A stretch of 64,000 bases of DNA from Christiangramia forsetii KT0803 (lineage in GTDB: Bacteria > Bacteroidota > Bacteroidia > Flavobacteriales > Flavobacteriaceae): contig NC_008571.1 in NCBI RefSeq assembly GCF_000060345.1, forward strand, positions 3,104,501 through 3,168,500, read 5' to 3'. Below are positions 1 to 64,000 of this stretch, one piece after another. Each line of letters starts with the position of its first letter. Within the stretch, counting starts at the first letter, position 1. Made by a program: the position numbers and the translations under genes. Below the pieces are notes generated by a model that saw nothing but the letters and a program-made list of their open reading frames with translations, was not told the DNA's origin and did no database searches.

Positions 1-102
1 ATTTTTAACTTCCGTAGCTATGGCTATGCAACTAATGAATGACTTCAATAGGCGAAAAAAGCCTTCATTTTCGGTTCCAAACTAAAAGCTTAAATCACTT
101 CA

Positions 103-180
103 TTAAGAACACTTGTCTACCATCAATAATATGGCAGCAGCCATCAATATAATTACCGGATAGATATATTTTCTTTTCAT
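103..180 (-). CDS. possible 25-residue membrane peptide
   Basis: A short open frame reading MKRKYIYPVIILMAAAILLM and then VDKCS. It is a basic N-terminus followed by one hydrophobic stretch, so it could be a single-pass membrane peptide. It lies just beyond the terminator of the protease gene and is read in the same direction. I recognise no family and cannot exclude chance; the upstream terminator implies it would need its own promoter, and none is obvious. Confidence 0.2.
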   Translation of the reverse strand: MKRKYIYPVIILMAAAILLMVDKCS

Positions 181-202
181 ATTCTAATTCTAAAGCATAA
201 AA

Positions 203-228
203 AAACCCGGAAATAAACTTCCGGGTTT
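203..228 (-). terminator. intrinsic terminator of the tail-specific protease gene
   Basis: A perfect 10-base-pair stem (AAACCCGGAA / TTCCGGGTTT) with a 6-base loop, followed on the minus strand by a run of T. It lies 18 bases beyond the stop codon of the protease gene. Confidence 0.85.
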
Positions 229-246
229 CAATTTATCTATTAAATA

Positions 247-2421
247 TTAATTCTTCACTTTCTTTTTTCTATTAACATCAGCAAGCTTATTTCTAGTAAT
301 GTTATTCATTTTCATATCTGAAAGAACATTGATAGCTTCTTCAATATATACATCCTTACTCAGGTTTTCATGCCATCTCTGTCTCTTTTCCTTTAGGATA
401 GTATCTGTTGTAAAGAGTTTTTCTTCATAAGGCAATGAATTATAAGTTAGATTGGTTTTATAATCCTTAATGGCATCAAACTGCTTGGCCATTTCCTTAT
501 TTTTTTCAGCTTCATCAGCATAATCTGTATAATTTAAAGAATAGCTCCTGTCTTCACTCTGAGTTTTTACCCATTTGGCATTTTCTTCAATTAACTTAAG
601 CTGAGTATTTGAATCCATTCTCTTTTTGCTGGCATCTATAGCTTCGTCATATCCAACATATCCATTCCAGATATCGAAATCTGCAGCATCGATCTTATCC
701 CAGGGAAGTGGATTTTCCTGATCTTTTTCTCCAATATCAACAAAACTATATCTGTCTGGAACCACTACGTCACTCTTCACCCCTTCAAGCTGGGTTGAAC
801 CACCATTTACACGGTAAAACTTCTGGGTAGTGATCTTAAGAGCTCCCATGTCTCCCATATCATTATTTCGAAGCCACCTGTTAAGATCTATTACATTTTG
901 AACAGTTCCCTTACCATATGTTTGCTTACTTCCTATAATTATAGCTCTTTTATAATCCTGCATGGCAGCGGCTAGAATTTCAGAAGCCGAAGCAGATAAT
1001 TCGTTTACAAGGATTACCAGCGGGCCATCCCAGAGTACTTGCGGATCTTCATCTTTTAGTACTTCTTTACGAGCTCCATTTGATTTCACCTGAACTATAG
1101 GACCTTTTTCAATAAACATTCCTGCGATATCCACCACAGTTTTTAGTGAACCTCCACCATTATTTCTAAGGTCTAATACCAGACCTTCCATTCCTTCTTT
1201 TTTCAAATTGATAATATCTTCCTTAATGTCTGAAGCGGCATTTCGGTTTTCGTAATCTTCCATATCAAAATAGAATTTAGGTAAATTTATCACCCCAAAT
1301 TTTCTATTCTCTTTCTCTACCATTGAAGTTTTCGCATAGGTTTCTTCAATCTCAATCACATCACGAACTAAAGTCACCTCTTCAATATTGCCCATAACTT
1401 TTTTACGAACAGTAAGTATGACCTTAGTATCCTTTGGACCCTTAATAAGGTCTACCGCATCGTCTAGTCTCATTCCAACAATACTTACAGCTTCTTTCTC
1501 ATCTTCCTGCTTAACCTTAAGGATCACATCACCTTCAGCAATCTCCTCACTTAACCAGGCAGGCCCTCCGGAAATAACTTCAGTAATAGTAATATTATCA
1601 CTATCCTTCATTAAACGCGCACCAATTCCTTCAAGTTTACCTGACATGGCGATATCAAACCTATCCTTTTCCTGAGGTGCGAAATAAAATGTATGAGGAT
1701 CAAATTCCTCTACAATAGCGTTAATATATACTGAAAAATAATCTTCTCTTTCAAGATCATCAGTAAAATCGTAATACCTGTCTATATTAGAAAGTGTAGT
1801 TTCTCTCGCTTCTTTTTCAAGTTCAGCATCAGTCTTCATTACATAAGAGTCATCTTCTTCTTTTTGATTTTTCTCATCCTGTTTTAGATCGTAATAAGTA
1901 ATTAATGCATTGAACTTTAATTGCTCTTTCCATCTCTTTCTCATTTCTTCTTTTGAAGAAGCATATTCCAAACTATCGTAAGCTGTGTTTATATTCTCGC
2001 TTTCTGTAAAGTCAAAGGGTTCTGAAAGAATTTCTTTGTACAGAGATCTTGCCTCTTCCATTCGCTCTCCCAATCGACCATAAGTAAGGTTGAAGAAATC
2101 GATATTCTTACTTTTTATCTGATCATCCAGTTTTTCTTTAAAAGCATCAAATTCTTCAATGTCTTTTTTATAGAAAAAACGCTTAGAAGGATCAAGTCCT
2201 TCTAAATAATCTACATATACATTGGCTGAAAAACCGTCATTTATATCTTTTGCATCATAATGCCCCTGACTAAGTACATATGTAATTAAGTCTATAAGTA
2301 GTTTATCCTTATTAGGGTCTTCAAACTTCTTGGTAGTAAAACTACAAGAAGCGGCAGCCATTAAGAGAACGACTGCTATAATTTTAAAATTCCTTTTCAT
2401 AACTCGTTTTAATTTCGTCAT
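247..2421 (-). CDS. prc: carboxy-terminal processing (tail-specific) protease, S41 family
   Basis: Envelope protease of the Prc/Tsp type that degrades proteins from their C-terminus. The N-terminus has a lipoprotein-like signal (hydrophobic stretch ending AAASC), so it is probably a lipid-anchored envelope protein. A PDZ domain lies at about residues 255-345 and the S41 catalytic domain at about 365-575. The catalytic serine is in SASASE near residue 477 and the general-base lysine is in YGKGTVQ near residue 502. An N-terminal helical region and a C-terminal helical extension (about 580-724) match the full-length Prc architecture, and 724 residues is the usual length. A second methionine seven residues in (position 2400) is an equally good start. 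It stands alone, divergent from surE, with its own terminator. Confidence 0.93.
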   Translation of the reverse strand: MTKLKRVMKRNFKIIAVVLLMAAASCSFTTKKFEDPNKDKLLIDLITYVLSQGHYDAKDINDGFSANVYVDYLEGLDPSKRFFYKKDIEEFDAFKEKLDDQIKSKNIDFFNLTYGRLGERMEEARSLYKEILSEPFDFTESENINTAYDSLEYASSKEEMRKRWKEQLKFNALITYYDLKQDEKNQKEEDDSYVMKTDAELEKEARETTLSNIDRYYDFTDDLEREDYFSVYINAIVEEFDPHTFYFAPQEKDRFDIAMSGKLEGIGARLMKDSDNITITEVISGGPAWLSEEIAEGDVILKVKQEDEKEAVSIVGMRLDDAVDLIKGPKDTKVILTVRKKVMGNIEEVTLVRDVIEIEETYAKTSMVEKENRKFGVINLPKFYFDMEDYENRNAASDIKEDIINLKKEGMEGLVLDLRNNGGGSLKTVVDIAGMFIEKGPIVQVKSNGARKEVLKDEDPQVLWDGPLVILVNELSASASEILAAAMQDYKRAIIIGSKQTYGKGTVQNVIDLNRWLRNNDMGDMGALKITTQKFYRVNGGSTQLEGVKSDVVVPDRYSFVDIGEKDQENPLPWDKIDAADFDIWNGYVGYDEAIDASKKRMDSNTQLKLIEENAKWVKTQSEDRSYSLNYTDYADEAEKNKEMAKQFDAIKDYKTNLTYNSLPYEEKLFTTDTILKEKRQRWHENLSKDVYIEEAINVLSDMKMNNITRNKLADVNRKKKVKN

Positions 2422-2548
2422 CGTTTGGTTACCATAAGTATAGTAAAAACTGTGCCAATAACTTTAATCTGGCGCACTAATTTGTCAAAGCACTAATATA
2501 AGCTTTCCTTATTTAAATTCTTATTTTAGCAAAACCAAATAATGATGC

Positions 2549-3331
2549 ATGAACAAGAAAAAACCGCTTATTCTGGTAACCAATGATGATGGTATTACTG
2601 CCCCCGGAATAAGAACTCTCGTAGAAGTAATGAAAGAACTGGGAGATGTGATCGTGGTTGCCCCAGATAGTCCTCAAAGCGGCATGGGTCACGCGATAAC
2701 AATTAGTGATACCCTATTTTGCGAACAGGTTACCATTAAAGAATCTTATAAACATAAAGAATACAGCTGTTCGGGAACACCGGCAGATTGTGTGAAAATT
2801 GCCACCCAAGAGATCCTTCATAGAAAACCAGATCTTTGTGTTAGCGGAATTAATCATGGCTCCAACTCATCGATTAATGTAATCTATTCCGGAACCATGA
2901 GTGCGGCAGTAGAAGCTGGAATTGAAGGTATTCCGGCAATTGGTTTTTCCCTGCTTGATTATTCTTTAAATGCAGATTTTGAACCTACACGAAAATTTAT
3001 AAAAACCATTACAAAAAATGTTCTGAAAAATGGCCTGCCTATAGGTGTTGTGCTGAATGTAAATATTCCGAAACTGAAGGAAGCAGAAATAAAAGGTATT
3101 AAAGTCTGTAGACAGGCGAATGCTCACTGGGAAGAGGAATTCGACAAAAGAACGAATCCGCAGGGGCGAGAATATTACTGGCTTACCGGAAAATTTGTAA
3201 ATAAAGATGAAGGTAAAGATACTGATGAAAAGGCACTGGAAGAAGGCTATGTTTCTGTAGTCCCGGTGCAGTTTGATCTTACCGCCCACCATTTTATAAA
3301 AGATTTAAGCAGTTGGTCACTCAATGATTAA
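2549..3331 (+). CDS. surE: 5'/3'-nucleotidase SurE
   Basis: Metal-dependent nucleoside monophosphate phosphatase of the stationary-phase survival family. The metal site is clear: VTNDDG near residue 10 supplies the two aspartates, APDSPQSG supplies the serine, and SGINHGSN near residue 100 supplies the asparagine. SGTPADC is another family signature. At 260 residues it has the typical length. The stop overlaps the start of the next small membrane gene by 8 bases, and lpxB follows directly, so the three genes are almost certainly one transcript. Confidence 0.95.
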   Translation: MNKKKPLILVTNDDGITAPGIRTLVEVMKELGDVIVVAPDSPQSGMGHAITISDTLFCEQVTIKESYKHKEYSCSGTPADCVKIATQEILHRKPDLCVSGINHGSNSSINVIYSGTMSAAVEAGIEGIPAIGFSLLDYSLNADFEPTRKFIKTITKNVLKNGLPIGVVLNVNIPKLKEAEIKGIKVCRQANAHWEEEFDKRTNPQGREYYWLTGKFVNKDEGKDTDEKALEEGYVSVVPVQFDLTAHHFIKDLSSWSLND

Positions 3332-3605
3332 ACAAAATGTAGTTACTGGATTTTTAACCGGGATTGCGGCAAATATCGCCGGTGTAATATTATACATTAC
3401 TCTGCTTTCTGATGCTGAGCTGGATATAGCGCTTAAAGATGCATTAGTAAATGATTACCTGGGAAAAATAATTGCGCTGGGTGCCGTTCTTAACTTTTTG
3501 CCATTTTTTGTTTTTCTAAAGAAGAAACAAAACTATCATGCTCGCGGTGTTCTATTGGCAACTGTAAGCGTTGCAGTAGCTGTTGCAATATTCAAATTCT
3601 TTTAA
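3324..3605 (+). CDS. small integral membrane protein between surE and lpxB
   Basis: A 93-residue protein that overlaps surE by 8 bases and ends one base before lpxB, so its translation is probably coupled to both. It has two or three hydrophobic segments (about residues 8-28, 48-65 and 74-92) and no polar catalytic motif. I do not recognise a functional family. The tight packing between a nucleotidase and the lipid A disaccharide synthase suggests an envelope role, but that is inference from position only. Confidence 0.75.
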   Translation: MIKQNVVTGFLTGIAANIAGVILYITLLSDAELDIALKDALVNDYLGKIIALGAVLNFLPFFVFLKKKQNYHARGVLLATVSVAVAVAIFKFF

Positions 3606-3606
3606 A

Positions 3607-4719
3607 ATGAAATACTACATCATTGCAGGCGAAGCTTCCGGAGACCTCCATGCTTCTAATTTAATGAAAGCTTTAAAAGAGGTTGACACAGATGCCAATT
3701 TTCGATTCTGGGGTGGGGACCTCATGGAAAATCAGGGAGGAAAGCTTGTTAAGCACTACAAGGAATTAGCCTTTATGGGCTTTTCTGAAGTGATCATGAA
3801 CCTGAGAACTATTTTTAGAAATATTAAATTTTGCAAGCAGGATATAGAATCCTACAATCCCGATGTGATCATTTTTGTAGATTATCCCGGTTTCAATATG
3901 AGAATCGCGGAATGGGCTAAGAAAAAAGGATATCGAACCAGCTATTATATCTCTCCGCAAATTTGGGCCTGGAAAGAAAACAGGATCAAAAAGATAAAAC
4001 GGGATGTGGATGAAATGTACGTGATCCTTCCGTTTGAAAAAGATTTCTATACTGAAAAGCACAATTTTCCGGTACATTTTGTAGGACATCCCTTGTTGGA
4101 TGCTATAGACAACAGACCTCTTGTGGATATTAAATTATTCAAAAAGAACAATGGTTTAGATAACCGACCAATTATCGCATTACTCCCGGGCAGTAGAAAA
4201 CAAGAAATAGAAAAAATGCTGAACGTGATGCTTAGTATTACTTCAGAGTTTAAAGATTATCAGTTCGTTATTGCGGGTGCACCGAGCCAGGATAAAGAAT
4301 TTTACCGGGGTTTTATTAAAAAATCCAATATCAGTATTATTAAGAATAAGACTTATGATGTACTAAGTATCTCCCATGCGGCGTTGGTTACTTCGGGAAC
4401 CGCTACTCTGGAAACTGCACTTTTTAAAGTTCCGGAAGTTGTATGCTACAAAGGAAGTTATATATCCTATCATATTGCAAAAAGGATCATTAACCTGGAT
4501 TATATTTCCCTCGTAAATTTGATCATGGACAGAGAAGTTGTAACAGAATTAATTCAAAATGAATTCAATACAAAGAATTTAAAAACTGAACTTACTAAAA
4601 TTCTCAATGAAGAAAATCGCAAAAGGATTTTTGAAGATTACTTTGAGCTTGAGCAAAAGCTAGGTGGGAAAGGTGCCAGTAAAAAAACTGCTGAATTGAT
4701 TTATAATAATATCAAATGA
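3607..4719 (+). CDS. lpxB: lipid-A-disaccharide synthase
   Basis: GT19 glycosyltransferase that joins UDP-2,3-diacylglucosamine and lipid X into the lipid A disaccharide on the inner face of the inner membrane. The N-terminus IIAGEASGDLHA is diagnostic, followed by FWGGDLM, YISPQIWAWKE and, in the C-terminal half, LLPGSRKQEIE and TSGTATLE, which form the nucleotide-sugar site. The start is placed at the ATG giving MKYYIIAG; the longer open frame would add eight unrelated residues lying over the previous gene. At 370 residues it is full length. It is the third gene of the surE cluster. Confidence 0.95.
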   Translation: MKYYIIAGEASGDLHASNLMKALKEVDTDANFRFWGGDLMENQGGKLVKHYKELAFMGFSEVIMNLRTIFRNIKFCKQDIESYNPDVIIFVDYPGFNMRIAEWAKKKGYRTSYYISPQIWAWKENRIKKIKRDVDEMYVILPFEKDFYTEKHNFPVHFVGHPLLDAIDNRPLVDIKLFKKNNGLDNRPIIALLPGSRKQEIEKMLNVMLSITSEFKDYQFVIAGAPSQDKEFYRGFIKKSNISIIKNKTYDVLSISHAALVTSGTATLETALFKVPEVVCYKGSYISYHIAKRIINLDYISLVNLIMDREVVTELIQNEFNTKNLKTELTKILNEENRKRIFEDYFELEQKLGGKGASKKTAELIYNNIK

Positions 4720-4726
4720 TAGTATC

Positions 4727-5275
4727 ATGAGAGGACTTTTTCTAAAATCGACAGTTTTAATTTTTAGTGTTTTCCTGCTTGCTTCCTGTGGTTCTTCCAG
4801 GTCAAGGGTTGTAACCACTAAAAAAGAGGCTAATAGATCTGAAAAAGCCACCCAAGTCTATGATCGTAATCCTTCGGCAGAACCCGAGGATAAAACAGCC
4901 TTTAAAGTGATTCGCACTGCTAAGAAATTTGAAGGTACCAAGTACAAATATGGCGGCACCGATAAAAAGGGAATGGATTGCTCCGGGTTGATTTACGTTT
5001 CTTTTCTCGAAGAAGGTATTTCCATGCCTCGTACTTCCCGGGCCATGTCATTAGAAGGCAAGCGATTGTATTTAAAGGAAGTGAGCGTTGGAGATCTTCT
5101 TTTCTTTGAAACCAATAAGAACCGAAAAGTAATTAACCACGTCGGTCTTGTGGTAGAAGTAGCTAATAACGAAATCTATTTTATCCACTCCTCTACTTCC
5201 AGAGGCGTTATTATTTCCTCATTATCAGAATCTTACTGGTATAATAATTTTGTAATGGCGCGCAGAGTGATTTAA
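4727..5275 (+). CDS. NlpC/P60 family cell-wall peptidase, lipoprotein
   Basis: Putative peptidoglycan endopeptidase of family C40, acting on the stem peptide in the periplasm. A lipoprotein signal ends in LLASCGSS, so it should be anchored to a membrane. The catalytic cysteine is in MDCSGL near residue 85, the histidine in NHVGLVV near residue 138, and the third polar residue is probably the histidine of IHSS near residue 154. The NlpC/P60 fold covers about residues 60-180, with a short linker before it and no other binding domain. It begins 7 bases after lpxB stops, so it extends the envelope gene cluster. Confidence 0.9.
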   Translation: MRGLFLKSTVLIFSVFLLASCGSSRSRVVTTKKEANRSEKATQVYDRNPSAEPEDKTAFKVIRTAKKFEGTKYKYGGTDKKGMDCSGLIYVSFLEEGISMPRTSRAMSLEGKRLYLKEVSVGDLLFFETNKNRKVINHVGLVVEVANNEIYFIHSSTSRGVIISSLSESYWYNNFVMARRVI

Positions 5276-5309
5276 TTTTTTTATACCTTCAGATTACAAA
5301 ATTTAATCA

Positions 5310-7352
5310 TTGAAGGATTTCCGTTTTATATTTCTACGACTATCTTTTTATCTAATCTTAGGAATACTTACGGCATTTTATTTTTCAGTAAATGTCGAGA
5401 CTCTTTTAATTGCTGGCGGACTCATTCTCAGTCTGTTTATTTTGGCCTATTTCAGAGCCAGAAGCAAATTTTTTCCTGATGCATTCTTCGGAATTGCATC
5501 CTTTCTTCTGATATTTTCCCTGGGTTTTTCTACCGCCTATTTAAATATTCCGAAAAATCAGAAAGATCATTTTATAAATCAGGATATTGAAAAGAACCGG
5601 CAAACAATTCTCCTCGCCAGTATTTCAGAAGAATTAAAACCAACGGCATTTTCCCAGAAGTTTATACTGGAAACCGAAAATTTAATCTTCGGAAAAGAAA
5701 ACCTTAAGGTTAAAGGAAAAATATTACTAAATCTAAAAGCCGATTCTTCGAATATTTCAGTTTTAAAGCCAGGAATGCAGGTTTTGGTTCCGTGGATTCC
5801 AGAAGAGATAAAGCCTCCTTTAAATCCTTTTCAATTTAGTTATAGAGACTATATGAATCGACTGCAGGTAGAACGACAAATCAATACCGATATGTCAAAA
5901 ATTGGCATTAGAAGTACTGAAGAAAATAACCTTCAATCCTATTCCTGGAAATTGAGGGAACGACTCATTTCAGATTTAAAAGAGCATGAATTTGGCAAAG
6001 ATGAACTGGCAGTTTTTCAGGCTTTGATCCTTGGACAAAGAAGAGAGATAAGTAATGATCTTTACAAAAATTACGCTGCTGCCGGAGCCATTCATATCCT
6101 GGCAATCTCCGGTCTTCATATAGGGATATTATTATTTATTCTAAATTTTCTCCTTGGAGGTCTAAATAGGTTTAAATATGGAAGACTAATCAGAGTTATT
6201 TTATTGATCGCTTTGCTATGGAGTTTTGCAATTTTAACTGGTTTAAGCCCATCGGTAGTTAGAGCGGTAAGCATGTTTTCATTTATAGCCGTGGGCCTTC
6301 AAATAAAACGGAAGACAAGTGTTATGAATAGTCTCTTTCTTTCCCTGTTTATTCTTCTACTCATAAATCCCTATTATCTTTTCCAGATCGGGTTTCAACT
6401 GAGCTATCTGGCGGTTTTTAGCATTATTGTATTTCAACCGCTAATTTATGGGCTTTTCAAACCTAATTTAAAAGTCATTAACTATTTATGGCAGCTTAGT
6501 TCCGTAAGTATCGCGGCACAAATTGGCGTAATTCCGCTTAGCTTATATTACTTTCATCAGTTCCCGGGGCTTTTTCTTATTAGCAATCTCGTTATTCTGC
6601 CATTTCTAGGAATTATTTTAGCTATCGGAATTATTGTGATCATACTTGCTTCAGTTAATTTGCTCCCCGCTTTTCTCACCAAATCCTTCGATTTTATCTT
6701 AAGCTTACAAAATCAATTTATAGAGCATATTGCAGGGATAGAATCCATGATTTTCAGCAATACTGACATAAGCTTAGCTCAAACATTATCAATCTACTTA
6801 ATCTTATTAGGATTATTATTTATCATTAGAAAAGTCACTTACACACGCGTATGCTTTGTTCTTGTAGGTATCTTTGTTTTTCAGGCATCTACTTTTTATT
6901 ACCAGAGAACTATACCTGTAAATGAAGCGATCATTTTTCATAGATCAACGAAATCTGTTATTGGTACTAAAAGGAATGAAAACCTCAATATTTATTCTAA
7001 TGAAGATTCCAAGAATACCTTTTTGAAAGAATACATCAGGGAAAGAAATATTCAAAATACTAAGTTTAAAGAAGTGCCTGAAATAATTGATCTTTCTAAT
7101 AAACTCACATTAATTGTTGATACCATCAGGAATTATAATTTAAAGAATTTTCATCCAGAAATTCTTATCCTGAGAAATTCACCAAAAGTAAACCTGGAAA
7201 GACTCATAAATAAGTTTTCACCAGAGCAAGTTGTAGCAGATGGAAGCAATTATTACTATTTAGTAAAGCTTTGGAGAGAAACCGCCAAATATAAAAAAAT
7301 CCCTTTCCACTATACCGGTGAAAAGGGAGCTTATTTTATAACTAAGGATTAA
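5310..7352 (+). CDS. comEC: ComEC/Rec2-type DNA uptake channel protein
   Basis: Polytopic inner-membrane protein of the ComEC/Rec2 family, expected to pass single-stranded DNA into the cytoplasm. Hydrophobic segments at the N-terminus are followed by a soluble DUF4131-like region (about residues 35-190) and then the competence domain with the family signature around LAISGLHIG near residue 262 and many membrane helices to about residue 505. The C-terminal part (about 520-680) lacks the HxHxDH motif of the metallo-beta-lactamase domain found in longer homologues, so this is the short form common in this phylum. The start codon is TTG: a stop lies two codons upstream in frame and no ATG is nearby. 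It faces the thioredoxin gene, 3 bases apart. Confidence 0.88.
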   Translation: MKDFRFIFLRLSFYLILGILTAFYFSVNVETLLIAGGLILSLFILAYFRARSKFFPDAFFGIASFLLIFSLGFSTAYLNIPKNQKDHFINQDIEKNRQTILLASISEELKPTAFSQKFILETENLIFGKENLKVKGKILLNLKADSSNISVLKPGMQVLVPWIPEEIKPPLNPFQFSYRDYMNRLQVERQINTDMSKIGIRSTEENNLQSYSWKLRERLISDLKEHEFGKDELAVFQALILGQRREISNDLYKNYAAAGAIHILAISGLHIGILLFILNFLLGGLNRFKYGRLIRVILLIALLWSFAILTGLSPSVVRAVSMFSFIAVGLQIKRKTSVMNSLFLSLFILLLINPYYLFQIGFQLSYLAVFSIIVFQPLIYGLFKPNLKVINYLWQLSSVSIAAQIGVIPLSLYYFHQFPGLFLISNLVILPFLGIILAIGIIVIILASVNLLPAFLTKSFDFILSLQNQFIEHIAGIESMIFSNTDISLAQTLSIYLILLGLLFIIRKVTYTRVCFVLVGIFVFQASTFYYQRTIPVNEAIIFHRSTKSVIGTKRNENLNIYSNEDSKNTFLKEYIRERNIQNTKFKEVPEIIDLSNKLTLIVDTIRNYNLKNFHPEILILRNSPKVNLERLINKFSPEQVVADGSNYYYLVKLWRETAKYKKIPFHYTGEKGAYFITKD

Positions 7353-7355
7353 ATT

Positions 7356-7898
7356 CTAACTGGAAAAGGTGCCTTTAAATTCTTCCTGATATTTCTTCCA
7401 CTCTTCATCAGTTTTTACTTTTTTATAATCATCTGTGGCAAATATTTTCAAAAAGATCTCAAGTTTCTGCGGGGTTAAATAGCCTTTTACGGGCGTTAGA
7501 AATTTAGCATTTTCATCAAAAAACACCATCGTGGGATATGCATTTACTCCCATTGCCAGTGCAAATTGATGCACAGCATTCCTGCCTTTTCTTTTAGGAT
7601 CGTAATTGGGGTTTTTAAATACCTTATCATTAAAATTTACCACCTCTTCCCCTTCGGCATTAAACTTTACAGCGTAATAATGCTTATTAACATATGCCGC
7701 TAGATCTTTATTGGAAAAGGTATTCTTATCAAGCATTTTACAGGGACCGCACCAAGTGGTGTACGCATCAACGAATATTTTCTTAGGATTTTTCTTTTGG
7801 GCCTCTAAAGCTTCATTCATACTCATCCACTTAATTTCCTGAGCTTGCAATGAGCCAACAGCAACTAATAGGAAAGTGAATAAAAATAATTTCTTCAT
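7356..7898 (-). CDS. secreted thioredoxin-like protein with CGPC centre
   Basis: Exported thiol-disulphide protein. A cleavable signal peptide ends in LQAQ at about residue 20, followed by a thioredoxin fold. The active site is TTWCGPCKM near residues 47-54. The cis-proline region is NAYPTMVFFD near residue 120. It resembles the thioredoxin_7/DUF255-like group in which the fold has an insertion after helix 1, here HYYAVKFNAEGEE. Probably periplasmic and acting in disulphide reduction. Its partner is not encoded here. It is transcribed alone, between the terminator of the peptide transporter operon and the end of comEC. Confidence 0.85.
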   Translation of the reverse strand: MKKLFLFTFLLVAVGSLQAQEIKWMSMNEALEAQKKNPKKIFVDAYTTWCGPCKMLDKNTFSNKDLAAYVNKHYYAVKFNAEGEEVVNFNDKVFKNPNYDPKRKGRNAVHQFALAMGVNAYPTMVFFDENAKFLTPVKGYLTPQKLEIFLKIFATDDYKKVKTDEEWKKYQEEFKGTFSS

Positions 7899-7930
7899 AT
7901 TTTAAATTTAAGTAAAACTGTTGAAAACAA

Positions 7931-7961
7931 AAAGCGTTCCTAAATAATTTGGGAACGCTTT
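7931..7961 (-). terminator. intrinsic terminator of the DPP-IV/POT operon
   Basis: A perfect 10-base-pair stem (AAAGCGTTCC / GGAACGCTTT) with an 11-base loop, followed on the minus strand by a T-rich tail. It lies 27 bases past the last POT gene and just upstream of the thioredoxin gene, so it separates the two transcripts. Confidence 0.85.
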
Positions 7962-7987
7962 CAATCAAATTATATCGAAATTCGAAA

Positions 7988-9775
7988 TTATCTAATTCCG
8001 TGCATTAATTTTTTTAATATTGGGTTTAACAAGGCCACTAGTATTCCTCCAGCTATAGGAACTATGGTAAATATCAGGAAAAAAGTGGAGAGATCGTATT
8101 GCTGTGTCACAGACTCGATCATTCCACCTAGAGAACCTGCAAGTTTATTTCCAATTGCTATTGCCAAATACCACATTCCAAACATAAAGGCAATCATTCT
8201 GGCCGGAACAAGTTTACTAACATATGAAAGTCCTAATGGTGACAAACAAAGTTCACCTAAGGTATGCAGGAGATAGGCTAAAATCAACCAAATCATGCTA
8301 ACCTTTGCTCCGTCTACCATTCCGCTTGAGCCCCATGCAAGTAATCCAAAGCCTAAACCTAATAGGATAAGACCAAAGCAATATTTAAATGCGGCAGATG
8401 GATTATATTTACTCTCCCACCATTTAGAAAAGAAGGAGGCGAAAACAATAATAAAGAATGAATTGAGAATACTAAACCAGGATACCGTGATCTCGGTAGT
8501 ATCTGCTGAAAATTCTCTAACAAGCATCCAGATAACCAGGCCCCAAATTCCTGCGAAACAAATACCCAGAATTATATTAGAACCTGGAATTCTCGCAAAA
8601 GTTTGCTTCCATAGAAGGTATAGCACCCACGTTATAATTGCCAATGGCACTACTGTTAGTAATGCATTGAAAATATTAAAAATATTTGCCGAGTTTCCTA
8701 TGAGTACTCTGTCTACATTATCACGTGCGAAAATGATCAAGGAAGATGCTCCCTGCTCAAATGCCATAAAAAAGAACACAGTAAATATTGCAAATATGAT
8801 GACTGCGATAAGCCTGTCTCTTACGACCTTGGTATACCTTGAAATTCTTGAAATAACCAGAATAAGAAAAAGAACAAGACCAATTAAAGCCATTCCTATG
8901 GGTCCGGATAAAGGTTCTCCACCAAAATCAAAAGGCATAACTACTGGTAAAAGATTTAAATCGGCAATTCTTGATGCAGGGTCATTTATTAAGTATGTAA
9001 GTCCTATTCCGGCAGAAGCTACTACCAGAATCTTATCTAAAAGAGTAAAAGGATTTGGTTTGTGTGAAACTCCTGAATTTTCTTCTTCTTTTAAATGTTT
9101 TTCTTCTAATTCTTTATCAGGCACCCCACCTATTTTACCAAATAAAGGCTTTGCCAGCCAGAATTGAAGGGTTCCTAAAAGCATAAATATTCCGGCGAGA
9201 CCAAAACCCCAGCTCCATCCAATCTTTTCAGCAAGGTATCCACAAAGCATCATTCCAAAGAATGCACCGGCATTTACTCCCATATAAAAAATGGTATAAG
9301 CACCATCTTTTTTATCGGTTTTACCTTCATACATTTCAGAAATTATGGATGTAATATTAGGTTTAAAGAAGCCGGTTCCAATCACCAAAAGGCCAAGGCC
9401 AAGATATAAAGAAGTTTCAGTTTCCAAGGCCATAGAAGCATGTCCAAGCGTCATAATTGCCGCCCCAATGATCACTGCCCAACGATACCCGGTAAATTTA
9501 TCGGCTATAAGTCCACCTAAAATAGGTGTTAAATAAAGTAGCCCGGCGTAGGTACCGAAAAGCGCACCCGCATTCTCTGCCGTCCATCCCCAGCCGGGAT
9601 TATCAACTCCTACAATTGCCATTGTGAGAAAGTTGACCAGTAGTACCCTCATTCCATAGAACGAGAATCGCTCCCACATTTCAGTAAAGAAAAGAACAAA
9701 TAAACCTGCAGGATGCCCTAGAACTTTACTTTTAAAAAAATCGTTCTGGACTTCAGAGGATGCTTGAGCATTCAT
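7988..9775 (-). CDS. POT-family proton-coupled di-/tripeptide transporter
   Basis: Inner-membrane major facilitator of the proton-dependent oligopeptide (POT/PTR2) family. The proton-coupling ExxER motif appears as EMWERFSFYGMR near residue 32, and FYMGVNAGAF marks helix 5 as in the PTR2 signature. At 595 residues it is longer than the next transporter because of extra loop and helices around residues 220-340. It is the last gene of a three-gene operon that starts with a dipeptidyl peptidase. The pair therefore probably imports the dipeptides that the peptidase releases. The start is the ATG giving MNAQASSEVQ, 34 bases after the upstream POT gene. Confidence 0.93.
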   Translation of the reverse strand: MNAQASSEVQNDFFKSKVLGHPAGLFVLFFTEMWERFSFYGMRVLLVNFLTMAIVGVDNPGWGWTAENAGALFGTYAGLLYLTPILGGLIADKFTGYRWAVIIGAAIMTLGHASMALETETSLYLGLGLLVIGTGFFKPNITSIISEMYEGKTDKKDGAYTIFYMGVNAGAFFGMMLCGYLAEKIGWSWGFGLAGIFMLLGTLQFWLAKPLFGKIGGVPDKELEEKHLKEEENSGVSHKPNPFTLLDKILVVASAGIGLTYLINDPASRIADLNLLPVVMPFDFGGEPLSGPIGMALIGLVLFLILVISRISRYTKVVRDRLIAVIIFAIFTVFFFMAFEQGASSLIIFARDNVDRVLIGNSANIFNIFNALLTVVPLAIITWVLYLLWKQTFARIPGSNIILGICFAGIWGLVIWMLVREFSADTTEITVSWFSILNSFFIIVFASFFSKWWESKYNPSAAFKYCFGLILLGLGFGLLAWGSSGMVDGAKVSMIWLILAYLLHTLGELCLSPLGLSYVSKLVPARMIAFMFGMWYLAIAIGNKLAGSLGGMIESVTQQYDLSTFFLIFTIVPIAGGILVALLNPILKKLMHGIR

Positions 9776-9809
9776 ATTTATAACTTAATTAATTAGAGAA
9801 AGCTAAAAA

Positions 9810-11186
9810 TTATTCAACTGTAGTTTCTTTAGGTATTCCTTCTTGAATGGTAGCATCTTCAGCACCATGCGTAAGTCTTTTTAGAGGTTTTAGCAACATA
9901 ATCACGATAAGACCTATTAACGTCCAGATAACTGCGATTCCTGTAAAGACCTCGAATTCTCCTAAAGACTGAGCTGATTCTCCAATTAGACCGGCAACCT
10001 TATTACCGAGACCCGTTGCTGCCCAGTACATACCCATTATTATAGAAGCGTATTTTAAAGGAGCAAGCTTTGTAATAAATGAAAGCGAAACTGGCGATGC
10101 ACAAAGCTCTCCAATTGTATGGAATAAATATGCAAGAATCAACCAGTACATAGCAGAAGAACCTGTTTCTTCATATTGAACTGAAGCCATACTCATAAAT
10201 CCAAATCCAAGAGCCATAATTATAATCCCTATCGCCATTTTGAAAATAGAAGAAGCTTCTTTTCCTCTTTTCTTCCATTTAAACCAGAATGCTCCTACTA
10301 CTGTAGCAAACGTAATTATAAAGAATGAATTTACCGATTGAAAAACCGATGCAGGCACTGTAAATCCAAGTATCGTACGATCAGTTTTTTGTTGAGCATA
10401 GAGGTTCATCAATCCTCCAGCCTGTTCAAAAGCAGCCCAGAAAAGAATGATTAATAAGAAAGAAAGAAGAAGGACTTTTACCCTATCCTTTTCAATACTA
10501 GTTAGTGGTTTATCCAGAATAGCTTTATCTGCATCATTTTTTCTAGAAATTAGGTTACCAACATGTTTAAGGTGTTTTTGCCCCCACATGTAAACTAACT
10601 GGCCAAAGAACATTCCGACAGCAGCAAGACCGAATCCCCAATGCCAACCATATTTCTGTGCAAGGAACCCACAGGCAATTGGTGCAAGAAAACCACCAAT
10701 ATTAATTCCCATATAGAATATATAAAATCCAAGATCCCTTCTTTCGTCACCTTGCTTATAAAGTCCGCCGACCATTGAAGAAATGTTTGGCTTTAGACCT
10801 CCCACACCTAGAATAATGAACAAACATCCAATATAAAAAGTCATTTCAGAATCAAATGCCAGTACCGAGTGACCTATACAAAGTAGGATACCCCCAAGTA
10901 AAACTGTTTTCTTTTGTCCAAGAAATTTATCTGCGACCCATCCTCCAGGAATAGACGAAACGTAAACCAGCATGGTATACCAACCATAAAGTTCAAGAGC
11001 CTCTTGATTGGTCCACCCAAAACCCGGATTATCTCCTGCGGTTTCAGCTACTAAAAATAATGTAAATAGAGCACGCATTCCATAATAAGAAAAACGCTCC
11101 CATAATTCAGTAAAAAACAGGATATAGAGACCATAAGGATGTCCAAATAGTTCTTTCTGATTCTCAATTGCTTTAGCTTTATTCAT
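9810..11186 (-). CDS. POT-family proton-coupled di-/tripeptide transporter, shorter paralogue
   Basis: Second POT/PTR2 transporter in tandem with the one above. ExxER appears as ELWERFSYYGMR near residue 28, and FYIFYMGINIGGF marks the helix 5 signature. At 458 residues it is close to the minimal 12-14 helix size of bacterial peptide transporters such as YdgR/DtpA. It starts 17 bases after the peptidase gene ends, so it is in the same operon. The two paralogues differ clearly in length and central loops, which suggests different substrate ranges and not a recent duplication. Confidence 0.93.
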   Translation of the reverse strand: MNKAKAIENQKELFGHPYGLYILFFTELWERFSYYGMRALFTLFLVAETAGDNPGFGWTNQEALELYGWYTMLVYVSSIPGGWVADKFLGQKKTVLLGGILLCIGHSVLAFDSEMTFYIGCLFIILGVGGLKPNISSMVGGLYKQGDERRDLGFYIFYMGINIGGFLAPIACGFLAQKYGWHWGFGLAAVGMFFGQLVYMWGQKHLKHVGNLISRKNDADKAILDKPLTSIEKDRVKVLLLSFLLIILFWAAFEQAGGLMNLYAQQKTDRTILGFTVPASVFQSVNSFFIITFATVVGAFWFKWKKRGKEASSIFKMAIGIIIMALGFGFMSMASVQYEETGSSAMYWLILAYLFHTIGELCASPVSLSFITKLAPLKYASIIMGMYWAATGLGNKVAGLIGESAQSLGEFEVFTGIAVIWTLIGLIVIMLLKPLKRLTHGAEDATIQEGIPKETTVE

Positions 11187-11203
11187 GTTTATAGGTTAAT
11201 TTC

Positions 11204-13414
11204 TTAAAGTTTTTCGAGTATAAAATCGGTCATCTTATTATAGAGGTGCAGTCTTGTGTTACCTCCATAAATTCCATGATTTCTATCAGGATAAATCGCC
11301 CAGTCAAATTGCTTATTTGCCTGGATAAGCTCTTCTACCATTCTCATCGTATTCTGAAGATGTACATTGTCATCTCCACCACCATGTATTAGTAAATAAT
11401 CTCCTTTTAGTTTTTCCACATGATTTAATGGAGAATTTTCATCATATCCTGAAGCATTTTCCTGCGGAGTTCTCATATACCTCTCCGTATAAACGGTATC
11501 GTAAAACCTCCAGCTCGTTACCGGAGCAACCGCAATGGCCATAGAAAAAGTATCATTTCCTTTAAGGATAGCATTTGAAGACATAAAACCTCCGTAACTC
11601 CATCCCCAAATCCCAATTCTGTCTTTATCTATATAACTTCTTTCTCCTAATTTTTGCGCTGCTGAAATTTGATCTTCAACTTCATATTTTCCAAGTTCCT
11701 GGTACGTTACTTTTTTAAATTCGGCTCCTTTAAATCCGGTGCCACGACCATCTATACAAACAATGATATAACCTTTATCGGCTAATAGCTGGTACCAGTA
11801 ATCATTACTACTGAAATAAGAATTTGAAACCGACTGGGATCCAGGTCCTGAATATTGAAACATCAATAATGGATATTCCTTATTTTCATCAAAATCTGAA
11901 GGTTTGATCGTCCACATATTAAGATCGTTCCCATTGATATTTATGGTAGAAAGCTCTTTTGGAGAAAAACCATAAGGCTCATTCTTTTTTAATAATTCAC
12001 TGTTATTTAAGATCTCACGAACCTGCTTCCCATCTTTTGTTCTATGTAATGTGTAGACGTGAGGAGTCTCCACATTAGTGAATGAATTGATGAAATAGGT
12101 ATAATCTGCGCTAAAAGAAGCTGAATTCATCCCAGTTCTCTCCGTAAGTCTTTTTTTGTTTTTACCGTTTGGTTTAACTGAATAAACATCTCGGTTTACG
12201 CTTCCATTTTCAGTACTTTGATAATAAATTTTATCCGCTTTTTTATCGTAACCGTAATAATTGGTTACTTCCCAATCACCACTGGTTACCTGATCCAGTA
12301 ACTCTCCTTGCTCATCATAATGATAAATATGATTGTAACCGTCCTGTTCGCTGGTCCAGATAAAACTATTGTCTTCTAGGAAGGTCAGATTATCTGTAAT
12401 ATCAACATAAGCCTCATCGGTTTCATTTAGAACAACCGTTGCGTCATTATCTTCAGCATCTACAAAAATAAGGTCAAGATTGTTTTGATGTCTGTTTAGC
12501 ACCTGAACACTTAGCAACATTGGATCTGCCGACCATTTGATTCGTGAAATATAAAAATCACTGAAATCTTCAGAAGTTTTAGCTTCAGAAGCTACATCAT
12601 ATTTATCTCCAAGATCAATTTCTTCAGAATTTTTAAATTTCACATCGTACATATGAAGACTAACTTTAGAATTAGCCTCCCCTGCTTTCGGGTATTTAAA
12701 AACCTGTTGCGTAGGGTAAAGATCTTTTCCAAAAAGATCCATTGAAAATTCCGGCACTTCAGTTTCATCAAATTTCAAAAAAGCCAGTTTTTCGCCGGTT
12801 GGATTCCATTCAAAAGCTTTTACAAAAGAAAACTCCTCTTCGTAAACCCAATCTGTGATTCCGTTAATGGTGCTATTTATCTCACCATCCTTTGTAACCT
12901 GAGTTCTTTCATTTGTCTTCAGGTCTAAGATGTATATATTATTGTCAAAAACATAGGCCAGTTTTGAAGCATCCGGAGAAAATGAGGCTTCCTGAACCTT
13001 ATCTTCACTTACCTTTTTCAGATCTTTAGATTTTACATCATACACGTAGAATATTTCTCTTGAAGACCTTCTATAAATAGGTTCAACCTCTGTAGATAAT
13101 AAAATCTTATCTTCTTTTTTGCTGAATTTGAATCCTTGGAAAGAATCGATCTTATCAAGATCGTTACTACTTAATAAAGTTCTTGTTTTCTTTCCAGATT
13201 TATAGCTGTAAACATCAATACTGGCAGCACCGCTTTCACGATCTCTATTCAGTACCACATATTCTTCACCGTTATTTAAAGATTGTAGCGATTGAAGTCT
13301 CTCTTCGCGGAAAGTTCCACTCCATATTTCTTCGAGACTAACTTCCTTTTGTTGTGCCATAAGCACAGAAGATGCTGCTAAAATAAAAGCAACGAGTATT
13401 TTAGGGAATTTCAT
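11204..13414 (-). CDS. dipeptidyl peptidase IV, S9B family
   Basis: Exported serine peptidase that removes N-terminal X-Pro or X-Ala dipeptides. A signal peptide covers residues 1-20 (ending VLMAQ). An N-terminal eight-bladed propeller (about 40-490) carries the DPP-IV glutamate motif WVYEEEF near residue 195. The alpha/beta-hydrolase domain follows with the nucleophile in GWSYGG near residue 603, the aspartate in GGGDDNVH near residue 677 and the histidine in DRNHG near residue 711. The start is placed at MKFPKI, which opens the signal peptide; the longer frame adds ten residues ahead of it. It is the first gene of an operon with two peptide transporters. Confidence 0.93.
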   Translation of the reverse strand: MKFPKILVAFILAASSVLMAQQKEVSLEEIWSGTFREERLQSLQSLNNGEEYVVLNRDRESGAASIDVYSYKSGKKTRTLLSSNDLDKIDSFQGFKFSKKEDKILLSTEVEPIYRRSSREIFYVYDVKSKDLKKVSEDKVQEASFSPDASKLAYVFDNNIYILDLKTNERTQVTKDGEINSTINGITDWVYEEEFSFVKAFEWNPTGEKLAFLKFDETEVPEFSMDLFGKDLYPTQQVFKYPKAGEANSKVSLHMYDVKFKNSEEIDLGDKYDVASEAKTSEDFSDFYISRIKWSADPMLLSVQVLNRHQNNLDLIFVDAEDNDATVVLNETDEAYVDITDNLTFLEDNSFIWTSEQDGYNHIYHYDEQGELLDQVTSGDWEVTNYYGYDKKADKIYYQSTENGSVNRDVYSVKPNGKNKKRLTERTGMNSASFSADYTYFINSFTNVETPHVYTLHRTKDGKQVREILNNSELLKKNEPYGFSPKELSTININGNDLNMWTIKPSDFDENKEYPLLMFQYSGPGSQSVSNSYFSSNDYWYQLLADKGYIIVCIDGRGTGFKGAEFKKVTYQELGKYEVEDQISAAQKLGERSYIDKDRIGIWGWSYGGFMSSNAILKGNDTFSMAIAVAPVTSWRFYDTVYTERYMRTPQENASGYDENSPLNHVEKLKGDYLLIHGGGDDNVHLQNTMRMVEELIQANKQFDWAIYPDRNHGIYGGNTRLHLYNKMTDFILEKL

Positions 13415-13568
13415 AAAAATTAGAGAATGTTTAATGCAGGCCAAGTTTACTAAAATTTAATTAAAAAATGACTATCCAGGTTTGTTAAATACCAATAATC
13501 TGTTAAGAAAAAGGCCGTTTTAGATTCTTCATCCAACCGATTTTATGCCTGTCTAAAAATATGCTTTG

Positions 13569-13576
13569 TATCTTTG
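13569..13576 (+). promoter_or_regulatory. probable -7 element upstream of HMG-CoA reductase
   Basis: TATCTTTG matches the Bacteroidota -7 consensus TAnnTTTG exactly and lies 21 bases before the ATG. The upstream -33 element is weak (T-rich at 13541-13544), so the call rests mainly on the -7 match and position. Confidence 0.45.
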
Positions 13577-13597
13577 GACTCCTGAAATACCCAAAAA

Positions 13598-14911
13598 ATG
13601 ACAAAGCCCGTAAACGGATTCTCAAAATTTAGTAAATCTGAGAAAATAGCATGGCTGGCAGAGAATTATTTAGCCGAAAATAAAAAAGCTGTTTCAACTC
13701 TTCAACAGTACTGGAACGATGATGAAAAATTACAAAAGCTTCATGATGAATTCATTGAAAATACAGTCTCTAATTTCTATCTACCCCTAGGCCTGGCACC
13801 CAATTTTCTTATAAACGGGAAACATCATGTTTTGCCAATGGCTATTGAAGAAAGTTCTGTTGTGGCCGCGGCCAGTAAGGCTGCAAAATTCTGGAGCGAA
13901 AGAGGTGGATTTAAAGCAACAGTAATAAATCAAAAGAAAATAGGGCAGGTACATTTTCTTTATACCGGAGATTTTTCAAAACTAGAGAAGCTCTTTAAAA
14001 ATATAGAACCGAAATTTCGGGAGTCCGTAAAATCCATTACCAGAAATATGGAAAAAAGAGGCGGTGGTATTTTAGAGATCGATCTTATTGACAAAACACA
14101 GGATCTTAAAAATTACTACCAGCTTTTTGTCAAATTTGATACCAGAGATTCTATGGGAGCAAATTTCATCAATTCCTGTTTAGAGAAATTTGCAGAAGTA
14201 CTTCAGGAGGAAGCCTCGAAAGTTCAGGATTTTACTAAAGAAGAAAATCTTCAGATAATAATGAGCATACTTTCTAATTATGTCCCGGAATGTATTGTTA
14301 GAGCTGAAGTATCCTGCCCAGTTAATGAGCTCTCTGAAGATAAAAATATGAGCGGAGAGCAGTTTGCAGAAAAATTCGTTCAGGCGGTTAAAATAGCCGA
14401 AATTGAGCCCTACAGAGCTGTTACCCATAATAAGGGGATTATGAACGGTATAGATGCCGTGGTATTGGCCACAGGAAATGATTTTAGAGCGGTAGAAGCC
14501 GGGATTCATGCGTATGCTTCAAGGAATGGCAGTTATTCCAGCCTTACTCACGCTTCGGTTGAAAACGGAATTTTTAAATTTTGGATGGAAATTCCTTTAG
14601 CCCTGGGAACTGTTGGAGGACTCACAAGTTTACATCCACTTGTAAAACTAGCTTTGGATATTCTTCAAAAACCATCTGCCAGTGAATTGATGGAGATTAC
14701 GGCGGTTGCCGGACTGGCCCAAAATTTCGCAGCGCTTAGATCACTCACCACCACTGGAATTCAACAGGGCCATATGAAGATGCATCTTATGAACATCTTA
14801 AATCAAAACGAGGCCACCGAAAATGAGAAGGAGAAGATGGTGGAATATTTTACACATCATACGATTACTCACAGCAGCGTAATTGACCAATTGGAAAAAA
14901 TAAGATCTTAA
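13598..14911 (+). CDS. mvaA: hydroxymethylglutaryl-CoA reductase, class II (degradative type)
   Basis: Converts HMG-CoA to mevalonate (or the reverse) with a nicotinamide cofactor. The four catalytic residues of class II enzymes are visible: glutamate in IEESSV near residue 84, lysine in NKGIMNGID near residue 278, aspartate in ATGND near residue 293, and histidine in QQGHMKMH near residue 391. At 437 residues it has the length of the Pseudomonas mevalonii type. Despite the name of the class, the linked GHMP kinase downstream indicates a biosynthetic mevalonate role for isoprenoids, as is usual in flavobacteria. The stop and the next start share one base (TAATG), so translation is coupled. 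Confidence 0.93.
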   Translation: MTKPVNGFSKFSKSEKIAWLAENYLAENKKAVSTLQQYWNDDEKLQKLHDEFIENTVSNFYLPLGLAPNFLINGKHHVLPMAIEESSVVAAASKAAKFWSERGGFKATVINQKKIGQVHFLYTGDFSKLEKLFKNIEPKFRESVKSITRNMEKRGGGILEIDLIDKTQDLKNYYQLFVKFDTRDSMGANFINSCLEKFAEVLQEEASKVQDFTKEENLQIIMSILSNYVPECIVRAEVSCPVNELSEDKNMSGEQFAEKFVQAVKIAEIEPYRAVTHNKGIMNGIDAVVLATGNDFRAVEAGIHAYASRNGSYSSLTHASVENGIFKFWMEIPLALGTVGGLTSLHPLVKLALDILQKPSASELMEITAVAGLAQNFAALRSLTTTGIQQGHMKMHLMNILNQNEATENEKEKMVEYFTHHTITHSSVIDQLEKIRS

Positions 14912-15843
14912 TGCAAAAATTCAGAAGTAACGGAAAAATACTACTTACCGGCGAATATGCCGTCTTAAATGGAGCAAAATCCCTGGCATTACCAACTAAA
15001 ATGGGTCAGAGCATGGAAGTTTCCGAGGCCCAAAAAAATAGAATTTCCTGGACGAGTTACGATGAAAATGATAATATCTGGTTTCAATCAGATTTTGAAT
15101 TTGAAAATGGAGATTTTACACATATCATTTCCTTAGAAGATCAAAAGGATTTAGAAAAGCAAGAAATTGCAAAAAGACTTCGGCAAATATTAAAGGTGGC
15201 ATTTAGTAAGAATTCGGAAGCTTTTTCTGATAAGGGATATATCATTAAAACCAAACTGGGTTTTAATAGAAAATGGGGTCTTGGCACCTCTTCTACCTTA
15301 ATCAATAATCTTGCTCAATGGCTAAAAATTGATCCATACTATTTACTTCAAAATAGTTTTGGTGGAAGTGGTTATGATATTGCAGCAGCCGGGAGCAATC
15401 TTCCTATTACCTTTCAATTAACAGATAATGGTCCGGTAAATTTTACCGCTGATTTTAATCCGACCTTTAAGGAAGAGCTATTTTTTGTCTACCTAAACAG
15501 AAAACAAAACAGTAGAGAAGCCATAGCTCACTATCGAAATCAGCCAATGGAAGATATTCAGGGCCTCACTGATAAAATTTCAGGAATCACAGAACAGATC
15601 ATTAAGAGTGAAAGCCTGGAAGAATTTAAAATATTTCTGAAAGCACATGAAACCTTGATCTCAAAGGTGATCAATATTCCAAGAATTCAAACAGAATTAT
15701 TTTCAGATTATCCCGGAATGATAAAAAGCCTTGGAGGATGGGGCGGAGATTTTATTCTTGCCACCGGTATGGAAGAAGAAAAGGAATACTTCAGAAAAAA
15801 AGGCTACCACAGTATTTTCGATTATCAGGATTTGATCAAATAA
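14911..15843 (+). CDS. GHMP kinase of the GYDIA type (mevalonate-pathway kinase)
   Basis: Small-molecule kinase of the GHMP superfamily, here carrying GGSGYDIAAA near residue 150, the motif that names the GYDIA group of Bacteroidota. The N-terminal LTGEYAVLNGAKSLALP and the phosphate-binding loop KWGLGTSSTL near residue 120 are standard GHMP features. Its exact substrate (mevalonate or phosphomevalonate) cannot be read from the sequence. Translational coupling to HMG-CoA reductase argues strongly for the mevalonate pathway. At 310 residues it is complete. Confidence 0.88.
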   Translation: MQKFRSNGKILLTGEYAVLNGAKSLALPTKMGQSMEVSEAQKNRISWTSYDENDNIWFQSDFEFENGDFTHIISLEDQKDLEKQEIAKRLRQILKVAFSKNSEAFSDKGYIIKTKLGFNRKWGLGTSSTLINNLAQWLKIDPYYLLQNSFGGSGYDIAAAGSNLPITFQLTDNGPVNFTADFNPTFKEELFFVYLNRKQNSREAIAHYRNQPMEDIQGLTDKISGITEQIIKSESLEEFKIFLKAHETLISKVINIPRIQTELFSDYPGMIKSLGGWGGDFILATGMEEEKEYFRKKGYHSIFDYQDLIK

Positions 15844-16294
15844 AATATAACCTATTAGCCAATTGCTTATAATTTGGTCAGATATTAATTAAATCATTGT
15901 CGTGCGACAAAAGATCTAAGATCGCTTCGCTGATAGATTTAAGACGTTAGACTTGGACATTAACCAATTGAAAATGAATGCTATATTGACGCTAATTTTT
16001 CAAAAAAAACATTCCTAGTTTCCAATAGCATGCTCCTGAATGGTGAAACAGCCTAAGGCTAACCTTCAATTATTTAACCGGAAAACACGGATATTAAATT
16101 GAAAATCGAATTGATATCTTTAATACTGCCAGCTTGGAGTGAAGTTGATATCACCTGACCACTAAAATTGGGCTTCGACTGCGCTCAGCCTGACATTATT
16201 TAAGGAAATTTATTTAAACTACGTAACTAATCACCGACCTGTAAAGTAAATTTCTTAATGGTAAGCCCATGGGCGTTAAACTCTCCTAGAATAA
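15844..16294. other. intergenic stretch with dispersed-repeat debris
   Basis: About 450 bases with no credible gene. It holds fragments of the intergenic repeats common in this phylum. One is at 16171-16195 (TTCGACTGCGCTCAGCCTGACA), related to the palindromic repeat at 28336-28422. Another is a GACGTTAGAC-like run near 15951. No long inverted repeat or promoter match stands out. Confidence 0.5.
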
Positions 16295-16322
16295 AAAAGC
16301 CTCAGTAAATACCGAGGCTTTT
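16295..16322 (-). terminator. intrinsic terminator after ppiD
   Basis: A 9-base-pair stem (AAAAGCCTC / GAGGCTTTT) with a 10-base loop and a T-run on the minus strand. It lies 26 bases past the stop codon of the PpiD gene and closes the envelope operon. Confidence 0.8.
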
Positions 16323-16347
16323 CATTATTAAATATTATTTCAGAAGT

Positions 16348-18468
16348 CTAGTAAAATCTAGCTCTGTTATCTTCAATTTCAGCTTTCTTTTTAAGAGCAT
16401 CAAAAATTCTCATAGTAGCCTGAGCTCTACGAGCAGCACTTTCCTGCTGAGCAAAACCTTTATAAGAATCCATTGTAGGTGCTTCAAATTTGCTTACTAA
16501 TTCTGCAACATACACTCCTTTTTCCCCGGCTATAGGTGAGCTAACCTTTCCTGGTTCTAAAGAGAACACTGCTCCAACAACCTCTGGCTCTTCACCTGCT
16601 CCGGCTAAAGTAGGGCTACTCAAGTTTACAGCATCGGCATTTTGAACACTTACTCCCTGATTATTTGCAATTTCCTGAAGTGAGCTTCCTTTTAACCTGT
16701 CTTTAATTAATTTAGCTTTTTTCTCTTTCCTAAGAATTGGAGTAACTTCTCCTGAAGCCTCTTCCACGCTCATAAGTCCCTTATCTCTCTTAGAAGTTAA
16801 CTGAGCTACTACATATCCGTTATTTGTTTCGAATCTTCTAACGTCACCAACTTTGGCTTCATCTTCAAAGGCCCATTGGATTACTCTACGTTGTGCTCCG
16901 GCACCAGGAATATTTTCCTCTAAAGCCTTTACATCTTTTACCGTACGTACTTCATAATTTCCTTGCTTTGCAATATCTCCAAAATCACCTTCTGAAGCTG
17001 AAATTTCAAATTTCGTTACTTCATTAAATAAGTTGTTCATTGTCTTTTCAGAAGCCTGAATCTCTTTTGCGATCGTTGCAACTTTTACTGCTCTTGCAGC
17101 TTCGGTTTGATCGTCTATAGAAATTACATGGTATCCAAGTGGCGTTTCTACAACTCCAACATCTCCTGTTGAATTATCAAAAACGTAATTATCAAATGCA
17201 GGAATCATTGTCCCCGGAACGAAATATCCAAGATCTCCACCCTGCTCTTTATTTGAACCATCGGCAGAAAATTCTGATGCCAATTCAGCAAATTTAGCAT
17301 TGTCGCCTTTTACCACACCTGCAATACTATCAGCTAAAACTTGAGCTTCCTCTTTAGAACGGCTTACACCGGCACCAAGCTGAGACCCCTGATAGGTTAC
17401 CAGGATATGACTGGCTTTTACAGAATCTGGAATATTCTTAGTTTGAATTACTTTACTCAATTTCCAGTAACCATTCTCCTCATAAGGACCGTAAGTCTCT
17501 CCCTCATTTAGGCTGAAGATCGCTTCGGCATTATTCCCGGAAAAATCATTTCTGAATTTGAATCTATTTTCAAAAGGCAGATCTGAATTATTACCCACAA
17601 AAGTGGCATAATCATCGGTATTGTCAAATCCAGCAAGTGTATCGTTAGCTCCAACTGCAGCATTATATTCTACTCGCTGATTTCTCAATGAATTTAAAGT
17701 CTCTTTTGCCTCAGTCTTATCATCTCCCGAAGCACTTTCTTCAAAGATCACATATTGCAGACTTCTTGAAGCTTCTGTTTCAAAACGGGAAGAATGATTA
17801 TCCAGGTAAGATTTGATATCAGATTTTGTCACTTCAACTTCGCTATCTGGAACTGAAGAGTAAGGAACCTGAACAAACTTCATATTAATATTATCATTTT
17901 GAAGTCTATAAGCTTGCTCTCCTTCTATAAGGGTAGCACCTACTCCGGCACCAACCATATTATAATAGCTATTCATCTTAGCAGTTTCAGCAAGATTCGA
18001 AGTGAATTGTTGCCATTGCTCATATGCTTGCGGAGAAGTCTCCTTTAAATTTGCAACATATTCTCTCAATCTGTTCTCATCGAACATTCCAGCCTCATTG
18101 GTGAAATTTGGATTATTTGCCATTTGAGTACGCACAAGTTGTGTAACCTGAGCTTCACCAGCTCTAATTCCAAGTTTTTCAACCTCTTCTTCAAGAATTA
18201 CCTGTCTCAACTTTTGCTCCCAGATACGGTTTACCGCCTGGGTTGTGCTCATGTTGTTACCCATGTTTCTTTCAAAAGCTTCTACCTCACGTGCAAACTC
18301 CTCTCTACCAATCTCATTACCGTTTACGGTTGCAATGGTATTCTGGGAACTTTGAGAAGCCATTCCTCCGTTTCTAATCACATCAGCTAAAACAAAAGAA
18401 AATAAAGCTAGTGCAATGATGATAATCAAGAAAACAGACCTTTGTCTGATTTTATTTAATACTGCCAT
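16348..18468 (-). CDS. ppiD: membrane-anchored peptidyl-prolyl isomerase, PpiD/SurA family
   Basis: Periplasmic folding chaperone tethered to the inner membrane. The N-terminus is a signal anchor (hydrophobic residues about 11-29) followed by a SurA_N-like chaperone region to about residue 170. A parvulin PPIase domain starts near residue 347 (VKASHILV) and ends with LGYHVISI near residue 450. A second, degenerate parvulin-like segment may follow (GEEPEVVGAVFSL near residue 630). At 706 residues it matches the long PpiD of this phylum. It is the last gene in a run with lptC and coaX; a 94-base gap separates it from the CNNM gene, so it may have its own promoter. Confidence 0.92.
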   Translation of the reverse strand: MAVLNKIRQRSVFLIIIIALALFSFVLADVIRNGGMASQSSQNTIATVNGNEIGREEFAREVEAFERNMGNNMSTTQAVNRIWEQKLRQVILEEEVEKLGIRAGEAQVTQLVRTQMANNPNFTNEAGMFDENRLREYVANLKETSPQAYEQWQQFTSNLAETAKMNSYYNMVGAGVGATLIEGEQAYRLQNDNINMKFVQVPYSSVPDSEVEVTKSDIKSYLDNHSSRFETEASRSLQYVIFEESASGDDKTEAKETLNSLRNQRVEYNAAVGANDTLAGFDNTDDYATFVGNNSDLPFENRFKFRNDFSGNNAEAIFSLNEGETYGPYEENGYWKLSKVIQTKNIPDSVKASHILVTYQGSQLGAGVSRSKEEAQVLADSIAGVVKGDNAKFAELASEFSADGSNKEQGGDLGYFVPGTMIPAFDNYVFDNSTGDVGVVETPLGYHVISIDDQTEAARAVKVATIAKEIQASEKTMNNLFNEVTKFEISASEGDFGDIAKQGNYEVRTVKDVKALEENIPGAGAQRRVIQWAFEDEAKVGDVRRFETNNGYVVAQLTSKRDKGLMSVEEASGEVTPILRKEKKAKLIKDRLKGSSLQEIANNQGVSVQNADAVNLSSPTLAGAGEEPEVVGAVFSLEPGKVSSPIAGEKGVYVAELVSKFEAPTMDSYKGFAQQESAARRAQATMRIFDALKKKAEIEDNRARFY

Positions 18469-18562
18469 TTGAATGTATAATTTATCAAAATATAGGGGGC
18501 GAAAATAAGGTTTTTAGCCTAATAATAAAATTTAAAATTAGCAAATTCTTAACTTTAAGGCT

Positions 18563-19849
18563 TTAATCTTCAGGATTGATTTTAAGCTCTACTAATTCTA
18601 TTTTTGTATTGGAAGTTTCCAGGATTTTTATTTCGAAATCCTCAATAGTTATGATCTCTCCCTGCTGTGGGATTTCCTCAGTATGGTTCACTATAAAACC
18701 ACTTAAGGTTTCATAATTCTCCCCTTCAGGAATTTCAGTTCTATAAGTTTCGTTAAGATAATCTACCTCAAGCCTGGCCGAAAATTTAAAATGATCTTCC
18801 CCCAATTTCTCTTCAATTAAAACAGCAGAGTCATGTTCATCTTCAATCTCTCCAAATAATTCCTCTACAATATCTTCTACCGTCATCATTCCGCTAGTGC
18901 CACCATATTCATCTATAACCACAGCGATACTTTTCCTCTTTTTAATAAGGATGTTCAGTACATCTTTCACCCACATGGTTTCAGGAACAAAAACAACCGG
19001 CAGTAAAATAGATTTTATAGACTTGGGCCTTTTAAAAAGTTCAAAAGAATGAACGTAGCCAATAATATCGTCTATGGTTTCATTGTAAATCAGAATCTTA
19101 GAAAGTCCTGTTTCGGTAAAAGTTTCCACAAGATCGTCTGGTGCCTGACCCTGATCTACCGCAATAATCTCGGTACGTGGAATCATAACTTCTCTCGCCT
19201 TTATATCTGAAAAAGAAAGCGCATTCTGGAATATCTGGATCTCACTGTCCACATCTTCATGCTCCTCTATCGTTTCCATTTGTTCACTGATAAAATTCCC
19301 CAGTTCAACTTTACTAAATGCTAACTGAACTTCATCCCCATCTGTTTTGAAGAAACGTTTTAATATTATATCTGAAATCCAGATAATAAAAGAAGAAACA
19401 AAGCTGAAAAGGATATAGAAGATATATGCCGGAACGGCAAAAAACTTCAACATTGAATTTGCATAGATCTGGAAGAATACCTTCGGAAGAAATTCAGCAG
19501 TAAGAAGAATTACCAGTGTTGAGATTATTGTCTGGGTAAACAGACTAAGATCTTGGATGAGATAAGTAATAAAACCGCTTTCTGTCTCTATCCCACTTAA
19601 CCAGGCCATCAAGAGGTCTCCCATAAAAAACCCATAGACTACCAGGGCGATATTATTCCCCACGAGCATAGTCGCAATAAATTTCGACGGCTTTTTAGTA
19701 AGTTTTTTAAGAACCTTAGCAAGAAAATCATTCTGCATTTTTTCAATCTCAATGAAGATCTTATTGGAAGAAACGTAAGCGATCTCCATCCCTGAGAAAA
19801 AAGCAGAAAGCAATAAAGAACAAACGATAATAATTACATCAACCTCCAT
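18563..19849 (-). CDS. CNNM/CorC-family (hemolysin-like) membrane protein with CBS pair
   Basis: Inner-membrane protein of the DUF21-CBS-CorC_HlyC family, proposed for Mg2+/Co2+ transport or its regulation. DUF21 with about four helices covers residues 1-185. A CBS pair covers about 205-330 and includes VMIPRTEI and the signature DEYGGTSGMMTVEDIVEE. A C-terminal transporter-associated domain covers about 345-425. Flavobacterial GldE has the same architecture, but GldE normally sits beside ssb, mutY or gldD, which are absent here, so I do not use that name. It starts 5 bases after the small membrane gene. Confidence 0.88.
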   Translation of the reverse strand: MEVDVIIIVCSLLLSAFFSGMEIAYVSSNKIFIEIEKMQNDFLAKVLKKLTKKPSKFIATMLVGNNIALVVYGFFMGDLLMAWLSGIETESGFITYLIQDLSLFTQTIISTLVILLTAEFLPKVFFQIYANSMLKFFAVPAYIFYILFSFVSSFIIWISDIILKRFFKTDGDEVQLAFSKVELGNFISEQMETIEEHEDVDSEIQIFQNALSFSDIKAREVMIPRTEIIAVDQGQAPDDLVETFTETGLSKILIYNETIDDIIGYVHSFELFKRPKSIKSILLPVVFVPETMWVKDVLNILIKKRKSIAVVIDEYGGTSGMMTVEDIVEELFGEIEDEHDSAVLIEEKLGEDHFKFSARLEVDYLNETYRTEIPEGENYETLSGFIVNHTEEIPQQGEIITIEDFEIKILETSNTKIELVELKINPED

Positions 19850-19854
19850 TCAGG

Positions 19855-20046
19855 CTATTTGTTTCGATCTTCATATTTACGTCTAAAACGTCTTTTAAAG
19901 AAGAACATAAAGATGGCTATACAAACAAAAAACAAAAACAAGTAAGCCCTGTTCCTTTCTGTACTCCATATTCTAAAGGCTTCAAAAAGAAAGAATGCCG
20001 CAAACAATAGGTATGCGTATTCAAAATATCTGAAAAATTTACTCAT
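19855..20046 (-). CDS. small membrane protein downstream of lptC
   Basis: A 63-residue protein with two hydrophobic segments (about residues 9-25 and 35-51) followed by a strongly basic tail (KRRFRRKYEDRNK). It overlaps lptC by 8 bases and stops 5 bases before the CNNM gene, which supports it as a real translated gene. I do not recognise a family with known function. Confidence 0.75.
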   Translation of the reverse strand: MSKFFRYFEYAYLLFAAFFLFEAFRIWSTERNRAYLFLFFVCIAIFMFFFKRRFRRKYEDRNK

Positions 20047-20608
20047 CTTTTTCTTCTTCTATAATTTGTATTCCAGTATTGGTTCTTGAACGAAAATTAG
20101 TGAAATCCTGATTAGAATCAAAACCAAGGTCTTCTGTATATGATCCGTCTGAAAATCTAATGGTATTAGGCTTATCTGTAAATATCCAGTTTCTTTCCTG
20201 ATCCCAAAACAACTGACTTGCCTTCAGAACAGTGCTATCTGCAGTAACAATCACCACATTCCTCTGTAAATCTATTAGTTTAGTCTTTTCGTAGACGATC
20301 CCATAATCTGCAATTACGGTGTTTTTTTTATCCTGCTCATCAAAAAACTCTACTTCTACTCCATCGGGAAATTCACGGTAAGCAAAAGCCTTGTTTGTAT
20401 AATCCAGCATTTTGGCGCTTTTTAAGGTTGCTACCAATCTACCGGAATCTGTAAACTTTAAGTTAACACCTTCAGCGATTGCCTGAGGGGCGTCTTCTTC
20501 TAAACTGAAAGCTCTTACCTGTTGTAAATTGCCTTCACATGAAAAAAGCATTGTCACGCCTATGAGCGTGACAATGCCTGAAATAATATTACTATATGTG
20601 AGTTTCAT
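20039..20608 (-). CDS. lptC: LPS export periplasmic protein LptC
   Basis: Component of the Lpt bridge that moves lipopolysaccharide from the inner to the outer membrane. The N-terminus has one hydrophobic segment ending in LFSC, a possible lipoprotein site; Bacteroidota LptC proteins often look like this. The rest is the LptC beta-jellyroll with repeated strands, for example YREFPDGVEVEFFDE and ADYGIVYEKTKLIDLQRNV. The start is placed at MKLTYSN; the longer frame runs 49 residues into the previous gene. It begins one base after the TPR gene stops, so translation is probably coupled. At 189 residues it is of normal size. Confidence 0.87.
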   Translation of the reverse strand: MKLTYSNIISGIVTLIGVTMLFSCEGNLQQVRAFSLEEDAPQAIAEGVNLKFTDSGRLVATLKSAKMLDYTNKAFAYREFPDGVEVEFFDEQDKKNTVIADYGIVYEKTKLIDLQRNVVIVTADSTVLKASQLFWDQERNWIFTDKPNTIRFSDGSYTEDLGFDSNQDFTNFRSRTNTGIQIIEEEKDE

Positions 20609-20609
20609 C

Positions 20610-21983
20610 TTATAGGCTCGGGATACGAACAGTCTCACCGATCCAGCATCCAATTGAAATAGCATCACCAGCATTTTTACTAGACTGGAATACGTCAGAT
20701 TTCTGTGGAGCTCTACCTCTGTAAGCAGCCGCAGCCTGATTTGCATTACTGGCAAGAGAAGGATCTACTCTCGCTGCTCTTGAAGCATAATCTGCAGCTA
20801 ACCAATATACCGCTCTTTTGTTAAACGCATTATCACCACAATTGTTTGCACTCTTAGCATACATGTTAGCGATCTGCAAATAAGCACTACCTAGGGAAGG
20901 CTTTGCATTTAAAGCTTTTCTATAAAAACTTCTTGCCTGGCCATAGCTACCTTTATCTTTGTAGTTATTAGCAATTCTATAATAGATCTTAGCCTGGTCT
21001 GATTTATTGGTTTCAAGCTCTGCAGCCTGGTTATAATACTCAAGTGCTTTTGCACTTTTTCCTTCAGACTCAGCTAACTGACCTAATGAATATGCAGATT
21101 TTGCAGATGGCTCTAAAGTATGTAGCGCTTCAGAAACCTGGATAAATAAAGGATCTTCAGTACAATCTTTAGCTGAAAGCCTTGCATTCACATTTTTCAA
21201 CCAGGTAACTTCACCTTTCTTAGCTTCAAAATCTTTCTTATACAAAGGCACAAGGTTATCACAATCTGCACGTGCACCAAGTTTACCGTTAAGTGCATTC
21301 CTAACCATACTATAGTTCTTCAGGTTAATCTCTGCATTCTTTATTTTCTTAGTATCTTTTGAAGACAACTCTTCACCATCCTCTTGTTTTTTAAGAAGTG
21401 GAGCTAAAGCTTCAGCCGCATCATTCTCTTCTTTTTCTATTTTTGCATATACTTTATCGTATTGATCAAAAACATCCTGAAGATTACGGTCACCTGCATC
21501 CTGCATATCTACTACAAGATCGAAATATGCATAAAGTGCTTTAGGACTGGTAAAATTATCTACGTCTTCTGCCCAGGCTTTATCGTAAGCATTATAAAGT
21601 TCTTCTTTATCTCCTATTTTATTGTCATACTTAAGCTGAGCAATATCAGAATATACCTTTCCAGCTTTTGTTTTTTCTGGGTAAAGTTCCAATCTGGTTT
21701 CCAAAACCTCAACTAGTTCCTCCACCAATTCAGCTTTATCGCCTTCTTCAGCTTTACCTATTTTATCTTCAATAACTCTCTCCAGGTATTGGTACGTTGC
21801 AAGGCTATATTTAGGACACTCTTCCATAACTTTCATTAAAGCAGGATAAGCAGCCTCATAATTTTTTGCTTTTGCATCATCGTATGCCAGGGCAGCCATT
21901 GTTGCACAATCTCCAGATTGAGCACTTGCAGCTCCAGAACCTAACATCGCAACTGTTATTAGTGTTAGAAATCTATTTTTCAT
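20610..21983 (-). CDS. exported TPR-repeat protein
   Basis: A secreted protein with a signal peptide ending near residue 21 (GAASAQ), followed by a long helical region. Clear tetratricopeptide units lie in the C-terminal half, about residues 285-400 (for example SAKALEYYNQAAELE and SYGQARSFYRKALNAKPS), so it probably scaffolds protein contacts in the periplasm. Several lysine/glutamate-rich helices lie between residues 60 and 260. Its position between an outer-membrane protein and lptC suggests a role in envelope assembly, but the partner is unknown. Confidence 0.85.
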   Translation of the reverse strand: MKNRFLTLITVAMLGSGAASAQSGDCATMAALAYDDAKAKNYEAAYPALMKVMEECPKYSLATYQYLERVIEDKIGKAEEGDKAELVEELVEVLETRLELYPEKTKAGKVYSDIAQLKYDNKIGDKEELYNAYDKAWAEDVDNFTSPKALYAYFDLVVDMQDAGDRNLQDVFDQYDKVYAKIEKEENDAAEALAPLLKKQEDGEELSSKDTKKIKNAEINLKNYSMVRNALNGKLGARADCDNLVPLYKKDFEAKKGEVTWLKNVNARLSAKDCTEDPLFIQVSEALHTLEPSAKSAYSLGQLAESEGKSAKALEYYNQAAELETNKSDQAKIYYRIANNYKDKGSYGQARSFYRKALNAKPSLGSAYLQIANMYAKSANNCGDNAFNKRAVYWLAADYASRAARVDPSLASNANQAAAAYRGRAPQKSDVFQSSKNAGDAISIGCWIGETVRIPSL

Positions 21984-22003
21984 GATTTTTGTTTATTGTA
22001 TGG

Positions 22004-23248
22004 TTAATTAAATTTTCTTTTCGTGAACCATTGGTCATTTAAAGATAGTCCTATAGACAGTCTTAAAAAGTTCTCTTGAATTAATCCTGAATTCTTTGTG
22101 CCTCTTTGTCCAAGCTCGATTCCAAGGTTTGCATTAGAGAAAAATGTTCCGACTGGCAAACCTAGTCCAAAAGATATGCCAAACTCATTAATAGATTCAT
22201 CATTGATTATCAAACCAGTCTCATCATAACGAAACCCAGCTCTATAAACTATTCTCTCTAAGTAACTTGTAAAAGAATTATAGTTGGGAATATAAAATCC
22301 TCCAACCGAGAATTGCGAAGCGTCTTCATAAGTACCCCCATCTCCTCTAAATCTAAAACTATTTTCAAAAGAAGATGAACCTACATTAGAATATTCGGCA
22401 CCAGCAAACCATTTGTTTTCTTCACCCAGACCTGCACCTATTGTCAGTTTCGAAGGAAATTCAAATTGTGTATCTCCTAAATCAAGGTCTCTAAAATCGA
22501 TCACCCTGCCTGTTCCAGAAGAAAAATCAACAGTAGAAATAGATCTTGAATTTTCTGAATCAAGATCCATAGCCGGTGCATAGGTTCCAGACACGTGCAA
22601 TTTTAGTTTTTCTGAAATATCCCTCTGGTAATTAGCTCCAAAATTGAAGCTGAAACCTCTAATATCAGATCTATTTACATCTGTAGTCCCATACTGCAGG
22701 TCTTCACGGTTGATACTTTGAGAATTCTGAAAGTTTCCAAAATTATAATTAGCATCTACACCAAAGCTTAATTCATCTGTTAAGGAAATCCCAGCTGAAA
22801 CAAACACCTTGTTCATACCTCCCCTTCCATTAAGCAAACTAGCTGAGCCTTCTTCCATGTCAAGAATTCTATAACCTACAGAAGTATAAGGGACAATCCC
22901 AAAACCAACTCCCACCCGGTCACTAACAGGAAACGCCAGTGCCAGATAGTCAAATGATGAGATTTTTGCATTATCACTATTTGTATCTGTTTCTAATTTC
23001 ACACGATCGTGACTTGCACCAACATTAAAATTAGTAAGTTTTAGAGTTCCGTAACTGGCAGGATTTTGAATATTCACATGAATACTATCATTAAATATGC
23101 TTAAGCCCCCCATGGACCTATTTTCTACAGTCCCTTTAAAGTTTGTCAAACCAATCCCGTAATATGAATATGGCGAGGATACATTTTCCTGCGCTTGTGC
23201 AGTAAAAGCTAAAAATAAAGCTACGATTACTATAAATCGTTTTATCAT
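22004..23248 (-). CDS. outer-membrane beta-barrel protein, FadL/PorV-like
   Basis: A 414-residue exported protein with a signal peptide ending near residue 19 (AQAQE). Many amphipathic strands with aromatic ends follow, and it begins with SPYSYYGIG and SMGGLSI, a start typical of the FadL/PorV-like barrels of this phylum. It ends near the C-terminus with LRLSIGLSLNDQW. No substrate can be assigned. It overlaps coaX by 4 bases (ATGA), so the two are co-translated. FadL-type transport of a hydrophobic compound is possible but not shown. Confidence 0.8.
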   Translation of the reverse strand: MIKRFIVIVALFLAFTAQAQENVSSPYSYYGIGLTNFKGTVENRSMGGLSIFNDSIHVNIQNPASYGTLKLTNFNVGASHDRVKLETDTNSDNAKISSFDYLALAFPVSDRVGVGFGIVPYTSVGYRILDMEEGSASLLNGRGGMNKVFVSAGISLTDELSFGVDANYNFGNFQNSQSINREDLQYGTTDVNRSDIRGFSFNFGANYQRDISEKLKLHVSGTYAPAMDLDSENSRSISTVDFSSGTGRVIDFRDLDLGDTQFEFPSKLTIGAGLGEENKWFAGAEYSNVGSSSFENSFRFRGDGGTYEDASQFSVGGFYIPNYNSFTSYLERIVYRAGFRYDETGLIINDESINEFGISFGLGLPVGTFFSNANLGIELGQRGTKNSGLIQENFLRLSIGLSLNDQWFTKRKFN

Positions 23249-23976
23249 TGAGTCTTGTTAAATTCTAGAATGAAATTAAGTCCTTCTAACAAAAAATTTG
23301 AGTTCGCAAATATGCTATTTTTTAATGGTATAGACAAAATTTGACTATCACCTCCTGTGAAAATAATTGTTAAATCTTCAAATTTAGAGTCATAGGATTT
23401 TATGGTTCCTTTTAATTCCATTTCAATTCCGTTAATAATCCCGGATAAAATACTGGATTCGGTGGAGTCACCTATCAGTTTTGGTGCCGGCTTCGGTGTT
23501 ACTAACGGTAAATTGGCAGTAAACTTGTGCAAACTTTTAAATCTCATTTCCAATCCGGGCGATATAGCTCCACCAAGATATACCTCATCTTCAGTTTTAA
23601 GATCATACGTAATACATGTTCCTGCATCAATAATCAGCACATTTTTACCAGGATACGTATTAACTGCAGCAGCGACCAGGGCAATTCTATCTTTCCCCAA
23701 AGTGTGAGGTGTAGCATATTCATTTTTGAACGGAAGCGCGACCAGGTCATCTAACTGAAGTAAGGAATAGGATTTTTTTAATGCATTTTCCAGATCACTA
23801 TCCAGAGAAGTTACACTGGAAAGTATCGATTTTCTGATTGCGGGAAACTTTTTTTGAAGATTTTCAAAATTTTCAAAAAAATCTTTTTTCAGGAAAACCT
23901 GCTTTTCCAAAAGTCTATTGTTTTGAAAAACAGCAGTCTTTATAAAGGTATTCCCCCCATCGATCACTAAATTCAT
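23245..23976 (-). CDS. coaX: type III pantothenate kinase
   Basis: First step of coenzyme A synthesis: phosphorylation of pantothenate, independent of feedback by CoA. Type III features are the N-terminal DGGNTFIKTAV phosphate loop, GKDRIALVAAA near residue 100, IDAGTCITYD near residue 122 with the catalytic aspartate, and GGAISPGLEMR. The start is placed at MNLVIDGG; the longer frame adds seven residues. At 243 residues it is normal. It appears to be the first gene of a long minus-strand operon leading into envelope genes, and tRNA-Phe diverges from it. Confidence 0.93.
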   Translation of the reverse strand: MNLVIDGGNTFIKTAVFQNNRLLEKQVFLKKDFFENFENLQKKFPAIRKSILSSVTSLDSDLENALKKSYSLLQLDDLVALPFKNEYATPHTLGKDRIALVAAAVNTYPGKNVLIIDAGTCITYDLKTEDEVYLGGAISPGLEMRFKSLHKFTANLPLVTPKPAPKLIGDSTESSILSGIINGIEMELKGTIKSYDSKFEDLTIIFTGGDSQILSIPLKNSIFANSNFLLEGLNFILEFNKTQ

Positions 23977-24026
23977 CCAGTTTTTCTTTAAAAACAAAAA
24001 TACAAAAGCAATTTTTTATAATTTCC

Positions 24027-24058
24027 TTTGTGAGTTCTTAAAAATGAAATTATATTTG
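24027..24058 (+). promoter_or_regulatory. promoter of tRNA-Phe
   Basis: TTTG at 24027-24030 and TATATTTG at 24051-24058 are separated by 20 bases. Both match the Bacteroidota -33/-7 consensus exactly. The tRNA begins 22 bases after the -7 element. Confidence 0.8.
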
Positions 24059-24079
24059 CCACCGCTTAAACAAGCAATT

Positions 24080-24152
24080 GGTGCCTTAGCTCAGTTGGTA
24101 GAGCAATGGACTGAAAATCCATGTGTCCCTGGTTCGATTCCTGGAGGCACCA
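24080..24152 (+). tRNA. tRNA-Phe (GAA)
   Basis: A 73-base tRNA. The acceptor arms GGTGCCT and AGGCACC pair fully, with A as discriminator. The D arm is GCTCAGTTGGTAGAGC. The anticodon stem ATGGA/TCCAT encloses the loop CTGAAAA, giving anticodon GAA. The T arm contains GGTTCGATTCC. CCA is not encoded. The region after it looks like an accessory insertion. Confidence 0.97.
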
Positions 24153-24156
24153 CCTT

Positions 24157-24188
24157 AAAAAACCCGCCTCGATGAAGCGGGTTTTTTT
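24157..24188 (+). terminator. intrinsic terminator after tRNA-Phe
   Basis: CCCGC / GCGGG stem with a 9-base loop, flanked by a run of A before and a run of T after (24182-24188). It starts 5 bases past the tRNA. Confidence 0.85.
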
Positions 24189-25209
24189 ATTAGTTTTTCT
24201 TCATAAACAATCGTACCACCGAATTTACCTGAAAATATATAGATCTCTGGTAACGAGTGAATTCAAAAAAAAGATCCTAGCCCCAGATTGTGCTCTACTT
24301 ATTGATGTACAAAATCGTTCGGCGGTTCTAAAATTCATCTCTTTCAAAACTGAACGAACATAATGCTCAAATTCGAATAGCCAGTGGCCTTACTAAAGAT
24401 GAACTCGATTTGTGCTAAAGGGTTGAATAGGATATGGAATCACGGGTCATGGAAGTGTATATATTCAGATATATTATGAAAAAATTCATCTCGCGCCATA
24501 ATTCATATGACAGCCGAATTAAGTTGATACCCAGTTCTTCTCTTAGGAAAATTGTGTGAACCCCCCCTGGAACTATCTCTTTTGACGGATTTTATATTAT
24601 AGAAATATTTTTTTTAGCTACATGTTACGTTTAATAAAATATCTTTACATTTAACAGAAGTTTCTATTCTCAATAGGCAAGCCTCATCACTTTTGTAGCA
24701 GTCATATCTTTTTGCGGCAAAGAAAACGGACGAAAGTGGCAGTTATAGGTATTTCCTCGGAAGCCGAAGCTTAATAGCAGGAGTTACAACGGTATAAATC
24801 CTTCCCACCAATCCTTCGAACCAGCAAATCGTTGGACTGAACTAACGCGCTTACAGCGAAGAATTACTGGTTATAAATAGGGAAACTCTGGTCGCTATTG
24901 CGATTGTAATTACTGCCTTGCTTCTAACTGAAAGGCGGGATCAATATTATTCTACAATTCGTCGAAACCCGTTTTGACCAATCCTGCTTAATTGGGGGAC
25001 AACTAAAACTTTTATTTGAGAAACGTTTATAAAATAGCCAAAAAGAAATGAATTTTTACGATATAGACATACTAAATAACACAAACGATTTATTATGCTT
25101 CTTTACAAAAAGAGTCAAGCTCTCAACCCGGTTTTGTCATATTAAATCCATGAGGAGTTTATTATTAACCGGACTAAATAGAAGACCTCCCATACAAAAC
25201 AATCGCAGT
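24189..25209. other. eroded non-coding stretch after tRNA-Phe
   Basis: About 1 kb with no intact gene. Stops are frequent in all frames. One 43-codon stretch at about 24849-24977 (plus strand) encodes a hydrophobic helix (VAIAIVITALLL) with flanking basic residues. With one stop removed, the upstream codons also read as membrane protein, faintly recalling CopD-type copper proteins. This looks like gene debris but the family guess is weak. The last 160 bases are an in-frame extension of the following gene without coding character. Confidence 0.5.
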
Positions 25210-27643
25210 ATGGAAACCCTCGCCATGGTAACTATAGCTGTATACCTTCTAACTTTCAGTGTTGCTTCCGCACAATGGGAAAATCGCTATGCGAAACTTA
25301 ATGATTTTGGTCACCATGTGTACCTGGAACAGCATGAACTTCCGATCCTTTCCCACGGACAAACAGATCCCGCACCTGCACCGGACGGAAAGCGCTTGGC
25401 ATTCGCTGCCCGCGGTTGGCTCTGGAATCTGAACCTGGAGACTGGAACCGCGGTAAGGTTAACAAGTGGCCCCGAAGTCGACTCCCGGCCTCGCTGGTCC
25501 CCAGACGGTAAACACCTGGCATTCGTTCGGGATAATGGTCTAAATACTGCAGTCATAATCAAAGAGCTCGCTACCGGCAAGGAAACAAAAATTGACACCG
25601 AAGCCATAGAGTTGGATCCTGAATTCTCAACCGATGGGGAATGGCTTTACTATACATCGGGAGTTAGCGGTTCCCTTAATCTTTGGAAATATAACTTGTC
25701 ATCGGAAATGACAGAACAGCTCACCAATCTTTCCCAGGTAGAACGAAACTCCCGAAGCCTGGCTAAAGACGGAAGTCTCCTGTACCTTCACGGCAGTGGC
25801 GCATATCGGGCGCTTCGGATTAAAGATCTTAAGTCTGGTTCTGATACAATAGCCCTTGCCCGAACCCTGGATTACCATTTCACTGCTGATACGCATCCCA
25901 AACAAGATTTAATTGTTTATAGTGCTCCTATTGATAATGCGTATCATCTCTGGACAATGGACCTTAACAACTGCCAAACACCGCCTTACCAACGGCGATC
26001 CCTTCGCCTTAACGCCAGCCTTTAGCGCCGACGGTAACCAGGTGTATTTTGCAGAATTAGATGAATACCGTCAGTTCCGACTGATGCATATCTCCACTTA
26101 CGGTGGCTCCGCAGAAGAGGTAAAAATTTCAAATTGGGACCTTGGAGAAGAGAGCGGAAAACTGAAAGTGAATCTGGCAAATGCCGTCGGAAACAAGGTT
26201 ACCGCACGAGTGTCCATTGTTAGAGAGGATGGACTTCCGGTAGCTTCCCATGAGGACGCCACCTATTTCGATCCGCAAACGGGCCGATATTATTTCTACC
26301 TAAAGGGGGAATCGCAGTTTGATCTTCCGGTGGGCAAATATACGGTGACCGCAGTTCGTGGTCCCATGACGCCAGTAGTAGAATCAACCGTTTTAGTTAA
26401 CAAGGATAATATTTCAGAAGTCTCCCTCAGCCTGGAACCCATTTGGGATGCCGGTGCCGAGGGCTACGTATCTGCAGATCATCACGTGCATTTGAATGGT
26501 GACGGGCATTACCGTGCTGACCATAAGGATGCCATTCGTGCTATGGAGGGAGAAGATCTTAATTTACTCGCTCCTATGTCCTGGAATCGCTGGGAGCGCC
26601 GAATTGACGAGGCAATTGTAGGTCGCGAAACGGTCGTGGATGGCCGAATTGTAACCCAGGGCCAGGAAATACGTTCTCACTTCCATGGGCATGTAAGCCT
26701 ACTCGGAGTTGAAGAACCTTATACCCCGTGGTTCTGGGGACCAAATAATCCAACTCTGGGAGACCCGAATAGAAGCAACGGTGAAGTTGTAGAATATGCC
26801 CAGAATTCCGGGGCCTTCCTTACCTACGTGCACCCTATCAGCAATGATTCCGACCCATTTGAAAATCTGCAGAAAAACCCAATTCCTTTGGAACTGGTTT
26901 CGGACGCTGTCCTGGGCGAGCTTATAGGATTGGAAATGGTATGTGCCTGGACCAGCCCTCTCGGAAATTCGGAGCTGTGGTATCGCCTGCTCAATATAGG
27001 ACGACCTGTAGCTGCCATGTCGGGGACCGATATGTGGGTGGATTTCCATCGAACCATGGCGGTAGGTACAGGCAGAAATTATGTGCAACTGGACGAAGAA
27101 AATTTTACAGCTGATGCGGTACTTGAAGCTGCCAGGGCGGGTAGAGGATTTGTGACTACGGGTCCTGCCTTAATGTTCCAGGTTGGTGAGGGCGCAAGAC
27201 CGGGGGATGTAGTTTCCAGTGGATCTCAAAACTGGCAGGCCACACTGGTTGGAACAAATGACATTGATGTGGTTGAACTTGTAGTAAATGGTGTTGTTGT
27301 GAAAAAACTTACAGGGATTAAAGCCGGTGAAACGAGACAGTATAAAGGGAATGTGAACCTCCCTGTGGGAGGATGGGTATCAATAAGAGCTTATGCCAGC
27401 GAACTCAGGGAGGACAACTGGCCCACCATGCATGCACGCCCATTCGCACATAGTTCTCCAATCTGGATCGAGTCTGTTGGCAGTACCGATGCACAGGCAC
27501 GAAAAAAGGCTGCATTAGATCTAATTCAGGCGATTGAGACTGCTGAACGTAAAGCGCGGGCAGCATATGAAGATATAAAAATGCCTCTTATGATGTCCCG
27601 GTTTAATGAGGCTCGAAACCTTCTTAGGGAAATAGTGAAGTAA
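25210..27643 (+). pseudogene. TolB-propeller/PHP metallohydrolase (CehA/McbA-like), frameshifted
   Basis: An exported protein split by one frameshift. The first frame runs from METLAM (signal peptide ending near residue 21) to about 25971 and encodes TolB-type propeller blades with PDGKRLAFAA and SPDGKHLAFV. The coding frame then moves forward by one base between about 25966 and 25980, continuing with HRLTNGDP and SADGNQVYFAE and then a PHP-type domain. In that domain SADHHVHLNGDGH (near 26478) and YVHPIS (near 26824) supply metal-binding histidines, as in CehA/McbA hydrolases. Removing one base near 25972 would restore about 810 residues. The sequence is visibly richer in G and C and uses different codons from its neighbours, which suggests transfer. 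It may be a true pseudogene or a sequencing error. Confidence 0.75.
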
Positions 27644-27852
27644 ATAGAACAAGCCCAAATAATTTATTACCCTCTAATTTTTTTTAAAAAACCACCCGAT
27701 AGTAGAAATCCATGGAAATCCTATATTTAATAGACTTAAAAGTTGGAAAAGATTTTGTTTTTTAGAGATAAAAACCGAAGAATCAATTAGTAGAAAAAAT
27801 TCCGGACACAGAGAAATTCCACCTCAAAATTTCTATAATGAAACTAAACAGG
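27644..27852. other. non-coding stretch, nothing recognised
   Basis: About 200 AT-rich bases between the frameshifted hydrolase and the gene remnant. I see no gene, no repeat and no convincing terminator. Confidence 0.5.
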
Positions 27853-28080
27853 CTAATTCTGAATCTTTTCAAATTGTAAAGTTACCGGATATGATGATGC
27901 ACCCCATCCTCTGTCTTCTACAAAATCCCTGAAGGAGAGCGTAAATGATGAATCATTGTTTATATCCAATTCTGCAGTAGTTCCTTCCGGGCCCCCAAAC
28001 TATTCCTCCGGCCCCACAGCCGACACCATTCGTATGTCTTACTACAACGGCTTGTGTACAGATAAACTTTAACCTTATTT
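27853..28080 (-). pseudogene. decayed 3' end of an unknown secreted-type gene
   Basis: Read on the minus strand, the stop at 27853-27855 is preceded by a clean 42-codon frame ending GASSYPVTLQFEKIQN, with LDINNDSSFTLSFRDFVED before it. At the GGGGG run near 27990 the frame shifts and continues as AVVVRHTNGVGCGAGGIVWG. Further up it shifts again to KVKVYLYT and NVTFNPK. The pieces read as one protein broken by at least two frameshifts, with no start. The beta-rich sequence suggests a secreted protein, but I recognise no family. Base composition resembles the neighbouring frameshifted hydrolase. Confidence 0.55.
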
Positions 28081-28335
28081 AGGATTGAAGGTAACATTAG
28101 ATATAAGACGAAAAAAAGATAGAAAAGCTGAAAGATCGGGAGGAAATTTATATTTTCCAGGTACTAATTACAGCATTTTGATCTTGTGCTTACCTGAACT
28201 GCGGTCTCTGGTTTTTACTATGTATCAGAGTGTAATAAAATCCAATAAATATATAGTGATCGCGCTATAACATGGTATGAAAGTTAAGTCCGTTTACGAA
28301 TGTATGATCTGTAGAGCTACCGGAGGCAAAAAAGG
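28081..28335. other. non-coding stretch, probable erosion products
   Basis: No credible gene. A 61-codon open frame beginning with TTG at 28085 lacks family resemblance and a promoter and reads antisense to the decayed fragment, so it is not called. Confidence 0.4.
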
Positions 28336-28422
28336 GTCATTCTGAATAAAATGAAAAATCTCATAAAACATAAATATCTATTTTTAAGAAATTTGGGGTT
28401 TTTCGACTTCGCTCAAAATGAC
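28336..28422. repeat. palindromic intergenic repeat (GTCATTCTGA type)
   Basis: An 87-base imperfect palindrome. The left arm starts GTCATTCTGAATAAAATG and the right arm ends TTCGACTTCGCTCAAAATGAC. The reverse complement of the right arm (GTCATTTTGAGCGAAGTC) matches the left. This is the dispersed GTCATTCTGA element common in flavobacterial intergenic DNA. Just outside it, 28434-28453 closely matches the terminal repeat of the element at 45728-45866. Confidence 0.7.
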
Positions 28423-28668
28423 AATACTTTCACTTTTTAGACAACCTCTTTTTTATGCTCCCTATTCACCAAATAGAGGTTACCTATTAAAAAAAATCTG
28501 TTTCCGCAAGCGGGATAAACACGCTTTTGACAGAATTAATAACTGAATTAAGAAAGATCTGGAATCAAGCCTGAAATGTTGTACCAAAAAAAGCTATTCT
28601 GTTTTACTATAAAATCTACAAAATGAGGTTCTCAAATTGACTCAGTTGATATTACAGCAAATAAAAAA
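28423..28668. other. non-coding stretch with half of a terminal repeat
   Basis: Holds TTTTTAGACAACCTCTTTT (28434-28452), nearly identical to the terminal inverted repeat of the element at 45728-45866. Nothing else is recognised. Confidence 0.45.
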
Positions 28669-28700
28669 CCATGTACTCACTTCGCAAAATGAATACATGG
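28669..28700 (-). terminator. intrinsic terminator of the 49-residue membrane protein gene
   Basis: Stem CCATGTACTC / GAATACATGG with one mismatch, a 12-base loop, and a T-run on the minus strand (28663-28668). It lies 35 bases beyond the stop codon. Confidence 0.75.
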
Positions 28701-28735
28701 CCTTAAAATTAAGACGTTAAATCTGTGTTTTAAAA

Positions 28736-28885
28736 TTATACGTTAAGAACAATTACATTAATAATTGCTCCTACTACCGCAAGTAAAATTAAAGCCAATG
28801 CAAGAGTAACTCCTATTTTAGCAAATATATTTAGGCCTTGCAGCGATCCCTTATAATTTTCAACAAAATCAGTAAAAATTTCCAT
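28736..28885 (-). CDS. 49-residue single-pass membrane protein
   Basis: ATG at 28885 opens a frame of 49 codons reading MEIFTDFVENYKGSLQGLNI and then a hydrophobic helix (VTLALALILLAVVGAIINVIV, about residues 26-46). A soluble amphipathic N-terminus followed by one helix suggests an inner-membrane microprotein. A terminator directly downstream and normal local base composition support it as a real gene. It stands alone between the accessory stretch and the TonB-type receptor gene. No family is recognised. Confidence 0.6.
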   Translation of the reverse strand: MEIFTDFVENYKGSLQGLNIFAKIGVTLALALILLAVVGAIINVIVLNV

Positions 28886-29071
28886 AAGCCTAGTTTTTTT
28901 GAATTAATATTCAACTCACTTAAATATAAGCAGTTACATTTCTAATTCAAAAAATAATCGTTGAACCAACGATATTCTAGGCGAATGACAAGAGCTAAAA
29001 TTTCCGAAGAGAAAAATCGGACTTCTAATGTTCCTAAAAGGAATCTTTCGATAAAAAATCACTTTTTAATA

Positions 29072-31831
29072 TTACATCCTAATCATTCTCCCACCTCTTT
29101 TTCCTGGTGGTTTTCCTCCTCCAAAGCTACTGAGTTTATAAGTGAAACTTAGCATAGCATATCTCTGTAAGACGAGATTATTTACATCCTGAATATAATC
29201 ATCCCCTACAAGTCTTCTGGTATCTACATTTTGATCTAAAAGATCATAGACTTTTACCTTTAAAGTAGCATTATCTTTTAAGAATTGATATCCCAGGCTC
29301 ATATTCCACAAAAGAGAGGTATTATCAAAGCCAGGAGCAACATTACCATAATGATTGAATGAAATATCATTCCCGAAAACTACATTTTCAGGAAAGTAGG
29401 TAGTTGTTTCCAATGATAATGCATGATTAGTATAACTCTGATCTCTTCCACTATTAATATCATAACTGATGTCATTATAATTAAGAGTATAACCGGGGTT
29501 GATCTCCAGTAACTCATCAATGGCATAGGTCATTTGAAATCCCGGACTAAGGTTAAATTGATCAGATTTATACTTAACGGCATTAATAAATCCAACATTG
29601 CGATTATAACCTGTATTCATTCTTAATCTCAAACGTAACTCCCGGGCATCTTTTTTGAAAGTCTTACTATACGAACCTCCCAGATTACCATTTATCACAC
29701 CATCTACGTTTGTATAAGTCGTTGTACGAACAAAATCTTCTACGCTACTGGTAGCCACCACCTGGTTATCTGTAAAATTGGCATACATATATCCAAAGAA
29801 GCCACTACGGGTTGCAAAATCAAAATTCCTGAAATTAAAATTTATTCGCTGATTAAAAGTTGGTTCCAGTTCTGGATTACCCACGACGATATTTAATGGA
29901 TTTGTACGATCCTCTACCGGCTGTAACTGCCTAACTGAAGGTATATCAGCATTTGTACTATATCCCAGGCTTATACTTTTGGATCGTTCTATGGAATATC
30001 GAATATCAGCATCCACAAAAATGTTATTATAAGTATTATCGAAAGAAACATTATCGATAAAATTATCTGTTTTAAGCGTAGTGCTTAAAATCCCAATTTC
30101 AGTATCTATTCTCCACACCTCACCCTCGTAATTTACTCCGGCATTTGGGGTATGTTTAAAACTCCTTACCTCAAAGTCATTACTTAGCAATTCATTAAAA
30201 TTTACATAATTACCATCTACCGCATCAAAAACATTCCTGGTATTACGACTCTTTGAAGTTGAAAAATCATAATTAAGATCCAGAAATAATTCATCACCCA
30301 ATACACTACGTTTTGAAATTCCGGCACCAAAAGAATTGGTCTTTTCATCCTGATCTATCAACTGATCCTGAACTCTATCATTTTCGGGAGCATTTGCAAA
30401 AATACTTTGAGAAAAGTAAATGTTTTCGTTCTCCTGTTTACTATGAGAATGATCCACATCTATTTGAAGGTATGAGCCTCTACCACCAAAACGCTTAATA
30501 AAATCTATATTATTTGAGAAATCTGCACTGTTCAACTCCTCCATTTCATCTATAACAGAAGTGTTTTGTAAATTCATATTCTCATCCAGAGTTTCTTCAT
30601 TTCGATCTCTAAAAGAAGTCCCAATATTTGCATTGAATCTTGGAGCGATAGATAATTTCGTAAGGGTATCAAATTCTACCTCATAACGTAAATTAGCTCT
30701 GTGACTATCATTAATAAGGTTACTGGAACTAAGGGAATTTGTAAAATATCTTGAATCTGGAAGAATATTTTCCCGCTCTACCCTGGTTCGGGTTTCGGTG
30801 TCATTTCTTCCATAAAAATAGTCAGCACTCAATTCCATGTCATTATCCCATTCATTCACAAAATTAAAACCTGCAGTTTCAGATTTTGTAATTCCGCCAC
30901 TGCTTCCAAATCCGTTCCCATTAATACTGAAAGAACCATTACTGTTAAAACTGATGCGCCTGGCATTACCTCCCATCATATCAAAAACCTCATCAAAACT
31001 AAACCCTGAACTATTGATATTATTAGAACTGGCGAGAATACTTACCCGCATATCGTCTTTAAAGTAATTACCAATACCACTAAGCTCGTATCTATCGTCT
31101 GTCCCGCCACCGGCAGTTAATCTGGAGAAATACCCCTTATTCTTGTCTTCCTTTAGCTCGATATTTATCGTCTTATTATCAGGATCTCCTGCTTTTCCCG
31201 TAAATTCCTCACTTTTGGTTTTGGTATCTGTAACCTGAATTTTATCAATGATCTCCTTCGGAAGGTTTTTTGTAGCAATTTTTGGATCATTTCCGAAGAA
31301 TTCCTTCCCATTTACTAGAATACGAGAAACAGGCTTTCCATTCACGGTGATATTTCCATCTGAATCCACTTCAACCCCCGGAAGTTTCTTCATGAGTTCC
31401 TCTAAATTTGCGTCCTGCCGGGTATCGAAAGAACCGGCATTGAACTCCAGGGTATCCTTTTTTATAGTTATTGGTGCACGAGATGCTGTAAGGGTCACCT
31501 CATCCAGCGCATTTTTCATTGGCTGAAGCTGAATACTCTCGATAAGTATATTTTTCTGAATTTCAACAACTTGCTGATGTGGAGCATAACCGTTATAGCT
31601 CACAATAAGGTTAAGCTTTTCAGCTTCTGTATTTCCTTTTAGCAGAAAATTGCCATCCTTTTCTGAGATCGTATAGGTAACAAGGCTGCTGTCGGCAATC
31701 TGCTCTACATAAATTGTAGCTGATTCTAGTGGATTCTTATTTTCGTCGGTGATGGTACCGGTTACCGCAAATTCCTGGGAGAAGCTAGCTGCGCTGATGA
31801 AAAGCAACAGCAAACTGAAAACATTTCGCAT
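29072..31831 (-). CDS. TonB-receptor-like outer-membrane beta-barrel with CarboxypepD_reg domain
   Basis: A 919-residue outer-membrane protein. The signal peptide ends near residue 18 (SFSQ). A CarboxypepD_reg-like beta-sandwich (about 22-105, TGTITDENKNPLESATIY) is followed by a plug domain (about 125-205, LPGVEVDSDGNITVNG and RILVNGKEFFG) and a long barrel. There is no SusD-like partner next to it, so it is not an obvious glycan uptake pair. It belongs to the 'outer membrane beta-barrel family' relatives of TonB receptors. No TonB box is visible. The C-terminus is unusual: a Gly/Lys/Arg tail (GGGKPPGKRGGRMIRM) instead of the usual terminal aromatic residue. Confidence 0.88.
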   Translation of the reverse strand: MRNVFSLLLLFISAASFSQEFAVTGTITDENKNPLESATIYVEQIADSSLVTYTISEKDGNFLLKGNTEAEKLNLIVSYNGYAPHQQVVEIQKNILIESIQLQPMKNALDEVTLTASRAPITIKKDTLEFNAGSFDTRQDANLEELMKKLPGVEVDSDGNITVNGKPVSRILVNGKEFFGNDPKIATKNLPKEIIDKIQVTDTKTKSEEFTGKAGDPDNKTINIELKEDKNKGYFSRLTAGGGTDDRYELSGIGNYFKDDMRVSILASSNNINSSGFSFDEVFDMMGGNARRISFNSNGSFSINGNGFGSSGGITKSETAGFNFVNEWDNDMELSADYFYGRNDTETRTRVERENILPDSRYFTNSLSSSNLINDSHRANLRYEVEFDTLTKLSIAPRFNANIGTSFRDRNEETLDENMNLQNTSVIDEMEELNSADFSNNIDFIKRFGGRGSYLQIDVDHSHSKQENENIYFSQSIFANAPENDRVQDQLIDQDEKTNSFGAGISKRSVLGDELFLDLNYDFSTSKSRNTRNVFDAVDGNYVNFNELLSNDFEVRSFKHTPNAGVNYEGEVWRIDTEIGILSTTLKTDNFIDNVSFDNTYNNIFVDADIRYSIERSKSISLGYSTNADIPSVRQLQPVEDRTNPLNIVVGNPELEPTFNQRINFNFRNFDFATRSGFFGYMYANFTDNQVVATSSVEDFVRTTTYTNVDGVINGNLGGSYSKTFKKDARELRLRLRMNTGYNRNVGFINAVKYKSDQFNLSPGFQMTYAIDELLEINPGYTLNYNDISYDINSGRDQSYTNHALSLETTTYFPENVVFGNDISFNHYGNVAPGFDNTSLLWNMSLGYQFLKDNATLKVKVYDLLDQNVDTRRLVGDDYIQDVNNLVLQRYAMLSFTYKLSSFGGGKPPGKRGGRMIRM

Positions 31832-31924
31832 TTGGTTAGTATGAATTGATTGATGAATGAAAACAAATAAACGTCTTCTATTTCAAGTTTAGACTAACCT
31901 ATTCTAAAAAAGTTTAAAGCTTAG

Positions 31925-33229
31925 TTATTTTTTTCTAAAGAAAATTGAAATTGGCACACCCTGGAAATCAAATTCCTGTCTCAGCTTATTTTCTAGAAAT
32001 CGTTTATAAGGATCTCTTACATATTGTGGCAGGTTACAGAAAAATGCAAATTGAGGATGCGGTGTTGGTAACTGCATGCAAAATTTGATCTTTACATATT
32101 TACCTTTATAAGCTGGTGGTGGATTCCTTTCTATAATAGGCAACATAACGTCATTAAACTGACGTGTTTTTATCTTCTTGCTTCTACTTTCAAATACTTT
32201 AACCGCAGTTTCAATCGCTTTGAAAACTCGTTGCTTGGTCAATACGGAAATAAATACAATAGGCACATCTGTAAATGGCTCAATCTCACGACGAATCATC
32301 GCCTCATATTCCTTCATGGTATTGGTTTCCTTATCTACCAAATCCCATTTATTCACTAGTATCACGATCCCTTTATGATTTCTTTGAGCCAGCCAGAAAA
32401 TATTCTGCACCTGACCATCAAAACCTCTGGTAGCATCAAGAACCACTAAGCAAACATCACAATTCTCAATAGCACGCACAGAGCGCATCACCGAGTAAAA
32501 TTCAAGATTCTCCTTTACCTTGGATTTTCTACGAATTCCTGCAGTATCCACAAGGTTGAATTCAAATCCAAAACGATTGTACCTGGTATCAATAGAGTCA
32601 CGTGTAGTACCGGCAATATCGGTTACGATATAACGGTCTTCGCCTATTAAGGCATTTATAAAAGAAGACTTTCCTGCATTTGGTCTTCCTACCACAGCAA
32701 ATCTTGGTAATTCAGATTCGTCTTCTTCTTCAATTTCCGGCAGGGCTTCAATAAGAGCATCCAGAAGATCTCCCGTCCCACTACCATTGGTACTGGCAAT
32801 TGGAAAATATTCACCCAAACCAAGAGAATAAAATTCCACGGCATTTGCCAGACGTTTATTGTTGTCAACTTTATTTACAGCCAGCAATACTGGTTTATTT
32901 ACTCTTCTAAGAAGATTTGCCACCTCTTCGTCCATAGAAGTAACTCCCGATTCTACATCTACTATAAAGATAATAGCATCTGCTTCATCGATGGCCAGTT
33001 CTACCTGCTTATCAATTTCAGCTTCAAAGATATCATCACTCCCTTTTACGTACCCACCGGTATCTATTAATGAAAATTTCTTTCCATTCCAGTCAGACTT
33101 TCCATAATGCCTGTCACGGGTTACCCCGCTCACCGAATCAATGATCGCTTCACGACGTTGAATGAGTCGGTTAAAAAAAGTTGATTTACCCACATTAGGT
33201 CTACCCACAATGGCGACAATATTGCCCAT
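31925..33229 (-). CDS. der: ribosome-assembly GTPase Der (EngA)
   Basis: Essential tandem GTPase for 50S ribosomal subunit maturation. The first G domain starts at residue 7 with [11 protein letters not shown], then DTGG and NKVD. The second starts near residue 178 with [10 protein letters not shown], then [10 protein letters not shown] and NKWD. A C-terminal KH-like domain ends with [11 protein letters not shown]. At 434 residues it is full length. Era lies 76 bases upstream in the same direction, so two ribosome-assembly GTPases are adjacent. Confidence 0.97.
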
Positions 33230-33305
33230 AACTATAAATTGATTTCAGGAAGCAAAATTAATGGTTTTAAATCAATTAACTGTTTCCTGTATTATTCTGA
33301 AAAGT

Positions 33306-34193
33306 TTATTTTTTATCGGTATACCCGAATCTACGAAGTTGGTTGGAATCGCTACGCCAGTTTTTATTGACTTTCACATACAATTCCAGATGCACCTGTT
33401 TCCCGAAGAATTTCTCAAGATCTTTTCTGGCCTCTACACCAACTCTTTTGAGAGCGGCTCCTTTATGGCCAATAATGATCCCTTTTTGAGTATCTCTCTC
33501 TACCATAATGATGCTTCGCATTCTAATGATCTTCTCCTCTTCAAAGAATTCATTGGTTTCTATCTCTACACTATAAGGAATTTCCTTTTTATAGTGCATC
33601 AGGATTTTTTCACGAATAATCTCATTCACAAAAAAGCGTTCCGGTTTATCTGTAAGTGTATCTTTTGGATAGAATGCAGGGGATTCCGGAAGTAATTCTA
33701 TAATTCTGTTGAAAACTGCCGGTACATTGAATCCTTCGAGTGCCGAAATTGGATGAATTTCAGCGGTTGGAACTTTCTCCGCCCAGTATTGTACCTGCTC
33801 CTCTAATTGCTCCTGATTAGACTTATCTATTTTATTCAATAAAAGCAATACCGGGACTTCAGAATTAGAGATCTTATTAAAAAATGCCTCATCTTTTAAT
33901 CCTTCTTCTCCTATTTCAACAATATAAATTAACACATCGGCATCTTCAAAAGCAGATTTCACAAAATCCATCATAGAAGCCTGAAGTTCGTAAGCAGGTT
34001 TGATAATACCCGGCGTATCACTAAGGATCATCTGGAAATCTTCCCCGTTAACAATTCCTAGAATTCTATGACGCGTAGTTTGTGCTTTAGAGGTGATAAT
34101 AGAAAGTCTTTCCCCTATAAAAGCATTCATCAACGTTGATTTCCCCACATTGGGATTACCAATAATATTTACGAAACCGGCCTTATGTGCCAT
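33306..34193 (-). CDS. era: ribosome-assembly GTPase Era
   Basis: Essential GTPase that binds 16S rRNA during 30S assembly. G motifs are GNPNVGKSTLM near residue 12, SDTPGI near residue 58 and NKID near residue 120. The C-terminal KH domain (about 200-290) contains IGHKGAALKRVGVEAR and ends with LELYVKVNKNWR. At 295 residues it is normal length. It is upstream of der on the same strand, with 76 bases between them. Confidence 0.97.
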   Translation of the reverse strand: MAHKAGFVNIIGNPNVGKSTLMNAFIGERLSIITSKAQTTRHRILGIVNGEDFQMILSDTPGIIKPAYELQASMMDFVKSAFEDADVLIYIVEIGEEGLKDEAFFNKISNSEVPVLLLLNKIDKSNQEQLEEQVQYWAEKVPTAEIHPISALEGFNVPAVFNRIIELLPESPAFYPKDTLTDKPERFFVNEIIREKILMHYKKEIPYSVEIETNEFFEEEKIIRMRSIIMVERDTQKGIIIGHKGAALKRVGVEARKDLEKFFGKQVHLELYVKVNKNWRSDSNQLRRFGYTDKK

Positions 34194-34354
34194 AATAATA
34201 ATTTTTGCAAAGGTATTTCATTTGTAATCTGTTACCTAATCTTTATTCAATTTCTAACAATTGACAGTAATTAGGTGCAATAATTTAAATTAAGAGGAAA
34301 GAATCTACTCAATTCAGGAATATAACTCGCTGAAAATCATAATTTAATAAATAT

Positions 34355-34417
34355 ATGAATCTAAACTTTCAATGGGTTGCACTTCTATTTTTAATGACTA
34401 TTTTTGCCGCTTCTTAA
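34355..34417 (+). CDS. possible 20-residue leader peptide upstream of sulP
   Basis: A frame reading MNLNFQWVALLFLMTIFAAS, hydrophobic throughout. Its last codons form the left arm of a 7-base-pair hairpin (34409-34425, GCTTCTT / AAGAAGC) placed 16 bases before the sulP start. This could be a leader peptide with a translation-sensitive hairpin, or coincidence. I recognise no family. Confidence 0.2.
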   Translation: MNLNFQWVALLFLMTIFAAS

Positions 34418-34441
34418 AAAGAAGCAGAAATAGCCCTCATT

Positions 34442-35980
34442 ATGAAAAAAGTTCTGAACTTATTCGACTTCAAGCAACAGGTTAACTATAAAACGGAAGT
34501 GCTTGCCGGATTAACCGTAGCGATGACCATGATTCCGGAATCACTATCATTCGCAATTCTAGCCGGATTTCCTCCTTTAATGGGATTGTATGCTTCTTTT
34601 ATAATGGGTTTAGTGACGGCAATATTTGGAGGAAGGCCAGGAATGATATCCGGGGGTGCCGGCGCGACAGTGATCGTATTAATTGCCTTAATGAAATCTA
34701 ATGGGCTGGAGTATGTACTTGCTGCAGTTGCCTTAGCCGGAGTGATTCAAATTGTAATTGGTGTTTTTAAGCTTGGAAAGTTTATACGCTTAGTACCTCA
34801 CCCGGTAATGTTTGGATTTGTGAACGGGTTGGCCATTATTATTTTCATGTCTCAATTAGATCAATTTAAAACAGTTGTAAATGGTGACATTGTATGGCTA
34901 ACCGGAACTTCATTATATATTATGGCCGGTTTAGTAGCCTTAACTATTGCAATTGTGGTATTGCTTCCTAAAATAACTAAAGCTGTTCCTTCTTCTTTAG
35001 TTGCTATCATAGTAGTATTCATATTGGTTTACTTCCTGGGTATAGACACTAAAACGGTGGAAGATATTGCCTCTGTTAGCGGTGGTTTCCCTCCTTTTCA
35101 TATTCCTAATATTCCACTAAGCTGGGAAACATTAGAAATAATCGCGCCTTATTCTATGATCATGGCTGCCGTTGGACTAACGGAAGGCTTACTTACTCTG
35201 AACCTGGTTGATGAAATTACACAAACTAAAGGAAATGGTAACCGGGAATGTATTGCACAAGGCGGAGCTAACGTACTAAATGGATTCTTCTTTGGAATGG
35301 GCGGCTGCCCAATGATTGCTCAAACCCTTGTAAACTTATCTGCAGGTTCCAGAGCTCGATTATCAGGAATCATTGCAGCATTTACTATTCTTGCAATCGT
35401 GTTATTTGGTGCGCCAGTTATAGAACAGGTACCAATGGCCGCACTGGTTGGGGTAATGATCATGGTAGCCGTAGGAACTTTTGAATGGGCAAGTTTAAAG
35501 ATCTTTAATAAAGTACCTAAAAAAGATATTTTCCTGGTAATTATAGTTGCTTTAATAACAGTTCTTCTTCATAATCTGGCATTGGCAGTTCTTGTTGGAG
35601 TAATACTTTCAGCATTGTTCTTCGCATGGGAAAGCGCTAAAAGAATTAGAGCCAGAAAACATATTGACGAAAATGGAGTAAAGCATTACGAAATATACGG
35701 CCCGTTGTTCTTCGCCTCTACTACTAATTTTGCAGAAAAATTTGATGTGATAAACGATCCTGAAGAAATTATTATCGATTTTAAAGATAGTCGTGTGTCT
35801 GATATGTCTGCGATTGAGGCTTTAAATGCGGTTACTCAACGCTATAATAAAGTTGGTAAAAAAGTACATCTAAGACATTTAAGCAATGATTGCCGAAGAT
35901 TACTAAAGAATGCTGATGCTCTTATAGAAGTAAATATTCTTGAAGATCCAACTTATAAAGTAGCGACCGACCAGACTTAA
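34442..35980 (+). CDS. SulP-family anion transporter with STAS domain
   Basis: Inner-membrane transporter of the SLC26/SulP family, which carries sulphate, bicarbonate or other anions. The membrane domain spans about residues 15-400, with the family segment MTMIPESLSFAILAGFPP near residue 30 and NGFFFGMGGCPMIAQT near residue 282. A cytosolic STAS domain begins near residue 415 (YGPLFFASTTNF) and includes IIIDFKDSRVSDMSAIEAL. The substrate cannot be assigned; no carbonic anhydrase or sulphate genes are adjacent. At 512 residues it is at the shorter end of the family. It is preceded by a hairpin and a possible leader frame. Confidence 0.92.
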   Translation: MKKVLNLFDFKQQVNYKTEVLAGLTVAMTMIPESLSFAILAGFPPLMGLYASFIMGLVTAIFGGRPGMISGGAGATVIVLIALMKSNGLEYVLAAVALAGVIQIVIGVFKLGKFIRLVPHPVMFGFVNGLAIIIFMSQLDQFKTVVNGDIVWLTGTSLYIMAGLVALTIAIVVLLPKITKAVPSSLVAIIVVFILVYFLGIDTKTVEDIASVSGGFPPFHIPNIPLSWETLEIIAPYSMIMAAVGLTEGLLTLNLVDEITQTKGNGNRECIAQGGANVLNGFFFGMGGCPMIAQTLVNLSAGSRARLSGIIAAFTILAIVLFGAPVIEQVPMAALVGVMIMVAVGTFEWASLKIFNKVPKKDIFLVIIVALITVLLHNLALAVLVGVILSALFFAWESAKRIRARKHIDENGVKHYEIYGPLFFASTTNFAEKFDVINDPEEIIIDFKDSRVSDMSAIEALNAVTQRYNKVGKKVHLRHLSNDCRRLLKNADALIEVNILEDPTYKVATDQT

Positions 35981-36106
35981 CACTATATATCAAGGTTTCT
36001 GGTACTGATATGACTTCTGAACTTTTTAAAGCCCGGTCTAAAGTACGCACGGCATCAACGTAAAACCAGAGGATTTAACCGAAATTAGCTCTATTTTACC
36101 TATATT

Positions 36107-37615
36107 TTATTCGTTTTCTAAACTGGTAAACTGTTTAATCGCAGTATTGGGTTCCAGAATGTTATAGTCACTCCAGAACTCAGGATCATACTTTTTGAAA
36201 GTTTTATATTCAAAGTTTTCTGATACAGAAATCTCTTCGAAATTAGATTTCTGTAAAGATTCATCATCATATATAAAAAACTCCAGTTTATTAAGGCTGG
36301 AATTATCAATTTTAAGTTCTAAATCCACTTCTTGCAACTTTTTCTTAAAAAGAAATCCATCTTTCTTCACTAGTAAACTCAAAGGTCGATCTACTTCAAC
36401 GCGATTACCAAATTGCTGTTCAATAAACTTTGGAGCATATTTGTTATTATCATTCTTATTAAAGATCATTTTACCTCTAAAGACATTATCCTGTGTACTT
36501 ATTCCGAAGAGACTAAAGCTTTTGAGTATTTTCACGTTTTCATATTCCAGGCGGTGGATTCCAAAATCCTCAGTATCCACATAAATTTTCCCTTTAAAAT
36601 CGGCACCTCGTTTAGGTTCGAATGCCACTACATAGGCTATAGAGTTTTGTATTGCTATATAACCTTCTACAGTAAAATCATACTTTCTGGTTTTCTCAAA
36701 AACATCCAGCCTAATATCTTCCAGCCAGAACATATCTTTCATTAGGTCTGTAATAAAAACCTGTGCCCTCGACAGTGTACTTCTTCTCTTTTTCAGATCT
36801 TCCTCCTCAAGCTCTGCCGCTGTTTTCATACCAGGTTCTCTTGAAGATCTACTATCTTCAATTTCTTCATTTAACTCTTCAGAATCCATTTTGAAACCTA
36901 TAATTCCAGATTTCACCTTTAAAAAAGTTCCTTCTTTCACATTCTCCTGTAAAATCTTCTCAAAGCGTTCCACAATTTCATCTGCAGATCCTTCGTTTAT
37001 CGGGTTTTCCAGGTTAGCGACTTTAAGCAACTGAACTTTCTGGGTTTCATAATCTCCATAAAAATCACCAAAGTACTCCCTGTAACTATCAATATAATTC
37101 GGAATTTGTTCGATTATATTATCCATAAATTTCTGGTCTATCCCTTCTACCGTACTTTCTTCGACATCCAGTTTCAACTCGTTCACTTTGTCTATATAAG
37201 ATTTTCTCATAAAAAATCTTTTCTTCCTAAGACCAAAATCATAATTCGCTTGTACACTAGCCAGCGCTTTTTCTACAATCGCTTCAGGCTCCATCTTCGA
37301 ATTTGAAATAAAAACGCTGGAAAGTTCTATAGTGTTTGGCTTTAAATAGATTACCGAATCCATCTCCTCAATATTCAGCATCCTGGTCTCGTATCCAATA
37401 GATGAAATACTAATCTGTGATACCCCTTCGATGTTAGGAATCTTGAAGTAACCTTCCTCATTTGTGATCACACCTCTATTTTCCAGATACTTCACAGTAG
37501 CAAAAGCAATGGTTTTATTAGAATTGTACTCTTTTACAGTACCTGAGATTTCCTGTGCACTGAGTTTTACCGTGAGAAAGAAAACAATCAGAAAGCAGTT
37601 TAAAATCAATTTCAT
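36107..37615 (-). CDS. exported CarboxypepD_reg-domain protein, function unknown
   Basis: A 502-residue secreted protein with a signal peptide ending near residue 20 (KLSAQ). Residues 22-105 are a CarboxypepD_reg-like beta-sandwich (SGTVKEYNSNKTIAFATV). The remaining part is beta-rich, with a charged helical linker around residues 225-290, and resembles the lipoprotein-carrier or outer-membrane-associated domains found in many Bacteroidota proteins of this build. Its role is unknown. It is a single gene, convergent with sulP and divergent from the next unknown gene. Confidence 0.8.
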   Translation of the reverse strand: MKLILNCFLIVFFLTVKLSAQEISGTVKEYNSNKTIAFATVKYLENRGVITNEEGYFKIPNIEGVSQISISSIGYETRMLNIEEMDSVIYLKPNTIELSSVFISNSKMEPEAIVEKALASVQANYDFGLRKKRFFMRKSYIDKVNELKLDVEESTVEGIDQKFMDNIIEQIPNYIDSYREYFGDFYGDYETQKVQLLKVANLENPINEGSADEIVERFEKILQENVKEGTFLKVKSGIIGFKMDSEELNEEIEDSRSSREPGMKTAAELEEEDLKKRRSTLSRAQVFITDLMKDMFWLEDIRLDVFEKTRKYDFTVEGYIAIQNSIAYVVAFEPKRGADFKGKIYVDTEDFGIHRLEYENVKILKSFSLFGISTQDNVFRGKMIFNKNDNNKYAPKFIEQQFGNRVEVDRPLSLLVKKDGFLFKKKLQEVDLELKIDNSSLNKLEFFIYDDESLQKSNFEEISVSENFEYKTFKKYDPEFWSDYNILEPNTAIKQFTSLENE

Positions 37616-37919
37616 AAAGATGGTTTATATACAAGACGAAAAAGAGAGTGCTTCGTTACATGTAGCACTGTAATGACTGGAAAATGTTAGAATAATACAG
37701 GTAAAAAAATTAATACATCTCTTGTTTTTCATGCAGATTTCTCCGCAGTCAGATCGTACTACTCAAATAAATTGATGTTGGTTGAGATCCAATCTTTAAA
37801 AAAAAATTGTTTGTAAATCTTAAAATCTCCAGTTTGAAATTTTAAACATTACTTAAAAAGACCCATAAAAAAATTTAATATTCCTAACTTTCAGAAACCA
37901 ACAAAATTAAGATCATTAC
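37616..37919. other. divergent intergenic stretch, nothing recognised
   Basis: About 300 AT-rich bases between two divergent genes. It must hold both promoters, but I see no exact TAnnTTTG match with a good -33 partner; TAACTTTC at about 37884 is one base off. No repeat or RNA is seen. Confidence 0.4.
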
Positions 37920-39356
37920 ATGGCCGAATTAAGTGAAGATGAATTTCAAAATATTCTTTCTATTCAGAATAAATGTACCCGCTTAAATCTAAACGAAAAT
38001 ATCTACGGAACTTTCGCTGAAATTGGAGCAGGACAGGAAACCGTTCGTCATTTTTTTAGGGCCGGAAACCCAAAAGGAACTATCGCTAAGACGCTTAGTG
38101 CTTATGATAAAGATTTTAGTGACGCCATTTATGGCTTGGACCCCCAAAATAGATACGTTACCATTAATCGATTAAAAAGAATGATCGATTATGAAGCTGA
38201 ATTGATCGAGCAGCGACTCTCCAGAAAAAAATATCCTGATAAATTATTCTTTAGTTACGCCAATACTGTGGCAACTATAGACTGGGCGAAAAAATATAAA
38301 GGTCACGGATGGCTGGGAATTAAATTCCAGCGGGAACCAAAACAGGAATATAGCGAGATCATGCTTCATGTTCAGTTTAATGAGAACAATGCTTCCCAGC
38401 AACAGATTAGTCTCGGGATCATGGGAGTAAATTTAATTTACGCTGCATTTTACCAAAGCGATGATCCAAAACTACTTATCAAGAAGCTCTATGACCATCT
38501 TAGCGTAGATAAAATTGAAATTGATTCTATCAATTTTAAAGGACCTGTTTTTGAAGGTCTAGACAATAGATTGATGAGTCTTGAACTTGTAAAAGAAGGA
38601 ATCACCGATGCGGTAATGTTCTCTCCGGAAGGAAACAACATTTTACCGGCAAATGTGTTATATAAGAAAAATATACTAACGCTGAGAGGTAGCTTTAGGC
38701 CGGTTACGAATTTAAACCTTCAAATGTATATAACCTCAAGAAAGCTGTTTCTTGAGCAAGAGGAGGTAAATCCCGATAAGACCGTCATAATTTTTGAAAT
38801 GACCATTAATAACCTAAAAGCTGAAGGGGAAATAGACGAGAAAGATTTTCTGGACCGTGCAGATCTCCTATGTGCTTCAGGACAAACTGTGATGATTTCC
38901 AGTTTTCAGGAATATTATAAAGTTGTAGAATATTTTTCACTTCATACTAAAAAGGAACTCGGTCTCGCCATGGGGGTAGACAATCTTGTAGACATATTCA
39001 ATGAGCGATATTACCGACACCTAAGCGGAGGTATTCTGGAAGCTTTTGGAAAAATGTTTTTCAAAAGTCTGAAAGTTTATCTCTACCCAATGAAAGATCC
39101 AGAAACCGGAGAAATCATTACGAGTAAGAACTTAAAAGTACACCCACGAGTAAAAGAACTCTATAAATTCTTTATTGACAACGGTAAAGTTATTGACATT
39201 GAGGATTACGATGAAAGTATCCTGGATATTCACCCAAGAAAAGTCTACCAGCTAATAAGGGAAGGAAATCATGAATGGGAAAATATGGTACCCGGACTCA
39301 CCGCAAAGATGATTAAAGAGAAAAATTTATTTCAAAAAGAAGAAACTACTAAGTAG
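37920..39356 (+). CDS. conserved-looking cytosolic protein of unknown function
   Basis: A 478-residue soluble protein with no signal peptide or membrane segment. I recognise no family. It looks like a folded enzyme: the N-terminal half contains FAEIGAGQETVRHFF near residue 30 and the C-terminal half MISSFQEYYKVVEYF near residue 322. Neither matches a known catalytic motif with certainty. FAEIGAGQE resembles the opening of glycine-rich nucleotide loops but does not fit GxGxxG. It runs convergently with the TrmH-family gene and overlaps it by 8 bases at the 3' ends. Confidence 0.75.
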   Translation: MAELSEDEFQNILSIQNKCTRLNLNENIYGTFAEIGAGQETVRHFFRAGNPKGTIAKTLSAYDKDFSDAIYGLDPQNRYVTINRLKRMIDYEAELIEQRLSRKKYPDKLFFSYANTVATIDWAKKYKGHGWLGIKFQREPKQEYSEIMLHVQFNENNASQQQISLGIMGVNLIYAAFYQSDDPKLLIKKLYDHLSVDKIEIDSINFKGPVFEGLDNRLMSLELVKEGITDAVMFSPEGNNILPANVLYKKNILTLRGSFRPVTNLNLQMYITSRKLFLEQEEVNPDKTVIIFEMTINNLKAEGEIDEKDFLDRADLLCASGQTVMISSFQEYYKVVEYFSLHTKKELGLAMGVDNLVDIFNERYYRHLSGGILEAFGKMFFKSLKVYLYPMKDPETGEIITSKNLKVHPRVKELYKFFIDNGKVIDIEDYDESILDIHPRKVYQLIREGNHEWENMVPGLTAKMIKEKNLFQKEETTK

Positions 39357-39813
39357 AAAATTCGGTTTTCATACCTCTATCATACATCACAATACTTCCA
39401 GCTACAGAAACATTTAAGCTTAAAGTAGACTTGAATTTCACCAGATAATGTGCTTTATCAATGGCTTGATTAGACAAGCCATGATCTTCTGCGCCCAGCA
39501 AATAAACACATCTTCTTGGATGTTTAAAATCTTCTAAATGCTCAGCAGACTCATTAAGCTCTACTCCTACCAGCATCGCTCCTTTAGGTAAATGCGCGTA
39601 GAAATCTTCAAAAGTTTCATAATGGAAATATGGCATTGCTCCTACCGCCTTATGCGTGTCACATGCCTGTTTTGAATATCGATTACCAATAGTATAAATA
39701 AAACTTGCCCCCATATTCTGGGCAGATCTCCAAAGTACACCAAGATTTTCAGGAGTTTTCCCGTTTTGAATTCCAATTCCGAAAAAACCCTGTTCCAAAT
39801 TATCTGTTTGCAT
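39349..39813 (-). CDS. TrmH/SpoU-family RNA methyltransferase, minimal form
   Basis: SAM-dependent 2'-O-methyltransferase of the SPOUT fold. It has only the catalytic core at 154 residues, without the N-terminal substrate-binding domain of RlmB or TrmH. Motif 1 is NLGVLWRSAQNMGA near residue 23. The knot-forming motif 2 is GAEDHGLSNQ near residue 108 and motif 3 is LSLNVSVAGSIVMYD near residue 132. The substrate (tRNA or rRNA) cannot be told. It overlaps the convergent unknown gene by 8 bases. Confidence 0.88.
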   Translation of the reverse strand: MQTDNLEQGFFGIGIQNGKTPENLGVLWRSAQNMGASFIYTIGNRYSKQACDTHKAVGAMPYFHYETFEDFYAHLPKGAMLVGVELNESAEHLEDFKHPRRCVYLLGAEDHGLSNQAIDKAHYLVKFKSTLSLNVSVAGSIVMYDRGMKTEFST

Positions 39814-39901
39814 AGCGCAAAAATAATATTCTCATAGCTTCATCCCTAGAACAGGTTTCTATAAGTATCGCATATTATTGAATTTCTGGTGAATCTATCG
39901 G

Positions 39902-40894
39902 TTATTTTACAGTAAACGTTTTTAATAAACCTTTGCTTTGAGGATCCGGAACTTCGGCGATCAACGCATAATTACCAGACCTAATATTAACCGTAAAATA
40001 GCCTGTCCCTCCCTGGTTCATTTCCTGCATGCCTCCCAAAAATTTGAAACCCTCTGGCGAAGGGGTTTGCAAACCTTTAGGATCTGCCCAATTCATCCAA
40101 CTATTTAATTTTGAGATATCGGCTCCTTCATCTATCCAGACCAGATGCACATCACTCATCACATAGTTCTCATGAACTTTTTGCTCTCCAAATTTTACTT
40201 TAAAGGTCTTTTCTCCCGCAGAAACCATTTCATTAAATACAATCCCGTTATTCACGTCGATATTAATAACGTAATCCGCCTTTATATCAAGTTTTGAGCT
40301 ATCTGCTTTGGTGACTTCAATTTGCTTATTCATTCCCTCGGTACTATGAAATACACCATTAGCCATTTTCACATAACATTCAATAATATAAGTTCCCGGG
40401 TCTAAATATATAGTAGACTGAGCGGTGCTTTTGGCAGATATTAAACCTACTCCGCCTTTATATTCAACTTCCTGAAACCACTCAGGTAATTTCCCGAATG
40501 CCTCACCTACCTTTTCAAATTCGCCTGCATTAATGAAATCCATACCTTCCTGAAAAGGAGGCACTATTTCTTTCTTCGTATCTTCCAGGTTTTTCCCTTC
40601 TGGATATTTATCGAAAAGAATAAAGTGAGTTTCATTAGAGTTATTTTTATACTTTATTGTTTTCCAACCAGACTTCCAGCGTTCTTTGGTATTAAACTCC
40701 ATGGCATTAGTAATTATACTAATTACCTCGTTAGAAGATTTTGACTTTGATTTAGACCCCTCTTCAATATCTGTTTTCCCAGGTTGTTCCGGTTTCTCTT
40801 TGGTATCAGATTTACAGGAAATTATGGCTATGCTCATTGAAAGAATTAAAAAAGTTCGAGCCAACGACAAAAAAAGCTTGTTATTTTTTTTCAT
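39902..40894 (-). CDS. lipoprotein of unknown function
   Basis: An exported lipoprotein of 330 residues with a lipobox ending AIISCKSD. A short charged linker is followed by beta-rich sequence that contains two similar-looking segments: STIYLDPGTYIIECYVKM near residue 165 and GTGYFTVNIRSGNYALIAEV near residue 300. These look like copper-binding-protein-like or cupredoxin-like strands, but without metal ligands I can be sure of. The start is placed at MKKNNK, which opens the signal; the longer frame adds eight residues. It stands alone. Confidence 0.75.
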   Translation of the reverse strand: MKKNNKLFLSLARTFLILSMSIAIISCKSDTKEKPEQPGKTDIEEGSKSKSKSSNEVISIITNAMEFNTKERWKSGWKTIKYKNNSNETHFILFDKYPEGKNLEDTKKEIVPPFQEGMDFINAGEFEKVGEAFGKLPEWFQEVEYKGGVGLISAKSTAQSTIYLDPGTYIIECYVKMANGVFHSTEGMNKQIEVTKADSSKLDIKADYVINIDVNNGIVFNEMVSAGEKTFKVKFGEQKVHENYVMSDVHLVWIDEGADISKLNSWMNWADPKGLQTPSPEGFKFLGGMQEMNQGGTGYFTVNIRSGNYALIAEVPDPQSKGLLKTFTVK

Positions 40895-41317
40895 TTTGAT
40901 TGGTTTTAATTGAACCAAGGAAGTTCATGAGGCGGAGCATTTACTAAATTCCGAAAAATTTGAACAAAATTCAAAGAATAACAATGTTATGATGGTATTT
41001 AACTACTTAATCCTTAATTAATTGTCAAAAAATTAAACGAGTTAAAGATTCAACAGCCTTTTCGGAAACTGTTTATTAAATTTAAAATTCGAATGATTAA
41101 ATATTTAAAATCTAAGAATTTATTGAGAATACTAAGCCTGAGTTAATATGGTAACATGCAACATAAAATCCCATAATTGAATTAATTTAATTTTACAATT
41201 ATAATAATGATAGAAGGGCTTAGGATCTTAACACTTGATACATGCAGCAATTAAAAATTTTACTCGAATATTGTTAATTAGATAAATTCCTGAAGAAATT
41301 CATCCCTAACAGGACGC
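40895..41317. other. AT-rich divergent intergenic stretch
   Basis: About 420 very AT-rich bases between divergent genes (the lipoprotein gene and glgB). It must contain promoters for both, but no exact -7/-33 pair stands out. No gene, RNA or repeat is recognised. Confidence 0.45.
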
Positions 41318-43246
41318 ATGGATAAAACTGAACCAACTATGAAGCAAAAAGTACAAGCATACTCTTTATTTTCAGATTTCGATATTTCCCTTTTTAAAGC
41401 CGGTAAGCATTACCGACTCTACGAACATTTTGGAGCTCACATCCTGGAGATTGATGGAGAGAAAGGAGTTTACTTTTCAGTCTGGGCCCCTTCAGCAAAA
41501 TCAGTTTCAGTAATTGGAGATTTTAATTACTGGAAAGAAGATGAACATCCACTGAATGTAAGATGGGATGAGAGCGGTATCTGGGAAGGATTTATTCCGG
41601 GGATACAAAAAGGAACAAAATATAAATATAAAATACATTCCAATCATAATGACCTAAAGCTGGAGAAGGCCGATCCTTACGCGCTTAAGTGTGAGCATCC
41701 GCCAAATACAGCTTCCATTGTATGGGAACTCGACTATAAGTGGAAAGATAAAAAATATATGTCTTCCAGAAAGGACAAAAATGGTCTTGACAACCCCTAT
41801 TCTATTTACGAAATACATTTGGGTTCCTGGAGAAAGAATATGGATGAAAATCGCTCGCTCACCTATGTTGAAATGGCAGACGAGCTTGTTGCTTATGTAA
41901 AAGATATCGGATTTACTCATGTAGAATTTATGCCAATTATGGAGTATCCGTATGATCCTTCATGGGGTTATCAGTTAACCGGGTACTTCGCTCCAACTTC
42001 ACGTTTTGGAGATCCTCAGGAATTCATGTACTTAATGGATGCTTTTCATCAAGCTGAAATTGGTGTTATTCTGGATTGGGTTCCCTCCCATTTTCCGGAA
42101 GACAAACATGGTCTGGGAAAATTTGACGGTACGCATCTTTACGAACACCCAGATCCTCGCAAAGGCTACCACCCAGATTGGAAAAGTTTGATCTTTAATT
42201 ACGGTAGAAACGAGGTAAGATCATTCCTGATTAGTAATGCTGTTTTCTGGCTGGATAAATACCACGCTGATGGTCTACGTGTAGATGCTGTGGCTTCTAT
42301 GCTTTATCTTGACTATTCCCGTGAAGATGGCGAATGGGAACCAAATGAACACGGCGGAAGAGAAAATCTGGATGCCGTAAGTTTTGTACGGGATCTAAAT
42401 ACTGAAATTTATAAGAGTTTTGAAGGAGTTCAAACTATTGCTGAAGAATCTACCTCCTTCCCTATGGTATCAAAACCTGTAGATGTGGGTGGACTTGGTT
42501 TCGGTATGAAATGGATGATGGGCTGGATGCATGACAGCCTGGAATACTTCAAAAAAGATCCTATTTATAGGCGACATCATCAAAATGATATCACCTTTAG
42601 TATGACTTACACTTTTTCGGAAAATTTTGTGCTTCCGCTAAGTCATGATGAAGTTGTATATGGCAAAAAATCATTGCTTGGCAGGATGCCCGGGGATGAC
42701 TGGCAAAGATTTGCCAATTTAAGGTTACTTTATTCTTATATGTTTACCCACCCGGGAGCAAAACTTCTCTTTATGGGGGCTGAAATTGGGCAATATGAAG
42801 AATGGAATTACAATACCAGCCTGGACTGGCACTTACTGGAATATGAACCCCATCAGGGAATAAAAAAAATACTTACAGATCTAAATAAACTTTATAAAAC
42901 CAGGCCCGCACTTCATGAAAAACAGTTTACGCCAGACGGGTTTGAATGGATCGCCTATGACGACAGCCAAAATTCGGTTTTAAGTTATATTAGAAAGGGA
43001 AAAGACACTAAGAAATCACTTATTGTAGTTTGTAATTTCACGCCAACGGTACTTAAAAAGTATACGATCGGACTTCCGGCGAAAGGAAAATTAAAAGAGA
43101 TTTTTAATTCCGACGAAAAGAAATATGGAGGTTCTGGCATTAGTAACGGCCCCCTCAAAATTGAAAATACCAGCTTTCACGGTAGAGATTATTCAGCACA
43201 GATCAGCATTCCGCCGCTAGGGACAGTTGTTTTTGAAATATTATGA
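41318..43246 (+). CDS. glgB: 1,4-alpha-glucan (glycogen) branching enzyme
   Basis: GH13 enzyme that adds alpha-1,6 branches to glycogen. A CBM48-type N-terminal domain (about residues 30-120, YFSVWAPSAKSVSVIGDFN) precedes the catalytic barrel. Conserved region II is DGLRVDAVASMLYLDYSR near residue 320 with the nucleophile aspartate, region III is IAEES with the acid/base glutamate near residue 373, and region IV is LSHDEV near residue 443. At 642 residues it is complete. It is followed 63 bases later by a GH31 glucosidase on the same strand. No glgA, glgC or glgP lies nearby. Confidence 0.95.
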   Translation: MDKTEPTMKQKVQAYSLFSDFDISLFKAGKHYRLYEHFGAHILEIDGEKGVYFSVWAPSAKSVSVIGDFNYWKEDEHPLNVRWDESGIWEGFIPGIQKGTKYKYKIHSNHNDLKLEKADPYALKCEHPPNTASIVWELDYKWKDKKYMSSRKDKNGLDNPYSIYEIHLGSWRKNMDENRSLTYVEMADELVAYVKDIGFTHVEFMPIMEYPYDPSWGYQLTGYFAPTSRFGDPQEFMYLMDAFHQAEIGVILDWVPSHFPEDKHGLGKFDGTHLYEHPDPRKGYHPDWKSLIFNYGRNEVRSFLISNAVFWLDKYHADGLRVDAVASMLYLDYSREDGEWEPNEHGGRENLDAVSFVRDLNTEIYKSFEGVQTIAEESTSFPMVSKPVDVGGLGFGMKWMMGWMHDSLEYFKKDPIYRRHHQNDITFSMTYTFSENFVLPLSHDEVVYGKKSLLGRMPGDDWQRFANLRLLYSYMFTHPGAKLLFMGAEIGQYEEWNYNTSLDWHLLEYEPHQGIKKILTDLNKLYKTRPALHEKQFTPDGFEWIAYDDSQNSVLSYIRKGKDTKKSLIVVCNFTPTVLKKYTIGLPAKGKLKEIFNSDEKKYGGSGISNGPLKIENTSFHGRDYSAQISIPPLGTVVFEIL

Positions 43247-43309
43247 ACAAGCCTAAAATAATTCATGGGAATAAACTTCTTTTGTAACTAGCTAAAAGAT
43301 TGCAAGACT

Positions 43310-45709
43310 ATGATTACCAATACAGAACTAGAACATAAGGGAAATTTATATCCCTCCAGATTAATATCATTTGAGCACGATCAGGACACCGTTAACTTCA
43401 TTACAAAAAACGGGGTTAGGCTTGAAATTACAGTACTTCGGGATAATATGCTGCGTATGCGGTATTCCACCAACGGAATTTTTGACCACGATTTTTCCTA
43501 TGCTGTAGATGAGAATCATCCTCATGGATTTAATCGGCTTGAGGTGGAAGAAAACGAAACCCATGTTGTCATCACCACAGAGAAGTTTCTTTGCAAAGTA
43601 GCAAAAGACGATCTTAGAGTTGGGATGTACGAACTAAATGGAAAAATAATTCTCGAAGATGAACTTGGTTTTCACTGGGAAGAAAGCTTTGAATTTGGAG
43701 GGAATTTCGTAAAAATGAGCAAATCATCAAAAGATCAGGAAAATTTCTTTGGTCTTGGTGATAAACCTACCAATTTCAATCTTAAAGGAAAACGTCTCAG
43801 TTTATGGAATACAGACCAGTATGCTTACGGGAAAGACACCAATGAACTTTATAAGGCCGTCCCTTTTTATATGGGACTTCACGGAAATCTTTCCTACGGA
43901 ATATTCTTTGACAACACCTTTAAAACGCACTTCGATTTTTGTAGTGAAAGAAGAAATGTAACCAGTTTCTGGGCAGATGGTGGAGAGATGAACTATTATT
44001 TCATCTATGGCCCGCAGATGTCTGATGTGCTTACCACCTATACAGACCTTACCGGAAAACCTGAATTACCACCCATGTGGGCATTAGGATTTCACCAGTG
44101 TAAATGGAGCTATTATCCGGAAAGTAAGGTAAAAGAGATCACTTCAAGATTTAGGGAATTGAATTTCCCATGCGACGCCATTTACCTTGATATTGATTAT
44201 ATGGATGGTTTCCGATGTTTTACATGGAACAAAGAGTTTTTTCCAGATCCAAAGCGAATGGTAAGGGAACTGGAAGAAGATGGCTTTAAAACAGTAGCTA
44301 TTATAGATCCGGGAATTAAAATCGACCTCAATTATAACATTTTTAAGGAAGCCCTGGAAAATGATTATTTCTGCCGGAGAGCTGACGGCCCTTATATGAG
44401 AGGAAAAGTATGGCCGGGTGAATGTTATTTTCCAGATTTTACTAATCCTGAAGTTCGGGAATGGTGGAGTGGATTATACCGGGAACTCATTGGAGATATT
44501 GGTGTAAAAGGGGTTTGGAATGACATGAACGAACCTGCCGTAATGGAAGTTCCGGGAAAAACTTTCCCGTTGGATGTAAGACATGATTATGACGGTCACA
44601 GATGCAGCCATCGCAAAGCCCATAATATTTATGGAATGCAAATGGCCCGGGCGACTTATGAAGGTGTCAAGAAGTTTAATTATCCAAAAAGACCTTTCAT
44701 AATTACCCGTGCGAATTATTCCGGCGGACAACGATATACTTCAACATGGACAGGAGATAATATTGCTACCTGGGAGCATTTATGGCTGGCGAACATTCAA
44801 ATACAGAGGCTGTGCATGAGCGGAATGAGCTTTTCAGGATCTGATATTGGTGGTTTTGCCGAACAACCTTCCGGAGAACTTTATACCAGGTGGTTGCAAT
44901 TAGGTGTTTTTCATCCATTCTGCAGGGTTCACTCTTCAGGAGACCACGGAGAACAGGAACCATGGTTCTTTGGAGAAGAAGTCCTTGATATTTCAAGGAA
45001 ATTTGTAGAATTAAGATACCAGCTTTTACCATATCTCTATACGGCATTTTATAAATACATACAAGAAGGATCGCCAATTCTAAAACCACTGGTATATTTT
45101 GACCAGGAAGATGTTCAAACTCATTACAGATCTGATGAGTTTATCTTCGGAAATCAGATGCTGGTTTGTCCTATTCAGGAACCAAATGTTCAGGGAAGAA
45201 GAATGTATATTCCCCGCGGAAAATGGTACAACTTCTGGAATGACAAGTTAGTTACCGGAGGCAAGGAAATGTGGGTAGATGCACCTTTGGAGATCATTCC
45301 TATATATATTAAAGAAGGATCTGTAATTCCTAAATATCCCGTTCAGCAATATGTTGATGAACTCGATATTGAAGAAATAAGTCTCGATATTTATTATAAA
45401 CTGGGTAAAGAAAGTTCAGAATTTTACGAAGATGCACATGATGGTTATGAATATCGCCAAAATATTTACAGCCTGCGTACCTTTAAACTTACGGGTAGAG
45501 AGGATACAGTAGTTGTGCAGCAGCATAAAAGCGGAAGATATTCAGCCCCCTACACCAGATTTAAACTGAAATTTCATGGATTGCCTTTTGAGATCAAAAA
45601 AGTGATCTATGAGAATGAAAAAATATCTTTAGAACAACTTCAGTATAATGCTGAAGAAAAATCTATCATAATTGATAAGGAATTCAGTGATATCCAACTA
45701 GTAGGATAA
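43310..45709 (+). CDS. GH31-family alpha-glucosidase
   Basis: Glycoside hydrolase family 31, most likely an alpha-glucosidase acting on maltose-type or glycogen-derived oligosaccharides. No signal peptide is visible, so it should be cytosolic, in keeping with glycogen metabolism. The catalytic nucleophile is in GVWNDMNEPAV near residue 403-412. The acid/base aspartate is in TWTGDN near residue 480, followed by SGSDIGGF near residue 508. N-terminal galactose-mutarotase-like and C-terminal beta-domains flank the barrel, and 799 residues is normal. It follows glgB by 63 bases, so the two are probably one transcript. Confidence 0.93.
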   Translation: MITNTELEHKGNLYPSRLISFEHDQDTVNFITKNGVRLEITVLRDNMLRMRYSTNGIFDHDFSYAVDENHPHGFNRLEVEENETHVVITTEKFLCKVAKDDLRVGMYELNGKIILEDELGFHWEESFEFGGNFVKMSKSSKDQENFFGLGDKPTNFNLKGKRLSLWNTDQYAYGKDTNELYKAVPFYMGLHGNLSYGIFFDNTFKTHFDFCSERRNVTSFWADGGEMNYYFIYGPQMSDVLTTYTDLTGKPELPPMWALGFHQCKWSYYPESKVKEITSRFRELNFPCDAIYLDIDYMDGFRCFTWNKEFFPDPKRMVRELEEDGFKTVAIIDPGIKIDLNYNIFKEALENDYFCRRADGPYMRGKVWPGECYFPDFTNPEVREWWSGLYRELIGDIGVKGVWNDMNEPAVMEVPGKTFPLDVRHDYDGHRCSHRKAHNIYGMQMARATYEGVKKFNYPKRPFIITRANYSGGQRYTSTWTGDNIATWEHLWLANIQIQRLCMSGMSFSGSDIGGFAEQPSGELYTRWLQLGVFHPFCRVHSSGDHGEQEPWFFGEEVLDISRKFVELRYQLLPYLYTAFYKYIQEGSPILKPLVYFDQEDVQTHYRSDEFIFGNQMLVCPIQEPNVQGRRMYIPRGKWYNFWNDKLVTGGKEMWVDAPLEIIPIYIKEGSVIPKYPVQQYVDELDIEEISLDIYYKLGKESSEFYEDAHDGYEYRQNIYSLRTFKLTGREDTVVVQQHKSGRYSAPYTRFKLKFHGLPFEIKKVIYENEKISLEQLQYNAEEKSIIIDKEFSDIQLVG

Positions 45710-45727
45710 ATCAGTAAGGCAAAAATT

Positions 45728-45866
45728 TAAAAGAGGTTGTGTAAAAACTCCCGTTTTCGTCAAGCTGAATTTGTTTCAGCTTCTAATTGTTTTTGATTTT
45801 CAATTATTTAAGATCCTAAACTGAATTCAGAATGACGTTTTTCAGCTTTTTACACTACCTCTTTTA
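45728..45866. repeat. 139-base inverted-repeat element (MITE-like)
   Basis: Terminal inverted repeats of 20 bases (TAAAAGAGGTTGTGTAAAAA at 45728-45747, its reverse complement with one mismatch at 45847-45866). The inside is also an imperfect palindrome: CGTCAAGCTGAATTTGTTTC on the left and, reversed, CGTCATTCTGAATTCAGTTT on the right. It has no coding capacity. It sits between two convergent genes, where a long hairpin could end transcription from both sides. Confidence 0.75.
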
Positions 45867-45884
45867 ATATTTGTATTAAGTATA

Positions 45885-48800
45885 TTAGATAGGCTTATTT
45901 TCTACCGAATCTGCTAAGCTGTAGCCGTAAAATTTCTCAAAAGAACTATAAAATATCTTAGGACTTGAAAAGCCGGATTTATAAGCTACCTCCATTATAT
46001 TCATATCGGTATGCTGCATGAGGTCCCTGGCATATTTAAGCTTGGTGAACTCCATGAAATCCTGGGGAGAAAGATTTACTAAACTCTTTAACTTCATAAA
46101 TAGCGTATTGCTGGATAATCCCAAGGCTGCACTGAGGTCATGAACCGAAAAATTCTCGTTCCTTATATTTTGTACCACCACATCATTAAGATTTGTTATG
46201 AATTTTTCATCAACTTCGCTTCTAAACTTAACCTCACCTCCTTCTGCATGAAATTTTATATAAGAGTTTCTTAAATCTTTTTGCCATATCAGGATCTTAG
46301 TAATCTTTGCAAGTAGAAGATTCACATCTATTGGCTTTTGAACCAATTCAGTCATATCTTCTAATTGATTATCGTCAAATACCTGGTTCTCATCAACCAC
46401 CAAAAAGATATTGATATGGTTTAGACCAATATTTCTCTTAAGCATTTTTGCCAGCTGAAAGACATTTATATCCGGTAGAACTGTTGCTGAAATTACAATA
46501 TCGGGAAATATCATTCCCGCTTTTTCAATCCCTTCTTCTGCATTTCCAGCCTGATAGATTTGGCAATATTTACCAATACTGTTTACCAGTAAATTCCGTG
46601 TCTCTGTATCATTTTCTATGATCAGGATTTTGCCTTCACTAAGATTCGTAATCTCTGCAGGGAACTCTGTTTTTTCCGAGGTTTTGGCTTTTTCAGCTTT
46701 AAATATAGCCGCTGCCCTCTCCGGTACTTTTCGATAAGCTTCTTTCTTATTCTTAAGAACCGCCGTAAAAGTTGAACCCTCATTCTTTTCGGTTTCATAA
46801 CTAAAACTTCCGCCTGCTTTAACAATTAGATCCTGTGCTGTAAGAATATATCTTAAACCGCTCTTATCTCGGAATTTCATTTTAGGGTTCAATGATTTTT
46901 TCTTTTCAAGAATCTTAATATCATACTCGGGAATTCCCCTTCCATTATCGGTTATTTGCAATTTAAGATCTCCACCACTGGTTTGAATTATATTTACGAT
47001 AAGCTTCCCTTCTTTAAATGAATAGCCGGCACTTCCTGATATAAGGCTGAAAAAAATCTTATCCAGCATTTCTATACTATAATAGAAATCTGAATCTTCC
47101 CATTGATTATTCATGATCATTTCCAGGTTCTTAGTTTTATAAACCGGCTCAATCTCCTTAACCATCTGCGGCAGATGAGCTTTGAAATTGATCTTTGAAA
47201 TCTCATAAACAGATTCCTGGTAGTTGAAATTAAGAATCTGATTAAAGAGTTCATCGATCCTTGCCGCATAACGCTGAAGATCTTCGGTATTTCCTGTTTC
47301 AGTAGAAGACGATATTTTGCTTAAAGATTGTACCGCACTTTCTACGGGTTTCTTAAATTCTTTTTGAAGCTGATCTCTTAGTGCTGCTTTAGCCAACAGA
47401 TCGGCGTTTTTAGAACGACTTACGAATACAAATACAAAGATCGCAATCATTGACAGCACACTAATCCCCATAAATAGATACACACTGCTTATAGTCCCTC
47501 CCACTGCGCTTACATTCACTTTGAGTTCTCTCGGTCTGGTCCAGGCGGCATCACCAAGTTTTGCACGGACTTTAAAAGTGTAATTCCCGGGAGCAAGATT
47601 TGAATAGCTTGCAGTGTTCACTTGTGAAGGTTTACTCCATTCATCATCCAAACCTTCCATTTTCCAGGAATATAAAATAGAATCTGTCGCAAGATGTGAG
47701 ATTCCGGAAAATTCAATTTTAAAACCTTTTGCTTCATCAAGACTTACCCGGTCTTTTCCTGCCAGTTGGATATTTGCCTTTTTCTCATCTTTTTCTGCAG
47801 GCAATATCATTTTTTTAAATTCCAGTCTCGGCTTAAATTCCTGTTGCGCCAACATCGTTTTCGATTTAAAGACATTAACACCCTTAGAACTTCCTATTAC
47901 CAATGTCCCGTTTTGAAGCTTTGTAATATCTGAAGCAAGTTCATTCGTGGTTAATCCGTTTAATTCTGAAAATACTTTTATAGATTCCTCATTGGGATCA
48001 TAAAAACTCAATCCCTTATCTGAAGCCAGCCATAATCCATCATTAAAATCACCTTCAATAGCTGTAATATTATTTGAGGGCAATCCAGATTCCTGGTCCA
48101 GTACTTTCAATTGTTCCGCTTCAAAATCATAGATCAACAAGCCAGTACCTTCAGTCGCTAATAGTCCGAGACCTTCTCGCGTTATGTTTAAACCGTTTAT
48201 GGAATAGTATAATAGATCGTTATTCGCTGTTAGAGCATCCAAATCTGTAATTCTACCCGAGTACGGATCTAAAGAATGCACCCTGGATTTCGTAGCAAGG
48301 ATCATCTTTTTAGGCCCTAGCTCGGCAATAGCTTTTACTCCCTTTACTGGATATGTTTTTATTTCATTATTTGGCTTAATCATACTTAGATGCCCATCTT
48401 CTCCCCCTATCCAAACATTCTTTTTCGCATCTACAAAAAGAGAACTAGCCGACTGGATCTTTATTTTATAAAGCGCATCTATAGAATAATGGGCGCGCAG
48501 CAACGTATTGATATTGATCTTATAAACGCCATCATCTGCCGTGGCAACCCATAAATGTTCGTCAATTGAAACCAGATCTGTAATATTATCTGGCTTACTC
48601 ATTTGTCGGTTATAATTGAGGTTTTTAATATGTCTCCAACGGTTGGTCTCCGGATTCCATATACTTAAGCCCTTTCCCGTTCCAAACCAGACGTTTCCTT
48701 TAGAATCGGTTTCTGAAGCGGTTATAAAATCATCTGACAGACTGGAATATTTTGTCGGATCATTTTTAAGCTTATCTACTCCAAAACCTGAAACATTCTG

Positions 48801-49748
48801 GAGATACAGCCCTTCTTTAGCCACGATCCATAGCAGATTTTGATCATTAAGATGCGTTGCATAAACATTATCTGGATAGCCATGACCAGCATCATTTACC
48901 AGATTTAGATTTTTATCCAAACGGAAAATTCCTGAACCGTTTGTAGATACTATTATTTTATCATCAAATTTTTCGAGATCTGTAATCTCTTCCCGGGAGA
49001 GGGTATATGGAAGGGAGTATATTTTCTGAACATTCTTTAATTCTGAATCTGCTTTAAACAAACCTCCGGATTTCGTTCCGAAGATTATCATATTCTCCAA
49101 TGAAATAGCACTCGTGATATTCAGGTTCTGATAATAACCCATATCAATCTTATTGAATTTACCGGAACGTAAATTAATCGTAAGGACTCCATTGGGGCCG
49201 GCAAAAACAATATTATTATTGAATAATACAATATCTGAAGCTATTGTATTCTCTGAAATAAACCGTGATATTCCAAAATCGGTTTTATCAGAATCGATAT
49301 TCAGTTTAAAAATACCGTTCTCTGCAGCGATCCAAAGTTGCTGCCCTGGATCTTCTTTCATGGCATACACCTTCCCGGTGATAGTACTTACAAGACGAAA
49401 TTCATCATTTTCAGGATAAAATATTGCCAAACCATTTGTTCCGGAAAGCCAAATTTTATTCTTGCTATCGGTATAGGTTGCAATAAAGCCGTCACCAATC
49501 TCTCGTGGAACTCCCCTAAATTTATTATAATCCCGTACTTCAATAGAGTTATACTGCATCACCTTTACAGGAGTGGTAATCCAAAGATTATCTCCGGAAT
49601 CCTGCTGGATGTGTACCTTCTCGGCTTTAATAAATGGCTGAATTGCCTTAACTCTTTGAACTGAATTTTTATTCTGCCCGATGGTTTTACCGGTAACTCC
49701 CAAAATGATACATAGGAAAAGCAGAATTCTCAATTTAAAATGCCCCAA
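45885..49748 (-). CDS. propeller-type hybrid sensor/regulator with degenerate kinase and receiver
   Basis: A 1287-residue one-piece regulator. Signal peptide 1-24, then two-component propeller repeats to about 680 (for example NGLAIFYPEND, WFGTGKGLSIWNPE), a Y_Y_Y domain (about 685-745), a membrane helix (about 753-775), kinase-like region (about 785-1010), receiver-like domain (about 1035-1150) and an AraC-type HTH (about 1195-1283). The layout is that of hybrid two-component systems that control glycan use. The phosphotransfer residues are gone: the HisKA helix reads KEFKKPVESA where HEFRTPL is expected, the N-box reads LISGSAGYSF with no asparagine, the G2 region reads KSGLRYIL, and the receiver reads PDIVISATVLPD where the phosphorylated aspartate should be. 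It converges on glgB/GH31, but regulation of them is only a guess. Confidence 0.9.
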   Translation of the reverse strand: MGHFKLRILLFLCIILGVTGKTIGQNKNSVQRVKAIQPFIKAEKVHIQQDSGDNLWITTPVKVMQYNSIEVRDYNKFRGVPREIGDGFIATYTDSKNKIWLSGTNGLAIFYPENDEFRLVSTITGKVYAMKEDPGQQLWIAAENGIFKLNIDSDKTDFGISRFISENTIASDIVLFNNNIVFAGPNGVLTINLRSGKFNKIDMGYYQNLNITSAISLENMIIFGTKSGGLFKADSELKNVQKIYSLPYTLSREEITDLEKFDDKIIVSTNGSGIFRLDKNLNLVNDAGHGYPDNVYATHLNDQNLLWIVAKEGLYLQNVSGFGVDKLKNDPTKYSSLSDDFITASETDSKGNVWFGTGKGLSIWNPETNRWRHIKNLNYNRQMSKPDNITDLVSIDEHLWVATADDGVYKININTLLRAHYSIDALYKIKIQSASSLFVDAKKNVWIGGEDGHLSMIKPNNEIKTYPVKGVKAIAELGPKKMILATKSRVHSLDPYSGRITDLDALTANNDLLYYSINGLNITREGLGLLATEGTGLLIYDFEAEQLKVLDQESGLPSNNITAIEGDFNDGLWLASDKGLSFYDPNEESIKVFSELNGLTTNELASDITKLQNGTLVIGSSKGVNVFKSKTMLAQQEFKPRLEFKKMILPAEKDEKKANIQLAGKDRVSLDEAKGFKIEFSGISHLATDSILYSWKMEGLDDEWSKPSQVNTASYSNLAPGNYTFKVRAKLGDAAWTRPRELKVNVSAVGGTISSVYLFMGISVLSMIAIFVFVFVSRSKNADLLAKAALRDQLQKEFKKPVESAVQSLSKISSSTETGNTEDLQRYAARIDELFNQILNFNYQESVYEISKINFKAHLPQMVKEIEPVYKTKNLEMIMNNQWEDSDFYYSIEMLDKIFFSLISGSAGYSFKEGKLIVNIIQTSGGDLKLQITDNGRGIPEYDIKILEKKKSLNPKMKFRDKSGLRYILTAQDLIVKAGGSFSYETEKNEGSTFTAVLKNKKEAYRKVPERAAAIFKAEKAKTSEKTEFPAEITNLSEGKILIIENDTETRNLLVNSIGKYCQIYQAGNAEEGIEKAGMIFPDIVISATVLPDINVFQLAKMLKRNIGLNHINIFLVVDENQVFDDNQLEDMTELVQKPIDVNLLLAKITKILIWQKDLRNSYIKFHAEGGEVKFRSEVDEKFITNLNDVVVQNIRNENFSVHDLSAALGLSSNTLFMKLKSLVNLSPQDFMEFTKLKYARDLMQHTDMNIMEVAYKSGFSSPKIFYSSFEKFYGYSLADSVENKPI

Positions 49749-49951
49749 ATTTCAAGTTTTAAATGTTGAAAACTGGGAATAATTTAGGGATAATCAGAGT
49801 TATAAACCGCTGTTTTATAAAGTTTTGAGCGCCACTTATTAAGACGATATTAACAATAAAAAGAAAGAATTTTCTTACAAAAATTAGAAATTCATATTTT
49901 CGAGAAATTTTGATAATTTCCCATAAAAGGTTTAATTAAAAAAATGATTTT

Positions 49952-50590
49952 TTAGGAAATAATCTTGATACCTGATGAAGTTCCAATTCTATGAACTCCA
50001 AGATTTATATACTTCATCGCTGTTTCAGCATCTTTAATACCACCTGAAGCTTTGATCTTTATTTCTTCTCCAACTACTTTCTTCATAATTTTAATATCAT
50101 CGTAGCTCGCACCACGACTTCCAAAACCGGTAGACGTTTTTATAAAGTCTGCTCCTGCCTGCATTGCTAATTCACAGGCCTTCATAATTTCCTTTTCAGA
50201 TAAATAACAGGTTTCGATAATTACTTTAAGAACACAATTTTCGATGGCCTTTTTAATGTATAAAATCTCCCTTTGAACTTCAGCGGATTTCCCGTCTTTT
50301 AAAAACCCAATATTTATCACCATATCAATTTCATCTGCGCCATCCTGGACAGACTTTACAGCTTCAGCAATTTTTGCTTCGGTAAAGCAAGCTCCCAAAG
50401 GAAAACCAATTGTTGCTGCAATTTTCACATCAGTTTCTACCAATTCATTTTTAGCGACTTTTACTCGTGAACTATTCACGCAAACTGCATAAAACCCAAA
50501 CTTCTTCGCCTCAAAACATAATTTTTGTATCTCCTCACTTTGCGCTGTTGCTGCCAGCAAGGTGTGGTCTATGTATTTGTTGATATTCAT
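49952..50590 (-). CDS. deoC: deoxyribose-phosphate aldolase
   Basis: Class I aldolase that splits 2-deoxyribose 5-phosphate into glyceraldehyde 3-phosphate and acetaldehyde in deoxynucleoside breakdown. The Schiff-base lysine is in FIKTSTGF near residue 150, the second active-site lysine in IKASGGI near residue 180, and the aspartate in DEIDMVINIG near residue 90. At 212 residues it is the compact form. It starts 6 bases after an unknown gene, and both are probably one transcript. No other deo genes are nearby. Confidence 0.95.
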   Translation of the reverse strand: MNINKYIDHTLLAATAQSEEIQKLCFEAKKFGFYAVCVNSSRVKVAKNELVETDVKIAATIGFPLGACFTEAKIAEAVKSVQDGADEIDMVINIGFLKDGKSAEVQREILYIKKAIENCVLKVIIETCYLSEKEIMKACELAMQAGADFIKTSTGFGSRGASYDDIKIMKKVVGEEIKIKASGGIKDAETAMKYINLGVHRIGTSSGIKIIS

Positions 50591-50596
50591 ATATAA

Positions 50597-51232
50597 TTAG
50601 AAGTCCAGTTTGGTTAGCTCAATAATTCCGGTTCCCTTGGTAGTTACAGATATCCATAGATCTGCATCCCCTGCTTTTAGATTGGATAATTCCAGATTTT
50701 CGAGAGAGCCGATAAGATGAATTCCTTCTTTAGCCTCCAGTTTGTTCTCGAGCTTTTCATTTAAAGATTTTATATGCTTTTCAATATGAGGCATAAAATC
50801 AAAATTCATCTTCTTCTTAAATTTTCCGTACATCCATTTATTCAAAACGGTTTCCAATAGCTGATCTGCAATCCAATTTTTGGTTTTTCCATCTATCAGA
50901 TAATCTTTCAGGGACACCCTCTGTTGTCCTTTATCTAGATCCAGAGAAGCATGAAAAAGAATCTTTACCTGTTTATTCTTAAAAAGACTGGTTAGGGTTT
51001 GAAGGTTTATATTGAGAAGAAAATCATAAGCTTCCAGTTGGCTTTTTTCAATAGAAACATCCAGGATTTGAGCATAATTAGACTTTTCACCATTAGAATC
51101 TTCTTTACTTATAATCTCTCCAATCATTTTTGACCGTAACAATTCATCTATCACAGAATAGCCTATCTTGACAGGAAGTGTAACATCTATATTCGTATCT
51201 GAAATTCTTTCGGTATTTTCTATTTTCTCCAT
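50597..51232 (-). CDS. unknown protein co-transcribed with deoC, faintly DUF4403-like
   Basis: A 211-residue protein with no signal peptide or membrane helix. It alternates beta-strands and helices. Segments such as IDVTLPVKIGYSVIDELL near residue 15 and HLIGSLENLELSNLKAG near residue 175 faintly resemble DUF4403 proteins, which have a lipid-binding-like fold, but the match is by eye only. It ends 6 bases before deoC, so it is probably the first gene of that transcript. Confidence 0.7.
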   Translation of the reverse strand: MEKIENTERISDTNIDVTLPVKIGYSVIDELLRSKMIGEIISKEDSNGEKSNYAQILDVSIEKSQLEAYDFLLNINLQTLTSLFKNKQVKILFHASLDLDKGQQRVSLKDYLIDGKTKNWIADQLLETVLNKWMYGKFKKKMNFDFMPHIEKHIKSLNEKLENKLEAKEGIHLIGSLENLELSNLKAGDADLWISVTTKGTGIIELTKLDF

Positions 51233-51450
51233 TCTTCTCTTTTAATAAGCTTTTTAGTAAGGTAAATAAAAGATTTACATATGTAGAATTGGAAACTAAT
51301 TTTAATAGATAATTATAATTATGCCGAAAAGGAAAGACGCTTTGAATAATTATCGATGTGATAAAAAGTTTATTTCCAACCTACGCTGAAAGTCCAAATT
51401 TAATTTCCTTATTTGAATTAGTATAAAATAACCATAGACCCTAAACGAAA

Positions 51451-51472
51451 AAATACCCTGTTCCGGGTATTT
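51451..51472. terminator. perfect hairpin, possible bidirectional terminator
   Basis: AAATACCC / GGGTATTT, an 8-base-pair stem with a 6-base loop, followed by ATTTTTA on the plus strand and preceded by A-rich sequence, so it could work from either side. It lies about 200 bases from the nearest gene end. Confidence 0.5.
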
Positions 51473-51486
51473 ATTTTTATAAAGAA

Positions 51487-51522
51487 AAAGGGGCCGATCT
51501 CCCTACAACACCAAGCCCCTTT
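51487..51522 (-). terminator. hairpin with long loop, possible terminator or small RNA end
   Basis: AAAGGGGC / GCCCCTTT, an 8-base-pair GC-rich stem with a 20-base loop, followed by a T-rich tail on the minus strand. It could terminate transcripts from the amidohydrolase gene at some distance (147 bases) or be part of a small RNA. Confidence 0.45.
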
Positions 51523-51668
51523 AATTTTTAACTAAATTCTAAAACAAATATATATTTTGTAAACCGCAGTGGTTAACTCTAAAAATTTATTTATTAGCTT
51601 AATACGTTAATTAAACAAGACAACGTATTGATTATCCAGCAATTAAGCAAGCGGCTTACTATTCGTTA

Positions 51669-53102
51669 TTAATCTTTAAAATCTTCTGCATCCTTTACAT
51701 TTCTTAGTGTTCCATTTCTCATAACATGTGAAATAGATCTAAGATTTGAAATATCTTCTGAAGGATCTTCTTCTAAAATTATTAGATCAGCAATCTTACC
51801 AGATTCCAGTGTACCAAAATCCTCCAGCCTATCCATTGCCATTGCTCCATTTTTGGTTGCCATTATAATTAGATCTTTAGCTGAAATACCGGCCTGTTGC
51901 ATAGCTTCAATTTCGTCGTAATATGAGATTCCGTGAAGCGTTCCGGGATTTCCTGCATCTGTACCCACTACGATTGTTCCTCCCGCATCATAAACCATTT
52001 TTAGATTTGCTATCATGTTTTGCTTCTCCTTTTTAAGTCTTTTATCCATCATAGGTAATCTGCTTTTTAAAGCTTCAGCTCGCTCATCATTGAGAAACTT
52101 TCTAAAAGCTGAAGCATTTTGAAGCATGCTTCTTGTTTTTGAATCAACAACCGCATTAAGATCGCTTATTTCAAAATTCTGCTCAAAAAGGGCTTTATAG
52201 GTATTATAATAACCTCTCCCCACTACGATAGTAGGATTGTAAAGGGTTTTATTTGTTTTCATTAAACGAAGAAATTCTTCATCTATCAAAGTGTCACTCA
52301 CACTATGCACCAAAAGTTTAGCTCCCAGCTCCATAGCCATTTTGGCTTCCTTTAGATTTGTTGCATGAGCAATCATTTTATTATTCTGATTTTTAATCTC
52401 CTCTGCAACTCCTTTAATTTTATGAAGGAATTCTGGGTCGTCCGGTTTAAAACCCCAAATTTTAACACCCGTAGTACCGGCATTTGAATTTTCGATAACT
52501 GCATTCCTGCCTTGCTCTTCTGAACCCAGATGCACAAAAGTATTCTTGCCATTTACATTAAAAATTCCGATCAATTCTTCGGGAGCAGGAGTAATAAGTG
52601 GTCCGGCTGAAGCCGTATGGGGTGCAAGCGGATTATCATCGTTTATTTTCTGAAACTCAAGAGTCCAGATGTAATCTCCAACATCATATACTCCGGTTAT
52701 TCCAGACCGCAAATATGTCTGATAGTATCTTTCAGGATGATTTTTTTGATATTCTATCACATTTTCCAACGGAATAGTATCTCGAAGGTCTGCCGCATCC
52801 GGACGGGAATCAAAGAACCCGGTCTGGAAAAAATGCATATGTGCATCAATGAGACCCGGCATTATATATTTTCCGGAAACATCAATTATTTGCGCATTTT
52901 CAGGTATTCTCATCTCATTCGCACCTACACTACTAATTTTATTATTCTCAATCACTATAGTACCATTTTCAATACTCTTACCGTTTCCATCGAATATCGT
53001 TGCCCCCTTAAGAGCAATTGTAGACATCTCACTCTGAGCATTACTAATAGAAATAAAGAAAACTGAAAAAAATAAATAAATTAATAGTGCCTTGCTTTCC
53101 AT
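51669..53102 (-). CDS. exported amidohydrolase-family protein
   Basis: Metal-dependent hydrolase with a TIM-barrel fold. A signal peptide ends near residue 22 (SNAQS), so the enzyme is probably periplasmic. Metal ligands are visible in MPGLIDAHMHFF near residue 78 (HxH), in KMIAHATN near residue 243 and in GTDAGNPGTLHG near residue 380 (the final aspartate). It belongs to the imidazolonepropionase-like group, which includes prolidase-like peptidases. The substrate is unknown and the neighbours do not suggest one. At 477 residues it is complete. Confidence 0.87.
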   Translation of the reverse strand: MESKALLIYLFFSVFFISISNAQSEMSTIALKGATIFDGNGKSIENGTIVIENNKISSVGANEMRIPENAQIIDVSGKYIMPGLIDAHMHFFQTGFFDSRPDAADLRDTIPLENVIEYQKNHPERYYQTYLRSGITGVYDVGDYIWTLEFQKINDDNPLAPHTASAGPLITPAPEELIGIFNVNGKNTFVHLGSEEQGRNAVIENSNAGTTGVKIWGFKPDDPEFLHKIKGVAEEIKNQNNKMIAHATNLKEAKMAMELGAKLLVHSVSDTLIDEEFLRLMKTNKTLYNPTIVVGRGYYNTYKALFEQNFEISDLNAVVDSKTRSMLQNASAFRKFLNDERAEALKSRLPMMDKRLKKEKQNMIANLKMVYDAGGTIVVGTDAGNPGTLHGISYYDEIEAMQQAGISAKDLIIMATKNGAMAMDRLEDFGTLESGKIADLIILEEDPSEDISNLRSISHVMRNGTLRNVKDAEDFKD

Positions 53103-53340
53103 ATGATAAATATAAAATGTTCAGGTAATTTACAATTATATCTGATAGAAGCATCTGTACAAAAATGCATTTTTCATTCTATAAGAGTTACAGAAATTAT
53201 CACATAGACATTTACAGCACAGATGCTAATCATTAACATTATTTCACGAAAGTTTTTAAGATATTCCCAAATAACTTATGCTTAACAGATTATTCATTAT
53301 CAGTGAGTTAATTTTGAGTAACCAAAAAAATATGATAATT

Positions 53341-53880
53341 ATGAAAAATTTAAGCAAGTTGGGTCTATTGGTAATGTTTATTACATTAATTAGTTGTGGA
53401 CCCGGAAAAAGCGGAAGCGGAGATGTAGATGCTTTGATGTCGGATACCAGAGATGCTAAAGCTGCGATGATCCAGGCAGACAATAATTTACAGGAATTAT
53501 TTAGTACTTCTGCAGGTTATGCTATTTTTCCAAATGTTGGAAAAGGTGCCTATATTATTGGAGGAGCTTCCGGGAACGGTATTGTTTACGAAAAAGGTAC
53601 AATGGTAGGTTATTCTAATTTAAAGCAAGTAGATGTAGGACTTCAGGTAGGTGGAAAAGCTTATAGAGAGGTTCTATTTTTCAAAACTCAGGAAGCACTG
53701 AATGATTTTAAAGATGGTGAATATGAACTTTCAGGAAATGCTACCGCCGTAATTATTGAAAAAGGTAAATCAAAAACTATCAAGTTTGAAGATGGAATTG
53801 CAGTCGCTACAATGCCAAAAGCGGGAGCTATGGTTGGAGTATCAGTGGCCGGACAAAGATTCGGATATACTGCTAAGTAA
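53341..53880 (+). CDS. SYLF (Ysc84-like) lipid-binding domain lipoprotein
   Basis: A 179-residue lipoprotein with a lipobox ending LISCGPG near residue 18. The SYLF domain covers most of the rest, with YAIFPNVGKGAYIIGGASG near residue 60, and VGLQVGGKAYREVLFF, which are family signatures. SYLF proteins bind phospholipid in eukaryotes; the bacterial role is unclear. The start is placed at MKNLSK. A TAATTTTG -7-like element at 53309-53316 lies between this start and an upstream in-frame ATG at 53278, which supports the shorter form. Confidence 0.85.
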   Translation: MKNLSKLGLLVMFITLISCGPGKSGSGDVDALMSDTRDAKAAMIQADNNLQELFSTSAGYAIFPNVGKGAYIIGGASGNGIVYEKGTMVGYSNLKQVDVGLQVGGKAYREVLFFKTQEALNDFKDGEYELSGNATAVIIEKGKSKTIKFEDGIAVATMPKAGAMVGVSVAGQRFGYTAK

Positions 53881-53901
53881 ATGACAATTACAGAATAAAT
53901 T

Positions 53902-53931
53902 AAAGCCGACTATAAAATGTCGGCTTTTTTT
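53902..53931 (+). terminator. intrinsic terminator after the SYLF gene
   Basis: AAAGCCGAC / GTCGGCTTT, a 9-base-pair stem with an 8-base loop followed by more T on the plus strand. Confidence 0.85.
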
Positions 53932-53943
53932 GCGCTATAAATG

Positions 53944-53973
53944 AAAAAAGGCTTCACATTTCTGTGAAGCCTT
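53944..53973 (-). terminator. intrinsic terminator after initiator tRNA
   Basis: AAGGCTTCACA / TGTGAAGCCTT, a perfect 11-base-pair stem with a 4-base loop, followed on the minus strand by a T-run (53944-53949). It ends the tRNA transcript. Confidence 0.85.
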
Positions 53974-53984
53974 GTCTTTGCTAG

Positions 53985-54057
<73 letters not shown>

Positions 54058-54083
54058 ATGTAATTTCAATATCTTTTTTAAAA

Positions 54084-54151
54084 CTTCGGGTTATAATCCC
54101 GATGAGCGGATTTTATGTTGAGCTTGCCGAAGCATATTGCTCTATCCCGCG
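54084..54151 (-). pseudogene. remnant initiator-tRNA copy disrupted by a dispersed repeat
   Basis: On the minus strand it begins CGCGGGATAGAGCA exactly like the intact tRNA, then holds GCTTCGGCAAGCTCAACAT, a typical dispersed repeat, and resumes with GCTCATCGGGATTATAACCC, the anticodon arm with changes. The T arm and 3' acceptor strand are missing. It lies between the promoter and the intact tRNA. Confidence 0.75.
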
Positions 54152-54162
54152 ATATTGGACGG

Positions 54163-54195
54163 CAAATATACTATCATTTTTAGATATCTACCAAA
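54163..54195 (-). promoter_or_regulatory. promoter of the tRNA-fMet locus
   Basis: On the minus strand TATATTTG (54163-54170) matches the -7 consensus exactly and TTTG (54192-54195) lies 21 bases upstream as the -33 element. It sits 11 bases before the remnant tRNA copy, so the remnant is transcribed first and the intact tRNA second. Confidence 0.65.
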
Positions 54196-54208
54196 CTTTT
54201 TAAAGAAA

Positions 54209-54562
54209 TTATAATGAAATCCATTGAATGGCTTCTAAACGATCTTTTAGGTCATAAGTTCGAACATCAACATCTAGAAAAATATCTGACACATTCACAG
54301 CATTTTGGAACCAATTACTATCTGTTACAATAGCAATTTTATCAAAATGCTCCGAATTTGAATATTTAAACTTTATCCCCTTCATTAAAGCAGAAAATGT
54401 AATATGCCTGCCTTTTTCAAGCTCTATATAGACATTTACTTTTTCATGAATTTCGAGTTTCAACTTAATTCCAGCAATGATTTCGTCCAAAGTATCCTCT
54501 GTAAGATCCCGATCTACGATTAATCCAATTACGTGACCTGCTAGGTCAAAAGTTGACAACAT
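54209..54562 (-). CDS. SpoIIAA-like (STAS/SEC14-type) small protein
   Basis: A 117-residue cytosolic protein of the SpoIIAA-like group, a STAS/CRAL-TRIO-like fold. Family features are VDRDLTEDTLDEI near residue 16, VNVYIELEKG near residue 43, and KIAIVTDSNWFQNAV near residue 75. Proteins of this group are found in many bacteria and have no firm role; lipid or partner-protein binding has been suggested. It lies between the tRNA promoter and the small zinc-finger-like gene. Confidence 0.82.
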   Translation of the reverse strand: MLSTFDLAGHVIGLIVDRDLTEDTLDEIIAGIKLKLEIHEKVNVYIELEKGRHITFSALMKGIKFKYSNSEHFDKIAIVTDSNWFQNAVNVSDIFLDVDVRTYDLKDRLEAIQWISL

Positions 54563-54630
54563 ATTAGTTTTGTAGGGTGAAAAGTAAAGCTAACTAAATA
54601 TTTATTAGGCTTTCAACTTAATAAAGCTTT

Positions 54631-54813
54631 TTATTGCTCAATATCCGAAGCCCGGAATTCAACAAGTTCACTCTCTTCAAAAGCCACATGAAATTCAATT
54701 GGGCGACAACATACCTCACAATCTTCAATATAGGTCTGTCGCATAACAGAAGGGTCCAGAAGAACGGATATCTCTTCCCAGCAATAAGGACATTGAAAAA
54801 AATGTTCAAACAT
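54631..54813 (-). CDS. CPXCG-motif cysteine-rich small protein
   Basis: A 60-residue protein with CPYC at residues 8-11 and DCEVCCRP at residues 31-38, a probable four-cysteine zinc site. It matches the CPXCG-motif cysteine-rich family, whose function is unknown; here the usual glycine after the first cysteine pair is tryptophan. An overlapping frame of similar length lacks such motifs and is not real. It starts 3 bases before the end of the TolC-type gene. Confidence 0.85.
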   Translation of the reverse strand: MFEHFFQCPYCWEEISVLLDPSVMRQTYIEDCEVCCRPIEFHVAFEESELVEFRASDIEQ

Positions 54814-54816
54814 AAT

Positions 54817-56148
54817 TTACAACTCTACATTTAACAACTGACCAGTTAACTGAAGCAACTGAAGCTCTGCAAGCTTGGCGTCATATTTCGCCAGGTTTAA
54901 ACTAGTTCTCGCATCAAGAAGATTAATCTGTGCCTGTCTGAATTCTATAGAAGTAATTCGCCCCAATTTATATTGCTCCTGCGAACGATTAAAGTTATCC
55001 AGATTGGTTTTCACGTTCTCTTCCTGAACCTTGAAAATATAAAGCTTATTTTGATAATTTCCCAAAGCATTGGCAATATCCCTTTCAACTTCACTTTCTA
55101 TCTGTTCTTTTATAATCTCCTGGCTCTCATATCGAATTTTTGAATTCTGAATCTGAACTTTCCTGGTTCCTCCTTCAAAAATGCCCCATCTCAGGCTTAC
55201 CCCTGCCGCAAAACCATCAGTAGTAGTTGTAGACCCCGGAAAGAAAGCAGTAGCAGCACTACGATTTCTATTCCAGCCATAAGACCCTGTTAAATCCAGG
55301 CTAGGCAAATATCCTGATTTACTTATTTTGATATCGTAATCACTAATTTCCAGGTTTTGATCGATCTGAAGCAGAGAAACATTATTAGCTTCGGCCTCAT
55401 CAATAAAATTTTCAAGCTCCAGTTCTGAAACAAAATTAACCGTGGTATCTACTTCAAATTGGTTCTCACTTATCTCCCTGTCTATTAAAACATTGAGATC
55501 TCTCTTGGTATTCTTTAACTGCTGTTCAGTTTCAAGCAAAGCGATACTATCGTTATTGACATCTACACGGGCATTCAATACCACCAGGTTATTAGCCTGT
55601 CCATATTCAAACTGGTACTGAGCTCTGGTAACCCGATTCTTCGAGATCTCCAGGGTTTCCTCCAGTACATTGATATTTTCAGATAATCGCGCTATCTCAT
55701 AATACACGCTCATGATCTGCAAGACAGAGTTTTCGATGGTTTCCCGTGCCTGTAGCTGAGAAAGATCATATTGCTCTTTAAGGCTTTTATAATTATAGAA
55801 TCTCCCCAGACCATCAAACAGTGTATATCCAACATTGATAGAAGCGTTATAACGATTGCTTTCAATTCCTCGCTGATCTACGATTTCTCCTTCTTCCGGT
55901 TCTGTTAACCTGTCATTTAGATCATAATTTGCTCCGGCAAGACCTGTTAACGTAGGCAGATAACCAGAATTCCAAATACTCTGATTATTTTCAGCAATTT
56001 CAACCTGATTATCAGCAAGTTTTATATCAAAATTATTTTCTAACATCTGGGATATAACTTCCTGTTTACCAAGTTTTTCTTGTGCAAAGCACTGAAAACT
56101 ACTAAAAAGGACGACTGAAAAATAAAATATTAATTGTACTAATCTCAT
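54817..56148 (-). CDS. TolC-family outer-membrane efflux protein
   Basis: Outer-membrane channel of a tripartite efflux pump. A signal peptide ends near residue 22 (CFAQE). Two OEP repeats of coiled-coil helices and barrel strands fill the rest, with EIARLSENINVLEETLEI near residue 152 and the C-terminal SIEFRQAQINLLDARTSL near residue 395. At 443 residues it is complete. It follows the RND transporter gene by 6 bases in a three-gene operon with the order adaptor, RND pump, TolC. Confidence 0.93.
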   Translation of the reverse strand: MRLVQLIFYFSVVLFSSFQCFAQEKLGKQEVISQMLENNFDIKLADNQVEIAENNQSIWNSGYLPTLTGLAGANYDLNDRLTEPEEGEIVDQRGIESNRYNASINVGYTLFDGLGRFYNYKSLKEQYDLSQLQARETIENSVLQIMSVYYEIARLSENINVLEETLEISKNRVTRAQYQFEYGQANNLVVLNARVDVNNDSIALLETEQQLKNTKRDLNVLIDREISENQFEVDTTVNFVSELELENFIDEAEANNVSLLQIDQNLEISDYDIKISKSGYLPSLDLTGSYGWNRNRSAATAFFPGSTTTTDGFAAGVSLRWGIFEGGTRKVQIQNSKIRYESQEIIKEQIESEVERDIANALGNYQNKLYIFKVQEENVKTNLDNFNRSQEQYKLGRITSIEFRQAQINLLDARTSLNLAKYDAKLAELQLLQLTGQLLNVEL

Positions 56149-56154
56149 TAAAAC

Positions 56155-59100
56155 TTATTTATCATGAGGTTGATATCCGTTTCTTTCCTGACTCCCATTG
56201 GCCTCATTGAGTTCATTTTGGCGCTCTTCTTCCTCACGTTGCTCAATAATAGCACGTTCTACAGACTCTCTACTTACATCTTTTCCTGTTGCTAGCCATT
56301 TGGCTTTGATCTTGCCAGAATTAGTTAAAGAAAGGAGAAGTGGTAATACCAGCAAAGTTAAAAAGGTGGCTACAAAAATACCATAAGCAATAGAGATCGC
56401 CATTGGTTTTAAAAACTGTGCCTGTCGGCTTTTTTCAAGTAGTAGTGGTGCTATACCCGCAATGGTAGTTAATGATGTCAGGAATATAGCTCTAAAACGT
56501 GCCTTACCAGCTTCAATCAGGGCTTTTTCAAATCGCATCCCTTCTCGCAAATAACTATTGAATTTTCCTATAAGCACCAATCCGTCATTTACCATAATTC
56601 CAACCAAAGCAATGATCCCCAACAGAGACAAAATATTAACCGGAAAACCATGCAAATAATGACCCCAGGCAACCCCAATAATACTAAATGGAATCATTAC
56701 CATCAATAACAAAGGTTGACTATAACTTCTAAAAGTAAAGGCAATGACCGCATAAATTAGAAACAGGATAATAGGAAACACTTTTTGAGCTGAATTTGTC
56801 AACTTTTCTGCTTCACGGTTTTGACCTTCATACGAAACTGATACACTTGGATACTTAGACAAGATATCAGGCAATATATTTTCCTCTATATTGGCTATAG
56901 CATCCGTGGCGCTACCATCGGGATCCTCCATATCTGCCTCTACCTTAATTTCACGTAAACCTTCTAAATGGCTAATAGATTCTGTACCACGCCTAATGCT
57001 GTAACTGGCAATTTCTCCAAACGGCACCCTGTTTCCATCGGGGGTAACGATTCTCATATCATCAAGATCGTTAATAGACTCCCTATTACTGCGATCGTAT
57101 CTCACCCAAACCCTAATCTCATCCTGACCTCGCTGAAAACGTTGTGCCTGAAGACCAAAAAATCCTGCACGTACCTGGCTCATCACTCCGCTCAAATTGA
57201 GACCAAGCGCATAGGCATTCTCATTTAAATCAATTGTAATTTCTTTGATACCATCGGGATCAGTATCTGTCACATCCTTTAAGATTGGATTTTCATCCAT
57301 TGCCGATTTTAGTTCGACTTTTGCCTGCTCTAACTCATTCAGATTATTTCCTAATAACGACACCGAAACCGGTTTACCCCCAAAGTTTCCGCCAGAACCA
57401 AATGTAAGACGTTCCACCCCATAAACTTCACCCACTTCATCCCTAATAGCATTGGTGATCTCTGGCGATCCAAAATCACGTTCTTCCCCAGGTAAAAGGT
57501 TAACCCGAAGTGATGCCTTATTATTACCAGGACCTACCCGGCGAACAATATTTTTCACTACTTGTTGATTACCGGTTTGGCGTTCTGTAAAATCTTCATT
57601 TACACGCCAGGCAGCATCTTCCACCATAGAAATAATACTATCTGTTTTCTTAGGATTGGTACCTTCTGGCATTAATAGATCAATGCTTACTCGATCACTG
57701 GCAATACTAGGGAATAAGGTTACATTAACCACGCCTCCCATTAATGAACCTATAGTTAAAATAAGCAAGGTGATTAAGATGGAAAAGCTAAGAAACCGGT
57801 TTGCAACGGTTACCCTAATTATGGGTTCATAAATTTTATCACGCAGGTATTGCATCAAGCGATCACCATACACATTAAATTTCCTAAGTTTTAAAAAGAA
57901 TTTAGCAAGACCTTTCTTTTTTCGCTTTTCCTCTTCAGTCTCTCTTACCAGAGCCTTAGAATGTGCAATATGTGCTGGTAAAATAATTAAGGCTTCAATT
58001 AAAGATACTCCCAGAGTCAATATCACTACTACACTTACTTCGCCGAAGAATTGCCCTATACGGCTATCCAAAAATAAGAAGGTTGAAAAAGCAAGAATGG
58101 TAGTAATGATGGCAGATAGAATTGGTGGCAATACCTCCATAGTTCCGTCTATAGCAGCCTGCACCGGCTTCTTTCCTCTTTCATAATGCTGGTAGATATT
58201 TTCTGAAATTACAATACCATCATCCACCAAAATTCCGATCACGATTATCATCCCGAAAAGGGACAGTACATTAATAGTCACTCCAAACGAAGAGGCGAAA
58301 ATGAACATTCCCAAAAATGAAATAGGCAAACCAAAGGCAACCCAAAATGCTAAACGTGTATTCAGGAAAAAAGATAGGAATAACAACACAAGGATAATTC
58401 CTACAGCGCCATTTTCAATAAGCAGTTGTGTTCTCTGATTAAGGGTGATACTTCGATCATCCTCCACAATAATCTGCAGTGTATCGTTCTTTTGATTGAA
58501 CTCCTCTACATAGTTTCGCACTTTCTCTGCAGCAGAAACCAAATCTTCATTATTTGTGGTTGAAATATTAACACTCACCGCAACACGGCCATTGATGTAA
58601 GAGGCATTTGGAGTTTCGGAAAACCGGTCACGAATCGTGGCTACGTCATCTAAAGTGACGGTAGTCCCGTCAGGCTGTGATTTTACCACCAAATTGTTCA
58701 GCTCTTTCCCATAATAGGAACGATTGTCTGCACGGATCAAAAAATCTTCTTCCTGAGTTTTAATACTCCCGCCTGTAGTAAGGATATTAGCCTGAGAAAC
58801 TGCCTGAGCCACTTCGGCAAAACTAAGGTTATAGGCCAGAAGATCATTCTCGTTTACAGCGATCTCTATTTCTTCTTCCGGAAAGCCAGATAGTTCAATT
58901 TGCGACAAACCATCCATGGTACGCAAGTCATATTCAATCTGTCTTCCAATTTGTTTAAGTGTTGCAAGATCAACACCTTCTCCACTAACGAAAAAATCAA
59001 AGGTTTCACGAATGTTCTCCTGTTTGGCGACCACCAAAGGCTCCATACCAGTCGGGAAATTAGGAACACGATCTACCGCATTCTTAACCTCCGAAAGCAT

Positions 59101-59412
59101 CACGTCGATATCCTCATCGGCATCTATTTCTACGGTGATACTTCCCCCATTTTCTCTAGATACTGAAGTTACTCGCTCAACCCCTACCAGCCCTTTCAGA
59201 TTATCTTCGATCTTAAGAACGATCCCCTCTTCAATTTCTTCAGGTGCTGCCCCGGGATAGGCAATGTTGATATTTATGATTTCTGATTCAATCAGAGGAA
59301 AGAAAGACGACTGCATACGCAACATCCCTACAACCCCAAATATCACAAAAGCGATAATCATGATATTCACCGCTACGTGATACTTGATAAAGTAACTGAT
59401 AACCTTTCTCAT
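56155..59412 (-). CDS. RND-family efflux transporter (HAE1/AcrB-like)
   Basis: Proton-driven inner-membrane pump with twelve helices in two repeats, each followed by a large periplasmic loop. The proton-relay aspartate pair is in GILVDDGIVISENI near residue 393, and GIMVNDGLVLIGKFNS marks the second repeat. At 1085 residues it is slightly longer than AcrB because of the glutamate-rich C-terminal tail (about 1055-1085). The substrate cannot be told from sequence; the metal (CusA/HME) signature residues are not evident, so a drug or lipid type is likelier. It overlaps the adaptor gene by 4 bases. Confidence 0.93.
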   Translation of the reverse strand: MRKVISYFIKYHVAVNIMIIAFVIFGVVGMLRMQSSFFPLIESEIININIAYPGAAPEEIEEGIVLKIEDNLKGLVGVERVTSVSRENGGSITVEIDADEDIDVMLSEVKNAVDRVPNFPTGMEPLVVAKQENIRETFDFFVSGEGVDLATLKQIGRQIEYDLRTMDGLSQIELSGFPEEEIEIAVNENDLLAYNLSFAEVAQAVSQANILTTGGSIKTQEEDFLIRADNRSYYGKELNNLVVKSQPDGTTVTLDDVATIRDRFSETPNASYINGRVAVSVNISTTNNEDLVSAAEKVRNYVEEFNQKNDTLQIIVEDDRSITLNQRTQLLIENGAVGIILVLLFLSFFLNTRLAFWVAFGLPISFLGMFIFASSFGVTINVLSLFGMIIVIGILVDDGIVISENIYQHYERGKKPVQAAIDGTMEVLPPILSAIITTILAFSTFLFLDSRIGQFFGEVSVVVILTLGVSLIEALIILPAHIAHSKALVRETEEEKRKKKGLAKFFLKLRKFNVYGDRLMQYLRDKIYEPIIRVTVANRFLSFSILITLLILTIGSLMGGVVNVTLFPSIASDRVSIDLLMPEGTNPKKTDSIISMVEDAAWRVNEDFTERQTGNQQVVKNIVRRVGPGNNKASLRVNLLPGEERDFGSPEITNAIRDEVGEVYGVERLTFGSGGNFGGKPVSVSLLGNNLNELEQAKVELKSAMDENPILKDVTDTDPDGIKEITIDLNENAYALGLNLSGVMSQVRAGFFGLQAQRFQRGQDEIRVWVRYDRSNRESINDLDDMRIVTPDGNRVPFGEIASYSIRRGTESISHLEGLREIKVEADMEDPDGSATDAIANIEENILPDILSKYPSVSVSYEGQNREAEKLTNSAQKVFPIILFLIYAVIAFTFRSYSQPLLLMVMIPFSIIGVAWGHYLHGFPVNILSLLGIIALVGIMVNDGLVLIGKFNSYLREGMRFEKALIEAGKARFRAIFLTSLTTIAGIAPLLLEKSRQAQFLKPMAISIAYGIFVATFLTLLVLPLLLSLTNSGKIKAKWLATGKDVSRESVERAIIEQREEEERQNELNEANGSQERNGYQPHDK

Positions 59413-60584
59413 TCCTCGATGTTTTCAGTATCCTTATCTGGATTATCATTGTTACCGGATGTAGCACTTTCTTCTCCGGCTATTTTAACACGCATGCCAT
59501 TATATGCTCCAGAAACCTGTCTGGTTAAAATCACTTCTCCGTCTGGCACTCCTTTAATAACCACTCTCTTATCAGAAAAATATACGGGATTTACTTCTAT
59601 GCTTTTTAATATGGAATCGTTTACCGCAAAGATCTCGTTCCTATCATTCACGAGACTACGGTCTATTTCAATAGCATTCTCTTCTTCTTTGGCATCCAGG
59701 TTGGCTTGCAGATACATTCCTTCTTTTAAAGAGCTATTCTTCACTTCAATAAAAACATTTACCGTTTGTGTGGCCTGATCTATTTTCGCATTGACACGGC
59801 TCACCCTCCCTGAATAGGTCTTCGTTTCACTATTATTCGTGAGACTCACTTTTTCATCAATTTTTAAAAGATCGGCATATTCTTTAGCGATAGATACCTG
59901 AAGTTCATAAATATCCGGGTCGATGAATTCTCCCAGTTTTTGCCCATTTCTAATAAGCGTACCTTCTGTAACCAGCGCTTCTGTTAAAACTCCATCAAAT
60001 GCTGCAGTTATTCGGTATTTAACCAGGCGCTGTTCTAAATTCTTAATATTATAATAGGCAGTATTAATCCCTCTTCCATTAATAAAATAGCGCTCCTTAT
60101 CGTTTGCAGCTTCCGGTAATGGGGACACTGAACTGTTTACATCGAAGTTATTCAGATATTCCTGCCATTTTTCAAAAATCTCGGGATAATCTAATCTCAG
60201 ATCGGGCATAATCGCGGTAATTTGATTATAGAGATCACTTTTAGCCGACTGTACCGATGCCTCATATTCTGAAGCATCTATCTTTAGAAGCGTTTGACCA
60301 CGTTTATATGCCTGTCCAGGCTTAAAAGGTTTTGCACTATAACGAAACACTCCCTGTACTTCAGCATAAAGCTCCACACGCCTTTTGGCTACCAGATTAC
60401 CATTTGCCGGAATGTTAATTGAAACAGTTGAATTTTGAATGGTATCTACAAAAACCGTCTTAACAGTCTTTTTAGGTGTGGGCTTTGGCTGTTCTTTGCT
60501 GTCTATAATAGCATTTGCCGCAAAAACTGCAAATACAATGAGTAAGACACCTAAAACAGATAGAATTATTTTACGTTTATCCAT
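59409..60584 (-). CDS. HlyD/AcrA-family periplasmic adaptor of the RND pump
   Basis: Membrane-fusion protein that links the RND pump with the outer-membrane channel. One N-terminal hydrophobic anchor (about residues 7-27) is followed by barrel-sandwich strands (RRVELYAEVQGVFR near residue 70 and DGVLTEALVTEGTLIRNG near residue 200), a helical hairpin between them, and the beta-barrel and membrane-proximal domains. The acidic C-terminus (NDNPDKDTENIEE) is low complexity. It is the first gene of the efflux operon and overlaps the pump gene by 4 bases. Confidence 0.92.
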   Translation of the reverse strand: MDKRKIILSVLGVLLIVFAVFAANAIIDSKEQPKPTPKKTVKTVFVDTIQNSTVSINIPANGNLVAKRRVELYAEVQGVFRYSAKPFKPGQAYKRGQTLLKIDASEYEASVQSAKSDLYNQITAIMPDLRLDYPEIFEKWQEYLNNFDVNSSVSPLPEAANDKERYFINGRGINTAYYNIKNLEQRLVKYRITAAFDGVLTEALVTEGTLIRNGQKLGEFIDPDIYELQVSIAKEYADLLKIDEKVSLTNNSETKTYSGRVSRVNAKIDQATQTVNVFIEVKNSSLKEGMYLQANLDAKEEENAIEIDRSLVNDRNEIFAVNDSILKSIEVNPVYFSDKRVVIKGVPDGEVILTRQVSGAYNGMRVKIAGEESATSGNNDNPDKDTENIEE

Positions 60585-60642
60585 GGTAATACTAGGACTA
60601 TGAATAATCCTTATGGTTTAATTAAAATTAAAAAAAGTGTCT

Positions 60643-62559
60643 CTAACTTATCTTTTCAATACCTAGCTGAATCTCCTCCCATTCTTCCATCAACTTTTCC
60701 AGCTTTTTCTTGGAAGTATTATAATTCGTGAGAAAATCTGGTTTAGTCACTGTTTCCTCGTAATTATTTGCAAGCTGCTTATCTTTCGCCTTCAGCTCTT
60801 TTTCGAGCTTGGTAATTTTAGCCTCGGTCTTACTAAGTTTATTTTTTAAACTTTTAACTTCCTTCTGATCAGTAAAAGATCTCTTTTCAGAAGCTTCAGA
60901 TTTATTTTTAGGTGACTTAACTTTATCTCTTTTTTCCACCGCTCGCATATCCTGAAGTTTTCTCTGCTCCAGGTAATAATCCACATCTCCAAGATACTCC
61001 TTAATTTTATGATTTCTGAATTCATAAACTCTGCTTGTAAGATTCTGAAGAAAATCCCTATCGTGAGAAACGATAATTAAGGTGCCTTCAAAATTATTCA
61101 GAGCATCTTTTAGTACATTCTTAGATTTAATATCAAGGTGGTTGGTAGGCTCATCCATTACCAGAACATTAAAGGGTTCAAGTAACATTTTACAAAGCGC
61201 CAGACGATTCCGCTCTCCTCCGGAAAGTACTTTTACCTTTTTATCTGCCTCATCACCTCTAAAGAGAAAAGCTCCAAGCATATCCCGAACTTTCGTTCTG
61301 TTTTTTTCATTTGAAGCGTCTTCCATGGTCTGGAGCACTGTTTTCTCACCGTCAAGATAATCTGACTGGTTTTGTGCAAAATATCCCAACTGAACATTAT
61401 GTCCCAACTTTAATTTACCTTCATGCTTAATCTCGCCAATAATGATCTTAGCGAGGGTAGTTTTACCCTGTCCGTTTTGGCCCACAAAGGCTATTTTACT
61501 CTGGCGCTCAATTAAAAGATTAATATCTCTCAATACTTTTTTATCGCCATAAGATTTTTCAAGGTTCTCTGCCTCAATAACCACTTTCCCTGGATTCACC
61601 GAAACCGGAAAGTTTACACTCATCACCGAATTATCGTCTTCAGCTACTTCAATACGGTCTACCTTTTCAAGTTTTTTTATGAGGGATTGTGCCATAGAGG
61701 CCTTACTGGCCTTAGCACGGAATTTATCGATCAGTTTTTCGGTATTTTCAATCTCTTTTTGCTGATTCTTTTGTGCTGCCAGTTGCTGTTCTCTTAGCTC
61801 TTTTCTAAATTCTATAAATTCTGAATAGGGTTTTCTGTAATCGTAAATACTTCCTAAAGAGATTTCTATACTTCGATTCGTTACATTGTTCAGGAACATC
61901 TTATCGTGAGAAACTAGCATTACAGACCCCGGATAATTATTCAGAAAACTTTCTAACCAGATGATACTTTCAATATCCAGGTGGTTAGTAGGCTCATCCA
62001 GCAGCAAAATATCATTGTTCTGAAGTAACAGCTTTGCTAATTCAATCCTCATTCTCCAACCACCGGAGAACGTCTCTGTAAGCTTATCGAAATCACCTCT
62101 ATCAAACCCAAGACCCTGAAGTACTTTTTCGGTCTCTCCTTCATAATTATATCCTCCAATGATCTCGTATTGATGGGTAATCTCACTAAGATCTTGTATT
62201 AGGTCATTGTAAGATTCACTTTCATAATCTGTTCTGGTAGCCAGTTGCTCATTGATCACCGCCATCTTAGCTTCAAGCTTTTTAATTTCCTCAAAAGCCT
62301 GATGAGCTTCGTCAATGACCGTTCTTCCTTTTTCAAAATCAAGATCCTGCTTTAGAAACCCAATTCTGAGCTCTTTCTCCTTGGCGATCTGCCCGGAATC
62401 ATATTCCTGTTCTCCGGAAATAATCTTCAATAAGGTAGATTTTCCCGCACCATTTTTTCCTATAAGACCAACTCTGTCACCGGCACCAAGCCTGAAACTT
62501 ACCCCCTTAAAGAGATATTCACCCTGAAAAGAAACCGAAAGATTATGAATATTAAGCAT
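60643..62559 (-). CDS. ABC-F family ATPase (translation factor type)
   Basis: Soluble protein with two ABC ATPase domains and no membrane part; such proteins act on stalled ribosomes. Domain 1 has GKNGAGKSTLL near residue 37, FSGGWRMR, and LLLDEPTNHLD. Domain 2 has GQNGQGKTTL near residue 350, LSGGERNR and VMDEPTNHLD. An interdomain linker with a charged helix (PtIM) lies between about 240 and 300. The C-terminal coiled coil from about residue 560 (KNKLSKTEAKITKLEKEL) is like Uup/YheS. The start is placed at MLNIHNL; the longer frame adds 25 unrelated residues. At 638 residues it is normal. Confidence 0.92.
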   Translation of the reverse strand: MLNIHNLSVSFQGEYLFKGVSFRLGAGDRVGLIGKNGAGKSTLLKIISGEQEYDSGQIAKEKELRIGFLKQDLDFEKGRTVIDEAHQAFEEIKKLEAKMAVINEQLATRTDYESESYNDLIQDLSEITHQYEIIGGYNYEGETEKVLQGLGFDRGDFDKLTETFSGGWRMRIELAKLLLQNNDILLLDEPTNHLDIESIIWLESFLNNYPGSVMLVSHDKMFLNNVTNRSIEISLGSIYDYRKPYSEFIEFRKELREQQLAAQKNQQKEIENTEKLIDKFRAKASKASMAQSLIKKLEKVDRIEVAEDDNSVMSVNFPVSVNPGKVVIEAENLEKSYGDKKVLRDINLLIERQSKIAFVGQNGQGKTTLAKIIIGEIKHEGKLKLGHNVQLGYFAQNQSDYLDGEKTVLQTMEDASNEKNRTKVRDMLGAFLFRGDEADKKVKVLSGGERNRLALCKMLLEPFNVLVMDEPTNHLDIKSKNVLKDALNNFEGTLIIVSHDRDFLQNLTSRVYEFRNHKIKEYLGDVDYYLEQRKLQDMRAVEKRDKVKSPKNKSEASEKRSFTDQKEVKSLKNKLSKTEAKITKLEKELKAKDKQLANNYEETVTKPDFLTNYNTSKKKLEKLMEEWEEIQLGIEKIS

Positions 62560-62608
62560 TAATGCATTTTTTTTGCAAAGATGCTTAAATTTGCATTGCA
62601 AAAAAAAT

Positions 62609-62998
62609 ATGATGAGTCTTCTTAAGGGTACCAAGGTTTACAGCATTTTTACAGGCACATGTCCTGTATGTCAGGAAGAAAGCATGTACAGGCAAAATAA
62701 CCCATATAAACTACGTGAAGTATTCGAGATGCATGAGCGTTGTAGCAATTGTGGTACTAAATATAAGATTGAACCGTCCTTCTTTTACGGTGCGATGTAT
62801 GTTAGTTATGCTGTGGGAGTTGCTTTTTCTGTAGCAGCTTTTATAATCGCTTATGTTTTTCTAAATGCTACCCTGCTGGCGTCCTTTTTTACGATCGTGG
62901 GAACATTGATTATTTTTATGCCTGTGATTATGCGGCTATCCCGTAATATCTGGATAAATTTTTTCTTTAGTTACAAAAAGAATTCGGGAAAAGCTTAA
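62609..62998 (+). CDS. DUF983 membrane protein with zinc ribbon
   Basis: A 129-residue protein with a zinc-ribbon-like N-terminus (CPVC near residue 19 and CSNCG near residue 48) followed by two membrane helices (about 63-85 and 89-112), the DUF983 layout. Function is unknown; some relatives occur near cytochrome oxidase genes. Two adjacent ATGs (62609 and 62612) are possible starts; the longer frame from 62573 overlaps the promoter region and is not favoured. A TAAATTTG element at 62586-62593 could be its -7 site. It overlaps the convergent oxidoreductase gene by 4 bases. Confidence 0.87.
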   Translation: MMSLLKGTKVYSIFTGTCPVCQEESMYRQNNPYKLREVFEMHERCSNCGTKYKIEPSFFYGAMYVSYAVGVAFSVAAFIIAYVFLNATLLASFFTIVGTLIIFMPVIMRLSRNIWINFFFSYKKNSGKA

Positions 62999-64000
62999 TT
63001 TGAATTATAGTGCTTTTTAGTAAAACGTTGCAGATTGATCTCCGGATCTAATGTTTTATTATCTTCGATATTTTTCAGCAAGGCGACTGCCATATTTGGC
63101 GCTATAAGCACTCCTCTACTTCCAAAACCATTACAGCAATACATATTTCCAATTTCGGGATGTGAACCTACCAGGGGCTTCCTATCAGACACAGCAGGAC
63201 GTATCCCTGCCACCTGATCTACCACTTCAAAATCACATATTATGATTTTATTTAATTCCTTCAGCAATTTTTCTTTGGCACCAATGGTAACTTCTGGTGT
63301 TTTATCCTGATTATCATAGGTTGCGCCCGCTTTATACAAATTATTTCCTAGAGGCATAAGGAACACTGAAGATTTTACAGCAAAATCAAGCTGAAGCTCT
63401 TCAGAATAAATGCTAATATATTCTCCTTTGTTTCCTCTGAGCGGTAAATAATTAAAAAACGGATTCTGTTTTAGCCCAAACCCTTCACAAAAAATAATGT
63501 TCCTGGCCTGAATATCTCCATATTCAAAATGACTATCATTGCACTTCAAAGCTGAATAATTAAAGCGTTTACTCTTAATTAACTTCTTCTCATTTAGATA
63601 GTCCCGATATTTATTCAATAGACTTTCAGTATCAATATTACCTGTTTTAAGAACCTTGCCTAAACCATATTCAGCCTTGAGATTAAGATTGGTGTTTTTT
63701 TGAATTTCAGGATCTAGAAAGGGAGCTAATTGAGGTCTATCCAGAGCAACAAACCAGTCATTTTGTTCTTCTACAGAATGAAATCTTCGATAGATATTCC
63801 ATTCATAAATTAACTTCGTATTTAATTTATGTTCCAGCTTTTTATAAAATGGAAGAGCTGTCTCCATCTGCTCTGCTGCATTCCACGCCGGGGTGAAACG
63901 TTTTAAAATAACCGGATTAAATATACCCCCGGCTACGTACGATGAGCTCTGTGAGTTATCCTCGAATACCACCAAAGATTTATTACGGTTCAAAAGTTCT
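62995..64000 (-). CDS. FAD-dependent oxidoreductase (DAO family), partial at window end
   Basis: C-terminal 335 residues of an FAD amine/amino-acid oxidoreductase. The frame stays open to the last base with codons for ELLNRNKSLVVFE, which is the sequence that normally follows the dinucleotide-binding GxGxxG loop, so the start lies beyond the window; the TTG at 63993 is not a start. VAGGIFNPVILKRF near the beginning and RPAVSDRKPLVG and GFGSRGVLIAP near the C-terminus are typical of the DAO/MnmC-like C-terminal region. The substrate is unknown. Confidence 0.85.
   Translation of the reverse strand, partial: ELLNRNKSLVVFEDNSQSSSYVAGGIFNPVILKRFTPAWNAAEQMETALPFYKKLEHKLNTKLIYEWNIYRRFHSVEEQNDWFVALDRPQLAPFLDPEIQKNTNLNLKAEYGLGKVLKTGNIDTESLLNKYRDYLNEKKLIKSKRFNYSALKCNDSHFEYGDIQARNIIFCEGFGLKQNPFFNYLPLRGNKGEYISIYSEELQLDFAVKSSVFLMPLGNNLYKAGATYDNQDKTPEVTIGAKEKLLKELNKIIICDFEVVDQVAGIRPAVSDRKPLVGSHPEIGNMYCCNGFGSRGVLIAPNMAVALLKNIEDNKTLDPEINLQRFTKKHYNSN

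Follow-up and report, generated by a model that had tools for sequence, protein, structure and literature searches.

The window, a stretch of 64,000 nucleotides from Christiangramia forsetii KT0803, encodes on its reverse strand (45885..49748) a protein of 1287 amino acids. On balance, we favor reading it as a retargeted pseudo-HTCS: a hybrid two-component system (HTCS) in which the phosphorelay was lost a single time and which has been kept as a membrane-anchored one-component regulator. Comparison of sequences lends support to catalytic loss, selection, a single origin, retention of a latch, and a change in DNA contacts. Since the phosphorylation residues are lost yet the gene is kept by selection, gene regulation by this protein probably depends on shape change alone, and a ligand-driven shape change passing from the propeller to the DNA-binding domain appears to be the likeliest mechanism.

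The ancestor would have been a glycan-type hybrid two-component regulator, with the phosphorelay lost on the stem of Christiangramia. Its propeller/Y_Y_Y sensor would still detect a periplasmic signal, presumably a ligand, and the pseudo-DHp and pseudo-ATPase would serve as a dimer and force-transmitting scaffold. The pseudo-receiver would still hold the first AraC recognition helix through an H-I / D-K latch, and this clamp would be released by sensor-driven dimer movement in place of Asp phosphorylation. DNA specificity would have shifted from the ancestral type of site to new sites, possibly including the gene's own promoter.

Domain layout and phosphorelay residues

The gene was defined by ORF translation, Pfam, and ortholog comparison, and its frame contains no internal stop codon. 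It begins with a TTG start codon found at the same place in all 24 Christiangramia orthologs, and all of its features lie on the reverse strand. A probable signal peptide (residues 1-25, 49674..49748) and a single membrane helix (approximately residues 755-778, 47415..47486) were read by eye from the translation. The propeller sensor region (residues 27-640, 47829..49670) was assigned from Pfam Reg_prop, PDB relatives, and Foldseek; its PDB relatives by sequence are 4a2l and 3v9f, and the best Foldseek match of its model, which is of moderate quality, is BT4663 (4a2m, E 1.1e-35). Pfam places the Y_Y_Y domain at residues 689-746 (47511..47684) and an AraC-type HTH_18 DNA-binding domain at residues 1205-1278 (45915..46136). 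A pseudo-DHp (HisKA-like) two-helix region (residues 786-880, 47109..47393) is indicated by alignment and model, a pseudo-HATPase (residues 881-1003, 46740..47108) by Pfam and alignment, and a pseudo-receiver (residues 1039-1160, 46269..46634) by alignment and a Pfam match below cut-off.

Reg_prop (3 stretches), Y_Y_Y, HATPase_c, HTH_18, and HTH_AraC all score above the Pfam cut-offs in the window protein, while Response_reg reaches 24.7 bits, under its cut-off of 30.2 bits, and HisKA models give no match at E<=10. The part order of an HTCS is present in one chain, with HisKA recognized via alignment only, the receiver below cut-off, and the membrane helix by eye. Structure models made from six sequences (mean pLDDT 68 and 69, pTM 0.45 each) are moderate and back the folds, not the arrangement of the domains, so the latch was assessed on sequence rather than on a model.

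Residues were counted in one alignment of the 24 Christiangramia orthologs with 15 canonical relatives. The HisKA His is absent from all 24 orthologs (Lys in 19, Gln in 5) and present in 15/15 relatives; in the window protein its position, residue 796 (47361..47363), is a Lys. The same contrast of 0/24 versus 15/15 holds for the first N-box Asn (Ser in 22, Gly in 2), the second N-box Asn (Gly in 21, Ala in 2, Ser in 1), the N-box Lys, the last Gly of the G2 box, and the receiver Asp (Ala in 21, Thr in 2, Gly in 1). The N-box position of the window protein reads SLISGSAG (residues 901-908, 47025..47048), and the phospho-Asp position is an Ala (residue 1088, 46485..46487). The first G2-box Gly (residue 962) is present in at most one of the 24 orthologs, and the receiver Thr and beta5 Tyr, both found in 15/15 relatives, remain in 4 and 2 orthologs, respectively. 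Retained in every ortholog are the G1-box Asp and both of its Gly, the middle G2-box Gly, and an E or D as the first acidic receiver residue; the receiver Lys is kept in 20/24, versus 15/15 relatives.

We infer from this pattern that the kinase is dead. The earlier note had claimed that all canonical phosphorelay residues were lost, which stands for the phosphorylation chemistry (His, both Asn, and Asp, each 0/24) and does not hold for the ATP-site scaffold, with its G1 box intact in 24/24. An alignment artefact is ruled out, because the E after the His, the G1 box, and the receiver Pro align in 24/24 and because canonical paralogs retain their motifs in the same alignment. A 2025 review (PMC12632262) gives figures by which His is absent from 722 of 76,471 HisKA domains and Asp from 3,111 of 152,269 receivers. 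With base rates this low, their joint loss across a genus is unlike a chance expectation.

With the G1 box invariant, the pseudo-ATPase may still bind nucleotide. Those invariant Asp/Gly/Gly residues would suit switching in the cytosol, whether by a nucleotide or small ligand on the pseudo-ATPase or pseudo-receiver or by a Ser/Thr/Lys modification replacing Asp phosphorylation. We nevertheless judge this distinctly improbable, since the N box has lost its Asn and Lys and the G2 box two of its three Gly, residues that form the metal/phosphate side of the ATP site, and no particular ligand site is indicated. Pseudo-receivers elsewhere are described as controlled by ligand binding and covalent modification (PMC12632262), which counts in favor of such a switch. 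Of the columns that never vary among the canonical relatives, only 35/89 persist in the propeller and 11/48 in the receiver, so the ligand of the sensor may have changed or been lost.

Conservation, selection, and origin in Christiangramia

Each of the 24 Christiangramia genomes carries one full-length ortholog free of internal stops, and the 23 others share 46-79% identity with the window protein. The dN/dS is 0.058-0.096 across nine close pairs. By domain it is at most 0.18 where computable, except in two short linkers (0.02-0.26 and 0.04-0.81). The propeller gives 0.05-0.10, and the DHp is the least constrained major domain at 0.15-0.18 in three pairs with unsaturated dS, all drawn from one small subclade. 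The catalytic residues are gone and the stem branch is long, as might be seen in a decaying pseudogene, but we reject decay and give it next to no probability, considering the full-length frames, the low dN/dS, and replacement residues that are themselves fixed (R1213S and T1214N, for example, in 24/24). The gene is conserved rather than decaying, as the earlier note had proposed, and the clade-wide loss of His and Asp, along with dN/dS values that are low in all major domains, gives good sequence support to its description of a phosphorylation-free system. The note had also looked to homologues for a clade in which the His and Asp are always missing and the AraC helices retained, and all 24 orthologs have this combination. 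Recent loss in one strain is ruled out by the absence of these residues in 24/24 genomes. A recognizable fold (in moderate models), missing catalytic residues, and maintenance by selection are also the features of pseudo-histidine kinases and pseudo-receivers.

In the tree, the Christiangramia clade is split off by a branch that has SH-aLRT 100, and its stem is long (0.96). The nearest relatives by tree that were found outside the genus are HTCSs of 15 other Flavobacteriaceae genera (L060-L074), 31-41% identical across the cytosolic part. They are canonical in 15/15, keeping His, both Asn, Asp, Thr, Tyr, and Lys, and they differ from the window protein in locus and in recognition-helix residues. 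His, N-box Asn, and Asp were also present, by eye, in 9/9 outgroup HTCSs. Since relatives and outgroup are canonical, the loss is derived, and a single origin on the Christiangramia stem is supported by the sequences.

No pseudo relatives were found outside the genus among 397 genomes of the family or 395 of the phylum, taking the best 3 candidates per genome at E 1e-50 or stronger. Within these limits, the family search gave 17 genomes with matches (2 Christiangramia and the 15 canonical), and the phylum search gave 3 matches (the own genome, one of the 15 canonical relatives, and one more that is canonical by its motifs). As only the best 3 candidates per genome were considered and weaker matches set aside, more distant pseudo-HTCSs may exist.

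Three canonical HTCSs were found in the own genome, with a best identity to the pseudo-HTCS of 26-28%, and at the thresholds used they occur in 2, 3, and 10 of the 24 Christiangramia. None of these is genus-wide, so none of the three is an obligate partner. Their distribution and the absence of any closely related canonical copy in this genome speak against action through an active histidine kinase or HTCS, either as its heterodimer partner or as its decoy, comparable to DivL-CckA or RetS-GacS; we regard this reading as improbable. The DHp region is well conserved within the clade (mean identity 0.69), as such pairing would favor, but keeps 12/26 of its canon-invariant columns. Pseudo-histidine kinases are described as parts of two-component networks (PMC12632262), which is a further point for partner action.

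Genomic neighborhood and relation to described regulators

A polysaccharide utilization locus with SusC/SusD beside an HTCS is usual, not universal, and most of the 15 canonical relatives stand before a SusC-SusD-GH3-sulfatase locus. No close copy of the SusC or GH3 of that locus was found in Christiangramia, and of nine proteins encoded near the gene in the window (36110-53877), none has a Plug or SusD domain. The convergent neighbor in 24/24 orthologous loci is instead a GH31 alpha-glucosidase-like gene (43310..45709, forward strand), which is adjoined by glgB, for an alpha-glucan branching enzyme (41318..43246, forward strand).

The Bacteroides HTCSs BT4663, BT3049, and BT4124 have the same order of parts: propellers, Y_Y_Y, membrane helix, DHp, HATPase, REC, and AraC HTH. 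For BT4663 and BT3049, a relation to the window protein is detectable in both sequence and fold. Unlike these HTCSs, the window protein is without the phospho-His, N-box Asn, and phospho-Asp, and no SusCD pair was recognized beside its gene.

In the cases known to us, pseudo-histidine kinases and pseudo-receivers usually contribute one dead domain acting within a larger network. In the window protein, both the kinase and the receiver are dead, in one chain that links the sensor to the DNA-binding domain. DivL, RetS, ShkA, RitR, NblR, and ChxR, as far as their published descriptions go, have likewise lost catalytic residues and kept the fold. Pseudokinases, pseudo-receivers, and one His-less HTCS are already in print, the last being BT4236 of B. 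thetaiotaomicron, which has a Gln for the phospho-His and for which independence of phosphorylation was suggested (PMC11253607). Its latch departs from the consensus (CSIP-EK), and the passages of that paper that concern it mention a single protein, not a clade. A literature search, mostly at the level of abstracts, found no published description of the Christiangramia pseudo-HTCS clade.

ToxR and CadC are transmembrane transcription regulators, and we know of none in this class whose membrane and DNA-binding parts are linked by a derived kinase-receiver relay. The window protein has the one-component layout of the class, with sensor and DNA-binding domain in one predicted membrane protein lacking a phosphorelay, and it resembles the members treated in a survey (PMC10269533) in being membrane-based.

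How pseudo-receivers switch on and off has been called a mystery (PMC12632262). A single chain runs from the sensor through a dead kinase and a dead receiver to the output, and 15 canonical relatives provide a natural control, which makes phosphate-free HTCS signaling directly testable, with environmental marine bacteria as the test bed. It is possible, at somewhat short of even chances, that the phosphorelay turned into a mechanical linkage, in which sensor, dead kinase, and dead receiver would form an allosteric rod opening the old latch without a phosphoryl group, after a move off the ancestral glycan locus and to new DNA targets. If so, comparing the clade with its canonical relatives would separate force-transmission residues from those serving chemistry only. 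The label 'sensor histidine kinase/response regulator' would be incorrect for this gene across the whole genus.

Latch, DNA-binding domain, and upstream element

Gao et al. 2024 (PMC11253607) describe an HTCS "off latch" that joins receiver and DNA-binding domain and has the motif S/CHIP-DK, occurring in most, not all, HTCSs. The corresponding alpha3-beta4 loop of the window protein, identified by alignment with the published S/C-H-I-P motif (PMC11253607), reads NHIN (residues 1110-1113, 46410..46421). The ortholog alignment places the latch Asp at residue 1180 (46209..46211) and the Lys at residue 1219 in the first recognition helix (46092..46094). Across Christiangramia the latch has N in 24/24, H in 24/24, I in 23/24, P in 1/24, and D and K each in 24/24, with the P position occupied by N in 21/24 versus P in 15/15 canonical relatives; position 1 is also N in 14/15 of the latter. 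H, I, D, and K are common to this protein and the Bacteroides HTCSs. Of the canon-invariant columns, 4/5 are kept in the latch versus 32/100 in REC and AraC (p ~0.04), which suggests retention only modestly above background. Gao et al. (PMC11253607) place the latch Asp and Lys close to the recognition helix or within it, so their retention may serve DNA binding rather than the clamp.

Loss of the Pro may weaken the clamp, and a Pro-to-Asn loop might leave the AraC domain free altogether, making the protein a constitutive membrane-tethered DNA binder with dose via its own promoter as the sole control. The Pro is gone in 23/24 orthologs, and latch-loop substitutions made BT4124 and BT4663 bind DNA independently of phosphorylation (PMC11253607). 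However, the S/C and H residues whose replacement freed the Bacteroides proteins (PMC11253607) match the canonical relatives here (N, H), and constraint on the propeller (dN/dS 0.05-0.10) would be unexpected for an unused sensor. We consider constitutive binding unlikely and continue to favor a sensor-controlled pseudo-HTCS.

In the AraC domain, the changes R1213S, T1214N, K1252M, and N1262S each occur in 24/24 orthologs. From their helix positions these residues would face DNA, and sequence comparison supports likely DNA-contact residues having changed and then become fixed in the clade. A conserved site lies downstream of the canonical genes at 13/15 canonical loci at <=3 mismatches; in the own genome it has 0 matches at <=3 mismatches, as does a reversed control.

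Motif comparison identified an element in the promoter region of the pseudo-HTCS gene, TTGTTAATATCGTCTTAATAA (49836..49856, reverse strand), 87 nt upstream of the start codon. Its degenerate 21-nt pattern is found in 23/24 orthologs, 85-88 nt upstream of the TTG, and its core TGTTNATATC lies upstream of the gene in 24/24. Elsewhere in the own genome the element has no match at <=2 mismatches, while a reversed control pattern has 4, and the core was absent from the listed matches beside the 15 canonical genes, for which flanking stretches were searched on both sides. The DNA-motif search for a regulon in the own genome returned no target except a possible self-site. An element conserved in 24/24 and unmatched elsewhere in the own genome is compatible with autoregulation, a point for the constitutive binder; it may be a candidate operator or merely promoter. 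A search within the window was uninformative (1 match versus 0.79 expected). The 11-nt core TTGTTNATATC has a second occurrence in the window at 27956, and orthologs L015 and L017 carry a second copy of the 10-nt core near the start codon.

Loss of phosphorelay residues in Christiangramia

The gene at window positions 45885-49748 (minus strand) is a single open frame of 1287 codons with a TTG start and the layout of a hybrid two-component system (HTCS). Pfam recognised propeller repeats, Y_Y_Y, HATPase_c and an AraC-type HTH in its product; the receiver scored under the cut-off, and the HisKA model was not reported. Solved structures related by sequence are B. thetaiotaomicron HTCS sensor domains, along with 12aw, an HTCS fragment corresponding to the receiver plus DNA-binding region. 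The closest named database records come from five species of Christiangramia (a genus formerly named Gramella), and the sixth match is a distant Prolixibacteraceae HTCS.

Each of 24 Christiangramia genomes, that of C. forsetii included, encodes one full-length ortholog with no internal stop, the other 23 being 46-79% identical to the window protein, and two genomes (G004 and G008) contain an additional second HTCS match, canonical, at 24-27%. A family-wide search of 397 genomes gave matches in 17, of which 2 belong to Christiangramia and the other 15 each represent a different genus; these 15 relatives, with 31-41% identity over the cytosolic part, are all canonical. In the alignment, the phospho-His, the N-box Asn at both positions, the N-box Lys, the last Gly of the G2 box, and the phospho-Asp of the receiver are each found in 15/15 canonical relatives versus 0/24 Christiangramia orthologs. 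The switch residues of the receiver are likewise eroded, with the Thr remaining in 4/24 and the beta5 Tyr in 2/24 orthologs versus all 15 relatives in both cases. Still present are the Asp and Gly of the G1 box and, in the receiver, the Pro (24/24 each) and the Lys (20/24).

Phylogenetic analysis of 48 proteins (24 lacking these residues, 15 canonical, and nine outgroup HTCSs) placed the 24 on one side of a single branch (SH-aLRT 100, stem of 0.96 changes per column), adjoined by the 15 canonical proteins with a support of 98, in a tree that comes from a quick search without bootstrap and has a long stem, two outgroup rows flagged as long (L004 and L014), and six rows of odd letter make-up. 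The losses are already present in L037, the earliest branch within the Christiangramia clade. Since the relatives are canonical, the clade sits on one branch, and L037 already lacks the residues, the ancestral state is canonical and the losses are derived, predating the diversification of Christiangramia.

A different HTCS of the family, L039 (G026:C1:28224-31208), has the His, Asn, and Asp, and its G1 box is degenerate, reading INYGKLIP where D-x-G-x-G is expected. This suggests that kinase erosion may happen elsewhere too.

Constraint on the protein and its start codon

Whole-gene dN/dS was 0.058-0.096 (Nei-Gojobori, nine close pairs), with synonymous change not near saturation only in the three pairs with L033, L034, and L035, orthologs of one subclade. 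In these three pairs, dN/dS was 0.01-0.05 for the AraC domain, 0.05-0.06 for the propeller, 0.06-0.11 for the receiver, 0.07-0.11 for the HATPase, and 0.15-0.18 for the HisKA-like two-helix region (DHp), with one short linker reaching 0.42-0.81; the remaining six pairs have a dS of 1.3-1.9, and several of their domain values were not computable. Such constraint would not be expected of a dead kinase without any role, and the protein is maintained. On sequence, its identity as a pseudo-HTCS kept by selection is nearly certain. TTG occupies the start position (window 49746-49748) in 24/24 orthologs despite protein identity down to 46%, and upstream of it the open frame contains no ATG, GTG, or TTG in 23/24. 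This constancy hints at selection on the start codon, whether for weak translation or for another role of the codon.

AlphaFold models built from six sequences were of moderate confidence (pLDDT 68 and 69). They contain two DHp helices, an alpha/beta sandwich, the AraC helices, and a receiver-like fold whose fourth helix is not clear. Foldseek matches were to histidine kinases, among them ShkA, HK853, and DivL, a pseudokinase, and it ranked BT4663 first for the sensor model with low TM-scores (0.33-0.39). The models speak for the folds and do not settle the domain arrangement.

The receiver latch and the proposed mode of action

Gao et al. 2024 (PMC11253607) describe an off-latch in Bacteroides HTCSs in which an S/C-H-I-P motif of the receiver alpha3-beta4 loop touches an Asp and a Lys of the DNA-binding domain, keeping AraC off DNA, and in which replacing the S/C and H permits DNA binding without phosphorylation. 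The 39-residue spacing of the Asp and Lys, the same as published, was used to locate both in the window protein. The latch contact residues are mostly kept although the chemistry is lost: the 24 orthologs have N in 24, H in 24, I in 23, P in 1, D in 24, and K in 24, versus N in 14 (T in 1) and H, I, P, D, and K in all 15 canonical relatives. The Pro is replaced, by Asn in 21/24. Four of the 5 latch columns invariant in the relatives are retained, compared with 11/48 such columns in the receiver and 21/52 in the AraC region (p about 0.04). This above-background retention is a hint more than strong evidence, and the Asp and Lys may be retained for DNA binding as well. The best reading is that the protein acts as a one-component regulator in the membrane, with a shape change opening the latch; the main rival is a constitutive DNA binder.

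Probable retargeting and the Christiangramia neighbourhood

Canonical loci (cut off at 20 kb) were compared with the reference locus L060, on which the domains were named and which is included in the counts. The first and second downstream genes are homologous to its SusC and SusD in 13/15 loci, and the third and fourth its GH3 and sulfatase in 12/15 each; in L068 the SusC homolog stands second, and the first four genes of L071 give no match to L060 locus genes. No GH3 more than 40% identical to the reference was found in the 24 Christiangramia genomes, versus identities of 63-84% for the GH3 standing third in 11 canonical loci besides L060. Among the matches listed for Christiangramia genomes (E<=1e-100), no SusC was more than 38% identical to the reference, to which the canonical SusC of L066 is itself just 37% alike. 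A site read by eye, TTTGACAATNNNNAAACCNTTTNTGAT, lies between the canonical HTCS gene and the next gene in 13/15 loci (<=3 mismatches) and is likely an HTCS binding site; at the same threshold it has no match in the C. forsetii genome. The AraC substitutions R1213S, T1214N, and N1262S each occur in 24/24 orthologs. Judged by these genomic patterns, the regulator was probably retargeted in Christiangramia. Its kind is already known from pseudo-kinases, pseudo-receivers, and BT4236, a His-less HTCS pointed out in the 2024 paper (PMC11253607); a literature search found no description of genus-wide joint loss together with retained latch residues and retargeting.

Upstream of the gene lies a 21-nt element with the pattern TTGTTNATATCNTNTTRATAA (window 49836-49856, minus strand), which ends 85-88 nt ahead of the start codon in 23/24 orthologs, has its core TGTTNATATC in 24/24, and has no match elsewhere in the C. 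forsetii genome (<=2 mismatches). The core TTGTTNATATC is confined to the upstream position in ten other Christiangramia neighbourhoods, and the window has one further copy at 27956. The element could be a promoter, a self-binding site, or both.

A GH31 alpha-glucosidase-like gene is convergent with the regulator in 24/24 loci, followed by glgB in the window (both genes within 41318-45709) and in 10/10 longer Christiangramia neighbourhoods examined. This linkage offers a lead towards a role in alpha-glucan metabolism, limited by the fact that convergent genes share no promoter. A maltokinase cap domain gene adjoins glgB in both loci tested (L078 and L011), and GlgE lies beside it in the one locus tested, L078; in the window, a protein without a Pfam match occupies the place beside glgB. 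On the opposite flank, a deoC homolog is found within the 1.5 kb examined in 7/24 loci.
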